NCBI GenBank assembly: GCA_011033025.1
Contig: WFMF01000349.1
Location: 62,001 to 126,000, forward strand
DNA length: 64,000 bases
Direction: 5' to 3'
DNA from: Beroe forskalii
Taxonomy: Eukaryota > Ctenophora > Nuda > Beroida > Beroidae
Part shown: positions 1-64,000 of the stretch, piece after piece
How positions within the stretch are numbered: position 1 is the stretch's first letter
How the letters are laid out: the number at the start of each line of letters is the position of its first letter
Program-made: the position numbers and the translations under genes
Notes under the pieces: model-generated
Seen by the model: the letters and a program-made list of their open reading frames with translations, nothing else
What the model was told of the DNA's origin: nothing
Databases searched by the model: none

Positions 1-553
1 CTTTAATTCAGCTATCTGGGAACATTGGCGATCAGTTCCCAGAAGCACCTTTTAGATAAATGATGTTTCGTGATATTTTGCTTTATTTCATTTGTATCAA
101 ATTAACACTAGTTTTTTATATTGCTCCCTTTTTAGTTTGTTTTCCCTTCAATCAAACAATCCCTAAGTTCCCTAATCGCTTGATTCCCCAAATTAGCTGA
201 TAACAGTCCATAAATTGCTTTCTTAACCTTTTACACCTCTCATAGCAAATTATAAATCTACCATGACCCAATCCGACTCTCCTTCTTCCTGGAAGCTTTC
301 CCTCAACTCTTCCTGGGACATATCGGTCAGCTGGGACTTACAGCACGCTCATCATCATGTCCCTGGCGGCGGTGGTGGCTATTGCTGGCAACTTCATGGT
401 GATAGTACTCTTCATGAGGATCAAGAGAATAGCAAGGCTGACGCCCCATGTGTGAGCATTTTACCGCCTTTTGATGTTTTTAATATTCATTGATATTGTC
501 AGGCGGAGGAAGCAATTTTAAGAAATTATTCATATTTCAATTTTCAAAGGTCC
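1..553 (+). pseudogene. Broken copy A of the GPCR first exon and 5' region
   Basis: This stretch is near-identical to 38425-38987 and clearly homologous to about 42535-43125, the 5' region, exon 1 and start of intron 1 of the GPCR. The copied coding exon would run 263-451, beginning MTQSDSPSSWKLSLNSSWDIS. Two C bases present in the other copies are missing near position 326, so the frame shifts just before the first membrane helix and the copy cannot encode TM1. Similarity ends abruptly at about 553, where homopolymer-rich sequence begins. The copy starts at base 1, so it may extend outside the window. It could be a real third duplicate or an assembly artefact. Confidence 0.85.
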
Positions 554-1556
554 TTTGGGTTTTTGATTTCCCTTTTTATTTTTTCCCTGGTAAAAAAGGG
601 GCTTAAAAAAAATCTTAAACAAAAATTTTTTAAAAAAAAAAAATTTTTTCCCCCCGGTTGTTGGGGGCCAAAAAGGGGGAAAGGGGAAAAAAAAGCCGCC
701 TTTTTGGTTGGGGTTTCGGCCTCCCCGGCAACGCTGCAACAGTCCCAAAAAAATGACCAAAGCTCCAAAAACTAAAAAGGTAAAATCCCCTGGAAAGGGG
801 GTGACTGGGGAACAGCCGACTGACAAAAGGACCAAAATACGTGAAAAAAAAAAGAACTACAACTACCCTAGGTAAGGGTGTTAGCAGGAAAAACAGGAGA
901 CAGAAAAAAATGTCATTACGACAAAGAAAAAAAAAAAACACAGAAATGACACTAAAATGACTAAATCATTTTCAGTCCCTTTTGGGGATGAACAATGATT
1001 CAAACAATCCCCTTTAACCCCCAATATATTAAATCCTCGTACTATTTATTGGCATTTCTGTTGCAAACTGCTCATCTGATTCCACATGGATAACAGACAT
1101 GGCTAAGAGAGGGGCGCGTTAAGTGTGCGTGTTAGTATGGTTAAAAAGGAGTTGCGTGGAGTATTGATGAAATGTAAAACATGGTTTCATGGACCATGAA
1201 AAAAGAGAAAACATTGCCTGTATTAAGAAAATTTCATTAATTGTAGGTTTGGTAAGTTTTAGTCAATCTGGATTGAGAATATTATTCAAATCTAACAGGC
1301 AATACAATGAAGTATCAAATAAACCAAAGTAAACCATTGAAAAAAATAAGTTACAATTCAAATATGTGAATTTCTTATTTTATTAACGTCAGATCGAAAT
1401 ATTAGATTAAAAAGAATTAAAAAAGAATCGTCGAAGGCTTCCCAGCCCGAACACAACATGTCAACATAATCGGAAAGAGTTTAACTTAGTCTAGCATAAT
1501 TTCATGTTTCAGAGCTAACTTAGTAACTTAGTTCAGAGATAAGTTTCAGGACTGTT
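554..1556. other. Non-coding stretch; 554-960 is homopolymer-rich and suspect
   Basis: From 554 to about 960 the sequence is dominated by runs of A, T, C and G (for example 605-655 and 660-700), unlike the rest of the window. This resembles a low-quality read end or a collapsed junction. Short open frames here are low-complexity and not believable. From 960 to 1556 I see ordinary AT-rich sequence that would be 3' of TRIP13, and no gene. Confidence 0.5.
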
Positions 1557-4500
1557 CTATCCGCCGTTGCACTGTATTGGCCCGCCTTTCTTCAGATGGT
1601 CCTGATCCAAACTGTCTCTGTCTGCGAGCTGCTTGTCCACAGCACTGCTCAACGCAACAAGGAAATCTTTCATGTTAGGCGTGCCCCTGAGAAAGTTACA
1701 AATAACGTGGAGTATTTCATGGTTTATAAGTCTACAGTGGGGATTGGCTTCCAACTGCTCAATTGGGTCTGTAATTGGAACAAAATCTGGAATAAAATGG
1801 TTAATATGGTAACCTGAAATGAGCGTAGGAGTGCGCAAGGAACGGTAGTTTTCTTAGTGTTCGTCCACTGAGTCCCTGACACTTGTTCGCTATTGAGTAG
1901 AGGGCTGGAAAGGGTTCTAATCACACAGGAATATTGTATTGTAATCAATCAAACAATGAATCAATGAATCAATGAAACAATGAATCAATAGTTATCTCCC
2001 ATCTCTACAGATGAGGGATATTGTAAATCCTAATTAAGAGCTATCCATGGTCGATATCATTGACTTGTTAATCATCAACTTGATAATCAACTAATCACCA
2101 ACAATAAAACAAGGTCCATGCCCCACCTGAGCTGGCATTGGTAGTTGAGCAGGAGTTGTTCTGCAGAGCCAACACTACTCTGAACTTCATGATATCTTCT
2201 GTACTGCCACTGATCAGTCCCACCCTACAGAGCTCGCTCAGGCAAGACAGCAAGATGCTGTAGATGGCTGCAGGGCCAGGGGGCCCGATGTATTGTTTTA
2301 TGTCAGCCCTGTCAACAAACGCCAAGTCCACGTTACCTGCGATTAAATTTAACTCATTTTATCTAACGATTCGTTCCCAAGGGTTTAATATGTTATATGC
2401 CAAAGTAGCAGAATTGGGAAAGTTAACAGCTGTGCAAAGTGAATTCCTGCAGAATTTCAAAGAAATGGTTTAATTGATCTGTATAACATGATTCTATGAA
2501 CAACATGGCATCACTATAGTAATCTGAGCACTTATTAACACGAATTTGATAAATAAAAATGTCAACAAAATTTATGAAGGAGCAGTTTAAGAATTTCAGA
2601 TTAAATTGTTGTGTTTCATTTTCACGTGACAGTTTTTAGTAAGAATGGCGTTTAGAAGTGTTTTTATTGTCTGTCAGCTGCTCTTCCTTGCATATTCAGA
2701 TAACTGGGCCGATTACCCTGGATTGGTTGCTGAAGAAAGTGCTTATGAAGATGAGAGTACTCTCACATGGCTGGCAGAATTGGAACTTGAACGGGAAGAC
2801 GATGAAGATGTCTTGCTGAAAGAACTGGCAGAAGTCGACGAGGATGACGAAGAGGATGAAGAAGAAGATGATAACGAATGGGATGACTTTGCAATTGGTT
2901 TGGAATTAGGTGATTCTCTATACTCCTCAGGAAGAAATCTCCAAAGATGGAGTAGTGAGGAGAAGCAAGAAAAGAAGCAGAAAAGGAAGGAGAAGAACGC
3001 AAGATTGCCATGTGAGAATTTGTGGGAAGACCCATTTTGCAAAGAAGTTTATGCGTTCTGTAGATTCAGAGAAAATGACGATCTTAACATGATAACGAAG
3101 AAAAAGAGGGTCATGACTTACTGTAGGAGAACGTGTAGAAAGTGCAGCACAAAAAACAGGAAGGATGCATACATCAATCGCATCAAGGAAATTAAAAAGA
3201 GGCTGGACGAAACGTGCGAAGACACCAAAGACGCCGCAGTTTGTGAAAGACTCGAAAATAAATGTTACGCGGAGAGGGTATTCGCTATTCGCATAGGTCT
3301 TCATATGAAATGCAGAAAAACTTGTGGCTATTGTTAAATCCTGTGGATATTGTAAAATCAACATTTTATGCCTATGTAAGAGATTTTTTTCATTTGTCAA
3401 ACCTCTCATTAAATAATCTTCAGACTAAAATTTGTCCATTGATTTCATTACATATCAAATTATCGAAAAGTACCAAAGAGCCGTAAATATTCCTGACATC
3501 AACTAACCAGACACGTTCGAAGTCGTCAAAATCATAACGTTGGGGTATTGCTTGATAGCATCTAACTGCGTCAACAAGGCATTTACAACCCGCACCTGAT
3601 AAGATTGCTGACACAATCCAACTTTAGAAGTTTATTATGAGCAAGTGATGCCCATGACTATCAAATCAAATCATGCCCCAATGCCAAAATTCAAAATTGG
3701 CCATCGATCAGGATACACGGCGCATTGGTCTCCTGTTGTAAGGTTTAATAGAACCTTGTTTGAGGATAATATCAATGTTCACATATTATCATGATTGCTT
3801 CTGCTCTCACTAACCGCATCAGAGGGCTCTGAACCAGCCATGCTTTGTCTGGCTGCCGTGAGACTTTCCACCTCATCGATCAAGACGAACACCAGGGCTT
3901 GCGGGTCATCGATCAGCTCCTGAAATTGTGATAATCGGAAAGTCAATAACGATTGCCCATGTGGGATTGTGGGGATCGATTGATAAAAACGTGTTAATTT
4001 CGACAGAAATTCTATAAAAAGTAAATTGCGCGCACTGTAAAATCTGCGTCCTTATCAATCCCTTCATCTATCGATGCATGTACATACATATGGGTTACAT
4101 TACAAAATGTTCAATTCGACTCATGATTGAATGGAATTTTGTCACCTTAGACCATTTGAGACCCACAATTTCATACACTTTTTCTCATTGACGTTAATAC
4201 CAATTCTGGTCAGTGATTTGAAATACCATTTTTTATACAACAAAAACGCTTATCGATCAATAGAATCAATATTGAAGATAATGAATTTCATATATACAGA
4301 AGCTTCATCGATAAAAGGGATCATTTGAGAAAGCATATCTGAGCAATATATATCCCATGCTCTAAAAGTGTAGATATGGCTTTCTGGCAATATGAATCTG
4401 GATTTTCTTAGCAAATTTAGAAACGTTTCTGGTTTCAACCATCAATCTGGAATAGTGTTATATCAACTATCTTGCTGATTGCCGAGTGTTCTGTTTGTAC

Positions 4501-7500
4501 TTCCTGTCTGCCCAGTATCTGAGTGCCATCAGTTCAGGGAAGCTTCTTCAGTGCCCCCCATCTTCACTTCTTACTTTTATCAGCCCTTTCAGCGCTGATA
4601 ATGGCAGCGCCTAAGTGTCCTTATGAAGATTTCCGTTAGACTCCATGGCAACTGCCTCTGTTTCCTTAGCCTCAATGGCAACTGCCTCTGTTTCCTTGGA
4701 CTCGCCTGCCTCTTTTTCCTTGGCCTCCCCTGCCTCCATGGCAAGGCCACCCTCCCCTTCTCCTGCAACAGCAGAGTATTGCTTTTCAGGGTACACATAC
4801 CAGCAGAGCAAGTAACACAGCCCACTCATAACATTCATAGAGACCCTCAGGAAAACAAACACCAGAATCAGGTTGTCCACATCATAAACCCAGCAATTCC
4901 CCCTCGTGCCATCCCCAGCAGTCCTCCACACCGTACAGAAGTTGTCAATCACCCAGCCGAATATGATGGGGGCTGGCAATGTGCCAAGAGCCCGGGTCAC
5001 TGAGGACCTGATTCCCTGAGTGAAAGTCCTATCTACCTCCCCAACCACTCTCTGGTAGATGTAGGCATGTGCAGCGAACCCAGAGAAGCCTATCACAGTT
5101 CCTATGGTGGTGATGAAGAGAGACACGTACATTCGAGTAGCACATTGCTTCCCACATTGCCCAGGGAGGGCTGTGCCGGACGCTGTGCAGGAGCAGTCAG
5201 TGAACTTGGTCACGTGACCAGCATCGTTCAGGATGACGTCATGGCAACCAGCGTGACACGGGGAGAAGAAGGTGACGTCCCCATCGCACACTGGCTGGTG
5301 GAAGGCTGTGTTGCAGGAGCATTCAGAGTTACAATGATCTGAGAGGAAGGGGAGGGAGGGAGGGAGTGGGGAATTAGGGAGTGGGGAATTAGGGAGTGGG
5401 GAATTAGGGAGTGGGGAATTAGGGAGTGTGGAGTTGAGGAGTTGGCTGTAGGGAACATCAACTCCCGCGTACGTGTTAGTGGGACAGTAGAGGAAGATGC
5501 CGAATGTGAAAGGAAGGGCAGAAAGTCGGATGATTGCGTACACTAGCTGCAACTTCTTGGGTTCCCACTCCCTACACCTCATCAGCAATCCACTGAGAGT
5601 AAGTCCAATGCTGAAACCGATGATGTTGCTCAGTCCCATGATGCGCCCTACTGACTTGTAGTCCAGCCGGAAGAGAAGACCGTATAGTTTGGGGTAGTAG
5701 CTGTACGCCCCTGAGGAAATGAAGAGGAATATGTCTCCCACGATAAGACAAGTCAGGGCTTTGTTGAGCAGGACCCTCTTCAGAGCTGGCAACATATCCA
5801 GAGTAATGTCCTTGAGAGAGCGCTCCAATTCCTCCTTCTTCTCAATAACAGAAGTGATACCCCTCCTGACCTTGTCCTGCAGGACCACCTTAGCTGCAGG
5901 CATCTGTCTGGGGTACAGCATTACAATGAAGCTGAAGAGGAATACGATGAGACCAGGGAAGAACATTCCCATCCACCAAGCACCCACCCACTCCTTACTC
6001 TCCAGAGTCATGCCTTGCGGAGGACTCAGAGTCACGTAAAAATCCAGAAATATTCCCCCCAGCAGCATTACAGCGGGGTAACCCAGGAAACTAACCACGT
6101 ACAGGAAGGATATGGCCACCCCGAAGTGTTTCTGAGTGAAGATCTCGTCTATATAAGTAGGACCAGCTATTCTGGGCGGGGCATTACCCACGCCCTGCAG
6201 GAGGGAGCCCAAAACGAACATCCAGTAGTACTTGTGGTTCCTAACAGCGTAGTTATCCAGGTGATCAGCCTCCTTCCCAGAGGCATTCTCAGATTTAGTC
6301 TCATTGCATACCCCGAACACAGTGTTGTCTACAGTCCCATTCCCTCGTATTTCCTGGAGTTTGGTGAAGTTGACAGGTTGGGGGTACTCTGCGAAGAGGG
6401 TGGTGGAGGAGGGAATTACAGCAGATAGGAAGACTATCAACATCCCTAGAGCTATCCACCGGGTCTTCCGTGCGCTGCAATAGTTAGCTATCATCAGAGC
6501 CACTATTGTCCCACTGATGTCATTAGCCATCAGTATCATGCCTGTCTGTTTGGAGTTCAGGTTGAAGACAGATTCCAGCACAGGGATGATCAGACTCACG
6601 ATCCCATAGGTCATTACCATGAAGAAGTTACCCAAGGCGAAGACAGTATTGAATATGGTCGGTTTGTTGAGGAACTCAAGGAAGCGAGGTCGCCACCCAA
6701 AGTATCCCATCTGAGTGATCTCGCGGTGAGAGTCATCCCAGCTTTCTTCAGCTTCCAGTTTCTTGTAGGAGTCTTCTTCCATGATTTCAAGCTGAAACCT
6801 GGTGTTGTGAAATGTAACGCAAATAAGTGCAGAAACAAAATCAAGAAAATTATAGATTCGAATAAACAAAAGATCAAGAAAAATTATAAAGTCAAGTGAG
6901 CATCAAGGTCACGAAATTTAGAAAACTGAGAAAAACATCACGATGATGAATGTCCGAATTTTAGTTAAACAAAAGGTCAAGAAAGTTACAAATTAGAATC
7001 AACAACAAGATCAAGAAATTAAGTTATTTACGGTATTTTGAGCAAAAAGAGCTAGAAATTTGAGTAAAACTGGTTGACACACGACATGTGTTTTTGATAT
7101 ATGATAGGCTTTTGAGAACGTTTAAATGATACTGAAAAGGAGAGACAGTTTTAAAACGCAGCGCCAATCAAATTATCAAATTTCACAATTCAAGAGAAGC
7201 ACCAATCCAAGTTCACAATATTCAAGAGCCGAGGACAACCGGAAATTCTCCCCAGAATCTCTGAATAAAGTGCGAGAGAGGTTTAGCAGGTATCGGGTTC
7301 TACAGTGCTCCACTTATCGTAAAAATCCGAAATAATTCTAGTGCTAGACGAATATCAATAATTCCCTAATCTAATAATGAATAAGAGCGATTCCAGTTCC
7401 TCCGACTCCCGCAAAACCATCGCTCAGACACTTAGAAATTAGGATTATCAAATATTTAGTCTGAGTCTTTCAATCAGATACATATTTACCAGAAATTGGA

Positions 7501-10500
7501 TTAAATTTTACGAAGATTTGTATAATTATGATGCGTTATCATGGAGCAGGGAGCCACACACGGCTTAGCACCGTTCAGAATAAACCATAAACCCTCCTGA
7601 ACAAACCATAAACCCTCCTGAACAAACCATACACCGTTCCAAGACGCGCGCAAAACTTCACACCATTCCACAGTGACGTAATACCGAGCTGGAATGACGT
7701 CATATGGTCACCATGGCAACACCTGAACTGTTCGTCTCCAAGGTGTTCCTTGGAATTCCCAGGTATCTTATTTTTCGAAGGAATTGTGCAGTATGGGTGA
7801 GGGTACAGGTACCGCCAAGGCCCAATACTTCTCAATGTTGGCATGAAAAGGGGCTCAGTATGGATATAACACCATGAGAAACCAACTGAACACAATATTA
7901 CATTCTGACATTCACACATTGATACCGAGCCTCTCACAGAACGATTGAAGGAAGCTAACTCAGATAAGGTTGAGAAAACTGGATGTAAAGGGATATATTG
8001 GAGGGAATGGTTTGTCGGATTAATTGTAACCCCTTCAGAACAGTTGCAAAACAGGTTGCTGCGCGCGAGCACTGGTGTGCGCAAGTTATTTTGACAAAAT
8101 CCCCTCACTTCAAAAAGTAACAGTGTAAGTTAAACTGTTACCATGCTCCACCCTTGCAACACAACTTTGGAAGGTAAGCACAGATACAAGACCAGGGGAC
8201 CATATGAGAAAGCAACAGAACACACCCAAAATTACATTCACACACCAGTCATTGATAGCGAGCCTCTCACAGAACGATTGAGAGAAACTGACCCAGATAA
8301 CGTGAGTAAGTTTGGCAAAAAATCCCCTCTCTTTTGAATTGAAAAAACATCCCCCTGGTAACAGTGGTACTTACACTGTTACCATGGTAACAGTGTAAGT
8401 TACACTGTTACCATGCTCCACCTTGAGTGATACCCGTGCAACCCAAATTTGGACGGTAAGCACAGATACAAGACCAGGGGACCGTATGAGAAACCAACAG
8501 AACACACCCAATACTACATTCACACACCAGTCATTGATACCGAGCCTTTCACAGAACGATTGAGAGAAGCTGACTCCAGATAAGGTATACAGTCAATCAG
8601 ACATGACGTATTAAGGTTAACAATGTGAAATTTAGATGAAGAGTTTGCCAAGCACCGGAACATGGATCATTGAATGAATAACTGGGAAAATACCTAGAAA
8701 TTTGGGCGGGAAGCGGAGTAGTAAAATAAACTTGAACACAAAATAAAAAGCCGTCATTTTAGGGATATTTCGACATATGAGCATATGCTTTATGCCATTT
8801 TCAACCTGAATTAAGTTTTATCATAAAATCCTAACAAGCGAATATATAATAGTTTTTGCCTACAAGCACACTGAGGATTATCTTATAAACTGGTAATTTA
8901 AACTAGACGACGTTACACACAGAACCACAAAATATGTTTCATAACGTAGCAAACCAACAAGAAATTTATAAATTATTATCAAAATCTAATCACATAAAGC
9001 ATATGTCGAAATATCCCTATATTGACGGCTTTTTATTTTGTGTTCAGGGTTAATATTATTATTCACTATCCTGACAGGAATCACGGGAATTATAAAGAAA
9101 GTTTATGAAAAGTTTAAAATACCTTTCAACCCTGCAATTATTGAAAAGTTTATAAAATACAGCATTTCTGTACGAATTGAAAAGTTTATAAAATACCTGT
9201 ACCTTGCCACGAATTATTGAAAAGTTTATAAAATACATCTGTAAATTTTGAATTATTGAAAAGTTAGTAAAATATATAATTTACGAAGATCAAAACAACA
9301 ATACCTGAATCTTGTTCAACATTTTCTGCACAAATTCTTGCAAAATACCTGAATCTTGTCAAACATCTTCCTTTCAAAATACCTGTATCTTGTCAAACAT
9401 CTTCTGCACAAGTTTCCCACTCTCACTGAACCACTTGGAAAAAAGACTGTGAGAGTTTATCTCCAGAAGCTGTCCGTAGCTGTACCGGTCTGACAGCTGG
9501 ATGCAGAGCTTCTGTGCTAGGGCTTTACACAGACTTGTCTTACCTGCAAACAAGATGGTGCAGTTGCATAAGTACGAATTCCTGACGATTTGCAAAATTG
9601 CTAATCAATAAAGTTAGTGGTCAATAAACGTAGTAATTAAGAATTAATTTTGGAATTAACTTCAGCACTGGTTACACTAAGTAGTTGCACTGGTTATTCG
9701 TTTTACCTGTAAACAGCAACTGACTTTTAAACTTGCAAAATAAAGGAATGACGAATAAAGTTGGTGGTAATAAGAAAGTAGCAATACGAAGCAGTAGTAA
9801 TTAAGGAGTAATTAAGAAGAAATTAAGAAGTTATTAAGAAGCAATTAAGAATTAATTAAGAAGTAATTAAGAATTAATTAAGAAGTAATTAAGAAGTAAT
9901 TAAGAAGTAATTAAGAAGTAATTAAGAAGTAATTAAGAAGTAATTAAGAATTAATTAAGAAGTAATTAAGAAGTAATTAAGAAGTAATTAAGAAGTAATT
10001 AAGAAGTAATTTAGAAGTAATTAAGAAGTAATTAAGAAGTAATTAAAAAGAACTTAAGAAGTAATTAAGAAGTAATTAAGAAGTAATTAAGAAGTAATTA
10101 AGAAGTAATTAAGGACTAATTAAGGATTAATTAAGGATTAATTAAGTAATTAACTCTTACCGGTGCCTGGAGGGCCGTGAAGTAGCACCACTTTATTCCA
10201 GGTAATAACGTTAGGATTAACTCCAGCATCAGAAAACTTGAGGGTCGTTTTAGCGTAACTCAGAAGATTTCCTTTGATATCCTGTGGGGAAGGGTTGTCA
10301 TGCAACCTGGTAACCATGGCAACACGTAAATGTATTTCTCCCATCCCTAGCGCGCAACAATCTGAAATTTGGAGGGTCGTGTTGCAGAAACGCTGTGTGC
10401 GCAGCGGAGGGTATGGTAACATCCTACTAGGCAACACGGTTACCATAACTACACGCGTTACAATAAAAACAGGAATAACAGAAGTGTCGCCACATCTGAG

Positions 10501-11572
10501 ATCGGTGTCTGGAATTTCCACGAAACTTTCATTTGTACGTTCGTGATACTGATTTGACAGTATATTCACGTACGTATATGGCGCCGCGCGATCGGAAATT
10601 CCAAAATGATTCTCATTCCTCGAAGTGGCGACACCTCTGTAACAATAATTTCTGATAATTACACCTGATCGAAGACCAGACTATCCCAGACCCCCTGGAG
10701 ATGAACGGAAGGAAGAAGCCAGTGAGAGGCGGTGGTGATAGTTTCTCCGTTCTGTTCGATATCCTCATTCCCCGCCTCTGAGAGGGAAGGTTTAGCTGTA
10801 TTCTGTAATTATAGAAACATAACTATAGGAATACTAGGATCAATTGGGAGTGGTAGATTCGTCGAGTTTTTTAAGAATCAACCCATCGCTAACAGAAAAA
10901 GTTGAAAATACTGAACAGTAAAATGGCCAATAATACTACCTTTGATCACGTGACCTACCCTCGTGATAAAGCTGGTACACGTGCACCTGTACTTCCCCCT
11001 CCTCCTCCTCCTCTTCTCCCTCTACTGACACGTGCAGCACGTGCGCGCGCAGGTAGTCGTCAGGAAACTCAGAGCCTGACACCAGGGTGCCGTGCCGCTT
11101 GTGCAGCTGAAAGTGGGGGAGTTAGTTGAAGTGGGGGAGGAGGGTTAGTTGAAGTTGGGTGGGGGTATTAGAATAGGGAGCCGTGACGCTTGTACAGCTG
11201 AAAGTGGGATGGGGTTGGCTGAAGTGGGGGAAGGGGATTGGGGATGGGGAGAGGGTTGGTTCACCACTTAGTGGAGATGTGAGGGTGGGTGGAGAGGGGA
11301 GGTTGCGGAAAACGGATGTAGGGGGGGTTAAAAGGGTAGAAATATTGGTGGGCGTTTCAAGGCAGTTCAATTAGCATGGCATATGCCCAGTGACTTGAAC
11401 TTCAAATATAAATTTAATAAAGCAGACTAAAGAGATATATGAAAAAAGAGGTAGAACTTCTAACCTCAGGCAGATAAGGAGCTATGTTCTTCTGACAGTA
11501 TGATTTCAGCTTCTCCCTGTCCTCTAGACTAGAAGGCAGCTGACACACTTCCACATTCACTACATTCGCCAT
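1557..11572 (-). CDS. TRIP13: TRIP13/Pch2 AAA+ ATPase, complete, 10 coding exons
   Basis: AAA+ ATPase that remodels HORMA-domain proteins (MAD2, HORMADs) in spindle-checkpoint silencing and meiosis (family knowledge). Coding exons in order: 11465-11572, 10959-11106, 10665-10777, 10161-10281, 9383-9543, 3815-3919, 3508-3595, 2127-2336, 1814-1889, 1557-1686. All phases agree and give 419 aa; the human protein has 432. Start is MANVVNVEV. Walker A GPPGTGKTSLC (about residue 158) is split by an intron. Walker B is [10 protein letters not shown] (about 228), sensor 1 LTTSNV, then [15 protein letters not shown], then [15 protein letters not shown] before the C-terminal [12 protein letters not shown]. 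Exon 2 encodes an acidic run from GAG repeats. Intron 5 (3920-9382) contains the SLCO gene and intron 7 (2337-3507) the ShK gene. The start is about 540 bp beyond the PARP1 stop. The exon 9 acceptor was chosen by phase and is the least certain junction. Confidence 0.97.
2645..3337 (+). CDS. Secreted protein with acidic region and two ShK-like domains
   Basis: Single-exon 230-aa frame. It begins with a hydrophobic signal peptide ([19 protein letters not shown]). Residues about 30-95 are strongly acidic, followed by a basic KR-rich stretch that could be a processing site. Two six-cysteine modules follow: the first from [10 protein letters not shown] to CRRTCRKC (about 121-168), the second from [10 protein letters not shown] to the terminal CRKTCGYC (about 191-230). 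Both show the closing CxxxCxxC pattern of the ShK/ShKT fold. This fold occurs in many animal secreted enzymes, matrix proteins and some venom components; nothing here shows toxicity. The gene lies antisense within TRIP13 intron 7 and has no introns in its coding region. An earlier 5' exon cannot be excluded. Confidence 0.88.
   Translation: MAFRSVFIVCQLLFLAYSDNWADYPGLVAEESAYEDESTLTWLAELELEREDDEDVLLKELAEVDEDDEEDEEEDDNEWDDFAIGLELGDSLYSSGRNLQRWSSEEKQEKKQKRKEKNARLPCENLWEDPFCKEVYAFCRFRENDDLNMITKKKRVMTYCRRTCRKCSTKNRKDAYINRIKEIKKRLDETCEDTKDAAVCERLENKCYAERVFAIRIGLHMKCRKTCGYC
4611..6782 (-). CDS. Organic anion transporter polypeptide (SLCO/OATP), intronless
   Basis: Twelve-helix plasma-membrane carrier for organic anions (family knowledge). 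The coding region is one exon of 723 aa starting [14 protein letters not shown]. An in-frame Met 29 codons upstream is less likely, because a splice-acceptor-like CACCAG lies between the two, suggesting a 5' UTR intron. The OATP signature [14 protein letters not shown] is at about residue 263. The large extracellular loop carries a tandem run of PNSPL (about 450-480) encoded by a 15-bp repeat at 5345-5430, then a Cys-rich Kazal-like domain (about 482-545: CNSECSC, PVCDG, SPCHAGC). The tail (about 670-723) is Glu/Ala-rich with degenerate EAKETEAVA repeats. The gene sits on the same strand inside TRIP13 intron 5. Being intronless among intron-rich neighbours suggests a retrogene, which is an inference. 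Confidence 0.95.
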   Translation of the reverse strand: MEEDSYKKLEAEESWDDSHREITQMGYFGWRPRFLEFLNKPTIFNTVFALGNFFMVMTYGIVSLIIPVLESVFNLNSKQTGMILMANDISGTIVALMIANYCSARKTRWIALGMLIVFLSAVIPSSTTLFAEYPQPVNFTKLQEIRGNGTVDNTVFGVCNETKSENASGKEADHLDNYAVRNHKYYWMFVLGSLLQGVGNAPPRIAGPTYIDEIFTQKHFGVAISFLYVVSFLGYPAVMLLGGIFLDFYVTLSPPQGMTLESKEWVGAWWMGMFFPGLIVFLFSFIVMLYPRQMPAAKVVLQDKVRRGITSVIEKKEELERSLKDITLDMLPALKRVLLNKALTCLIVGDIFLFISSGAYSYYPKLYGLLFRLDYKSVGRIMGLSNIIGFSIGLTLSGLLMRCREWEPKKLQLVYAIIRLSALPFTFGIFLYCPTNTYAGVDVPYSQLLNSTLPNSPLPNSPLPNSPLPNSPLPPSLPFLSDHCNSECSCNTAFHQPVCDGDVTFFSPCHAGCHDVILNDAGHVTKFTDCSCTASGTALPGQCGKQCATRMYVSLFITTIGTVIGFSGFAAHAYIYQRVVGEVDRTFTQGIRSSVTRALGTLPAPIIFGWVIDNFCTVWRTAGDGTRGNCWVYDVDNLILVFVFLRVSMNVMSGLCYLLCWYVYPEKQYSAVAGEGEGGLAMEAGEAKEKEAGESKETEAVAIEAKETEAVAMESNGNLHKDT
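7850..8590. repeat. Tandem repeat, unit about 290 bp, about 2.5 copies
   Basis: Three related blocks (about 7850-7980, 8168-8310 and 8455-8590) share a core containing GAGCCTCTCACAGAACGATT and GGTAAGCACAGATACAAGAC. Between units lies a palindromic stretch built from GTAACAGTGTAAGTTACAC (8356-8412). No coding content is apparent. The array lies in TRIP13 intron 5. Confidence 0.75.
8733..9046. mobile_element. MITE-like element with about 55-bp inverted ends
   Basis: The left end (TGAACACAAAATAAAAAGCC, then a second block with GGGATATTTCGACATATG) recurs in reverse complement at 8990-9046. The interior is AT-rich and non-coding. Long terminal inverted repeats with no transposase fit a non-autonomous DNA transposon. 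Target-site duplication is not clear. Confidence 0.7.
9303..9415. repeat. TRIP13 exon 5 donor edge present three times
   Basis: On the minus strand the last codons of exon 5 plus its GT donor (AAGATGTTTGACAAGATACA then G|GTATTTTG at 9383-9405) are repeated at about 9350-9376 and, more diverged, at about 9303-9335. The downstream copies include a GTAT donor, so they could act as decoy or alternative donors. Confidence 0.8.
9778..10148. repeat. AT-rich minisatellite, unit about 10 bp
   Basis: About 30 near-perfect copies of TAATTAAGAAG-type units fill TRIP13 intron 4 and run to within about 10 bp of the exon 4 donor at 10160. No coding potential. Confidence 0.9.
10481..10640. mobile_element. 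MITE-like element, AGGTGTCGCCAC family, copy 1
   Basis: About 160 bp with inverted ends (AAGTGTCGCCACATCTGAG left; the reverse complement of the right end begins AGAGGTGTCGCCACTTCG). A related copy lies at 15575-15730 and a decayed one near 46522-46640; all three are in introns. A shared internal block contains CGTACGTATATGGCGCCGC. A short open frame across it is incidental. Confidence 0.75.
11105..11370. repeat. G-rich repeat containing a second copy of the TRIP13 exon 2 acceptor
   Basis: The plus-strand text CTTGTGCAGCTGAAAGTGGG at the exon 2 acceptor (11106/11107) recurs as CTTGTACAGCTGAAAGTGGG at about 11188-11207, preceded by matching exon sequence (GCCGTGACG). On the minus strand this is a second CTTTCAG acceptor with the first codons of exon 2. 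The rest is degenerate GTGGGGGA-type repeat. Intron 1 of TRIP13. Confidence 0.75.
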
Positions 11573-12110
11573 GGGGACCTTGTGAAGATGAGGTTATGAA
11601 ACAATGTAAAGATAGCTAAGATGATGTTATCAAATATCGTTCAGATAGCAAACTTCTACACTGGCCAGAACATTCTCACTTTCGATTTATAATGCCGAAA
11701 AAATCAGCTTTTAGTTGATCTCGTAGACTAATAAGATTCGTAATGATAGATTGCAAAAATTGTAAAGATAATACGCTTACGATTGTTAGATTTGTGGTAA
11801 GTCTTACGATTCAAAATAATCTAAATAAAGAAAATAAGTTAATAAAGATGAAAAATATTTAACGATAGCCCTTATTTAAGGTAATAAAAATATCATTAAA
11901 AATTATATAGATGACATAACCTCTGTCCATTGTAAAAGAGAATAAATTATCAAACTCATCAATTGTTAATAAACTACAATGTAAAATGTAAAACTCCAGT
12001 AAAAAGCGATAAAATAAAAGTCTGATATTTGTTGTAAAGTTAACGGAATTCCGAAACTTCAGTTTTAGTGTAACTTATTCAAGTGAAGCTCACCCGCCTG
12101 CTTCCGAACT

Positions 12111-15100
12111 TCACCGGTTCCTTCCGTACAGGAACTTCAGTTGGAAAAGATACTTGACGTTCACCTGAAAGTGGCATTTTAATGGGAGGAAGACAGAGTG
12201 CATTGATGTAACAAAATCCAAATAACAATTGGGATGTCTATTTTTATCTACTAATAACTAATAGTCAGTTAGGTTTGTGAACTATGATAACTGTCATTTG
12301 ACGAATTACCTCTTGTGTTGGTGAAATGAATAACATTGAATTCACAGACACACATAAATAAACACAAACATACACCCATACAAACACACCCGTCACCCTA
12401 CCTGCGACACATCGTAGACAATGTACTCGTTGTAGAGGAGACTAGACTCTTCGGTATCAGGCTGCTCAGTCCCAGGTCCCAGAGGTACCACGCAGCCGTT
12501 AGGTAGCGTGTGGTAGGAAGATGGACCTGTCTTACCACACCCTGAGGTAATAACTAGGTGTTACTAAGTGTTACTACGTGTTACTAGGTGTTACCATGTG
12601 TTACTACGTGTTACTACGCAGCCGTTAGGTAGCGTGTGGTAGGAAGATGGGCCTGTCTTACCACACCCTGAGGTAGTTACTAGGTGTAACTAGGTGTTAC
12701 CATGTGTTACCATGTGTTACCACGCAGCCGTTAGGTACAGGTAGTGTGTGGTAGGAAGATGGACCTGTCTTACCACACCCTGAGGTAGTTACTAAGAGTT
12801 ACCATGTGTTACTATGTGTTACTAGGTGTTACTAGGTGTTACTAGGTGTTACTAGGTGTTACTATGTGTTACTATGTGTTACTATGTGTTACTAGGTGTT
12901 ACCACGCAGCCGTTAGGTAGTGTGTGGTAGGAAGATGGACCTGTTTTACCACACCCTGAGGTAGTTACTAGGTGTTACCATGTGTTACTAGGTGTTACTA
13001 GGTGTTACCATGTGTTACTAGGTGTTACCATGTGTTACCACGCAGCCGTTAGGTAGCGTGTGGTAGGAAGATGGACCTGTTTTACCACACCCTGAGGTAG
13101 TTACTATGTGTTACTAGGTGTTACTAGGTGTTACTATGTGTTACTAGGTGTTACCATAGGTGTTACTACGCAGCCGTTAGGTAGCATGTGGTAGGAAGAT
13201 GGACCTGTCTTACCACACCCTGAGTTAGTTACCATGTGTTACTAGGTGTTACTATGTGTTACTATGTGCTACTATGTGTTACTAGGTGTTACTAGGTGTT
13301 ACTAGGTGTAACTATGTGTTACTATGTGTTACTACGCAGCAGGTAGGTAGTGTGTGGTAGGAAGATTGACCTGTCTTACCACACCCTGAGGTAGTTACCA
13401 TGTGTTACTATGTGTTACTAGGTGTTACTATGTGTTACTAGGTGTTACTATGTGTTACTATGTGTTACTACGCAGCCGTTAGGTAGCGTGTGGTAGGAAG
13501 ATGGACCTGTTTTACCACACCCTGAAGTAGTTACTATGTGTTACTAGGTGTTACTATGTGTTACCATGTGTTACTATGTGTTACTAGGTGTTACTATGTG
13601 TTACTAGGTGTTACTATGCGTTACTATGTGTTACTAGGTGTTACTAGGTGTTACTATGTGTTACTAGGTGTTACTACGTGTTACCATGTGTAAGTTAATG
13701 TTACCATGTGTTACTACGCAGCCGTTAGGTAGAGTGTGGTAGGAAGATGGACCTGTCTTACCACACCCTGAGGTAGTTACTAGGTGTTACTACGTGTTAC
13801 TACACAGCCGTTAGGTAGAGTGTGGTAGGAAGAGGGACCTGTCTTACCACACCCTGAGAATTAATGAGTTTACACACAGCCCCCATTGCTCGACCTCTCA
13901 TAACTCACAGCTTCATAACATCAACTAATTACTCAACTTGTAGTTGGCAAGTTGGTGTAATGGCATCAAGTCTGGCTCGCGATCGAAAGATCCTGGGTTC
14001 GATTCACTGATATTACCTTTAGTGCTGTGTTTGCCCTTGGGAGGTTTGTTGATGTACTTAGCATCCAGCAACTCGTACATGTCTCCTAAAGCAACCTCGC
14101 AAAGCAACAGTAAGCCGGTAGGGCTGGATGGAGATGTGTAGCAGTAGTTAGCCGACTTGCTGACCTGGACAGGGTTGCTTGGTTACTGGCAGATAAACAG
14201 AAAGTTGCTATTTAGTTGTCAGATAGTTGCTAGGGGTGCTGCTAGGTAGTTGCTCTTATCAGAGATTGAGTTGCTACAAGATGTAGGGGTGCTGGTTAGA
14301 GGCAGCAATAATCGCACTTTAAACAAACTATAAATTACCATATCTGCGAAGTAAACTCCCTTCCCGAACATGTAACCAGTAACGGGGGCCTCTGGGGGAG
14401 CTATCCGCAGACCCTGGGACAGAATACCCGCGAAGTTGCTGATTCTGGAACCGTGCCAAAGCAACATTCGGTTGTGGAGGGAGGAGTAGGAGGAGGTGTG
14501 GAACTTGGCTGAATCAGAGGTGTATCTGCTGTATTCCCCCTGGAGAAGAAAACAATGGATTAGGAGGAACTAAGTTTTTAGTGATGGGATGAGGGAATAA
14601 TGGATGGTATTCCACTCAATTTCAACCAAGCGCACGAGAAATAGACGGGCAGGATGACGTCATTTTCATAGCTCAAAGTAGTGAGTTGCTAACCTTGAAC
14701 CGCCTATATTTCTCTTACGCTTCCTTTAGTGATGGGACGAGGGGTGGTATTATTATAGTTCATCATATAGAATGTAGATAGAGTCTGAAATAGCCGAATT
14801 TATGATAAGAAGAATGCTTTACCTGTCGCTCCACTTTGAAGATGTTCTCAATTTGCAGCTTGTAAGTGTTATGTGTATCCGCGTGCGTGCTTGACACATA
14901 CTTCTCTAGCAGGCTGAACTCCTGTTAAGTGTTGCTATAACAACAGTGTTGCTATAACAACAGTGTTGCTATGACAACAGGGATTGAGATAAGGTTGCTA
15001 TGACAACAGGGGTTGAGATAAGGACGCCATGACAACAGGGGTTGAGATAAGGTTGTCAGATCAACAGGGGTTGAGATAAGGTTGCTATAACAACAGGGGT

Positions 15101-18100
15101 TGAGATAAGGTTGCTATGACATCAGGGGTAGAGATAAAGTTGCTATGACAACAGGGGTTTAGGTAAGGTTGTTATGACAACAGGGGTTGAGATAAGGACG
15201 CCATGACAACATGGGTTGAGATCGGGGGAGTAGCCAGGGGTGAGGCGACACATGCGGCTGCCTTCCCTTTTTTGGACAGGTGATATGAAAATTTTGTTCA
15301 TTTTGATAAAATGAGAGCTTTGAGCCAACAAAATAAAACCTTAAACACGCCGCCCCCTTTTCAGAAATCTGGCTACGCCCCTGGTTGATATAAGGTTGTC
15401 AGAGCAACAGTTTCATGTAGATAATCAAACACTTAGACAACAAGTCCGCTCACCTCAGTGTCACGAGACAAGATGCTCATCTCACACTTCAACTTCAAGA
15501 AGTGGGTGTCAATGGGATCCTTGTCTTTGTCAGCAATATCTGAGGAATGAAACGTTTTATAACCTAGCATGACTGAGGTGTCGCCACCTCTGAGATCGTT
15601 GTCTGAAGTTTCCACAAAACCGCCATTTGTACGTGCGTGATACCGATTTAGCAGTATATCCAATTACGTACATGGCGCCGCACGATCGAAAATTTCAGAA
15701 TTATGCTCATTTCTCGAGATCGCAACACCTGCGTTGAGATGTTCATTGCATAGGAGGAAACACATATCATTTTCTCAATACCACGTAAGTGTAATTTGGT
15801 GATCCTAACTTTAACAATGTAAGTGTAACTAGTTATACGCCGCGCACGAGAAATAGGCGGATCAACGTCATGAATTCACTACATTAAGCTATGATAATGA
15901 CGTCAGCCTACCCGCCTATATTTCTCGTGCGCGGAGTTTAACAGACCTGTTTTAGTCATGCTGTAAGCTATCTCTAACTCTAACAAAGCTTCCAACATCT
16001 CAGTTTTGCTGTGAATTAGCTCCTTTGTCTCAAGAACGGGTGGTTTCTTCATTCCAAAGTCGTGCGGAATCAGCGTGAAGAATCTGGAAAACGCGTGTGC
16101 TTTAGAGGATGGAATATTGACTGATTGCTTTTTCAGACTACAGGACTAACTAAAGAACTAACAAGACTAACGTACATAACGATTGGTTAATGAAGTTTTA
16201 TTCTTTAAATTACCAAAGGAAAACATGCCAACTAACAGTTTTACAGTTTAGGGAGCAAGTTAAAACGTTCAATGATACGATAAAGTTTAAAATCAGAAGC
16301 TTTCGAAAATCATGTGATTATCATCGTCAGTTATACAATATACAGTGTTACAAGGCAACTATAGTCTTACCTTGTGGAAGCATCCAGGATTTGAATGTTA
16401 TTCCCCACAGGGTCCGCAATGTAGTCTTGCACTGCAGTCAGCACACTGAACGCTTCATTTATCTGCTTCCTGTATCAAATAGACCCATCATTCATCTGGC
16501 TATCTGCACCATTTCACCGTCAAATCAGAGCAATCTCCCCACTTTCAAATCCCACAATAGGCAAAACACACATTTTCTATCATATCACGAACCTGGACAG
16601 CTTTCCGAGCGGCATTTTGTTGAGGTCTATTTCGAACTGCAGTAGCGTATCCTTCATAGCGTCAACGTCAAATATCAAGTTAACCAGATCTTGTATTCCT
16701 GAGGGTTAACACTGGGTTAACAGTCTGTCAGTCTGTTCCACATTGGGGTTTTCAGCTTGCGGTAAATTTATCATCGAGATAAATATGAAGTTAATTTAAC
16801 GTGAAACTTGCCATAAAAATAAAGCAACTGGCCAACTGCTACATAGAACAGAAGTCTATGATTGTTAATTATTATTCACAACTTAATTATTATTCACAAC
16901 TTCAATTAATAAAACTTCGACCTGGCTCCAGCTTTATGATTTTACAAACTAAGAGTAAATCTGGCTCCAGCTTTATGATTTTACAAACTAAGAGTATTCC
17001 TGGCTCCAGCTTGGTGAGAGACCCAGGCTTCACCGACTCCGCCACTTCATCAGTTGGACCGTAGTCCACGTCAATACGATACATCTTCCCGGCCACTTTG
17101 GTGAAGGGCTCTCCCCACTCATTCCCTGACTTGTCTTCGTAGTGAGACCTGGAAAAGGGGATTACTGTGAAACAAAGGTGGAACCTGGAAAAGGGGGGGG
17201 GGGGACTCGAACAAGGGGGAATACTCAAAAGAAGGGGGGACTAAGACAAGCAGTTGTCAACAGAAGACTTGAAATTGGCGAGTATTTATTGAGTGCTTTA
17301 CATTTGAGAGTGTGAATATGTTCTTATTACGAAGAATAACTTCACACTGGCGAAATGGTAGTATAGGAACATGACTGATTTCAGCGTGAAATAGCGCCCA
17401 TTAGCCCCATGGGGGCTACGTGAGGGGCTAATGGGGGTTATTTTACGCTGAAACAGTCATGTTCCTATACTACCATTTCGCCCTTCGCACTCACATGAAC
17501 AGCTCTACCGCCCCATTGGGGGATTTGAAAGAGTCGAACGTAGTGCCTCCGATATCTGTTCCTATACGACCCCACGCTCTGAACAAGTCGTACTTGTGCT
17601 CTCCTCGCTTTAGCACTTGTAGTTTGTAGTATGAATTCTTGCCTGGGAATAGTAAGTAGTAGTGAAGCTTAGAAAGGATTCGAACTTCTGGGTGTCGGAC
17701 TTCAGTCTGTTGACGCCCGGAAGTTCGACAAGCAGTGAGAGTGTCTAACTTCTGGGTTGTCGAACTTCCGGGTGCCGAACTTCCGTCCCTGGCCCATTTG
17801 AGTCAGATTCACACCCCTAACAAGTACCATCATATTCTGATATTTCGGTGAGTCACCTTACCTTGCGCTATGTCCACGTGACCTAACGTTGCAGCGTACA
17901 CGACCCCGGCAAAATCTTTGTACACCTGAAACAACACACTCAGCACCAACCAGTCAAATAAAATGATAGACCACAGTCAAATACAGATAAACTTTACAAC
18001 ACTTCTTTTTACTATCAAATTTGAGGTACTGATGATGTCAGTGTTACGAAAGTACTCTACCTCAATATAAAGATTTAGCTTGTTGTTCCTAACAAATTCA

Positions 18101-18241
18101 ACGTTTTTGTCTGATCTCTTGGGAAATATTTTTCACAGATAAAGGAATAAGCAGCAGACACTAGACAGCTTTATGATGTTAAGAAATCAATGGGACACTG
18201 TATTTTCCAAATCCTGTGGACAGACAAAGGAACAGACAGCT

Positions 18242-18272
<31 letters not shown>

Positions 18273-21200
18273 AACCTGAACGTTAGGGCTGTTATGGAGA
18301 CCACTCTCTCAAATAAAGTGATAAAACGAATAAGATAAAGGAATAAGCAGCAGACAGCTTTACAAATTAATGGGTCCCTGTATTTTCCAAATCCTGTGGA
18401 CAGACAAAGGAACAGACAGCTACAGACAGCGATACAGACAGACAAACAGACAGACAAACCTGAACGTTAGGGCTGTTATGGAGACCACTCTCTCATAAAG
18501 TGATAAAACGAATAAGATAAAGGAATAAGCAGCAGACAGCTTTACAAATTAATGGGTCCCTGTATTTTCCAAATCCTGTGGACAGACAAAGAAACAGACA
18601 GCTACAGACAGCGATACAGACAAACAGACAGACAGACAAACCTGAACGTTAGGGTTGTTATGGAGACCACTCTCTGTGAAAACTTCAGCCCCATTCTGCA
18701 CAGTCACTTTGGCCCGTTTGTTGGGTTTACGGCCGCTCTTTTCATCTCTCTCATCATTAGCTGAGATAAGAACAAGAGGTAAGGTATACTACGTAACGTT
18801 TATCATGGCATATTTTATTTTGTTATCAGAGGAAAACGAAAATTATTTGAGCTATGAAATTATGCACACAATTCGTAAAATAGATGAACATTTTCGAAAA
18901 TCCATGGTCTGAAGCATATCCTTTTTGACATAGTCCCAGGCGCTCAATAACTGCTGAACTGATGCTATCCCAATTCCAGTGTTGAAACTTGTTGAATTAA
19001 GTGGTGAATGCTATCTTCAAGGACTCTCTCAAAGGTCAGGGCTGGTTTTTCCGTTGAATATCACCGTCGTCAATGCTAGCCGTAGCCAGGAACCTCTAGG
19101 AATAGCTCAGGGAGGCCATAGAGTTGAAAAGTTTTTACTCCACTTTGTCGTCAAAATCGCTTAAAATTATTCTTTTGGTCAAAATTGAGGTATGGGGTCA
19201 CTCCAGTGCTCCTGAGTTGTGATCAGGTTGGATTCTTGCTAGATTTTAGGTTTTTGCTGGAAAACTTCACTTCAAATTTGAGTGCTGATTTTGAGCCATT
19301 TGAGCTCCATAATTGAAATCATTAAGGAAAGTTAAGCTTTGGTCAAAACAACACCCCAAACCAGCATTGTTATGGGTTTCAATGGGTTACTCAGCATCCT
19401 TAGGCATTATATTTCATTATTCTTACTCCAGTTAGCTGCTTCCATCAACACAACCCATGAAAACTCAAACCATAAGTGATGCAATATTTCTAGTGTCTCA
19501 GCAAAGCTGACCACGCATCAACTCTGGCCTGCTCGTGGTACTCTGTTGACTTTTTAAGAACTTTTGCATATCTAGTGATTCTGGTGATGATTAGCACAAA
19601 ATATTCTCTAACATTCAAGTGAAAATTGCAAGTTTTCTGGATTCTGCTGCCAAAATAGTGAACTGCCTCTTTTGAAGCACTGTTCTCACTCTCTTCGAAT
19701 GATTTGATTAAATGAGAGTTTTCTTGCCCTTCCATAGGTTTGAAAATAGCCTATGGGCCTCAAGTTTGTTCAACATATCCCTAAGAGTCAAAATATGGTC
19801 TAGGTTTTCATTGGGGACGAACAAAATGTGTCGCCAGGGTCGTCTTACAACTATCAGGGAACATGGTAAAATAACCTCACTGAGAGCCTCTTTTTTCCTA
19901 CCTAAAATTAAAATCTCCACAACTACCAGACCATTTTGAAATTCATGAAATGAACTTTTGAACATCAAATGATCATCTATTAGCTCCATCAAGACGATAT
20001 CAGTCGACATCAAAACTAAAAGCATGTCTCTGCTACAGCTCTCTCAAATATTCCATAATAAACGAAACAGACGATATATGGGGGAGTTCATCTTACAACA
20101 TGATCTTTTAAAGTCATGGTGGCTCAAGTTCACTGTTTTGACTCAAAGACCTGGTTCGCCAATATTTGGTTTATCAGTTCAAGTAAAGTTTTATCAATAT
20201 CAGACCTCTCATCATTAGCGTTTTCTCTGATTTCTTTCATCGCAGAACGTCGCTTCTTGACGTAGTCGTCACCCTCAAAGCCCGAATAACACACCGTGGA
20301 GATGTCAGGCAACTTTCCCTCGAGTAAACCTGGAATTTTACAAACTTTAGGAGGTTTACTACGACACTAGACCTGGATTTCACAAGTTAGGAAGTTTAAT
20401 GCGACACTAGACCTGGATTTCACAAGTTAGGAAGTTTACTGTTTCGCTAGACCTGGATTTTACGAGTCAAGATTTTACTGTTTCGCTTGAGATTTAGAAC
20501 CCAAGAATTTACTGTCACAGTGCAGCTTAAATACTGACTGATAATGTTATCACTCGTTTGATTATTTATTATTATTATTCATGATAATGAAGCTCGCCCA
20601 GTGTAAGCTCAGTTTTTCAAAGCACACGAGCAAATAAAAACCTCGAGTTGGACTTGAAATGAAACACAAAAGTTATAGCTCTCACCTTTGATAAGCTTTT
20701 CAGCATCCACTATTGGAATCTCCACACTTGCAGCCCGTTGACTTTGCTCACTATCCACGTCATCCGTGATCAGAACGTTGCATTTAGCAGTGAACGTCTT
20801 ATTTACCTTTCCACCCAGTTTGGTGAGCAAAGGCTTGATTTCATGCTCCTTTCCGTCAATCACTGATCAGGGTTGGGTAATTGATACGATCTTAAACTGA
20901 GGTTTACTCGGTTCAAGGATTTTATTCAAGTCGATATCACATTGTCCTAACAATTACCATCCGTTTAAGAGAAATTACCAATCAATTCCAAGGGGCAGCA
21001 AAACACGTAATCTTCGAAGTGGGGTCGAGAATCTTTTAGTTCTGCAGAGCTTGGTTCAGCTTCCATGAAAAGTCTTGTTCCTGCAATAAATCGGGATAAT
21101 TTAATCAAGTTTTGCTTCTAAAACCCGATTATTTTCTGGCGCACACGAAACATTTCATCTGATCCATTCAATGATCGCTAGAGCGCGCGCGTTCGATTTA

Positions 21201-24200
21201 TTGATCACGTGATCAACTTTTTAGCTTACAAAGAATATTGTTATTGATGTTTGTCTTCGCGCGTTACAAATATCAAACAAATCTGTGGTACATTGGCAAC
21301 TTTAGCGCGCCAAAAAACCACAAGCTGTTGCTAATGTAAGGTCAGAGTAAACTGGTGTCAAGACAGTTTGCGTGAATAAAACGACTGGTTTTAGAATGGA
21401 ATGATGTCAAGGGAATATACCAGTAGTTAGTTAAAGCTTATCCAGGTTACAGGTATGAGAAATAAGAAATTACCAGTAGTAAGTTTGTCAAGGTCATAGG
21501 AAAAACAGTTTACCAGTAGTAAGTTTAAGCGTAGCAAGGTATTCAGACGACTCCTTCACTGAGTCAGGAATTACCCACAAAGTCCTAGCAGGTGCTGTCA
21601 GAGTGTTCGTGCATTTCGTGAACTCTGACACGTCGCCTTTACACACGTAGTTGTTATTGCCTGGGAGGGGTTTACATTGATTATTACCTTTTCTCTGGCT
21701 CTGGCTCCACTGAGTAACTGTAGTAAGGAAAATAATTAGTAATGAAGTCTGAATTCGTAAAATTATGAATACAGGATCCTTGAAAACTTATGAGAAGTTT
21801 AAATTTCATAATCTGTAATCGGCAGATGTTGAATTTGCAATCGGCGCCGACTATGTCTGATCAGCCCAATGCCCCAAAAATGATAACTTGTGATAACCCT
21901 CATTTATGTATTTTCTAAAAGTCGATTGGAGTGAAAAATCACAATGGTTCCAGTGCGATTACAGGGGTCAAGAGTAAAGTAATCTCCTCTGAATCAACTT
22001 ACCCAAGGAAAAGTAGTTATTGCCACAAACGCTGCAATCTTCGTCAAAACGACCAAAAGCGATTCCATCAGAGCACCTGTCCATCAACTGAGACATGGGG
22101 TAACAGATTAATAACTTCTCACTTTGGAATCAAGGAAGACAGAATGGGGCTTAGGCAGAGATAAGAACCAGATAAGAAACGGACGACAGATCTGTCGCTA
22201 GTTTTGTGGTAAGCAAAATGCTAAAGTTAAAGGAATCACCCTGATATCAGCCCATGTGTCGGGTGAACAAATAACAAAATTAAATTAACTATTCAACCTG
22301 ATATCCAGCCCATGGGTAGGGTAGCCATTCACTTCCAGCATTTCCCTCAGGTACTTAATTTCTACTTCTTTCAATGCCTCTCTGATTTCCATCAAGTAGC
22401 TGCTTTGTGCCTGAAAACAGGAATAATTTCTTATTCGAGAGCACTCGATTTGATGTGAAATTTTCACTCTTCTCTTATTCGCTCGGTGAAGTGATACCGA
22501 AACGATTCAGGCAACCACGTTCGTACTAATTAGTATGCAGCCTATTAATAATTAGTCTATTACTCCGCCCTATTGAATGTTAAATAAGGTCATTAATTTC
22601 ACCTTTAGTTTCTCCTCATGTTCAGACAGTGCTTTTCCAGCTGATTTTTTGGTTTTCCGTTTTCTCTTACTTCCTTTACCTTTTCCTGAAGTAATTGTCT
22701 TACACTGACAACATCGCTAAGACATAAGAATTCCTTATCCAAGTAGGCCATCAAACTTGATAGACGTCCACTATTTAAATAGTAAGTAGACGTCTATAAA
22801 GAGTTAGTAGACATTAGAAATCTAGAAAGTCCTTAGCTGAAATTATAAAATTACAATAGCAACATTCAAATAATTTACATCAGCTTACCAGTACCCAGAA
22901 GAAGAACCAATTGACTCCTATCATCCTCACGTAGTTTAGTGAAACCCTGAAGTAATGGAAAGTTTCTGTGGATACTTCAAACTTTAACTAGCAAATCACT
23001 AAAAAGCATCGATAAATATATTCCTATTTACTAATAGGATACACTGAAATCCGGCATATTTGTTGCCAACAATTTGCAGTATTTACCTGAAGTAAGTTTG
23101 CCGTCAGGTCAGCTAAATCACCCAACTCTCCCCTCCTATCAGCAAAACATTGGGGGTGGTGCCAAGCTTGCTTCTTTCCATTCTTAGCCCACTTTAGCTC
23201 ACTCCCCTCTGCATCCGCCAAGATTCCTGTGATATACATCTCATGAACAACCATTCAACAAAATATACCACCCCCCCCCCCATTTCTAAAAAACGACGAC
23301 AAAAAGTTCCAAAAGGTATCTCGAGGTATCGAAAAGCGTCTGAACGCGCCAAAAAGCGACAAAAAGCGTCAAAAATTTCAAACCGAAATGTCGCAATCCC
23401 CCTATAACAGAGAGGTAACTACCTTGCCAAGATAATCTTGTTGAGATAATAAAGTAATGTTAAGATGGTTGAGTAATGAGTAATCTGACCCCCTTGCGGG
23501 GGTCAGACAACGTCTGAGTCTAGGGTTGTGTGGAGAAACACCCTTTGTATATACCAACATCTGACACCATAGCTGTTCGTACTGAACGGAACCTCTCAGC
23601 TTCAGTTCCTTGTTTAACATGCCGTTCAGCAAGGACATCCACTAAGCTTGCCAGGCTAGGCCATATACGAACAACCATAGGGACAGAAGTTGGTTTTATA
23701 CCTTAAGAGTATTCCATAACCACCAGGACTTCGGGGGCGCGTTTGCTCGATGTACCAAAAAAATGAGTAATCTTGTAAGATTTGAGACAGTAAGAGTGTA
23801 AAATCCCAGACACTTACCAATTCTGACGGTATCTTTATCAATAGTTGTAAAGCAGCCCTTGCAAGTTGACCTGCTTGACTTGGCATATTCCACAAAGGCT
23901 TCTGCAGAAACAGATTCTTCTGAAAAACGTGAATTTGGGTGAGAATTCCAAAGCTTTTGATCATAATTTTCTTGTATCAGACCGGACCATTGTGTCAAAT
24001 GTTGAATTATACGAATTGTGTTTCTCAACACAAAGTATAAAACCAGATTATAACATTCAAACTTCAAGTTAAATGACGAATAAAACCTCCATTTTAGTCA
24101 CTGACCTGCATTAACACGGACAAGACCACCAACTTTCTCCTTTATTCTCGCCTGGTCTTCATATCTCAAACTACCAAATCCTTTCATGTCCCCAGTAGAC

Positions 24201-24575
24201 TTGAGGGTGTTCTTCCTGCAATAAACAATAATTCCTTATCAGTTCAATGTGTCGGGTGAACAACAGCTTTTCAGAAGAGTTTTAGAATCATTTGTATAAT
24301 GAAACATTGTTTGGGTGTGTCACTGCTGCAGGTCTCAGGCACAATCCATTGCAATCAATTAATTGCGCTGAATACCTATAGACATAATTTGAAAGTCCAA
24401 CATACCTGAAAAAACAGTTGAAGTGGTTCCACATAGCCATTTTACCATCAAAGTGAGAGGATTGGACCATCACAGCAAGTCGAACATAATCCTTTGGTAT
24501 TTTCCCACCACAGGTTTTGCAGGATGACCGATCTGACTTAGCATATTCAGCAGAAAAGGGCAAATCCTGTGACAT
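12111..24575 (-). CDS. PARP1: PARP1, poly(ADP-ribose) polymerase, complete, 25 coding exons
   Basis: Nuclear DNA-break sensor that makes poly(ADP-ribose) from NAD+. Exons in order: 24406-24575, 24106-24215, 23818-23919, 23087-23226, 22889-22946, 22603-22685, 22298-22410, 22003-22076, 21514-21660, 20979-21080, 20686-20862, 20206-20329, 18642-18747, 17862-17925, 17495-17642, 16922-17148, 16593-16698, 16371-16469, 15947-16083, 15454-15539, 14823-14921, 14339-14539, 14017-14164, 12402-12541, 12111-12164. Phases agree and give 1,004 aa (human 1,014). Order: Zn1 ([14 protein letters not shown]), Zn2 ([13 protein letters not shown], then HHPQCF), basic NLS (KRKRKTKK), PADR1/Zn3 (DCSVCG, YVCKGD), BRCT, WGR (RAWGRIGTD), helical domain, ART domain. 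The catalytic triad is H853 (LLWHGSR), Y887 (GVYFADM) and E979 (YNEYIVYD), with spacing 34 and 126 as in human PARP1. Odd points: a 26-residue tandem-repeat insertion at the end of exon 16, and exon-edge copies in several introns. Confidence 0.98.
12542..13858. repeat. PARP1 exon 24 acceptor edge copied nine times plus GTTAC minisatellite
   Basis: Exon 24 begins just after a CCTCAG acceptor. About 53 bp of its coding sequence plus that acceptor recur in intron 23 at copies starting 12617, 12723, 12905, 13041, 13169, 13335, 13471, 13717 and 13803 (plus-strand core GTGTGGTAGGAAGATGGACC). They are separated by a roughly 10-bp minisatellite (TTACTAGGTG / TTACTATGTG). On the minus strand each copy keeps an AG acceptor and most end in GTG|GTAACA, so each resembles a small exon. 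The intact exon at 12402-12541 is the one nearest the last exon. Confidence 0.93.
13943..14010 (+). ncRNA. tRNA-like, probably SINE-derived, Pol III promoter relic
   Basis: A TGGCAAGTTGG A-box-like start and a GGTTCGATTC B-box about 50 bp later resemble a tRNA gene, but the T-stem pairs poorly and no good acceptor stem closes. It lies directly beside the PARP1 exon 23 donor (14016/14017). A decayed tRNA or the head of a SINE is likelier than a working tRNA. Confidence 0.4.
14630..14720. mobile_element. MITE-like hairpin, GCGCACGAGAAATA family, copy 1
   Basis: The left end GCGCACGAGAAATAGACGGG pairs with the right end, whose reverse complement is GCGTAAGAGAAATATAGGCG. A better preserved copy lies at 15840-15934 and a half-site near 50815. 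PARP1 intron 21. Confidence 0.65.
14934..15215. repeat. Minisatellite, about 28 bp unit, in PARP1 intron 20
   Basis: About ten copies of a unit containing GTTGCTATGACAACAGGGG and TTGAGATAAGG follow the exon 21 acceptor. A further unit resumes after the MITE at 15384, so that element was inserted into the array. Confidence 0.88.
15223..15383. mobile_element. hAT-like MITE inserted in the minisatellite
   Basis: The left end GGGGGAGTAGCCAGGGG and right end CTGGCTACGCCCCTG are imperfect inverted repeats, about 161 bp apart. The flanks GTTGAGAT (15215-15222) and GTTGATAT (15384-15391) look like an 8-bp target duplication, as expected for hAT elements. The flanking tandem repeat could mimic this, so the duplication is not conclusive. 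Confidence 0.6.
15575..15730. mobile_element. MITE-like element, AGGTGTCGCCAC family, copy 2
   Basis: Related along most of its length to 10481-10640, with inverted ends AGGTGTCGCCACCTCTG and the reverse complement of CGCAACACCT. PARP1 intron 19. Confidence 0.75.
15840..15934. mobile_element. MITE-like hairpin, GCGCACGAGAAATA family, copy 2
   Basis: CCGCGCACGAGAAATA at the left and its exact complement TATTTCTCGTGCGCGG at the right enclose about 60 bp. PARP1 intron 19. Confidence 0.75.
16922..17022 (-). repeat. 39-bp tandem repeat that extends PARP1 exon 16 in frame
   Basis: The exon end encoding KLEPG is followed by two further 39-bp units, each encoding a version of [12 protein letters not shown]. 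Only the last unit is followed by a GT donor (CCAG|GTCGAAG at 16922/16921). The first two junctions read CCAG|GAATA and CCAG|ATTTA and cannot be GT donors. The open frame and phase 1 are maintained, so the spliced protein should carry 26 extra residues (about 623-648) between the WGR and helical domains. Confidence 0.85.
17349..17482. mobile_element. Hairpin MITE of 134 bp in PARP1 intron 15
   Basis: Two arms of over 60 bp are near-perfect inverted repeats (outer ends GGCGAAATGGTAGTATAGGA and its complement). The centre has a GCCCATTAGCCCC palindrome. It ends 12 bp before the exon 15 donor, so the pre-mRNA would carry a strong stem-loop next to a splice site. Confidence 0.9.
18179..18680. repeat. 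PARP1 exon 13 donor edge in three tandem units of about 180 bp
   Basis: The unit holds AATCCTGTGGACAGACAAAG, a (CAGA)n run, and the 3' end of exon 13 with its donor (plus-strand ACCTGAACGTTAGGG). Extra donor-edge copies lie at about 18275-18317 and 18460-18497; the true exon edge is at 18642. Confidence 0.88.
18748..20205 (-). other. PARP1 intron 12, bounded by a 14-bp direct repeat, with coding remnants
   Basis: GCTAATGATGAGAG occurs at the very end of exon 12 (20206-20219) and again as the last 14 bp of the intron (18748-18761). Splicing after each copy keeps frame (phase 2). Inside, on the minus strand, two overlapping open frames (20025-19708 and 19735-19490) would give one roughly 170-residue protein if a single frame break near 19725 is ignored ([18 protein letters not shown], then [16 protein letters not shown]). 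I do not recognise the family. The exon 12 frame also stays open into the intron for 24 codons. Confidence 0.7.
20330..20470. repeat. Tandem repeat carrying copies of the PARP1 exon 12 acceptor
   Basis: Units of about 60 bp with ACCTGGATTTCACAAGTTAG repeat the acceptor region (minus strand AAATCCAG|GT) two to three times upstream of the real exon 12 acceptor at 20329/20330. Confidence 0.65.
21420..21527. repeat. PARP1 exon 9 donor edge present three times
   Basis: Plus-strand TACCAGTAGTAAGTTT at the exon 9 donor (21511-21526) recurs at about 21471-21486 and, as TACCAGTAGTTAGTTA, at about 21418-21434. On the minus strand each gives CTACTG|GTAA or CTACTG|GTAT. Confidence 0.75.
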
Positions 24576-25100
24576 GCCAGCCCTCAGTTAGTTAATTTCA
24601 TCAATAACTTAAAATCAATGCTGCATTATTTAGATCATAGGAGATCCTAAAATTTCCCAGAATTTGGTAAAGGCAAAATTGAGTGAAAAACAAAAATAAA
24701 TATTTGCAACATTTATAAATCAAATTATATTATATAACTTCTTCCCTTGCAAAACAAATAAAGGTAGCATATATGGTGTTTGTGGTTTTGTAAGGTATAA
24801 GTGTACCATATATTTACAAATACAGAGAATGCCTCATCAAAATTGAAGCTGAGCAAAGCAATGGAAATTAAGTGAATTAGAGGTGTTGTTCTATAGATAT
24901 ACTAGCTCTTAGACCTTTCACAAAATTCCTCTACCAAGCATCTATTCAGTTAGAAAAAAATCGAGAAAAGCAATCAATTTGTGCATTTCAAGCAAATTGT
25001 TCATGTTTTTTGTGCAAGTAATTAAATAAAATTAAAAATTACTAAATATCAAACTGATAGATCTCTCAAATTGTAAAAGGAAAGTCATAAAAACTTATGT

Positions 25101-25739
25101 TCATTTTCTCTGGCAAATTATACCAGGTCTTGTAATAATTGGTAGTGGCAACAAGTTTTTGCTCTTAAGTTGCTCTATTAATCCACAAATATATTCTAAA
25201 TCCTCCCAACTTTCTGATAAGACTGGATTCAGGTGTAGACATCTCTGCATATTTATTTTAGCCAAGTATAATTCACCAATATTGATTTGAGCTCTGGATA
25301 ACCTTTGCCAATTTATAGGGCAAATAGAATTACACTTTATAGCTTTCTCTGCAGCTTCAACAGCAGGGTATATCTCCTCAAGTTCAGAATAACATTGGGA
25401 ACACAACTCAAAAAGAACAGAAAGCTTATCAGAGGTCTTTTGATACAAGTGGCTTGAATTTTCTCTGTCTAGTTTGAAAAGCAAGTCACGATTTAAATCA
25501 ATGGCTTCTTGAAACTTTGAAAGAGCTTCCCAATATCTACCTTCTTCTGCAAGGGTACTTCCATCATTCTTCAATCTCAGTGAAACACTTGATGTGTCTT
25601 CTAAGGCATTTATAAAACATTGCCTATTGTCATCAGAATCTTCATCATCTGATTCATTAAATGCACTAGATGCTGAAAGTTTGGAACATTTTTGCTTGCT
25701 ACTGAGTTTGAATGACAATGGTGAAGTACATCGTTTCAT
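25101..25739 (-). CDS. TTC33: TTC33-like tetratricopeptide-repeat protein
   Basis: Single coding exon of 212 aa starting MKRCTSPLSFKLSSK. The frame stays open 18 codons further up, but TTTACAG|CAATC directly before this Met looks like a splice acceptor, so an upstream non-coding exon is likely. An acidic serine patch (NESDDEDSDDN) precedes a TPR region: LKNDGSTLAEEGRYWEALSK, AAEKAIKCNSICPINWQRLS and INIGELYLAKINMQRCLHLN, ending near WEDLEYICGLIEQLK. The order and spacing resemble human TTC33, a small TPR protein of poorly defined function; this one lacks its long C-terminal tail. The stop is about 525 bp upstream of the PARP1 start on the same strand. Confidence 0.82.
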   Translation of the reverse strand: MKRCTSPLSFKLSSKQKCSKLSASSAFNESDDEDSDDNRQCFINALEDTSSVSLRLKNDGSTLAEEGRYWEALSKFQEAIDLNRDLLFKLDRENSSHLYQKTSDKLSVLFELCSQCYSELEEIYPAVEAAEKAIKCNSICPINWQRLSRAQINIGELYLAKINMQRCLHLNPVLSESWEDLEYICGLIEQLKSKNLLPLPIITRPGIICQRK

Positions 25740-26191
25740 GATTGCTGTAAAGATGATCTCCAAATGTGGTGTTGTGGTGCCCAAATCATACAATATTAGT
25801 TCAATGTGACATTCTCAATTTTGATTGAATTAAGCATTCATAATTTTCATGAAATCATAGAACTTAACAACACTACTATTTACAATCAGATTTTAGAATG
25901 TAGTGTAACACTATGTGGAAATCCTGAAGAAATATTTGATTTCGAAACTGTCAGTCGATTAGTGGTATACATAGTGTGTGGGTTTGATATCATTTTTTAG
26001 AATTACGTTTCACACCATCAATGATCAATCATTTCAAACAAATCATAAAAAATTCAAATATTATTTTATTGTCCCAAGAAAGCACCAAAATAACAAGAAT
26101 TGCACCTGCAGGCTCAAATCTTGTTTGTCTGATGTTCCTGTATGCAGGCGCTTAATTTCCCTCCCCCATGGTGATTGATGTAACCTTTGCA

Positions 26192-26359
26192 TCATGATAC
26201 AACATGCAGTTGTTCGCAGTAAGAGTATAAATGTTGCTCCACTGCTGCGCGCAAGCACCGAGAAAATGCATTGGCATGTGCCATTTCTTCTAAAATTCTT
26301 GCACGCGCGTTCTTACGTACCAAGTTGTTGTACTCAGTTTGTTGTAGATTTCGCGCCAT
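26192..26359 (-). CDS. Possible small ORF or 5' exon, unidentified
   Basis: Frame beginning MARNLQQTEYNNLVRKNARA, 55 aa to a stop at 26192. GTACGTAAG after the 13th codon (26320) could be a splice donor, making this a 39-bp first coding exon, but no joining exon in phase was found. Basic and Gln/Asn-rich; no family recognised. Confidence 0.22.
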   Translation of the reverse strand: MARNLQQTEYNNLVRKNARARILEEMAHANAFSRCLRAAVEQHLYSYCEQLHVVS

Positions 26360-26399
26360 TTTATTGAATTGGCTTATGTTTCGCATCAGATTGTGCCAC

Positions 26400-28190
26400 T
26401 GTTCATTGACGTGCTGTATTTTCCTGAAGCAGCTTCATTAAGCCTCAAATCACCTATGCACTTTGCCATCTAGTGGGAATTCGGGAAATTTTCAAGTCAA
26501 TTAGTTATTGGCTGAGTGATCATCAAGGAATTGAAATTTCGTACCGTGATGTGGAATTTATGAGAGTTTGAGCACGTGGCACGGATGGGCCTATTCAGCC
26601 TATAATATTTACATTTTCGACAATCGACGGCTTCAAAATTAAGAATTTTGTGATTTCGGGGGGGGGGACACCGGACGGACGGACGGACGGACAGGGGACA
26701 TTTTCGCGACTGATATTATAAAGGATTAATCTGGGCATTTTCCAGAAATTACAGTAGTTGTATTGCAAACCTGGATCTCATATACACATATTCATTTCTC
26801 ACCCTCCCAAACCACGATCTCTGCCAACCCTCTCATTTGCCTTTTTGTATTCACAAAAAGGCGAATGGGGAGGGAAAAAATAAAATAAAATAAATGGTTT
26901 TGATAAGTATATCAACACTGTTTTCATAAAAACTACCTTCAAACTTCCACTTTTAACTGGATCTTCCAGCCACTAATGAGATACTGAAAATTTAAATTAA
27001 ATCTATAAAACAAAACCTGCAATAATGCAAAGAAGTGTTAACCAGAGCATTAATTAATCTGTTAGATAAAAACTGAAAAATATGCTTCAAGTAATTGAGA
27101 TAACTTGATTCATAATGGATGCTGTATTGCAATAGCAGAATAAATAAAGATTTAGAAAAATTGAAACATAGTAGGAAAAGATTTTTTTAGGAAAATATTT
27201 TTAATCATCAATTTGGAATACAGTAAAATTGATTATTCTATAGATATATTAAAATGCCCCATTAAATAGGGCATAGCATGGTAAAAATGACGAACATAAC
27301 ATAATATAAATATTATGGAATTAAACCATCACAATTCATTTCAATATTCAAAATTAATGGCTTTCCATTTTAAAAATCACATATTTGAACACTTAATGAC
27401 TAAATGACGATGCCTGTCTATTTTATATTTGACGTGGGGTTGATCAGAATTAACATCCAATTGTCGTACGATGTATGCGTGGCCAGCTGGAAACGAAGAG
27501 AAAAAGCGCCGCGCGCGCGGCGCAGCTCAGCGCTGGTTCTCACAAGGGTCTGTCAACGGTCGACAAACATCCAAGTACAGTATAAATGAATTTCCCCATT
27601 TCCGTATTTTGACAATTCCCTTTTGTTTTGCCTTAATCAGCACCCTATTCTGCGCGCGCGGCGTGCCGTCGCTCTGTCATCCGTAGGCCGGGCCGCGCGC
27701 GCGTAAGCACCTGGTTTGGTGAACCTTTGTCTGAAAAAATTAACAGGCAACGTCCATGGAGGTAACGCCCTAACGTCCAAGTATGGCATGGCGTCGTTGC
27801 CAGACGTTGCCTGCCTGCGAGTCGGGGCGCGCGCGCTTCGCGCGCGCGAGGGGGCCAGGCAACGCCTGGCAATGGCGCCGAAGCCTAGCTCGCGTCGCGT
27901 CGCGGCTGGGTTGGGTTTTTTATTCGAAATAGTTCCAACAATAAACTGTTTGCTAAACACATAATGCGTAAGGATTAAGGAAGCGCCGCGCGCGTACACA
28001 AACTTATGCGGGCTTAGGAAATAAAATGTTGACGCACCTTTAGCTTCAGTGCTTTCTCAAAATATAATTTTGATATTTCTTTCATAATCCAATGTCTTAT
28101 CTATAGAGGTGTATGGGTATACTACAAAAATAACAAAATACTGTACATCGATTTTCTAATTTAAGGACATAAGAGGCGGAAGAGACTAAA
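26400..28190. other. Gene-poor stretch with a GC-rich island
   Basis: No supported exon. Includes a (GGAC)n run after a G tract at 26658-26695 and a GC-rich, CpG-rich block at about 27480-27995 with GCGCGCGC runs and a hairpin (GCGCGCGCTTCGCGCGCGC near 27826-27847). Open frames in the GC block are compositional. Confidence 0.6.
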
Positions 28191-28304
28191 CTGTGAATCA
28201 TCAGCGGTTACCCAACAGTTGTAAGGTCTCCCTGCCATCTGCGATGTAGGTGTCCCATCAGCAGGTGACAAAGGGAAACGGAGGGGTTTCGGCCCACATA
28301 CCCC
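28191..28304. repeat. Dispersed repeat, copy 1 of 2
   Basis: About 115 bp, similar at roughly 80% by eye to 28948-29058 (shared core CCCATCAG, GGCAAAGGGAAA-like, TCGGCCCAC). Direct orientation; both lie beside retroelement-like sequence. Confidence 0.7.
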
Positions 28305-28389
28305 TCACAGCTTACAACTGCAAGGCTGGGCCACCCAGGACTCCAGATTCCTGAGCAACACAGTTTAGAGGGAAGGGGGAGGAAAAGGA

Positions 28390-28567
28390 AAGAGTTCAGT
28401 TGGATAGAAATATTGAGGTCCAGGTAGTTCACGTTCTTGTTGTCATTACCTGACCTCTCCATTTCAAGAGACGGATGATAGATTTGTTTGATTAGAGCTT
28501 CTAAGTTGAGATAATTAGTGGTGATAAGATCATCGACATAGCAATGTGTTTTAGAAAGAATCTTCAC
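28390..28567 (-). mobile_element. Reverse-transcriptase relic (YVDD motif)
   Basis: The minus-strand frame reads KTHCYVDDLITTNYLNLEAL, then IYHPSLEMERS, then NVNYLDLNISIQ. YxDD followed by an N-x-x-F/L block and a YLDL block is typical of a group of retroelement reverse transcriptases in animal genomes. Only about 55 codons remain; the frame runs into unrelated sequence below about 28390. No LTRs or endonuclease were seen. Confidence 0.65.
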
Positions 28568-30418
28568 TAGGGAAAGTTATTTATTTAATTATTCCTATTT
28601 ATCAAGTCATAAGCATATAAATTATAAGTTTTTATCCTTTCATTGACAGAATGTTTATGAAGTAGTAGTAATAAATAATAAGCATTCTCTTTTGAGATTT
28701 TTCACGAAAAATTGCTATCTAGATTCTGGAAATAATGCATTCATATAACATGTGGAATCAATAAAAAATTATTATGATAAAGTAACACTGATTTAATTTA
28801 CTCATAAAGTGACATCACTTTAATTAACTGATCAATTTAATTAGTAAGATGTTACCTTTTCTAAATGATCATGTCAATGATTCCTAATGAAGTATTTCCT
28901 GTACCTCAATAATGGAGCCAGCTATATATTTGGTTTATAATGATTGACTGCGAATCATCAATGGTTACTGTACAGTTGTTAGTCTCCCTGTCATCTGTGA
29001 TGTAGATGTCCCATCAGTAAGTGGCAAAGGGAAATGGAGGTGATTCGGCCCACTAGCTTTACTGGCTTAAAGCTTTTGATATAAAGAAAATTTAATTTCC
29101 AACCAACCTGTCAGCTTATTTGACCCATGCTTGGGCTTGTTGGTTCTGGATTTCTATCAGGGGCAAAAACATATCCCAAATAACTATCCCAAATGCAATG
29201 TCCCCATTCAGCAACTACATATTATTAAATATGCCCATAGTTGACTATCACTATGATTGCATATGTTACAAATAATGGTATTGAGGGAATTGGCTTCATC
29301 CATCTATGAGTTGTTAAGTGTTTTTTCATAGTTCTCCCTGAAATTTATATCTATGTAAGTTATTTATTTATTGTTGATTTATATTTGAAATAAAGCTTAT
29401 TACCTAATTTACCATTTGCAATTTATAGTAGCCCAATTGGCACCATTAAACAAATTCTCCATATTCTAAGATACTACTGCATCAGCTGGAAAGTTTTTAA
29501 TGAAAAAGGCAAATCTCAACATAGCAAATAAGTAAAACTTTAGCACAAAATTCAACTACCACTTGCCCAGTTGGTACTCAAAAACCAAACTAATCTGTCA
29601 ATTCTGTTCAGGTTCGCACTATAGCAACAGCCTGTGTGTTTCCTTTCCCCCCAGAATTTGACAACCTTTGACATGTTGAAATTATGCCTTCATTGTGAAA
29701 TGTCTCCTCTGAAAACACTCCAAAACATACTTCCAAGTTAAGGTTCAACACCTAATCATAGGATAAATGGTCATGAAAAACTTTGTCAGTTTTAAACTCT
29801 TGTTACAGATGAGTACATTATGTATATTGTTAACTGAGTGTAAAATTAGGTTTATAATAGATTGTAAAATGGGATAAAAATTTGATTACTTGTTTCACTT
29901 GATTACTTGTTTCACTTTTAATGGTTCATCACATTCATGACATGAAGGCTTGATAGTATTATCTTATTATCTACTTTTATAATATTGTCAGATGTGATTG
30001 TCCTCAATTGTGAGAAAGTGAACACGAAATTCATAAATTTAGCTTGTTTGAAGGGATTGATCATTTCAGTAAAAACACAAAAATCCTCAAATATGAAATC
30101 AAACCCAAACACTTTGCACCACTATTCAACTGTCAGTTTCGAGATAAAATATCTCTTCTTCAGGAACTCCACAAAGTGTGACACAACATTCTCCAATTTG
30201 ATTGTAATTAGTAGTGTTATTTAATTAAAAAATTTATCTAAATTTTCAGTCTTGCTTGACTGATCATTTCTGCTAATACATGACCTTATTTTTCCTGAGG
30301 GAGGGTCATAATCCTGTCATACTTTTGCTATGTCTAGAGAGCATGACTATGACAATTTAGGTTCTGTCCCCTAACCCCTCCCCCTCGATATTATCAACAT
30401 CTTGCTCTTAACATTCAG
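28568..30418. other. AT-rich stretch; expected site of missing TIMM23 5' exon(s)
   Basis: Holds the second dispersed-repeat copy (28948-29058) and a short duplicated run at 29883-29918. I could not find an exon encoding the usual TIM23 N-terminal PYLxxDP-type segment. No other gene is supported. Confidence 0.4.
28948..29058. repeat. Dispersed repeat, copy 2 of 2
   Basis: Partner of 28191-28304, in direct orientation, about 750 bp apart. Confidence 0.7.
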
Positions 30419-31180
30419 CCAGAGCAACTTGAAGGATCTCAGTTCGTGTTTGCAGGTAAAGCAATTTATTCAATTTCACAACTTTTTTTGATGAGTGTGC
30501 ACTTTACACTCAAGTAATTATTACTGAAATGATTGTTGCATGTCTAAATTGTGATTAGGAATTCTGATTGTCATTCAAGCAATGCTTCAGACATGCTTTA
30601 AGAAGGTTCCAATATTAGAAACTGAGGCATCTTCATGCACCCTAAAAAGTTTGCAATTCAACTTTAAGGCAGATGCATTTGGTGTTCTAACTCACTTACC
30701 ATGTTTGCAGGGGATGAGAAGAAGAAGCGATCCTTGAGTGACATCATGTTCTTTGGAATTGGCAGCAGTTACATGAGTGGGCTTTGTGCTGGTGGTCTAT
30801 GGGGTCTTGTTGAACACAAACGTACCTTTGATGAGAGTTCCAAAGTCCTGCGGAGAAATCACTGTCTCAACTCTGTAACAAAACGTGGAATATTTGTTGG
30901 CAATAGTGTTGCAGTCATAGCACTATTCTACACTGCCCTAACTGGTGGTATTGGTAAACTGAGAGATAAGGATGATGTTTTGAATGATGTAGGGGGTGGT
31001 GGACTTACTGGAGCTTTGTACAAGTGCACATCAGGAGTTCGTCATGGGGCTCTTGGACTTGCCATAGGTTCAGTCTGTGGATTTGCCCTAAATGCTGTCA
31101 ATGGAACTATCCAACAAGGATCCTCTTATACTGTGGACACTATCAGAGATACATATCAGGATTTGTTTGATAGGACTTGA
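30419..31180 (+). CDS. TIMM23: TIMM23-like inner-membrane translocase channel (5' end not found)
   Basis: Core subunit of the TIM23 complex, which imports presequence proteins across the mitochondrial inner membrane (family knowledge). Two exons: 30419-30455 (PEQLEGSQFVFAG, matching the region before the first helix in animal TIM23) and 30711-31180, joined in phase 1. The second exon holds the Tim17/22/23 domain with four hydrophobic segments and GTFG-like glycine patterns, including SYMSGLCAGGLWGLVE, GNSVAVIALFYTALTGGIGK and LTGALYKCTSGVRHGALGLA. The stop follows DLFDRT. An exon with the start Met and N-terminal intermembrane-space region must lie upstream and was not identified. Exon 1 end and intron end share TGTTTGCAG. 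Confidence 0.92.
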
Positions 31181-31622
31181 TACAGTTTGCAAATTTATTT
31201 TGATGGATACCTAGGTAGTATCTTGATGCTTTTTAAAAGTGAGATGTAAAAGTGAGATTACTGATTCTAGTCTTGCCTTCAAAATGAAAGTTACCAAGTA
31301 ATTTTTAACTTCAATGAAACACAGAGTTAAAACTTTCGAATGATTTATAACATCTGACAATCTGTGTCAAGATTTGAATTCTTGATTTGATTATTCATGT
31401 GTATTACTATTTGTGTCATATATTTCTCCTCTATTACTCAATGATGACAAAAACAGAATTGATACCTATGGTCTGTGGAACTAATGAAACCATGACATCA
31501 TTTAGTAATAGGATAGTGAAACTATTCTTTCAGTTAAGATTCGGTTATCATACTGTTGTGAATGATTTAATCAATTTTAGCTACTGTCCTCACAAATTAA
31601 CTAACTGAGCACAGAAAAAGCC

Positions 31623-32148
31623 ATGTTGAGGCCTGGCAGTGCTGTTTGTCTGAGTTTTGTGAGAACTCTCACCACCTCACCAACACACCTTTCAAAGTTT
31701 GGCAATCTGCCAGACAGGAACTTAGACCGTGACCCAAGGAAGCACTCCTTTGATAGTAAGTGATCTGTGGTGATTTCAGCCACCAAAGTGCAGCTTTGTA
31801 TTTGCATAAGAGTATTTCCCTGCTTAATGTTGAGGAAGATTACTTAGGGTGTGACACTCACTGTTTGCCAGCTAGGAGTATTATATTGTGAATAATTGTT
31901 TAATGCCTGGTAAAAATAAAGATATCTTTCTTCATTTCGCCTGATTTGTTTCTAACTTAATCTATAATTCTATTCATGTAACTGTGAAATTCAATTCCTT
32001 GTAACCCAAACTTACTTTTTTTGCTTTAGGAGATCCGATACCACGACCTACAACTGACAGACTTCTCAAAGAGCTCAATGAGAAACGCTGGAAGCTTTTA
32101 AAACTGAAGAAACAGGAAAAAGCAAACGAAGAGAAACAAGACAAGTGA
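31623..32148 (+). CDS. Small basic protein, probably mitochondrial, unidentified
   Basis: Two exons, 31623-31755 and 32030-32148, joined in phase 1 by a clean GTAAGT donor and a TTTTTGCTTTAG acceptor, give 83 aa. The N-terminus MLRPGSAVCLSFVRTLTTSP is Arg/Ser/Leu-rich with no acidic residue, like a mitochondrial presequence. The middle (LPDRNLDRDPRKHSF, RDPIPRPTT) leads to a charged probable helix (DRLLKELNEKRWKLLKLKKQ). I do not recognise the family. It starts about 440 bp after the TIMM23-like stop on the same strand. Confidence 0.6.
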
Positions 32149-33094
32149 AATGTGCTGCACCTCATGAAAATTTCAAGGATTTCATTGACTATAATTGTAT
32201 CCACTTCTGGTAGGAGAACGAGTGCATTTCTGTCTTAACCCATTAGTGCTCAACTTTTTGTTTTTGAGAATTTTTGATAAAAATTTGAATTTTACTAGTA
32301 ACCAACATGATGAAAAATTCAGAAAAAAATTTTGTGAATAAGTACTTTACTTTTCGAGATATAACTGCATTGCTTGGAGCGTTTGAAGGGGGACTGGTGT
32401 TGCCTCAGAAGCAACATTTCTTGCTTCCTAGATTTAATGATTACTGAGAATAATTTTGATTAGTTACCCTCGGCAATAATCTAGAAACAACATCTATCTC
32501 CCTTACATGAATCATTAATTTTCCTAGTAGAAGCAATTTTAAAACTGTTGCTTTTGAGCAACATGGCTTACACTGATCAAATGGAAAATAACAGGCATTT
32601 TATGACAACGAATGTATAAAACGGGTGATATAATGAATCTGCATGAATACAAACTGTTAAAGTAACATAATACATCCATTATTTGTTGCTATTAAGCAAC
32701 ACGGGCAGAATTGAAAATAAAATTAACCTCTATTTCTATATACACAAATGCTTAAAATTTACCTTGACTGATTATTGTAAAAGTTGAAAAGGTATTGTAA
32801 AATACTAAGATGATATAAAACATTAAGCTAATATACATATCTGTTGCGTATAAGCAACATGAGCAATAAAGTCATACATAAAAATAAAAAATATTTAAAA
32901 ATCTGGCAAAATATGTCATTGACAAAATATCTCTGGGAAGTAGCTTAAACTATAATCAGTTCTCAACCTCAGCTTTGCAATAAAACTCTATTATTACTCT
33001 GTTATTTGAAGAATCAAGAAACAGTTCAGCCTATAGGGCTAAGGAAAGAAGGTTGGAAACATCTGATATGGAGTGCTATTTAGTATTTTCCATA

Positions 33095-34060
33095 TTTGTA
33101 GTTGACTGTTGTACCACAGAAACCACAGCGTGATTTCTTCTCTTGAGGCTCTATAAAGTGAAACAGTCCATCATATCTCTACACTTTTCAACTCGTCTTG
33201 CCACAGTGGAGTTATGTGTTGAGTGATTCTTTCTATGACAACTTTCTCCTGTTTGAATGCGGCTAGATAATGTCGTACAATGGACCTTAAGAACAACAAA
33301 ATGTTCCAGATTCACAGGAGTCAAGGCTGCATTCAATCTCCTCCAAGCATTGAAACAAGAGGTTTGTAGCAGAAATAAACAATGGGCCAGTACCACTTCT
33401 GTTCCTTATACCAGGTCTATAGTTGGACAAACTCTGATCCATTAAATCAGTACTCCTAGCAAAAGGATATACACTGTAATGAGGTGTGTGGCTCAACATC
33501 AACAAACTCCTTGAGTGATCTTATTCCACCTTTAGCAAAATCAATGGATTCACCCCAATACAGTTTGATCCAACAACAACTGGCGAATTGTCATTCCACT
33601 GACAGACCACAATATTATTTTCTTTCTCGAAAAGTGTTCAAAGATGCTCTGGTGTCTTTCATCGTTGACTTATCAGTCACTGGGCAATCACCCATCATAT
33701 TTCTCTTAATAGTCCCTGTAGACCCAAAAACCTCGCTCCTCTCATTTCTTTTCAACAGGGGGATGCTTGTAAAGAAATTGTCATGATATATTCGAAACTT
33801 TCCATCAGAAGCTTAGTATCACACAATTCTAAAAACAACACTAGGACCCAATCCAAAGTCCTTGGAGTACTTGTTGGAAGAATTCTTCCTTTGGTAGACA
33901 TCAAATGCATGGTATCCTTTGGGAGAAGTTGAGAGAGACATAATTTATATCCAAACTCTGATTGGCTTCTTGGGGCATCCTTTGCTTTTAATGCATTGCC
34001 AAACCTACCATAGTATGGTATCATACTCTCGTCGACATCTAGGTCCCTAAATCAAGGAGC
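33095..34060 (-). pseudogene. piggyBac transposase remnant (DDE core and C-terminal Cys-rich end)
   Basis: Fragments in several frames follow the piggyBac transposase order: the first catalytic Asp in DVDESMIPYYGRFGNA, FGYKL-type blocks and the ELCDTKLL block, then a Cys-rich end near 33095-33150 encoding SRCGFCGTT. Stops and frame breaks interrupt it, so it is not a working transposase. Confidence 0.85.
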
Positions 34061-35320
34061 AAACTTCTTTATAACGCTCCTGAAGCATGGTCATGAGAGG
34101 CCGAATCTTTGAACACTTGTCTGATCAAGATTGTCATTATCACAGAAGTGAATAGACCTTAGGATATCTCAAATCTTTTCCTTGTCATAGCCCCCTGCCA
34201 CAAGTTCTACTCTGACATCTGTTGATTCTTCCAACACATACGTTTACTGGGAAGATTGTGATAACCACCAGGAGAAGAATTGCTATAAAGCAGCACAGCT
34301 CACCTTGAGTAAGATCCTTCCAGTTAACCTCATTTTCCCTATTGCATACTTATTCGTGAAATAAATAAGTTGTTTCAAAACATCCTGATCAAAAAAATAA
34401 CTCGAATAACATTTTAGGTGTCCATACTTTGTTTCTGTGCTCATCATCAAGAAAATTTCATTTGCAATAGGGACAAAATCAATACTTGAGTCTGATCTTC
34501 ACTAGGAACCCAATTCTCAAAACTGTCCTGTGAGGTACCATCCTTGGCAGGTTCCTCAGTGGGTTGCCTCTACCGATGGAGCATCTTCTTGCCTTTCCTG
34601 CTTCATTTGCCAGCTTTTTGTTTTCCTTGCCTTGCTTGGAACGTCCTTATTCTTTCTTTGAGGGATTACAGTCTTCCTTCAACTTCAGCATCTTGTCTTT
34701 CTCTTGGCAGGAAATCCATTGATTGGAGCAGGCTTTTGCTGCTGGCTTGTATTCACTCAATTCATCTTACTGATATGATCATTGTTTCCACTCCCCCTCG
34801 AAACAATCAAGTTGCATTTCACAATTGCTAAAAAGCTGGTTGCAGATAAATTATCAGGTGTCTGCTTACTCACCACGTCCTCCCATCAACCATCATCTTC
34901 ATCAGAAATGGCTGCATTGGATGGTGAATATATGTAGAGATCAGCAGCATACCAGTTAAGTTTATTATCCCCTAGCATTTTCAATGACTGATCTACATTT
35001 AGCTGGATGTCTTTTTCTTCCTTGAGAGTCATAGGCTTGGGCCATGTTTAGACCTTTTCTGAGTTTTCTGATCCACTGAGTTCTTCATTCTGAATGCTGC
35101 CTTTGACTTGAACTAGGGTATTCATCCAGAACAAACCTGATGTCTTGTAAACTTTTGACTATAGGGAGACTTAGTTCCTTTTCATTAGCGCCTCATCTGA
35201 TATTCTTAGGAAAGAAATATTTTGATCACAGCAGATTTGTCAGCCAGCTTTTTCAAACATGTTTTCCACGACCATAGACTTAGCTTCTCCTAGAAGCCAA
35301 TTCAGCCAACAGGCAGGTGC

Positions 35321-35690
35321 CTTGTGGTACTTGAGGGTCGGGCACAGGGTCAAGGGCCCTGGGTACTTGAGGGTCGGGCCAGGTCAAGAGCCTCTGGTAC
35401 TTGAGGGTCGGGCACAGGGTCAAAGGCCTCCACTTGAGGGCCGGGCACAGGGTCAAAGGCCTCTGGTACTTGAGGGTCGGGCACAGGGTCAAGAGCCTCC
35501 TGGTACTTGAGAGGGCAAGTACAGGGTCACTTTGGCAATTTGAGGGTCGGGCACAGGGGTCAAAGGCCTCTTGGTACTTGAGGGTCGGACACAGGGTCAA
35601 GGGCCTCTGGGTACCTGAGGGTCGGGGCACAGGGTCAGGCCTCTGGTAATTGAGGGTTGGGCACTGGGAGCAGGGGCTTTTGGGTACAAG
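35321..35690. repeat. Minisatellite inside the piggyBac element, about 35-bp unit
   Basis: About ten units around GGTACTTGAGGGTCGGGCAC and AGGGTCAAAGGCCTC. G-rich compared with its surroundings. Both strands show long open frames because the unit lacks stops; these are not taken as genes. Confidence 0.92.
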
Positions 35691-35734
35691 AGTGTTCAGG
35701 CACATCACTGCATTTGAAGAGGCATATTAGCAAC

Positions 35735-35935
35735 CATCTTGCAAGAAACACCAATTCATCTTTGTATTGGTCGTATGATTTGTAAGTTTCCTTAAATTAT
35801 CCTCCATAAAAACGACCCAGTAACGGCCGCCACCTTGATTTTCACCTCACAATTTCTGCCAAGTACCATTCTCCTGAAAACTTGGCTTCAACCTTATCAC
35901 CAACCTCCCACTGTCTACAATACGGTAAGCCACTC
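35735..35935 (-). pseudogene. Tudor-like domain remnant within the piggyBac element
   Basis: The minus strand reads WEVGDKVEAKFSGEWYLAEI and then, after a one-base frame break, ENQGGGRYWVVFMEDNLRKL. The VGDxVxAKxSGxWYxAxI pattern with a following beta-strand block resembles a Tudor/agenet-type fold. It lies upstream of the transposase fragments on the same strand and could be the N-terminal part of the element's protein or a captured exon. Confidence 0.55.
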
Positions 35936-37379
35936 TGGATGACGCAAGGACATGGTCTTGACTGAAATTATCAATTAAGATGAACCTCATAAAATAAAGT
36001 CGAAACAGAAGTCGGAATTGGCTCAAAAATTAGCTAATATTCAAATTCATGATTAAGACATGAGACACACTCTTTACGCTAAAATAGTCAAAACTATGAA
36101 GACACTGCACAACATTCAATAATTAACGTGAACAAATTTGGTAAAGCTATGATAATTAGCTAGTTAGCTAAGAAGATAATATACTCATAGTAATGTAAAC
36201 TATATAAAAATGAAAACATAACTATTCTTTGCGGATATGTTATGTACATTGTATTTATGACATACAATACCAAATACACTAATACAGCAAACAGGTCGAC
36301 ATGGTACAACGGAAATGCGTGAACTGCAATCAATTGAAACATGGAAATAAGGAAGTGAATTTTATTGAAATAGACGAATGTCTCACACAGGTAATGATAT
36401 AATGATATGAGATCATCATGCCGTGAAGTGCTTGCACCAAACCTAGAGAATTCACAATTAATAGTGGTGTCGTCATTGTTTTCATCCATGTTGCCTAGAA
36501 TAAATATTTACAATTTATATAACGTATCTGGGAAAGTACTACTATGATATCAATAAGAATGGATTGATAATAAATCAGAAATATGCTTAATGGCCATGAA
36601 ACACACATTAATGGTAGAGGAGCCCATGTTGCCTGTGAAGCAACATTTTTGCTTTTTGCTTAGGGAATCAATGGAAATTTTAGACATGTCTCTCAACAAT
36701 AAATTAGACCCTATGATTCTATTTTTTAGGGGGATAAAAGATTTTTGGACAAAAATCACGTAAATGAAATGTTGTTTTAAAGCAACAAGGCCCGTGTTGC
36801 TTTTTAGATACACGAATTTAAAATGCCGATAGTTCTGTGAATAATTGATGGTTTTCTTGGTTTTTTCACCAAATTCATGCTAAAAGGCTGAAAAATAAAT
36901 AGTCGGTGGCGTTTATGACCACAACTACAATTTTTGTCAACAGCATTATTTCTAATTGAGATGAAAAATAATTAGGTTTTTAATAGCCCATCCAATTAAG
37001 TATTAATTACTAATTGATTGTGCCTAAAACTGAAGAAGACCACGCATGACAAATTTTCAGGGTATCATGGGCATATATAAAGAAAAAAATGGTTCAAAAA
37101 ATTGATTTGCTACATGTTGAAAATGGCGTTTAAAGATTTGTTGTTTAAAAGTTACGCGAGCACTAATGGGTTAAAGAACTTCTATATTAAAAGTATTATT
37201 GATGACATTCGTATTCGTAGTTAACTCGTAAATCCTACGAACATCATTCTAATGACAATGCTGTCGGATAAATTATGTAGAACAACTGACGTTGTCTCGT
37301 AGACTGCTAGACATTGATGACATTTAGACATTAACTGCTGATCGATAATATACGCTAATCTATAACGGCTTATAATGTG

Positions 37380-37514
37380 GTACTGTTGCTGTTATAATTG
37401 CTTGAAGCGAAGCTGAGTGAAAATTGCAGCAGGAAATACTCGAGGCGAAGCCGAGTTTGATTAGTGCACTCATTTTACGAGGGGAAGCCGAGTGCAATAT
37501 AAGAGCAACAGTAC
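37380..37514. mobile_element. Small inverted-repeat element with GAGGCGAAGCCGAG motifs, copy 1
   Basis: Ends GTACTGTTGCT and AGCAACAGTAC are inverted repeats. Inside, three GCGAAGC-type palindromes (AAGCGAAGCTGAG, CGAGGCGAAGCCGAG, CGAGGGGAAGCCGAG) recur. It is part of the duplicated GPCR block, with the partner at 41487-41625. Confidence 0.7.
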
Positions 37515-38692
37515 AACTAGGGGACGTTAGATGAGCAAAATATATAATTTGTTTTTGAGGAATTCATGTAGCCCAATAATTCCATAATTGTTAACCCATT
37601 GTCGGCAATCTTAAAAACAAAATAATTAATACCTGTCTTTTTAACGTGTGTATTTTGAGAACCTCGCCATTTCTGGAAATATCATTTGATTTCTTATTCC
37701 CCCGCCTACGATCTGTTAAGAACCTCGCTAATCGCCATTTCTGGAAATATCACTTGATTTCTAATTTCCCCGCCCCCGATCTCTTAGGTTTTGATCTGTC
37801 ACCCCACTCACCCATCCGAACTTCAATCAATCCCCAAAAAGGAGTTGCTCTGCGGTTTGACAGGAGACGTGTGCTGCGCTACCAGCTGTTGTGACGTTAT
37901 GCTTGCGAGCCCATAATTCAATTTCACGGTATATGCATTATAATGGAATTAAACACCATATTCTGTGTTTATGCCCTTGTCAGGGGTCAATCGGCTACCG
38001 AGTAGGTGCAGCCTCGACATATACGGTGAAAACTGCATTTAGTGAAATTCTTGATTAACCACCCACCAAAATAACACTCAAAGTAATCCAATTATAGTAA
38101 ATAGTTAACTCAAATCAACGGTTCTTTTCAAAGTGGCTTGGAATATAAAGTCGTCAAGCGGTCGAGAGAGGGAGAGAGGGACACGGGATTCGATGGGGGT
38201 GGCATTTTGTAGGCGTACGAGCAGCTATTGTGTCAATCGTTGGTATATACAAAGTGTGTTTCTCAACACAACCCCAGATTATGTATAGTGTGGCATAAAA
38301 TACCACCTAGTTTATATGTTTGCCGTTGCAATGTAGCTTGCTATTATTAGAACTGATAACACGAAGGCGATAGCAACATTAGTAGCATTTATTTACTGCT
38401 CTGGCCTCTGAAAAAGAATTGCGGCTTTAATTCAGCTATCTGGGAACATTGGCGATCAGTTCCCAGAAGCACCTTTTTTTAGATATTAATGATGTTTCGT
38501 GATATTTTGCTTTATTTCATTTGTATCAAATTAACACTAGTTTTTTATATTGCTCCCTTTTTTAGTTTGTTTTCCCTTCAATCAAACAATCCCTAAGTTC
38601 CCTAATCGCTTGATTCCCCAAATTAGCTGATAACAGTCCATAAATTGCTTTCTTAACCTTTTACACCTCTCATAGCAAATTATAAATCTACC

Positions 38693-39250
38693 ATGACCCA
38701 ATCCGACTCTCCTTCTTCCTGGAAGCTTTCCCTCAACTCTTCCTGGGACATATCCCGGTCAGCTGGGACTTACAGCACGCTCATCATCATGTCCCTGGCG
38801 GCGGTGGTGGCTATTGCTGGCAACTTCATGGTGATAGTACTCTTCATGAGGATCAAGAGAATAGCAAGGCTGACGCCCCATGTGTGAGCATTTTACCGCC
38901 TTTTGATGTTTTTAATATTCATTGATATTGTCAGGCGGAGGAAGCAATTTTTAAGAAATTATTCATATTTCAATTTTTCAAAGGTCCACTCGTATCAGCC
39001 TTGTTAACACGGATTTTATCTTGCAACAGTATACTAATCTCCATCTTTGAGCCCAATATATCCCTTCCTAACACCCTTCTCTTCAGATTCCTCACCAACT
39101 TGGCTCTGTGTGACCTGATCCTGGGAATAAAACTACCTCTCTTTTTCCTTGTGACGCTGGGTTTCGGTGACGCCTGGATATTCCAGGACCCTACAGCATG
39201 TCTAGTTGCAGGGATAGCTGACTCCCTGGCTTTCAGACTCGTCGTTGCCA
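38693..39250 (+). pseudogene. Partial GPCR, copy B (exons 1 and 2 only)
   Basis: Exon 1 (38693-38883) starts MTQSDSPSSWKLSLNSSWDI and carries TM1; exon 2 (39087-39250) carries TM2 and the start of TM3 (FLTNLALCDLILGIKLPLFF). Both keep open frames and intact GTGAGC and GTAAGT donors, almost identical to copy C. No exon 3 onward follows before copy C begins, so it cannot make a receptor alone. It could act as an alternative 5' start, skipping copy C exons and splicing to 44064. Confidence 0.8.
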
Positions 39251-39344
39251 GTAAGTTTTATTATTAATTTAGGAAGGAAATTTAATGAAATTTAGACTTC
39301 CAGAGACTATTATGATTAAACTTTTTGCAGCATGAGTTTTGACA

Positions 39345-41245
39345 CCAAGCTACGAGGATTACAATATTCGGGTGCCCCGCCCTTTTTGTTTTTTGGATCA
39401 CCTATATATTTTGTTTTTCCATGCTTAAATTAGCATTTAAACTGATTTTTAGCAAAAAATTCCGGATGCCCAAAAATTTTCCCCTTTAAATAATTTTGGG
39501 GGTTTTTTCCCAAAAACGATCAAAATATCAAATGCACTCTTAAATAGTCATTTTACACAGACAGACAGATGCACGAACACTCTGAAATTATTAATATAGA
39601 TTGCTCGTTCGTAACGTCAACTATTGCAGAGGTAACGTCTATAATATGTGAAGCTTCTATATAATTTTTTCATTTCATAGCGTCTTATTATATTGTCCTA
39701 ATCTCAGACATCTTAACAGCGGTTGCACGCTATCATTGAAAACACTGACTTTTATAGACAGTTCGATTTTGTCGAAAACCCCATATTGCAATTCCTTGAA
39801 AATTGCATCACCATTTAAACGTCTATTTATCCCGCACAACTGGAGTTATAATATCGGTAGTTTTCCAATAAGGATGACGTCATCTGCCTACTTAACTGCC
39901 AACAGGCATTATCATTATATTCCCCCTCAACGGCCTCTTTATGTTCCCTCTATTATTATTTCTACAGTTTTCAGTTTCTCTGTGTGTACTGCTTTACTGC
40001 TTTAATGGGTGATTTACCGTAATAATATTCATTAGTTCTAGTCTTTTTAAAACGTTTTGTAGAATTTTTAGTAATACTGGGAGCAGCGGAACACATTTTT
40101 ACCAAAAATTTGCAGTGGCTAGCTCTCTAGCTCACAAAACGTTTGAGTTGTCAACAAAAAACAGGGAATTTATAATAGGCTTTCATGACCCCGCCCTTGG
40201 ACTAATATGTTAATCTCAAAATCAATGCCCGATAACCAAATGTCCTCAACTGTAAATCAAGTTTGCTCAACAACCTCGTGCTGCAGTAACTGATAAAAGA
40301 TGAGTAGGCATGCAAAACTCGCCATCGGAGAATTTTACTCATATTTTCTGACGTATATCGCAACTATGAAGTTCAAGATAGTTCCAGATAAAAACGAGGA
40401 TATTGCCAAATATCGTTTATCATACCTACGCGTATATATAAAACACCATCATATATAGCTTGTACCTAAACACCACGTTATAAAACCGTGATCTCGAAAG
40501 TCACACGAGGATATATCATGAAGTTGATAATTATACGGTGAAGTAGAACTAGAATTGTAAGAGAATCATAAAGAGAAGGAGGTGATGACGAGGAACATGA
40601 TGGAAATTTTGAAGCATTCCTATGAAATTAAAAGGAAATAACCACTACCCTGTATGCATTATTATATATCGCAACACGCGCGCAAGTTAATCAGTTAATC
40701 AAGACACCTTGGGAGTTCTACTACCCATCGTGTCTTATAACCTTAACTCTAACTTTCCTCTGCAGGGCATATAAAACAAGTTAGTCTGAAATGTTACCAT
40801 TATATTGGAGTCATCGTATAGTTCTCGTCAACTAGTAAAATCTTTTTCTTTTTAGTTTCATGAGTTTCCTTTTACTTTTCACGTTTCATTCGATTGTAAA
40901 TTCATATCGAATTCAATCGTAGAATTCAATCGTCGAATTCAATCGTTGAATCAAATCGTTGAATCAAATCAAATTTCGTACAAGTCGACATTGCTTTCTA
41001 GAATTCGGACGCTCTCTTCAAGATATTTAAAGCATGCCGATTCAGAAATCAGAATAACATCATAAGAAGGAAATGAAGGAAAATTCCCAGTTTTCAGTTA
41101 AAATCATGTTAATTTGTCTGACAACAGGACAACAGTAGTTTATCAAATGAAAGGCCGTTAGAAAATCTTAGACTGGACCAGGGTGGTATATGAACAGCAT
41201 AACACTCAGAGATGTCGGGTGAGGGGTATTTTGCAATAAGTGCTC
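39345..41245. other. Unique spacer between GPCR copies B and C
   Basis: AT-rich, no supported exon. A 90-codon open frame at 39736-40005 has no recognisable domain. A short run of GAATTCAATCGT-type units lies at about 40905-40970. Confidence 0.5.
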
Positions 41246-41486
41246 GAGTAGGAAAACGAGCGCATTTCTTGTCTTGAAGAACTTTTATTGCGCATTTCTG
41301 ATGACATTCTCGTATTCGTAGTTAACTCGTAAATCCTACGAAACATTTTAACGAAAATGCCGTCCGATAAATTATGTAAAACAACTGACGTGTGACGTTG
41401 TCTCCTAGACTGCTAGACACTGGATGACATTTAGACATTAACCGCTGATGGATAATATACGACAATCTTTAACGGCTTATAATGTG

Positions 41487-41625
41487 GTACTGTTGCTGTT
41501 AATGTTATAATTGCTTGAAGCGAAGCTGAGTGAAAATTGCAGCAGTAAATACTCGAGGCGAAGCCGAGTTTGATTAGTGCACTCATTTCACGAGGAGAAG
41601 CCGAGTGCAATAGGAGCAACAGTAC
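41487..41625. mobile_element. Small inverted-repeat element with GAGGCGAAGCCGAG motifs, copy 2
   Basis: Partner of 37380-37514 with the same GTACTGTTGCT/AGCAACAGTAC ends, carried along by the segmental duplication. Confidence 0.7.
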
Positions 41626-42826
41626 CACTAGGGGACGTTAGATTAGGAAAAAATATTTGTTTTTGAGGAATTCATGTAGCCCAATAATTCTATAATTGTT
41701 TACCCATCGTCGTCAATCTTAAAAAAACAAAATAATTATTACCTGTGTATTAACGTGTGTATTTTGAGAACCTCGCCATTTCTGGAAATATCATTTGATT
41801 TCTCGATTCCCCGCCCCCAATCTCTTAAGAACCTCGCGCCATTTCTGGAAATATCACTTGATTTCTAATTTCCCCGCCCCCGATCTCCTAAGTTTTGATC
41901 TGTCACCCCACTCACCCTGCCGAACTTCAATCAATCCCCAAAAAGGAGTTGCTCTGCGGTTTGACAGGAGACGTGTGCTGCGCTACCAGCAGTTGTGACG
42001 TTATGCTTGCGAGCCCATAATTTAATTTCACGGTATATGCATTATAATGGAATTAAACACCATATTCTGTGTTTATGCCCTTGTCAGGGGTCAATCGGCT
42101 ACCGAGTAGGTGCAGGCTCGACATATACGGTGAAAAACTGCATTTTAGTGAAATTCCTTGGATTAACCACCCACCCAAAATAACACTCAAAGTAATCCAA
42201 TTATAGTAAATAGTTAACTCAAATCAACGGTTCTTTTCAAAGTAGCTTGGAATATAAAGTCGTCAAGCGGTCGAGAGAGGGAGAGAGGGACACGGGATTC
42301 GATGGGGGTGGCATTTTGTAGGCGTACGAGCAGCTATTGTGTCAATCGTTGGTATATACAAAGTGTGTTTCTCAACACGACCCCAGATTATGTATAGTGT
42401 GGCATAAAATACCACCTAGTTTATATGTTTGCCGTTGCAATGTAGCTTGCTATTATTAGAACTGATAAGACGAAGGCGATAGCAACATTAGTAGCATTTA
42501 TTTACTGCTCTGGCCTCTGAAAAAGAATTGCGGCTTTAATTCAGCTATCTGGGAACAATGGCGATCAGTTCCCAGAAGCACCTTTTTTAAATATTAATGA
42601 TGTGTCGTGATCTTTTGCTTTTTTATTTGTATCAAATTTACTCTAGTTGTTGTTATTTTTTTAACTTATTTTTTTATATTGCTTCATTTTTTAGTTTGTT
42701 TTTCCTTCAATCAAACACCCTCCCTAAGTTCCCTTATCGCTCCTTGATTCCCCAAATTAGCTGATTAAAACCCTGAAATTACTTTCTTAACCCCATACAT
42801 CTCTCATAGCAAATTATAAATCTACC

Positions 42827-45800
42827 ATGAACCCATCCGACACTCCTTCTTCCTGGAAGCTTTCCCTCAACTCTTCCTGGGACATATCCCGGTCAGCAGG
42901 GACCTACAGCACGCTCATCATCATGTCCCTGGCGGCGGTGGTGGCTATTGCTGGCAACTTCATGGTGATTGTACTTTTCATGAGGATCAAGAGAATAGCA
43001 AGGCTAACGCCCCATGTGTGAGCATTTTACCGCCTTTTGATGTTTTTAATATTTATTGATATTGTCAGGCGGAGGAAGCAATTTTCAAGAAATTATTCAT
43101 ATTTCAATTTTGCAAAGGTCAACTCGTATCAGCCTTGTTAACACGGATTTTATTTTGCATCATATTATCTTCCCAATTTATCCCCTCCTAACACCCTCCT
43201 CTCTTCAGATTCCTCACCAACTTGGCTCTGTGTGACCTGATCCTGGGAATAAAACTACCTCTCTTTTTCCTTGTTACGCTGGGTTTCGGAGACGCCTGGA
43301 TATTCCAGGACCCTACAGCATGTCTAGTTGCAGGAATAGCTGACTCCCTGGCTTTCAGACTCGTCGTTGCCAGTAAGTTGTGTTATTAAGTGGTGTTATT
43401 AATTTAGGAAGGAAATTTAATGAAATTTAGACTTCCAGAGAATATTATGATTAAAATTTATGCAGCATGAGTTAGGTTGTTATTAATGCAAAATTCATAA
43501 AATTGGGCGATTATGAGAGCAAGTTATTTCAGTTGAGGTCAGAGGATGTATTTAGGACAAAAATTAAATCTAGAAGGTACCATTTTAAGTTGGCCATGCT
43601 TTCCTCGCAAAGTGTCGCATCAGAACTCTGACATTTATTTAATTTTGATTTTTGTACGTAGGTTTACACAGAAGGTACATGAGATTGAGAAAGCCATGAA
43701 ATTAAGGGAATATAATTTTAAGTCATTTTAATTTTATGAGAGTCATAAACGATCGAAATTCAAATAAGGCAGGGAGACGTGGAACAGTTGGAACACTCAA
43801 AAACTTTAGCTAGTTCTCAAGGGATTGATATTTAAACGACATAACCGATACGAGAGAGTTGTAATCTGAAGCTTTCGAAATTAATTTCTACTCTTTCTCA
43901 CGGGCAACGACGTGACATATCCTAGTGGCGATCAACTTTGACTACAACGTGGGTGCCCTTGGAAAAGAGAAAATTATAAGCTTGATTGACACAATTTCGC
44001 GCCTTCGGTGGTCGATTTTGTCACTCAACCAATAACAACTCTAACTGAGTGTCATTTTACCAGGTATGATAGCTGTGGCAGTGGACCGGTACTTGGCTGT
44101 GCTTCACGCTGTACGCTACTCCTCCATTATGCCTGAAAAACGGGCTTTCAAAGTCGTGTTCCTCATCTGGATCTACTGCATCGTCTGGGGACTGGTGAGT
44201 TTTATTGAGCAAATTCTACACTTTATTGAGAAAATCTAATCAATTTATTGACTATCTGATCTATCATGCGATTGAACCTTCTGAAATGGAGGCCCTCACC
44301 CGCTTTATTTCTGAATTCTTATCATAATCATGAAATCCTACATTACCTTACCCTATCTTTTCCCCTCACCAGATTCCAGTAGCTATAGCAGTGATCAACC
44401 AATCAACAAGCGTCTATACCTTCAGTAGGAGTTACAACATCTGTATCTTCGATCCAGAAACACCCCCGAAAGGAAACAACTTACTCTACAAGGTAAACCC
44501 TCGTAACTCAGTAGATCTCTTCTTGAACTTCTATAACACAGATATAATTTCCTTGTCAGTTTTACTTGTCAGTAGGCATCTAGCTGAACTTAGTGAACTT
44601 CTAGAGTTCTAGTTCCATAACATTAACACGTATGCTATTTCATTGTTAGCAGACGGCAGTATCCTAGTAGCCCGACACACTTATAATAGACGTCTATTAA
44701 GTGTGTCGGGATACTTGGATACTCCAGTAGACCTCTTGTGAACTTCTAGAGTTCCAGTACCATAACACGAACATTCCCTGTCAGGTCTACGTGTCAGTTG
44801 ACCTCTTGCTGAACTTTGTGGGACCCCTGACTGTCATGACAGTGTGCTATCTGAGGATCGCTATGAAAGTCCTTAAACCCAAGAGGTAACTTTTGTTCAA
44901 AATATCAAAATTCTGGTAACCATCCCACCCCAAACCATGACATGATATTGAATAATGGACACTCCTCACCACCCCACTCCTCACCACCCCACTCCTCAGT
45001 CCTCACCGCCCACTTCCTCACCATTTAAATTTCAACTCCTCACCATTCCACTTAACTCCCTATAATGGACACTCTTCACAGCCCCATTCCTAACCAACCT
45101 CTCTTCACCACTTATTAACCCCTACCTCCGCAGTATGGGTGACACGTTACGGAGAATCATGCGAAACACTTCCCGGAAGATCTCCAAATCCAACGCCCCG
45201 GGCATGTCCCCGAGCAGAACCACCTACAACCACCCCGAACTCGATAACGTAAGTAGTCATTACTCGCATTAGGGTAAATATAGGCGGTTGTGGCATTATG
45301 GTGACATCATCATTGCGGAAATGGTAAATTGCTTGCGTTGATATGCCTAAATTATATTCCTCGTGAGCTTATTATTTTGTTTTTCTTCAGGGGCTGGTCA
45401 ACCCGCCGTGGTTTGCAAGCCCCAGGGCGCGTATTTGGTGTCCCTAAAAAGGCTGGTTAAAAATCTTAAAATGCCGGTTAAAGTAAGTGCGATTAGGGTA
45501 GTTAAATTTAACCAGATACCTTATGGAGTTATGGATTTCTCACGATAAAATACCGTTAGCAGACTAATATATCAGAGCTATCATCTCTCAGACGACCAAA
45601 GGAGTGGGTATAATGATCGAAGGCTGCGAGTCAGACAGTAAGGAAGGATCAGACGACTACGTGGAGTTGCCGGCCATCACCAAGGTGGACAACTCAGTAT
45701 CTACTAACGTCTTCTGTCAGAGTAACGACAGCTGTAGTGGCCCCTACTGATGTATCTCCAGTCAGCAACTACTTGTAAGTAAAACTTTATAATTTATTAT

Positions 45801-48330
45801 TTTTTACAGCTTAACAAGAACTCCCAGGACAGTTTACTAATTACTTACAATGGGGTAAATGCCCAATTCAATGGCTTGCGATTTGATGCATCCAACGTCA
45901 CTCACAATCCGAGCAGAGTAATTCTTAGTATTTTAGAGCACACTTCTAGTTCCCGCATCAAGAAATCATAGTATTCGATAAATCGATAATTATAGAATCA
46001 AACCCTACGGTGGCTTTTAATGGCTGTGCACCAGAATCACTAATATGAGGTTTCTGAATATATCAGAATCAACGACAAAATACCAAAATCCGTAACATCC
46101 CTTCCTCCCCCAGGATCTATCAGAACGCATGTTCCTACTCCACTCCTCCCTACAACATCCCCTCGTCCCTCCCGGACAAGGTCCGGAGCCTGCCCTGCAG
46201 TCCTGTGAAGAAAGTAACCATCTCCTCCTCCACCACATCATCCCCTCAGACCTCGGACGCTGCTCCCCCTCCGAGCTGTGACAGAATTATGAGGAGTCTG
46301 CCTAACTCCCCCACTCAAACTCAGAAGATTGGAGGAGGTGGGATGGTGATCCCGACTAGTCCTCAACACTGGGTTCCCCTCCTCGAGCTGCTGCTGCCTC
46401 CAACCAGTCCACCCCAACCAGAGGGAGGTGTTATCAGTACCAGGGATCCAGATCAGCCAACTCTACTCCGACACACAAGGTAGCGTACTCTGACGTACTT
46501 CATGTCATGATATAGCTGCTAAGAACGCCCTCTGAAATCACCACATAACCACCATTAATTGAACGTGCGTGACACGGAACAGTATTACGTGTACGCACAT
46601 GGCTCGGAATGGTTCTCATTTCGAGAACTTGTGACAACTGTAAAATAGAGCAAACCCTTTAACTCAACCTTGGTTTTTGAAATACGGGTTTTATCTTAGT
46701 TCTTATATTTACTTAACTTAAATCTGATATTTCCAACAGGTCCTTCAGAAGAAGTGTACTATATCAAGTTCTGACATGAGCCATTTCCTCTATCGAACCA
46801 GATCGGCTTCCTCTGGCCTCAAAGAAAGTTAACCTCTATCCCCGGAACTGCAGGTAAACTAAGAGCGAAATCTAAATAGACCAATGATATTCTCTGATCA
46901 CCGTTCAGTATGATTTTATGAGCAATTCTAGTTAAGCAGAATTCTGAATATGCATAGCACCGTGAATTCTTGAAGATTGTTGATCAATACCAAATATCTA
47001 ATTTGTGATTTAACCTCTTATGAATTTGTCATTCACCCACGCTTCTCCTGTCAGCCGTTCTACTGTTGACTCAGAATACGCAGCAACGCTGAAGAGCAGT
47101 GCTAAGAGAATGTCAATAGCTTTCATGTCGCAACTCAAGAGGTTCTCTCATGCCTCAGCAGTCTTCAGCAAAATGACGAAGTGAGTTCCATTTTCAATAC
47201 TATCATCCGCCATTCAACTAGTCATCGTTTCATATCGAAAACATCTTCTTTATGAAGTTTCACAGAGTCATATTTAGGTTGAAAAGTTTCTGAATGATCT
47301 TTCATGTCTAACGATTTTTACCCCAGATACCAACAAAAGATAGCCAGAACGACTGTCATGGTGTACCTGTCTTTCTTTTTCTGCTTCATTCCCTTCATCT
47401 CAAGTCAGGTATGTGCAATTTCCTTAAGTCCTTAGATTGTGTGTATGTTATCTAAATCATGATAATGAAACTATCTACCTCAATGGACAAGTCATGAGAA
47501 AATGAATTAGTTTGGCAGAGAAGGGCACCCATAAGCATGACAGTTTCAACACATATTGTCGTGAATTAGATTAAACGGATTTACGGGTGTCCAGGAATTC
47601 ATCATTATTAATCCGCCCATGAATTGCTTCATTTCCACAAATACTCATGGCACTGGCTATAAATAACACTTTTATTTATAGCATCATTCTCCCAAAGCCC
47701 CACCCAGCTGCACGAGCTATGTTCTGCAATAAAGAACCATCTATTTTAAACTTTATGTCTTGATACCTAAACACCGTGTGCCATGAAGTGAACATCTTAG
47801 ATCATCTAATGCCATGGGTCAGTCTTAATTTAGCCTTAAATAGCTATTTTAATACCCCACGTCAAATCAGTAAATATTAATATATGCAAGGTCTACCCAC
47901 ATACTCCTGGGTAGATGGACAGTGCACACGTACCTAACTTAACTTCCCTTCAATGGGGCCGGGGAATGGTCTCAAGCATAGCGAATGGAAGAAGCTTATA
48001 CTTCCAATCAGCAATATAGTGCAATACTCTTATGATAGCTTTATATATCCAACTAACCAGCTATCTGTACCACATGTGACTAGCCCTAAGGGGCCCTATC
48101 ACCATATTATTATGATCGTTTAACTCAACTAACCAGCCATCTCTCCTCAGGTGATGCTCCTAACACAATCCTCCTCTCCATCCTCCACACCCCAATCTGA
48201 CAAAACCAACGTCTTCGTCTTCGTGAGTGTTTGCCTGGTCTACTTCAGTGCGTGCATCAACGTTATCATCTACGGGACCATGCACAGGAACATCAAGGCA
48301 ACCTTCAAGGGCATCTTCGGATCGCATTAG
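42827..48330 (+). CDS. Rhodopsin-class (class A) GPCR, orphan, 12 coding exons
   Basis: Seven-helix receptor. Exons: 42827-43017, 43209-43372, 44064-44194, 44373-44492, 44785-44885, 45134-45248, 45592-45774, 46114-46479, 46740-46853, 47055-47180, 47327-47408, 48151-48330; about 620 aa. TM1 has AIAGNFMVIVLF; TM2 NLALCDLILG; TM3 ends MIAVAVDRYLAVLHA with the DRY motif; TM5 NFVGPLTVMTVCYLRI; TM6 YLSFFFCFIPFISS (CFIP in place of CWxP); TM7 SACINVIIYGTMHRN (NVIIY in place of NPxxY). Cysteines for the TM3-ECL2 bridge are present (PTACLVAG, NICIFD). The third intracellular loop is very long, Ser/Pro-rich and spans exons 6-10. In that loop exons 7, 8 and 9 each need a small frame correction (near 45737, 46375 and 46816) for all junctions to agree. 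Ligand and subfamily are not assigned. Confidence 0.92.
44671..44710. repeat. 40-bp near-perfect palindrome in GPCR intron 4
   Basis: CCCGACACACTTA and TAAGTGTGTCGGG are the arms around ATAGACGTCTAT. It could extrude as a hairpin or be a minimal MITE. No second copy was seen in the window. Confidence 0.7.
46522..46640. mobile_element. Decayed MITE, AGGTGTCGCCAC family, copy 3
   Basis: Shares TTGAACGTGCGTGACACGG and TTACGTGTACGCACATGGC-type interior and TCTCATTTCGAGAACTTG end with 10481-10640 and 15575-15730. Lies in GPCR intron 8. Confidence 0.5.
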
Positions 48331-50084
48331 AGGATCTCTACGGCTTAGCAATTAAGCAAGGAATAACTGACGAAGTACATGCTATTCGAAAGCTCCTGAT
48401 ATTCAAACTTTCTCGTATCATATTAATTAGGGCTGGATGCCAAGAATCCGTTATAAAGGTGATCCATCGATCACATCAAGGATCCTAAGATTTTATGGAA
48501 CGTTTTATGGTTATCTTGGGAGATTGCTCACATTATTGGGTAATTATGAGAATGTGCATGACAATTTTGAACTTGAAGGGATGTCGAGGCGGGGAAGGGG
48601 ATGGGGGTCACTCCTCATATTGTGACCTTCAAACTTAAAAAGTTTTTGATCCAAAAACAAAAACGCAGCATTTTTTGGTTGTATTTAGACAGTTTAATTG
48701 AATCTTCTAAAGTTCTAAGCTTTATTTTAAGTTTACAGCATGGTATACAGTGATAAATTTACTTCAGAACACTTAACGAAATAGCTCTATCTCATAACTG
48801 TGTTTCGCTTGTTGAGTACTATTATTTGATAGTAACCGAACGTAGGGAGGATGCTATCAGTTCTTATAAAATACGAGAATTCTTTGCTGTGGTTCAAATT
48901 TTTGTGTTTAAGCCAAGAAATCATGGCATATGTAGTTTATGGTTTTGATTTTAATGCTTCTATCTTTTTAAACTTTGCAACGGAATTTATTGAATTTTAA
49001 TAATTGTAAATTATTGATTTCTTTTTAAATTTCAGACATCAAATTTATCGTGGTTCATTGTTGGGACTGGGTTGGGGAAACGCAACTTTGAGCAAGTTGC
49101 TTAAAGATTCCATTATTATCTGACGTTTTAATATAAATTCTTAGTAAATAGAACGCTAGATAATGTTGAGCAATGGGCATTTTGAAGTGCCACAAGGATA
49201 ATTGGATCTAATTAGTAATTAAATCGTGAATTATACGTTACTAGGGCACAAAATAAAGCTTCAGTTAAACAGTTCATAACGCGGGTATTTAGTCTGCGAT
49301 TTAAGCTCTGGAGGTTAACTGGTTAAGTTATGAATCGGGTGAACTGCAAATTTGGAAGCATATTGGGAAATGCTTCCTTGCTTGCGGAAAATAATCCTCT
49401 AAATTTTCGATTGACCCAGACAGAATTTTCCAGACAGTTCTATTCTCTATCCCCAGGATGCGACTATATAAAATAACGTAACAAATAATATTATGTTTAT
49501 GTTGATTTCGATTCAAGAGCAGAGAACGACCAAGTATGATGCTGGAAATGTCATAGCGAAATATCAAAGTAACAATCACAATATTGAAATTTTGATCATC
49601 ATTCTTTATCGTTCTCATCGTCTTACAATTAGCTAAGATTAAAATACAATATTCGATGTTCCTAGATTCGCTAGCAACAATAAAATATATCACTTGTTGA
49701 GTTAGATTTTTCCTCGGAATAGGGTTCCTTCCATTGACATCAGCTATTTAAATCGAAATGTGAGGCACATTATGGGCAATTACTGCTAAATGGGGGGGGG
49801 GGATTATAGGCATAATATTGGGAACGGGATATTAAGCAATCCAACCAAATGAAATTTATGGTTAGATATATATGATAGTTCTTATTCTACTTCCAGAAAG
49901 GCGGACGGACATCATGAGCCCTTTAATATTCTAAATGATTTGATGAAATGAAAATTATTATTAAAATATCATGGTTTGATTTGATGAAATTTGAGCAAGT
50001 TTGTGACTGGAGGTATGATGCTATCTGTTCAGCAGAGGGTGCCAGTACACTACAACACTCCGACGTAAGTGGCATTATGATTAA
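48331..50084. other. Intergenic, nothing recognised
   Basis: AT-rich sequence 3' of the GPCR. The first few hundred bases are probably 3' UTR. Short frames have no recognisable domain. A poly-G run lies at 49793-49803. Confidence 0.5.
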
Positions 50085-50440
50085 GAAAGAGAGGAATTAT
50101 GAAAGAGTGATATTTTGAAAGAGTGATATTATGAAAGAGTGATATTTTGAAAGAGTGCCATTTTGAAAGAGAAGAATTATGAAAGAGTGATATTTTGAAA
50201 GAGTGACATTATGAAAGAGTGATATTTTGAAAGAGTGGCATTTTCAAAGAGTGGTATTTTGAAAAATAGTGATATTTTGAAAGAGTGATATTTAGATTGA
50301 GTGATATTACGAAAGAGTGATATTGTGAAAGAGTGAATTAAAAAAGTGTGTAAGAGCGATATTATGAAAAAGTGATATTATAAAAAGGTGCAATTATCTT
50401 ATTATGAGAGAGTGATATTATGAATGAGTAGAAATTTTTG
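50085..50440. repeat. Minisatellite, unit about 15 bp (GAAAGAGTGATATT)
   Basis: Some twenty variable units of GAAAGAGTGATATTATG / GAAAGAGTGATATTTTG in tandem. Non-coding. Confidence 0.9.
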
Positions 50441-53400
50441 AAAAGGACACAGAAACAACGACAGTGTGCGCATTTGTACAGAAATACTGCCCTCTGATTA
50501 TTTGTTAGCATGGTTACCACAGCTGCTGTAGATGTAGTGTGTACAAATTTTGCGGGCACTCTCAGAACCATTGCCAAAAAACCCTTTCTCAATGCTTTTT
50601 GTAAAACAAAATAGCCAGAGGGGAGGGAAAATGATTTATTGGTAGATTGACAAATTAATGTACCGCCAAAGGCGCGAGATTTTGTAAATTAGCCAATTAA
50701 ACTACTCACATATTCAATGAACACTTCAACACATGATACCTTCCATGTGGTTATAATTAACCCATAACCCACGTTCACAACAATATATGCCCATATAACT
50801 CCTGTTTTGCTGCCCGAACACGACAAATAGGCGGGTCAGAATTACGTCATCAATGCGCCTTAAGAGTGGGATTTAGAGGCGTTTAATTAATCTATTCCTC
50901 GTCCGTAACCTGCAGAAAATGCAGAGGCATGATAGGGCACCTGTTTATAATGCAGTTCACTTCTCAAGTCACGGGGATAGTTCATTAGTTGCCATGGCAA
51001 CCAACGATCGAACAGAGCAATTATCACGTGATCGTTTACTGCGACCACGTGACTGGAGCACAGACCACATGACACGGGCCCTAACAAATGGCAGGGCTTT
51101 TGTCGCCCTAAGGGGAGGAAGATTCTAAAGATGTACTCTCTCTCTAACTCTCTTCTTTCCTCACCGCATCTTATTATTATGAGTGCAGGAGCGCTGTGTA
51201 GTGTGTGCTGACCTCATGTGGTAGAGAGAACTGAGAACTGAAGCTTATTCTTAAAACTAAATATTTCTTTCTTCTCATCATTTATACTTTTCCTGAGTTT
51301 TGCTATGATAAAGTTGCGGGAACTGAAGCTTCAGCTCTCAAATATATTTGTTTTTCTCATCATTCACTTTTCCTGAGTTTTGCGATAATAAACGTGTTTC
51401 CAGAGTGATGGCTGGGACTTGGGTGTTGAGACACACAAGTACACATTGCTCTGATCGCTAATTGGCCAATTCGACATCACGTGATCCTCACCGACACTGC
51501 TGATTGGTTCCCATATCCTGGGTTGTCATCGCATGATTCCCACGTGATGGAGGGGAACGGTCTCACCGCAATAAAGCACCCTCAATACAAAGATACAAGA
51601 CTCGTATATATTCCAATTAGTGTGAATCTACTAAAGGAGCAGTTTGTACTTTCACTGCACTTTTATCTTGTTTTGGTGATGACACAACCTCCCCTTTTTT
51701 GAAATCTTTCCCTCAAATATGTTCTCATCCTTATACTCAGCCCTCTCACTTCATTACGATGTGAACTGAGTCCTTATTATATTTGCTACATCGGGTCCTA
51801 TTACAGTCCTTGTTTTTCTCATTACATAACAAATTGTTGACAATGAGCCTCCTTTCCCCGGCCCTGGTCTCACATCATCACTGGTGGACTTAGGTTCCAG
51901 GAAGTTATAATATACATTTCAGAATGATGTCATTGTCATGGTTTAGAATGGTTAATTGATGACATCGAAGTCCTTGTTTCTGTACATGACATTAGAAAGT
52001 TGTGTAATTGGTACGGCTCATTCGAGTGCCAACACCTTCCAAAATCATCACTTTTAACGGGCGGCCCTCCTAGATTTTGCTCAGTTCCATAATATTTCCC
52101 CTCTCATTAAAAGTTCTGTGTCCAGTTGCACGAATTGTCACTTGGGTATCGTGTATTCTTTTTGCCAACCAACAGTTCCATTTATGTAGTATTTATAGTT
52201 CATAAATCATAAAATGCGTAGTTTAAGTAATTGAGGCATTGAAAAAGTTTCCCCGAATACAAAAGAACTTGAAAGCGCAGGTAAGGAGATAATGGGCTCC
52301 CATTTCTCTGCCCCTTTTTTCAAGCTTCCATTCAGAAGCTTGGTCAGCGCTGTTTTTGTTGTATTTAGGCAATATTTGGCATTCACCACAAGGCATAAAC
52401 TCACTAGCTCATTGTTTGAAATTGAGACAATTCTCCCGACACTCATATGCAATTTCTCTAGCAATTTCTCTTAAAATTTCTCTTACAATTTCTCTTGCAT
52501 TACATGTCATGGTTTCTTTTTTGAGTTTATCATTAGATCTTCACTGATAGTTTTAAATCTTCCCTGATAGTTATACATTTACTTTTTGATGCCTGCGATC
52601 CAGCCATTTGTTCATGCATAAAAGACAGGTGGTTCAAAAATCGGTATCATTTTGAACCTTGGTAAGATAGGTCTTCCTTGCGAATCCCGTGTTAGTTTTA
52701 TAACTTTTTTCAGTTTCTGTGTACAAAAGCTGACATGCTTTCCTTTACCATAAGGCTAGCTGTCTGATATTATAAGCGACCCTAAAGGCTAGAAAGCTTC
52801 CGCAAAAGCTTACTCTTAATTCATACGCCATATACTCAGATGTAAATTGCTATGCAGTATAATTTAAGTTCTTATATCATAATATTTACCGTACCACAAT
52901 CTAGAGTGGTCAACATTAATTTATCCTAATTCCCTAGTATACAGAACTCCCAGAGATCATTATGTAATTACTTAATTAGGTTTAATTATCCCGTGTAATA
53001 ACCCATGCCTCGACCACATTACTTTGATTTGGTCTTAGGCTCTCGAGTACAGCCTGGTACTCTGGTAGTCAAGCCTGCATCAAACATATATGCATAGTTT
53101 CTCTCTGCTCATTTAGGTCACAATTTGGAGCGTTTCTTTGCATTTGGTTTTAAACTTATAAATATTCAGTAATCGAAAGTTATTGAACCATACAATGTTA
53201 ATAAAACATTAATTTGGTTTGCACGATGTCGTTGCCATATTCACCAAATTTGCCTCAAATAATGCTAAGAGAGTCCCTAAATTCCCGAAGTGATCATGGG
53301 CTAAATGCCTAATACAACATTCATCAATTAAAGCTGTAACTTTTTCAAGTTCACATTCCTCACATATGGGTGATATTGGACTGAAAAGGGTACTATATTG

Positions 53401-56078
53401 GAATTGTGGTTTAGAGGTTAATGGCTAGGACAAATTGCATAAGTAAAAATAAAAATCCCCGATCATATAACTTACCACCAAGGTGATAAATCTAAGTAGC
53501 GAACAGTATCTTCTATTTGTGTATGTCGAAATTATTTCGAGACTTTCTTAGAATTGCAACTGCTGAATTTTACGAGCGCTTATAACAACTTAAATCATGC
53601 CCATCATTTTATAAAATATTTCGCTCTCCGTTATTTCTGAAGAAATCACGAAACTAATAAAACCATGTCTGGTCATCAGTTCACGGACACCACGCATGTT
53701 GTCAGTTGCAATGATCTGAGTTATAAGAGTTGCATTTCATGTGAGTTTTGTCTGCAGGGCGTGTATAACACATCCGTCGATCGAATGGAGGTGACAGATG
53801 ATCAATCACAGAATTGAACAGATTTTATCGTCTAGGGCCTGTTTGAATACAATAGAAAATTGGATATGAATGAAAGAGTACATTATAATAGAACGCTGTC
53901 ACTCCTCACGTCTGATCATGTAAAATGTAGCAATAACAAGCAATCTCGAACACATGCAAAATCCAGTGAGCATATATTGTCACCGACAAGTACAAGATAC
54001 ACAGGTCACAGCGAGCAGAAGTTCAGGAAAATATATAGGCAGTTCAACGTCATCAATTCTCCATTCTGTAGCATCATAATGACGTCACTCTCGTATTAGA
54101 CGCCGATCTATCGAGTTCTCAAGTCAATGAAGCAAGTAGTAGAGTGTATGTGCTTGTATGAATGTGTGATTTAGATTATTTGTACAACACAGTTGTCACT
54201 TTTGTCGTATATCATGTATGATCGTATGACTGTCCAGCTTCGAATTTATGTTGATATAGGACTCTGTCCTTCTTATGTCTGCGTTTGTGGTTGAAGTATT
54301 GCAGAGATTTAAACACCTTGTCAGTAATATTATGCTATGCACCCTGATAAAAACATCTGGGGTTCTAGAATCACAGATCAATGTTGGTCAATGACTTAAA
54401 GCAGCATTTTAAGTACTACTCGGATTCTCTTGAATTCACATTTCATTTTCTTTTTCGAATTTCATTTCCGTTTTTTGAATCTTCATAATATGTCCTAATA
54501 AGTATGTAATTAGCATGGTGTTCATTTCTCTTTTAATTGCCGTCAGCTGGTTTCATTAATTACAGTTTTGAAGTATGCCATGTGGCATATTCTTTCCAAA
54601 CACGGACTGAATGACAAAAAAGGTTTCCAATGTAATGAAGGAATATATGATAAATATCAACCACCATACATACTCATACATAATTAATCTACAAACTCAT
54701 GCGATTAGCACACGACAATCACAAATTGTTATTATACACTCTCTTTCTTTCGTCATGCAAATCGATTGTAAGGATTGATAATAAAATGCGCATGTATCGC
54801 ATGGACACTCATCCATAAGAGTCTTTTTATTGCGAGTTATATACTAAACTGTACGGCTTATCTTATCATTTTCATTCTCCAAAAAATCTCAAAAATGTTT
54901 TCGTGACTTCGAGTGTTCTTCAGAGTGACAAAGTACGAATAACCGCGAATCATTGCGTCATTGCATGCCGTGTAACGAATGATAAGCGGTCTGATGCCAT
55001 GTTTGCCCATTCTCAGCCGTGATATAGCCGTCACTCTTAGCCCTACATTGTCCGGGAACGACTCATAAAATGGCTTTTGTTTTCTCGTACTCTTCCCGTA
55101 TATGGCTCACGACAATCACATATCATTGTCCACAGCATATTACTGTAGTGTGTTCCTTTCCTTAGCTCCTTTGCTAGCTGTATTTAAGCAAAGTCACGCT
55201 GCAGGGATTTTTGACGTTTTGAGTTGCTTATAATATTATTGTGATTTGATTTCTGCAATATAATATTTAGCAATACATGCCGTAATATAAGGAATATACC
55301 GTTATCGCGACCACTATGTTCATTACCCATTGCTATTGATTGCTTCAAACATGCATATGGTTTGAATAAAATGGGGCATAAAGATTGAAATTGTTTCAAA
55401 TTGATGTAGGTACGAACAAAATGTTTTGTTGTTTACCAGAGCCTCAGAGAATGCAGCTGTAAATCTAACGGCCTTCCTAATTATCTAATTCTGTGTGCAT
55501 TGTCACGTCTTATTAACACATTGATTGCGGGTTTGATTTTGACACTTTGCAACAGATCAGGTTTCCTAAGGAGGTGGCATTTAATTAATCTAGTTAATTG
55601 TATTGAAATCTCGACAGGGTTATCACTCAATATGATAAATAAGGTAATAAATACAAGGCAACCAGGAAGACGTTCGTAACAATGGAGTAATGGATTACTT
55701 TAACTAGGCTGTGTCTAGTTTTGCAAGGTATTCTTTATCATGTATGTTAATTGGCTTTGGTCGAATCTTGAGGATCTCACTCTTTGGTATATTTTGATCA
55801 ATAGACAAAGATCGCATTGAATGGGATTAATTAAGGCTATATTGAGTCGTGAACCTCATCAGACCATCATGTCGCATTACTTTCAAACGAAAATCTCGAC
55901 AGTCCGTGTGTCCTCTCGACTATAAAATCCCCGATGAATCACTATTACTAGCACACTTTGATCATTCATCATTGATCTCTTGAACAGCGACTGGAATAAA
56001 TAAGTTCAGAACCTGCTTCAATTAGCCAACTATAAAGCGAAGTAACCTCTATTCACTGATTGAGGTGAATGAAACACG
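50441..56078. other. Long intergenic stretch without recognisable genes
   Basis: About 5.6 kb with only short, low-quality frames. Contains a half-site of the ACGAGAAATAGGCGGG MITE family near 50815-50845 and an AATTTCTCT run at 52448-52500. The segment just upstream of 56079 should hold the promoter of the LRR-Ig-U-box gene; TATAAAATCCC at about 55921 is TATA-like but unproven. Confidence 0.5.
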
Positions 56079-59000
56079 ATGACCACCTCCATGCAACACA
56101 CCCTCAGAAGACCTCAGAAGCTCCTTACAACCTCACTCCTCCTTCTCAGCCTCCTTCCCTCATCCTCTTCCTCACCAGCCCCAGAGTTGACATGTCCTGA
56201 GCAGTGTCAGTGTGAGGATTCCATAGTGAACTGTTCAGGGCAGGATCTGATTGTCATTCCTCAACACTTCCCAACTAACACAACTGTCATGTGAGTTATT
56301 GGTTTAGTTTTCATAGGAATATTCTACCATGAGACAAAGGTTCAATTGACACCATAGTTCCAGTTGGCACTTAATTCACTCTGACATCAGTTCATCTTGA
56401 AACCCCAGTTCATTTGACACCTTGACACCAGTTTTATGACCACTTTGACATTAAGCTTACTCAATGTGTGACAACTTTCCGCTCCGACAGCAATTGATAA
56501 AACGTTCTTCTTTCAGTGATCTGTCCCACAATCGATTCAAAGATGGGAATTGGCAGGACATTGACAGCCTCATAGCCTCTTTACCATCCCTATCTCTTCT
56601 GTGAGTAAATCAATGAATGGGTTTGAGTGGTTATTTCAGAGCAAAAAATCTTTGATCTGTTGACCACAAATTTTTCCAAGGGGCCGGTTAAAATAGTTTT
56701 AAAAATGATAAATTTTTTCCATAGCGCCTGTTAAAAAGACTGGTTTAAATTATAATAAAAGCCAGTAAGGTATATATTGAAAATTTTCCTTATAATTTTT
56801 ATTATTTTCAGAAAGTTGCAGAACAACATCTTCACATCCCTGCCGAAGCAAATTATAGACATTAAAATGTAAGTTGCTTGTCTATTGCCCTGTTTTTACA
56901 TAATATGTCATAGCAAATATTTATCGTAAAGAGATTTAAAAGCCACGAATTTGTTGAATGATTTTATTGATTTTTCTAATTTCATGCTAGGAATCATAAG
57001 ATAGTAAGCTACTTACATGATAAGCTACTTCGTAAGCAAGATGTTGATATCAATTTTCAAGCGATAGTTCAGTGAAAACAGCTTGAAAACTTGAATAATT
57101 AGAATTAGAAAAGCTTGCTATTTCGATTTCATGGACACATGGTGCAGTGCAACTTTACAGAGCACTGAACTTTGAAACAATGGATTAACTTTATTTCCAT
57201 GAATATACATTTTCAATAAAATCAATTTCATGAAAGATCAAATTTGAAAATATAAGGATCTCATGCCATTCTGTGACACTCTTACTGCAGTAGACAAAAT
57301 TTATTATGAATCAGCAAACTCTGTTGAAATTCTCTCACATGCCATTGATTTCAACGATTAAACCGTGTGTTTAAGAAGAAACCTACGCACAAGGAGGTGA
57401 TGAGCATCACACCCCACCCTAGTAAACATTTCTCATGGCAAAACATGACTCGTGAATTTATATAAACGATATAATTTGTAACCATCATAATTTGTAACCA
57501 TCATAATTTGTAAGCACAAAACATTCTTCTCCTTCTTTGCAGTGACTTATCAGAAAACCCTCTCCACTGCCCACTCATAAGTTATTTCACAAAACTCTCA
57601 TCTCTTCCTCATCTCCTCCTTGCAGTGATTTATCACAAAACTCTCTTCCCTGCAGTGACCTATCAGAATCCCTCTCCACTGCCCACCTTATAAGTTATTT
57701 CACAAAACTCTAATCTCTTCCTTGCAGTGACTTATCACAAAACTCTAATCTTTTCCTTGCAGTGACCTATCAGAGAACCCTCTCCACTGCCCATCTCATA
57801 AGTTAATTCACAAAACTCTCATCTCTTGCAGTGACCTATCAGAAAACCCTCTCCACTGCGACTGCTCCACGCTGGAACTACCGAGCTACCAGTTCCTCTT
57901 CAACGCAGAGGAAGTGAAGTGTGCCAGCACCTCAAGGATGGGACTTGACGATGTGTATCTTTTCAGTCTGAGTCGCAGTGAGCTACAGTGTGGTGAGTGA
58001 AGTATGAGGGCTGGATTAACAAATGATAAATATATTCATTATGCCAATCACATTTCAAGCCCAACACATCGCGTCATCGCCCTTGAGGGTCACTAACTCA
58101 GAAATAAATGCTTAAAAACAATTGAATTTTAATAAGCTAGGATTCATTGGAAATTTTAATGGGAATTGCCAAAATGTGCCCCCAAACAACCTTGCCTAAG
58201 AATCAGAACGGTATGTGTTACTAGATTTTTGGGCTCCATCCCCAACTCTCACCCACTTGACTATCCCTCAGATGACAGCGAACTGATGGTGCCAGCTGAA
58301 GTGACCCTGTACAAGAGCAACAACAGACAGGAGATATCGTGTTCCAAACCCAAACATGGTACAGTGCTCTGGTACAGATACGGAGATTTGCTGTTCAAGA
58401 CAGCTAGCGAGGACTGCTCACTCCCTATCAGGTTAGGAGATATCACTTAGCATAATGTACCCATGATATAAGGTCAGGCTCACTCTTGCGGTGGATTATA
58501 AATTCCATTCTCAAAAAAGTCAAATTTAATTTTTTAGGATCCGAAAAACATAGAGAACTAAAAACTCATGGGTTTTCCAGGTTCATGAACAGCAGAAAGA
58601 CAGGGCTGTACGAAGTGAGATATGAGACGCCATTCGACAACAAGACACTCTATGTCAAGGTCCTCCTAGAAGAAGGTAATAAGACACAACTCATGATAGT
58701 GATACCCACACACATTACTCCCTTATAGATAAGACTTTGGATTTACACTGTGTCAGTTGAGGCTGCACTCCACGGAACTCCAGCTGGTTGTTCGCACCAA
58801 AATATAAATACATCATGCTTCTCGCATGCTTCCGAAAATGAGGGATTTCAACCCTTCATCACCCATTGACACTTCATCCCTCAGAGAGCTACCTGCCAGT
58901 GATAGACGTCAGTAAAACAGTGGTGGAAGTCCCCATCAAAGGCACCTCCAAGCTAATCTGCAAGACCACGGGGAGTCCACCACCCACGGTGGAGTGGTTC

Positions 59001-61605
59001 TTCGAAGGGAAGAGTGTCACCAAAATTATAGGTGAGTGGTTGATATCTTGTGAGAAAGGAGAAAATGAAGGAGATTAAACGAGTCATGGGTCAATGGTCA
59101 TCAATAGGTCACTTCAAGCCGTAATAAATGATCATCTCATCACTTTCAAATTTTATAAAGTTCTAAAGTTTTGCGTGAAAGATATCCAGATAATATGATC
59201 CTGACTCAGAATCTCAGACCTACTTTTGTTCTTCTTTTCTTTAACAAAAGCGCGAAGGCAATTTTCATCGCTCCCTTCTGTGCTCGTGACCGTCAAAACC
59301 TTCGCGACTGTTTGAAAGCTTTAATGATAATGCTGTAGATTTTGTAATCTCGACTGATTGATCACTGATAAAGAAATCATACTCGGCATTCGAACGTGAA
59401 TCAATTTTAGCAACATCTTTTAAAGATAAAGGAAAAATAGCAATTGCTTTTGCGTTAACAAATTATAGAGGATGAAGAACAAAGATAACCTACGTATACT
59501 GAAAATATTGTGATGAAGCAATCACAAATCATGATTGAACATGCCCTTTTCCTCACACCATGCCCTTTTTCTCAGATGACGATCTCCTTCTCGTGGACCA
59601 ACGAACCGTCATCGTAACTGACGTAACCACCGAACGCCACTTCACCTGCCGAGCTTCTAACTTCGTCGGCTTCACCGAAGCAAACTTCGTAATCCGTCCA
59701 GTCGACGGTGTCCGGGGGGCGGTGTTTGAGTGGCTGGCGCCCCTTTCAGTGGCCCTGCTAGTTATCACTGGGATAGGGAGTGCAGCTTACTACTTCTACA
59801 GTAAACACAAGCTAGCTGTTCTCAAGGAGAGGTGTTCTAGTCCGGCTGTCAGTTCTACTGCCGGAACAGTGTTTGGTGAGTTCCATGATTCAGGCTTTCA
59901 AGTGATAAATTTTGTATATTACGAAAATGAAAATTGACCTTAAAAGCTTAAAGAAGAGTGAACCGGTGTTAAAAGTTATTTAAATGTGATAAGTATGCAT
60001 CCGAAGAAAGTGTTTAAAAACTGAAAAACTTCGTGTTTATAAAAACTATAATTTGCAGAGTTCTTTAAATTAGCAGGAGAGTTTAAATTTGCAGAAGAGT
60101 TGAAAAACTTCTTGCAAATCAAAAACAGTAAATTTGCAGAATTTTAATTTTCTGTTATTCAGAGAACAGTGAAGCATATCCCTCAACTATTGCTGAAGGA
60201 GACGGTTACAAGATGATCACTGTGTCCACTACCTCCCCGCCCCACCAGTTCATTTGCCCCATAACCAGGGACTGCATGGTGAGTCAACAAACTCTCTCAA
60301 ACATTTACACTTCAAACATTCAATCACTTGAACTTCTACAATTCTATAGGACAAGACTAAAATTCCATTCCGTACCAATTTCTTTGCAATGAAATGAAAT
60401 CTGTTATAATGGCACGATTTAAGGAATCCATTTGAAAAACAGAAAATGCTTTATAGAAAATCTACATTTCTTTTGAAATATATTTCCTTGTGGTTTCAGA
60501 GGAATCCTGTGGTGGCGAGTGACGGTTTTTCCTACGAAGAAAAAGCCATTTTAGCATGGTTCAAAAGAAATGGTACGAGTCCTATGACAAATGGAGAGAT
60601 CAATAAAAGGCTAATTCAGGTATGCATATTGTTACAGGACCTGGGAACCAATTTGCAACATTCCGAATGTTGTAAGAACGACTTTGATTGAAAGCAAACT
60701 ATTTTACATTCACGCATGAAAGCATTAGTTATTTTGGCTCTACTTCAATTAACACCACATTTCCCCAGAACCACAACCTGCGGACATTGATCTGTGACAT
60801 CATGGACAAGACCCCGGTATCTGACAGCTTCGTCAACGTGCACCACCTGACGCAAGTTAGCCCTCAACAACCCGCCTCCATCAGTAGCCAAACCCCCACC
60901 ATCACCTCTCTGAGCAGTAGCAGTACTCCTACTGCCAGGATAGCCCCCAACAACTCGTCATCAGATCAGGGCGCTTCTTCATCTTCAGGCTCCCGACCGT
61001 CACCATCTTCTAATTCTCATAGAACTTCCTCCTCGTCAGGCGTATCTTCGTCAAACTCTCCGAGACCTTCATCCTCATCTTCAGGAGCTCCGTCCTCCCC
61101 CACCTCATCTCATGGAGTAAACTCTCCCAGTCGGAGGGTAAGTCGGTGTACTCGGGCAAGGTCTCTGGCATCCACAGACAGACAAACTGCTTCCAGGAGC
61201 TCTCATCGAGCTTCTGGGAGGGGATCAAGGAGTCACGCTACTATCACTCCCTCATCGGATGTTCAGCCCACGGGTAGAGAGGTTCAGCCCATGGGTAGAG
61301 ATGGTGAGACTGTGTCAGTGGGGGATTTGAACACGGATGTTGCTGCTGAACTCTCGAATGTATCGATTACTGAGGATGCATCGATGTCCGATGATGTCAT
61401 TACGCCAAGATCAGCTGATGATGTCATTTTGACTAGAGATGATGTGATTTTAACCAGAGAAGATGTTGCTTCGGCAGACTTGACGAGAATTCTGTCTCAG
61501 GATGAACAAACTGTATCTTCTGGTATAGGATCATCAACTTCCTTAGACATTATGCCAACATTGGGACAAGATGTCATTGAGAGTGCTGTTAACGATTACT
61601 CGTGA
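56079..61605 (+). CDS. LRR-Ig transmembrane receptor with cytoplasmic U-box E3 ligase domain
   Basis: Eleven exons: 56079-56290, 56517-56600, 56812-56868, 57832-57992, 58272-58431, 58581-58675, 58885-59031, 59576-59875, 60163-60278, 60500-60619, 60769-61605. All phases agree; 762 aa. Order: signal peptide (about 1-32, LLLLSLLPSSSSS); LRR N-cap (CPEQCQCEDSIVNCSG, 39-54); two to three LRRs (IDLSHNRFKDG, LKLQNNIFTSLP); LRR C-cap (NPLHCDCSTLELP); Ig1 (EISCSKPKHGTVLWYR); Ig2 (LICKTTGSPPPTVEWFFEG, HFTCRASNF); one helix (about 357-379, APLSVALLVITGIGSAAYYF); U-box (about 432-500: FICPITRDCM, NPVVASDGFSYEEKAI, WFKRNGTSPMTN, LIQNHNLRTLI); then a long Ser-rich tail with acidic DDVILTR repeats. A U-box recruits E2 enzymes, so this should couple ligand binding to ubiquitination (inference). 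Intron 3 holds copies of the exon 4 acceptor. Confidence 0.93.
57533..57831. repeat. Exon 4 acceptor edge of the LRR-Ig-U-box gene in tandem copies
   Basis: The junction TTGCAG|TGACCTATCAGAAAACCCT with up to about 30 bp of exon recurs with changes at about 57541, 57627, 57655, 57727 and 57763, before the real acceptor at 57831/57832. Copies diverge from the exon after CTCTCCACTGC and run into CACAAAACTCTCATCTCTTC. Each keeps an AG acceptor and a pyrimidine tract. Confidence 0.9.
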
Positions 61606-62277
61606 TGACAAGACAGACTATTGATAACAAAATTAGGTCAATCAAGTATTTGGAAAAAGTCTACGATTAAAGTAACATAGGTATCCAATATGTTCTTATT
61701 ATGAAAATATGAAGACATGACTATTACTTTACTTACAAAGAACTAGAGATTTGATCGTACATTTGAGTCTAGTGCATTATGTGAACCGGGTTTTTGATTC
61801 AATGGTGAGGAATAATTATGATAATCATTATTAACTTTATCATTAACCTGATAGCCTGAATTTTTATGGTATTTATGATTTTTATGGAGGGATTATTTGA
61901 TTTACACAGTATTAATACTACGTATTTAATTTATACAATTTATATAATGTTTTGTTATCAACACAAGGATTAATTTGATATCATATATAGCACGATATTT
62001 ATTATTTGATTTATGTTTGTTTGGTTATTTAAATTTGATGAAGTATAACTAGAGCTTTCTAAATTACGATAGATCTGGTAAGCATGACTTAATGATTTGA
62101 TATGTTGCAATATTTAAACTAACTCATTATACAATAAAGCATTGAGCCTTAGGAGCTTCGGCATCGAATTGACCGATAATAACATCTTAATTAATTAATT
62201 GATCTGGTAAGAAATATATTGAGTCATAAGAGGAAATTAAGCATATTATATATCTACCAATAATTATGACCCTAGTT
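61606..62277. other. 3' UTR and AT-rich intergenic sequence
   Basis: Follows the U-box receptor stop. An AATAAAG signal near 62130 (ACAATAAAGCATTGAG) is a plausible poly(A) signal for that gene. Nothing else supported. Confidence 0.5.
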
Positions 62278-62444
62278 TTTCGACCTTTTGAGGCGCGGCG
62301 TATTACGCCGCGCGTGGATACTTTTCAAGGTACGTGACAGTGCGCAAATTAATTTTCTATGCAAAACATAGTAAGGAACATTTGCGCGCTGCAAAAATAA
62401 CCCAAGCGCGGCGTAGTTATACGCCGCGCCTCAAAAGGTCGAAA
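62278..62444. mobile_element. Hairpin MITE with nested GC palindromes, 167 bp
   Basis: TTTCGACCTTTTGAGGCGCG at the left is matched by its exact complement at the right end. Just inside each arm is a second palindrome (GCGCGGCGTATTACGCCGCGC-like left, GCGCGGCGTAGTTATACGCCGCGC-like right). The interior is AT-rich and non-coding. Confidence 0.85.
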
Positions 62445-63571
62445 CACCACGGTCAGTGGTCACCGTGGTGAAATATTATGTACATTTACTTGTTATACAT
62501 CAATATTCATTGTTTACGAAAATTCACTTAAATAAGCTGGCGACTTTTTATGTGAATTTAATCAGTTAATCTAAACCCTTGGATATCCCCTTTCAAATAT
62601 ATAACCCTTGGACCCTTCCTTTGGATCATATACGTGATCAATTAACAGATGATCAGGATTTTCGGATGATCATATAACAATGCGTACTAAGCATCACATT
62701 AACCCATTCTTGAGATCACGCAAGTGCAGCAAAATGGTTTAAGCGTTAATAAATTTCCTACGAATTTCGATCCATAATATCACGACAGATTTATAATCAC
62801 AGAGATTATCTTATGAGAGTTAGCTCCTGATAATATTAATTCCGGAGGAAATGGCAGGAAATGGCAGGGAACGGCAGATACTGCTATGTGATCAGAGCAA
62901 CTTCATGAGTGCCATCTTTTGTTACAAAATGCGTTCTGGCATAACAGCTTTGGAGTGCGTTCCAAGAAATCCTTTCATCTGGATATCGGTGATACGAAAC
63001 TTGATAAGCCTTTGGTTCATCATCTGTTTTCAATTAATGAGTTGTTCATCATGACGTCATTATCATAGGATAACCTAGAGCGTTGATGAGGTTGCACCGC
63101 CTATTCTGCGCCCAGGATAAAAAGGATATCAGCAAATATAATAGTATACGCTCTGCAGATCAGATAACTAGCAGTCTTCACCTCACTGGTTAGTGACGAG
63201 CTCACCGAGCCTCACTAACATGGCTTAAATAGTCGGAAATGAGGCAAGGAGTGTCGAGTGCAGGTTACATGTCACGGATGAAAAAGTAGACCGCATGATA
63301 CCATAAATACCACCATTCTAAACCCTGAAAATGACGTCACTAACTCTCCGGCTATGTTTCCGGCTTGGTTTACCTTAGGTACATCACCTACTTCACAGCT
63401 TAGTCTGCCACGCGTTTCCACGCATTTACAAACTCGAGTGATTCTGCCTTTCTCTATCACAGTGCACTTAAACAGATATATCCGTTCCATTATAACATTA
63501 CTTTATTCACATATTATACTGCACGCATATATATTAGTTTAACATACCATTCAGTCTAACGTATTTCTGTG
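62445..63571. other. Intergenic, nothing recognised
   Basis: AT-rich with short frames only. A partial CCGCCTATTCTGCGCCC near 63090 may be a scrap of the GCGCACGAGAAATA MITE family. Confidence 0.4.
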
Positions 63572-63781
63572 ATGGCGTTTGCGGGGTATTTCTACGGGAT
63601 AGTTAACAAGAAGAAGGAGACTGGAGGGGGGTGGCACCCCGGCCCTGTGGATCAGGCGAAGAGGAGCAGCTATGGGAATAATGTGGAGGGTGCTCACAAG
63701 CGGAACAGCTACAAACAGAGCCGGGGAGGGAGAGTACTGATGTGGAGGATTGCGATCAGGGGAACAACAATGGACATGGAG
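63572..63781 (+). CDS. Possible first coding exon of an unidentified gene, cut by the window end
   Basis: A Met at 63572 opens a frame starting MAFAGYFYGIVNKKKETGGG, rich in Gly, Lys, Arg and Ser, with a possible GTATGT donor after 63781. The second half reads better in another frame (ESTDVEDCDQGNNNGHG), so either a base is wrong near 63725 or the exon is shorter. No family recognised. Confidence 0.35.
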
Positions 63782-64000
63782 GTATGTGGGGGTGGGAGGG
63801 GGAAGTGATAAATGATGTAAATTTACTCATTTTGATTTGAATAATGAATAATCTACCCATTAACTCATTAAGTGCTTATTAAGTGTTCACAGATTTGTTC
63901 AAAATCCAGAAAGCGGAGTTTACTTCTATTAAGAGTCAAAGTCAGATTGAGAAAGATCAAACTTAAAAGTGGTGTTAGGTCAGAGAAGAGTGGTGTCAAC

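Follow-up and report, generated by a model that had tools for sequence, protein, structure and literature searches.

In animals, the link from a surface receptor to a ubiquitin ligase usually runs through an adaptor or a recruited ligase, such as c-Cbl, Act1 and the TRAFs, and the animal transmembrane ligases known to us use zinc RINGs. RNF43 and ZNRF3 have a protease-associated ectodomain, and the tail of RNF43 is rich in Ser; LRIG proteins have three Ig domains and a much longer leucine-rich repeat (LRR) region than the protein described here; Trk receptors combine a short capped LRR, two Ig domains, one helix and a catalytic cytoplasmic domain; and Act1 is a soluble adaptor with a SEFIR domain. 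The transmembrane layout of RNF43 and ZNRF3 has been described (PMC3905715), and a lysine desert of 324 residues has been listed for RNF43, there entered as nuclear (PMC10169902). In excerpts of the respective reports, LRIG1 appears as an LRR and Ig transmembrane protein coupled to the E3 ligase c-Cbl and acting on other receptors (PMC2813878), the Trk orthogroup is given as restricted to bilaterians (PMC7535936), and Act1 (TRAF3IP2) is presented as a U-box ligase that works for a single-pass receptor of the cell surface in IL-17 signalling (PMC6610456).

Here we analyzed a locus of the ctenophore Beroe forskalii, within a window (the whole stretch of DNA studied) of 64,000 nucleotides, at which LRR, Ig-like, transmembrane and U-box parts are encoded together. 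As reference served P0001, the Mnemiopsis leidyi hypothetical protein ACHWQZ_G015943, an unannotated prediction. The features were as follows.

56079..61605, + strand: whole LRR-Ig-Ig-TM-U-box gene, start codon to stop (11 exons, 762 aa)
56079..56290, + strand: exon 1, signal peptide and LRR N-terminal cap (CPEQCQC...C), from hydropathy by eye, Pfam and the P0001 model
56517..56600, + strand: exon 2, leucine-rich repeat; 11/27 aligned residues identical to P0001
56812..56868, + strand: exon 3, leucine-rich repeat; 6/19 residues identical to P0001, the least conserved exon
57832..57992, + strand: exon 4, LRR C-terminal cap-like Cys motif (NPLHCDC...C...C); 24/54 residues identical to P0001
58272..58431, + strand: exon 5, first part of Ig-like domain 1 (divergent); 25/53 residues identical to P0001
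58581..58675, + strand: exon 6, second part of Ig-like domain 1; 13/32 residues identical to P0001
58885..59031, + strand: exon 7, first part of Ig-like domain 2 (Pfam Ig_3)
59576..59875, + strand: exon 8, second part of Ig-like domain 2, transmembrane helix and start of the cytoplasmic linker; 60/99 residues identical to P0001
60163..60278, + strand: exon 9, cytoplasmic linker and first part of the U-box; 26/39 residues identical to P0001
60500..60619, + strand: exon 10, U-box core (Pfam U-box); 38/40 residues identical to P0001
60769..61605, + strand: exon 11, end of the U-box and Ser-rich, lysine-free cytoplasmic tail, from residue counts

The initial annotation had proposed that these eleven exons join in phase, which was borne out, as splicing at GT donors and AG acceptors throughout gave one open reading frame with its sole stop at the end. 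When the 266 GT sites of the locus were ranked by a simple consensus score, nine of the ten donors fell into the top 6% and the remaining one at 15%; among the 345 AG sites, every one of the ten acceptors fell into the top 13%. The gene model is nevertheless a prediction from genomic sequence, and two adjacent genes could have been misjoined, namely a receptor gene with exon 8 as its last exon and a U-box gene of its own comprising exons 9–11. A soluble U-box isoform might be initiated at M423 in exon 9, and with the frame of exon 8 continuing without a stop for some 20 codons of the following intron, a short-tailed receptor isoform is conceivable. However, exon 9 holds linker and U-box start together, and the frame leading into it has no Met upstream of M423; the 17 residues preceding M423 were identical to Mnemiopsis at 10 positions, and the exon 8 part of the linker at 15 of 24. 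Moreover, P0001 reads straight through the exon 8/9 junction. Because of the Mnemiopsis protein and this conserved join, we regard a gene-fusion artefact as highly improbable. The exon 9 part of the linker also carries YKMI, a motif of the YxxPhi type.

The presence of the architecture on one protein was likewise supported by both the open reading frame of the window and the independent Mnemiopsis gene model, which has all parts in the same order (48% identity, 72% query coverage) but a shorter Ser-rich tail. When P0001 was compared with the window by tblastn, exons 4, 5, 7, 8, 9, 10 and 11 were matched at E values of 5e-8 to 2e-34. Exon 6 gave 0.001, exon 2 a weak 0.10, and exons 1 and 3 nothing corresponding at E 10; elsewhere in the window, the best E value was 0.52. 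The suggestion that no LRR-Ig-TM-U-box protein had been known was not contradicted, with P0001 as the only other protein having this order among the matches listed (best 7990–7993 candidates scored in the protein searches), and no description of such a protein found in the literature by title or start of abstract. P0001 itself had no match in NCBIfam.

An LRR with both caps had been claimed for the ectodomain, and this could be sustained in part. Following a putative signal peptide (hydrophobic residues 15–27, judged by eye), the Pfam LRRNT profile matched residues 39–57 at 18.2 bits, below its cut-off of 25.8, and no LRRCT was found in the Pfam scan of the window protein. The N-cap and LRR were backed by the P0001 model and a PDB profile search, whereas the C-cap is suggested by a conserved Cys motif (Cys 127, 129, 148 and 171, all four kept in P0001). 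The LRR is short, with about 2–3 repeats as judged by eye in a region of approximately residues 39–171 including caps, and the DLSHNR of exon 2 is identical in P0001. With regard to the two Ig-like domains, the second was confirmed by Pfam, with Ig_3 at residues 261–334 (38.2 bits, cut-off 30) and I-set at 26.7 bits (cut-off 23.7). The first is divergent and was missed by Pfam in the window protein, although in P0001 two stretches of I-set and Ig_3 were called. The Cys 195 and 220 of this first domain, found at 184 and 209 with equal spacing in P0001, differ from the usual Ig pair. Of the features of LRR-Ig receptors, an Ig domain by curated profile and one membrane helix after the Ig domains are both present.

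Both structure models were made for P0001. In the first (10-row alignment, mean pLDDT 46), mainly the N-cap and Ig domain 2 were good and the U-box was poor; the fold statements for the Ig part, for which Ig domains of neurofascin, RPTP-sigma and LRIG1 were matched at Ig-like domain 2, rest on this model. In the second (25 rows, mean pLDDT 52), the N-cap and LRR reached about 90 and the U-box about 97, with Ig, membrane and tail parts poor. The N-cap and LRR of P0001 had pLDDT values of about 80–95, and matched the Nogo receptor and SALM3.

The single membrane helix that had been proposed was found by hydropathy, with the best 19-residue window at residues 354–372, and by tblastn 19 of its 24 residues are identical to P0001. 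A linker of 52 residues separates the membrane from the U-box. Pfam U-box (PF04564) matched residues 432–492 at 38.2 bits (cut-off 21.4) and P0001 at 41.8 bits, and the region has a RING-like fold without zinc ligands. Profile and fold agree on a U-box, as had been claimed (FICPITRDCM to LIQNHNLRTLI), with the correction that the core spans approximately residues 433–498 and does not extend to 505. The next U-box matches after P0001, among the matches listed, were the environmental proteins P0003 (53%), P0004 (52%) and P0016 (51%), with Phallusia WDSUB1 at 49% and WD-repeat, plant and algal kinase U-box proteins at about 47–67%; in contrast to the window protein, these had no Ig or LRR among their listed Pfam domains. 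A tblastn search with 68 residues against 50,697 phage records gave no U-box relatives at 1e-5. It could be argued that the U-box fold was kept as a docking module with its E2 function gone, as R441, aligned by eye, presumably occupies the position of the E2-contacting Phe of CHIP. The very strong conservation, reaching 38/40 residues in exon 10, and the presence of the CPI and SPMT elements, which occur widely among U-boxes, for example in WD-repeat/SAM and plant kinase proteins, make such a pseudo-ligase very unlikely.

Beyond the U-box, the protein ends in a long tail, rich in Ser as proposed (66 of the 257 residues at 506–762), and residues 499–762 form a stretch of 264 residues without Lys. 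Four lysines of the juxtamembrane part are near the U-box in the sequence. Those lysines would suit an adhesion or synapse-organizing LRR-Ig protein in which the U-box merely limits its own surface level by self-ubiquitination, as would the ectodomain, which in the PDB profile search and the P0001 models matched the adhesion LRR-Ig proteins LINGO, AMIGO-1, LRRC4 and SALM3. However, the lysine-free tail speaks for avoided self-ubiquitination, and identity to P0001 was far higher in the U-box (59/66) than in the LRR region (54/132) or the Ig domains (38/85 and 41/90), which suggests a role of the U-box beyond self-control. We therefore find this explanation rather improbable.

Compared with the systems described above, RNF43 and ZNRF3 share with the window protein an ectodomain, one helix and a cytoplasmic E3 domain, as well as, in the case of RNF43, a long lysine desert, but have a zinc RING instead of a U-box and no LRR-Ig; neither a protease-associated domain nor a RING was found in the Pfam scan of the window protein up to E = 1, and no homology is claimed. 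In LRIG1 the E3 is recruited and here it is fused; moreover, the LRR of the window protein is short and its Ig-like domains two, unlike the long LRR and three Ig domains of LRIG proteins. Trk receptors are similar in overall layout, having a tyrosine kinase where the U-box sits here, and Act1 is separate from its receptor. Up to E = 1, the same scan gave no kinase, no SEFIR and no TIR, the domain expected of a Toll-like receptor.

Taken together, the anatomy of an LRR-Ig-Ig-TM-U-box protein is close to certain, with the direction of its output less so. We favor, at a probability of roughly 55%, a ctenophore E3 ubiquitin ligase that crosses the membrane once and acts without adaptor, similar to RNF43/ZNRF3 or to an LRIG1 with built-in c-Cbl. 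The LRR-Ig-Ig ectodomain would bind a surface partner or ligand. The linker, as the sequence shows, places the U-box just below the membrane, and the fold of the U-box suggests docking of an E2 of UBE2D or UBE2N type. Ubiquitin could then be transferred to membrane proteins gathered by the ectodomain, perhaps also to the protein's own juxtamembrane lysines, and tagged proteins might be endocytosed or serve as a signalling platform. The tail would escape self-tagging and may provide phosphorylation or docking sites. Extracellular contact would thereby be converted into local ubiquitination, most likely with removal of neighbouring receptors as output. The earlier proposal of an extracellular cue controlling ubiquitination, in adhesion or innate recognition, is a reasonable hypothesis. 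Given that the nearest functional parallels are RNF43/ZNRF3 and LRIG1 with c-Cbl, turnover of neighbouring receptors seems no less likely than a signalling pathway.

With receptor and U-box apparently in one protein, also in another comb jelly, a surface cue may tag nearby proteins without an adaptor, either for their removal or for signalling, and a conserved receptor–U-box fusion in ctenophores would constitute a third route to a ubiquitin ligase. It also allows a clean question, whether ligase activity is controlled by ectodomain clustering. More tentatively, the protein might represent a ctenophore class of receptor ubiquitin ligases, in which the U-box is the enzyme as the kinase is in a receptor tyrosine kinase, switched on directly by the cue. 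Such a class would have been built on an LRR-Ig-Ig ectodomain resembling that of Trk receptors, either newly within ctenophores or with loss in other lineages.

A one-component signalling receptor, perhaps in innate recognition, in which ligand-driven clustering of the U-boxes leads to non-degradative (e.g. K63) chains and on to recruitment of downstream kinases, as with Act1 for IL-17, seems less likely. In addition to TIR, SEFIR and kinase domains, a death domain was also missing from the Pfam scan up to E = 1, and the terms 'U-box' and 'ubiquitin' are absent from the main text of a Mnemiopsis immune paper (PMC11797021). Many recognition receptors are diversified, unlike the present gene as seen in the search of its own genome. 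Using residues 1–498, this gave 11 matches (19 candidates scored), being nine exons of the gene, with exons 3 and 11 absent, and two U-box exons elsewhere. The U-box profile marked 10 places in the genome and the LRRNT profile two equal-scoring places elsewhere, this gene, with its U-box split by introns, being among neither. An intron position shared with L004 and L006, two other U-box exons of the genome, was considered as a sign of exon shuffling; the acceptor of L004 lies near, not at, the same codon. In its own genome, the gene was found once.

The gene at 56079-61605 on the plus strand was found to have the coordinates and the eleven exons assigned to it in the initial annotation, with introns all being GT-AG, and the joined exons gave a spliced open reading frame of 2289 bases, encoding 762 residues and having a single, terminal stop codon. 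Scoring against a simple consensus placed nine of the ten donors in the top 6% among 266 GT sites at the locus, and all ten acceptors in the top 13% among its 345 AG sites. Within intron 3, at 57533-57821, are five partial copies of the intron 3/exon 4 boundary, each having TGCAG together with the start of the C-cap exon, and this tandem duplication could give false or alternative acceptors. Just downstream of the gene, at about 62278-62445, two inverted arms (..CGACCTTTTGAGGCGCGGCGTA..), each with an inner palindrome, were seen by eye; they have the look of a small MITE-type inverted-repeat element. The encoded protein has the following parts.

Parts of the 762-residue protein
N-terminus: signal peptide (by eye)
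aa 39-57: LRR N-cap (Pfam LRRNT, 18.2 bits, below the cut-off of 25.8)
After the N-cap: about two to three short LRR repeats (by eye)
aa 127-171: C-cap-like Cys motif
After the C-cap-like motif: two Ig-like domains
aa 354-372 (best window): one membrane helix (hydropathy)
Helix to aa 432: linker
About aa 433-498: U-box
Tail: 66 Ser among 257 residues

The U-box recognized in the initial annotation passed its Pfam profile, at 38.2 bits against a cut-off of 21.4, whereas the proposal of an LRR region with both caps stood only in part, with LRRNT falling below its cut-off and no LRRCT found in the protein by the Pfam scan, although the C-cap-like Cys motif is present. That absence of LRRCT is in line with the available text of PMC11797021, reporting that Pfam LRRCT was undetected in three ctenophores. 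As for the two Ig-like domains also claimed, Ig_3 and I-set both passed in Pfam, but domain 1 is divergent, seems to be without the usual second Cys, and was called only in P0001 (Mnemiopsis leidyi hypothetical protein ACHWQZ_G015943, a relative), where I-set and Ig_3 match two stretches each.

Three lines of evidence argue that the receptor half (exons 1-8) and the U-box half (exons 9-11) are fused in one conserved predicted open reading frame. Firstly, the top match listed in the protein search was P0001, a single gene-model prediction of 656 aa (E 4e-170, 48% identity over 72%), having its parts in the same order from signal peptide through Ser-rich tail; the occurrence of this order in another early-branching animal, proposed as a check in the initial annotation, was thereby found. 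With a ctenophore as top match and the remaining matches confined to single parts of the protein, the genome would most likely be that of a ctenophore, and the 48% identity suggests that it is no close relative of Mnemiopsis. Secondly, identity to P0001 peaks across the disputed exon 8/9 join (helix 19/24, linker 32/51 and U-box 59/66), compared with 54/132 in the LRR region, 38/85 and 41/90 in the Ig domains and 46/158 in the tail. Thirdly, exon 9 carries the linker together with the start of the U-box and has no Met in its open frame ahead of M423, with 10 of the 17 residues preceding M423 being identical to Mnemiopsis. Using P0001 in tblastn against the window, exons 4, 5, 7, 8, 9, 10 and 11 were matched at E 5e-8 to 2e-34, exon 6 at E 0.001 and exon 2 weakly at E 0.10, with no corresponding match for exons 1 and 3 at E 10; the best match in the window outside the gene had E 0.52. 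The conserved linker holds a YxxPhi-type motif (YKMI here, YKML in Mnemiopsis), a type having an endocytic meaning.

Searching residues 1-498 against the assembly of the species itself (216 Mb, 1134 contigs; 19 candidates scored) gave 11 matches, these being nine exons of the gene and two U-box exons at other loci, and the gene thus looks single-copy. In profile searches of the assembly, LRRNT scored equally on contigs C314 and C384 (loci L020 and L021, 28.1 bits each) and the U-box nearly equally on C436 and C177 (L002 and L003, 72.9 and 72.7 bits), so that some loci may have been kept twice.

The predicted protein can be placed with two known kinds, the transmembrane E3 ligases and the LRR-Ig receptors. 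Its ectodomain layout resembles that of the Trk receptors. These are reported as restricted to bilaterians in the available text of PMC7535936. We could find the predicted LRR-Ig-TM-U-box architecture only in ctenophores among the matches listed. Besides P0001, none of the 14, 10 and 11 other matches listed in the three protein searches showed Ig or LRR alongside a U-box among its listed domains, the listing being incomplete for four WD-repeat proteins; each search scored the 7990-7993 candidates with most words in common, in a database from which other ctenophore proteomes are perhaps absent. Among the papers listed in literature searches, none had a title or opening of the abstract that described a receptor-U-box protein of this sort. 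The Mnemiopsis immune-gene paper (PMC11797021), in its available text, reports no bona fide TLRs, and the words 'U-box' and 'ubiquitin' have zero occurrences in the main text as available.

No Lys is found beyond aa 498, giving a stretch of 264 residues, about one third of the protein, that was reached in 9 of 20000 trials when Lys positions were shuffled; the Mnemiopsis stretch of 143 residues was reached in 564 of 20000. According to the available text of PMC10169902, long Lys-free disordered stretches are frequent in ubiquitin-system components and can prevent stray self-ubiquitination, with RNF43, listed there as nuclear, having 324 Lys-free residues. In the mechanism we propose, the ectodomain would gather partners and the U-box would bring an E2, whereupon proteins beside the receptor would be ubiquitinated. 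The closest working parallels are RNF43/ZNRF3 (PMC3905715) and LRIG1, which has LRR and Ig domains itself and apparently recruits c-Cbl so that ErbB is degraded (PMC2813878), each as described in the available text. Both lower receptors, and we consider this the likeliest outcome also here. Both parallels have limits: PMC3905715 argues against ectodomain dimerisation as central to RNF43 ligase activity, and PMC2813878 notes that Lrig1 also has functions independent of c-Cbl. The leading alternative to receptor lowering would be an Act1-like signalling receptor; Act1 is described in the available text of PMC6610456 as the U-box ligase of IL-17 signalling, making K63 chains with Ubc13/Uev1A.

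Elsewhere in the window, a long open frame at 4611-6902 (minus strand) encodes an OATP-type organic anion transporter (327.5 bits), within which a short tandem repeat codes for SPLPN units. The minus strand at 14219-24097 carries a PARP catalytic exon, scoring 93.6 bits; a zf-PARP-like exon lies upstream of it on that strand, with 35.3 bits against a cut-off of 39.3, and the two perhaps belong to one PARP1-like gene. A single open frame at 30668-31180 (plus strand) encodes a Tim17/22/23 family protein (79.3 bits), and exons at 45600-48330 (plus strand) resemble, by eye, the end of a rhodopsin-type GPCR. A large minisatellite at 12486-13858 has a 10-base AGGTGTTACT repeat as the building block of its units, which reach lengths of some hundred bases.
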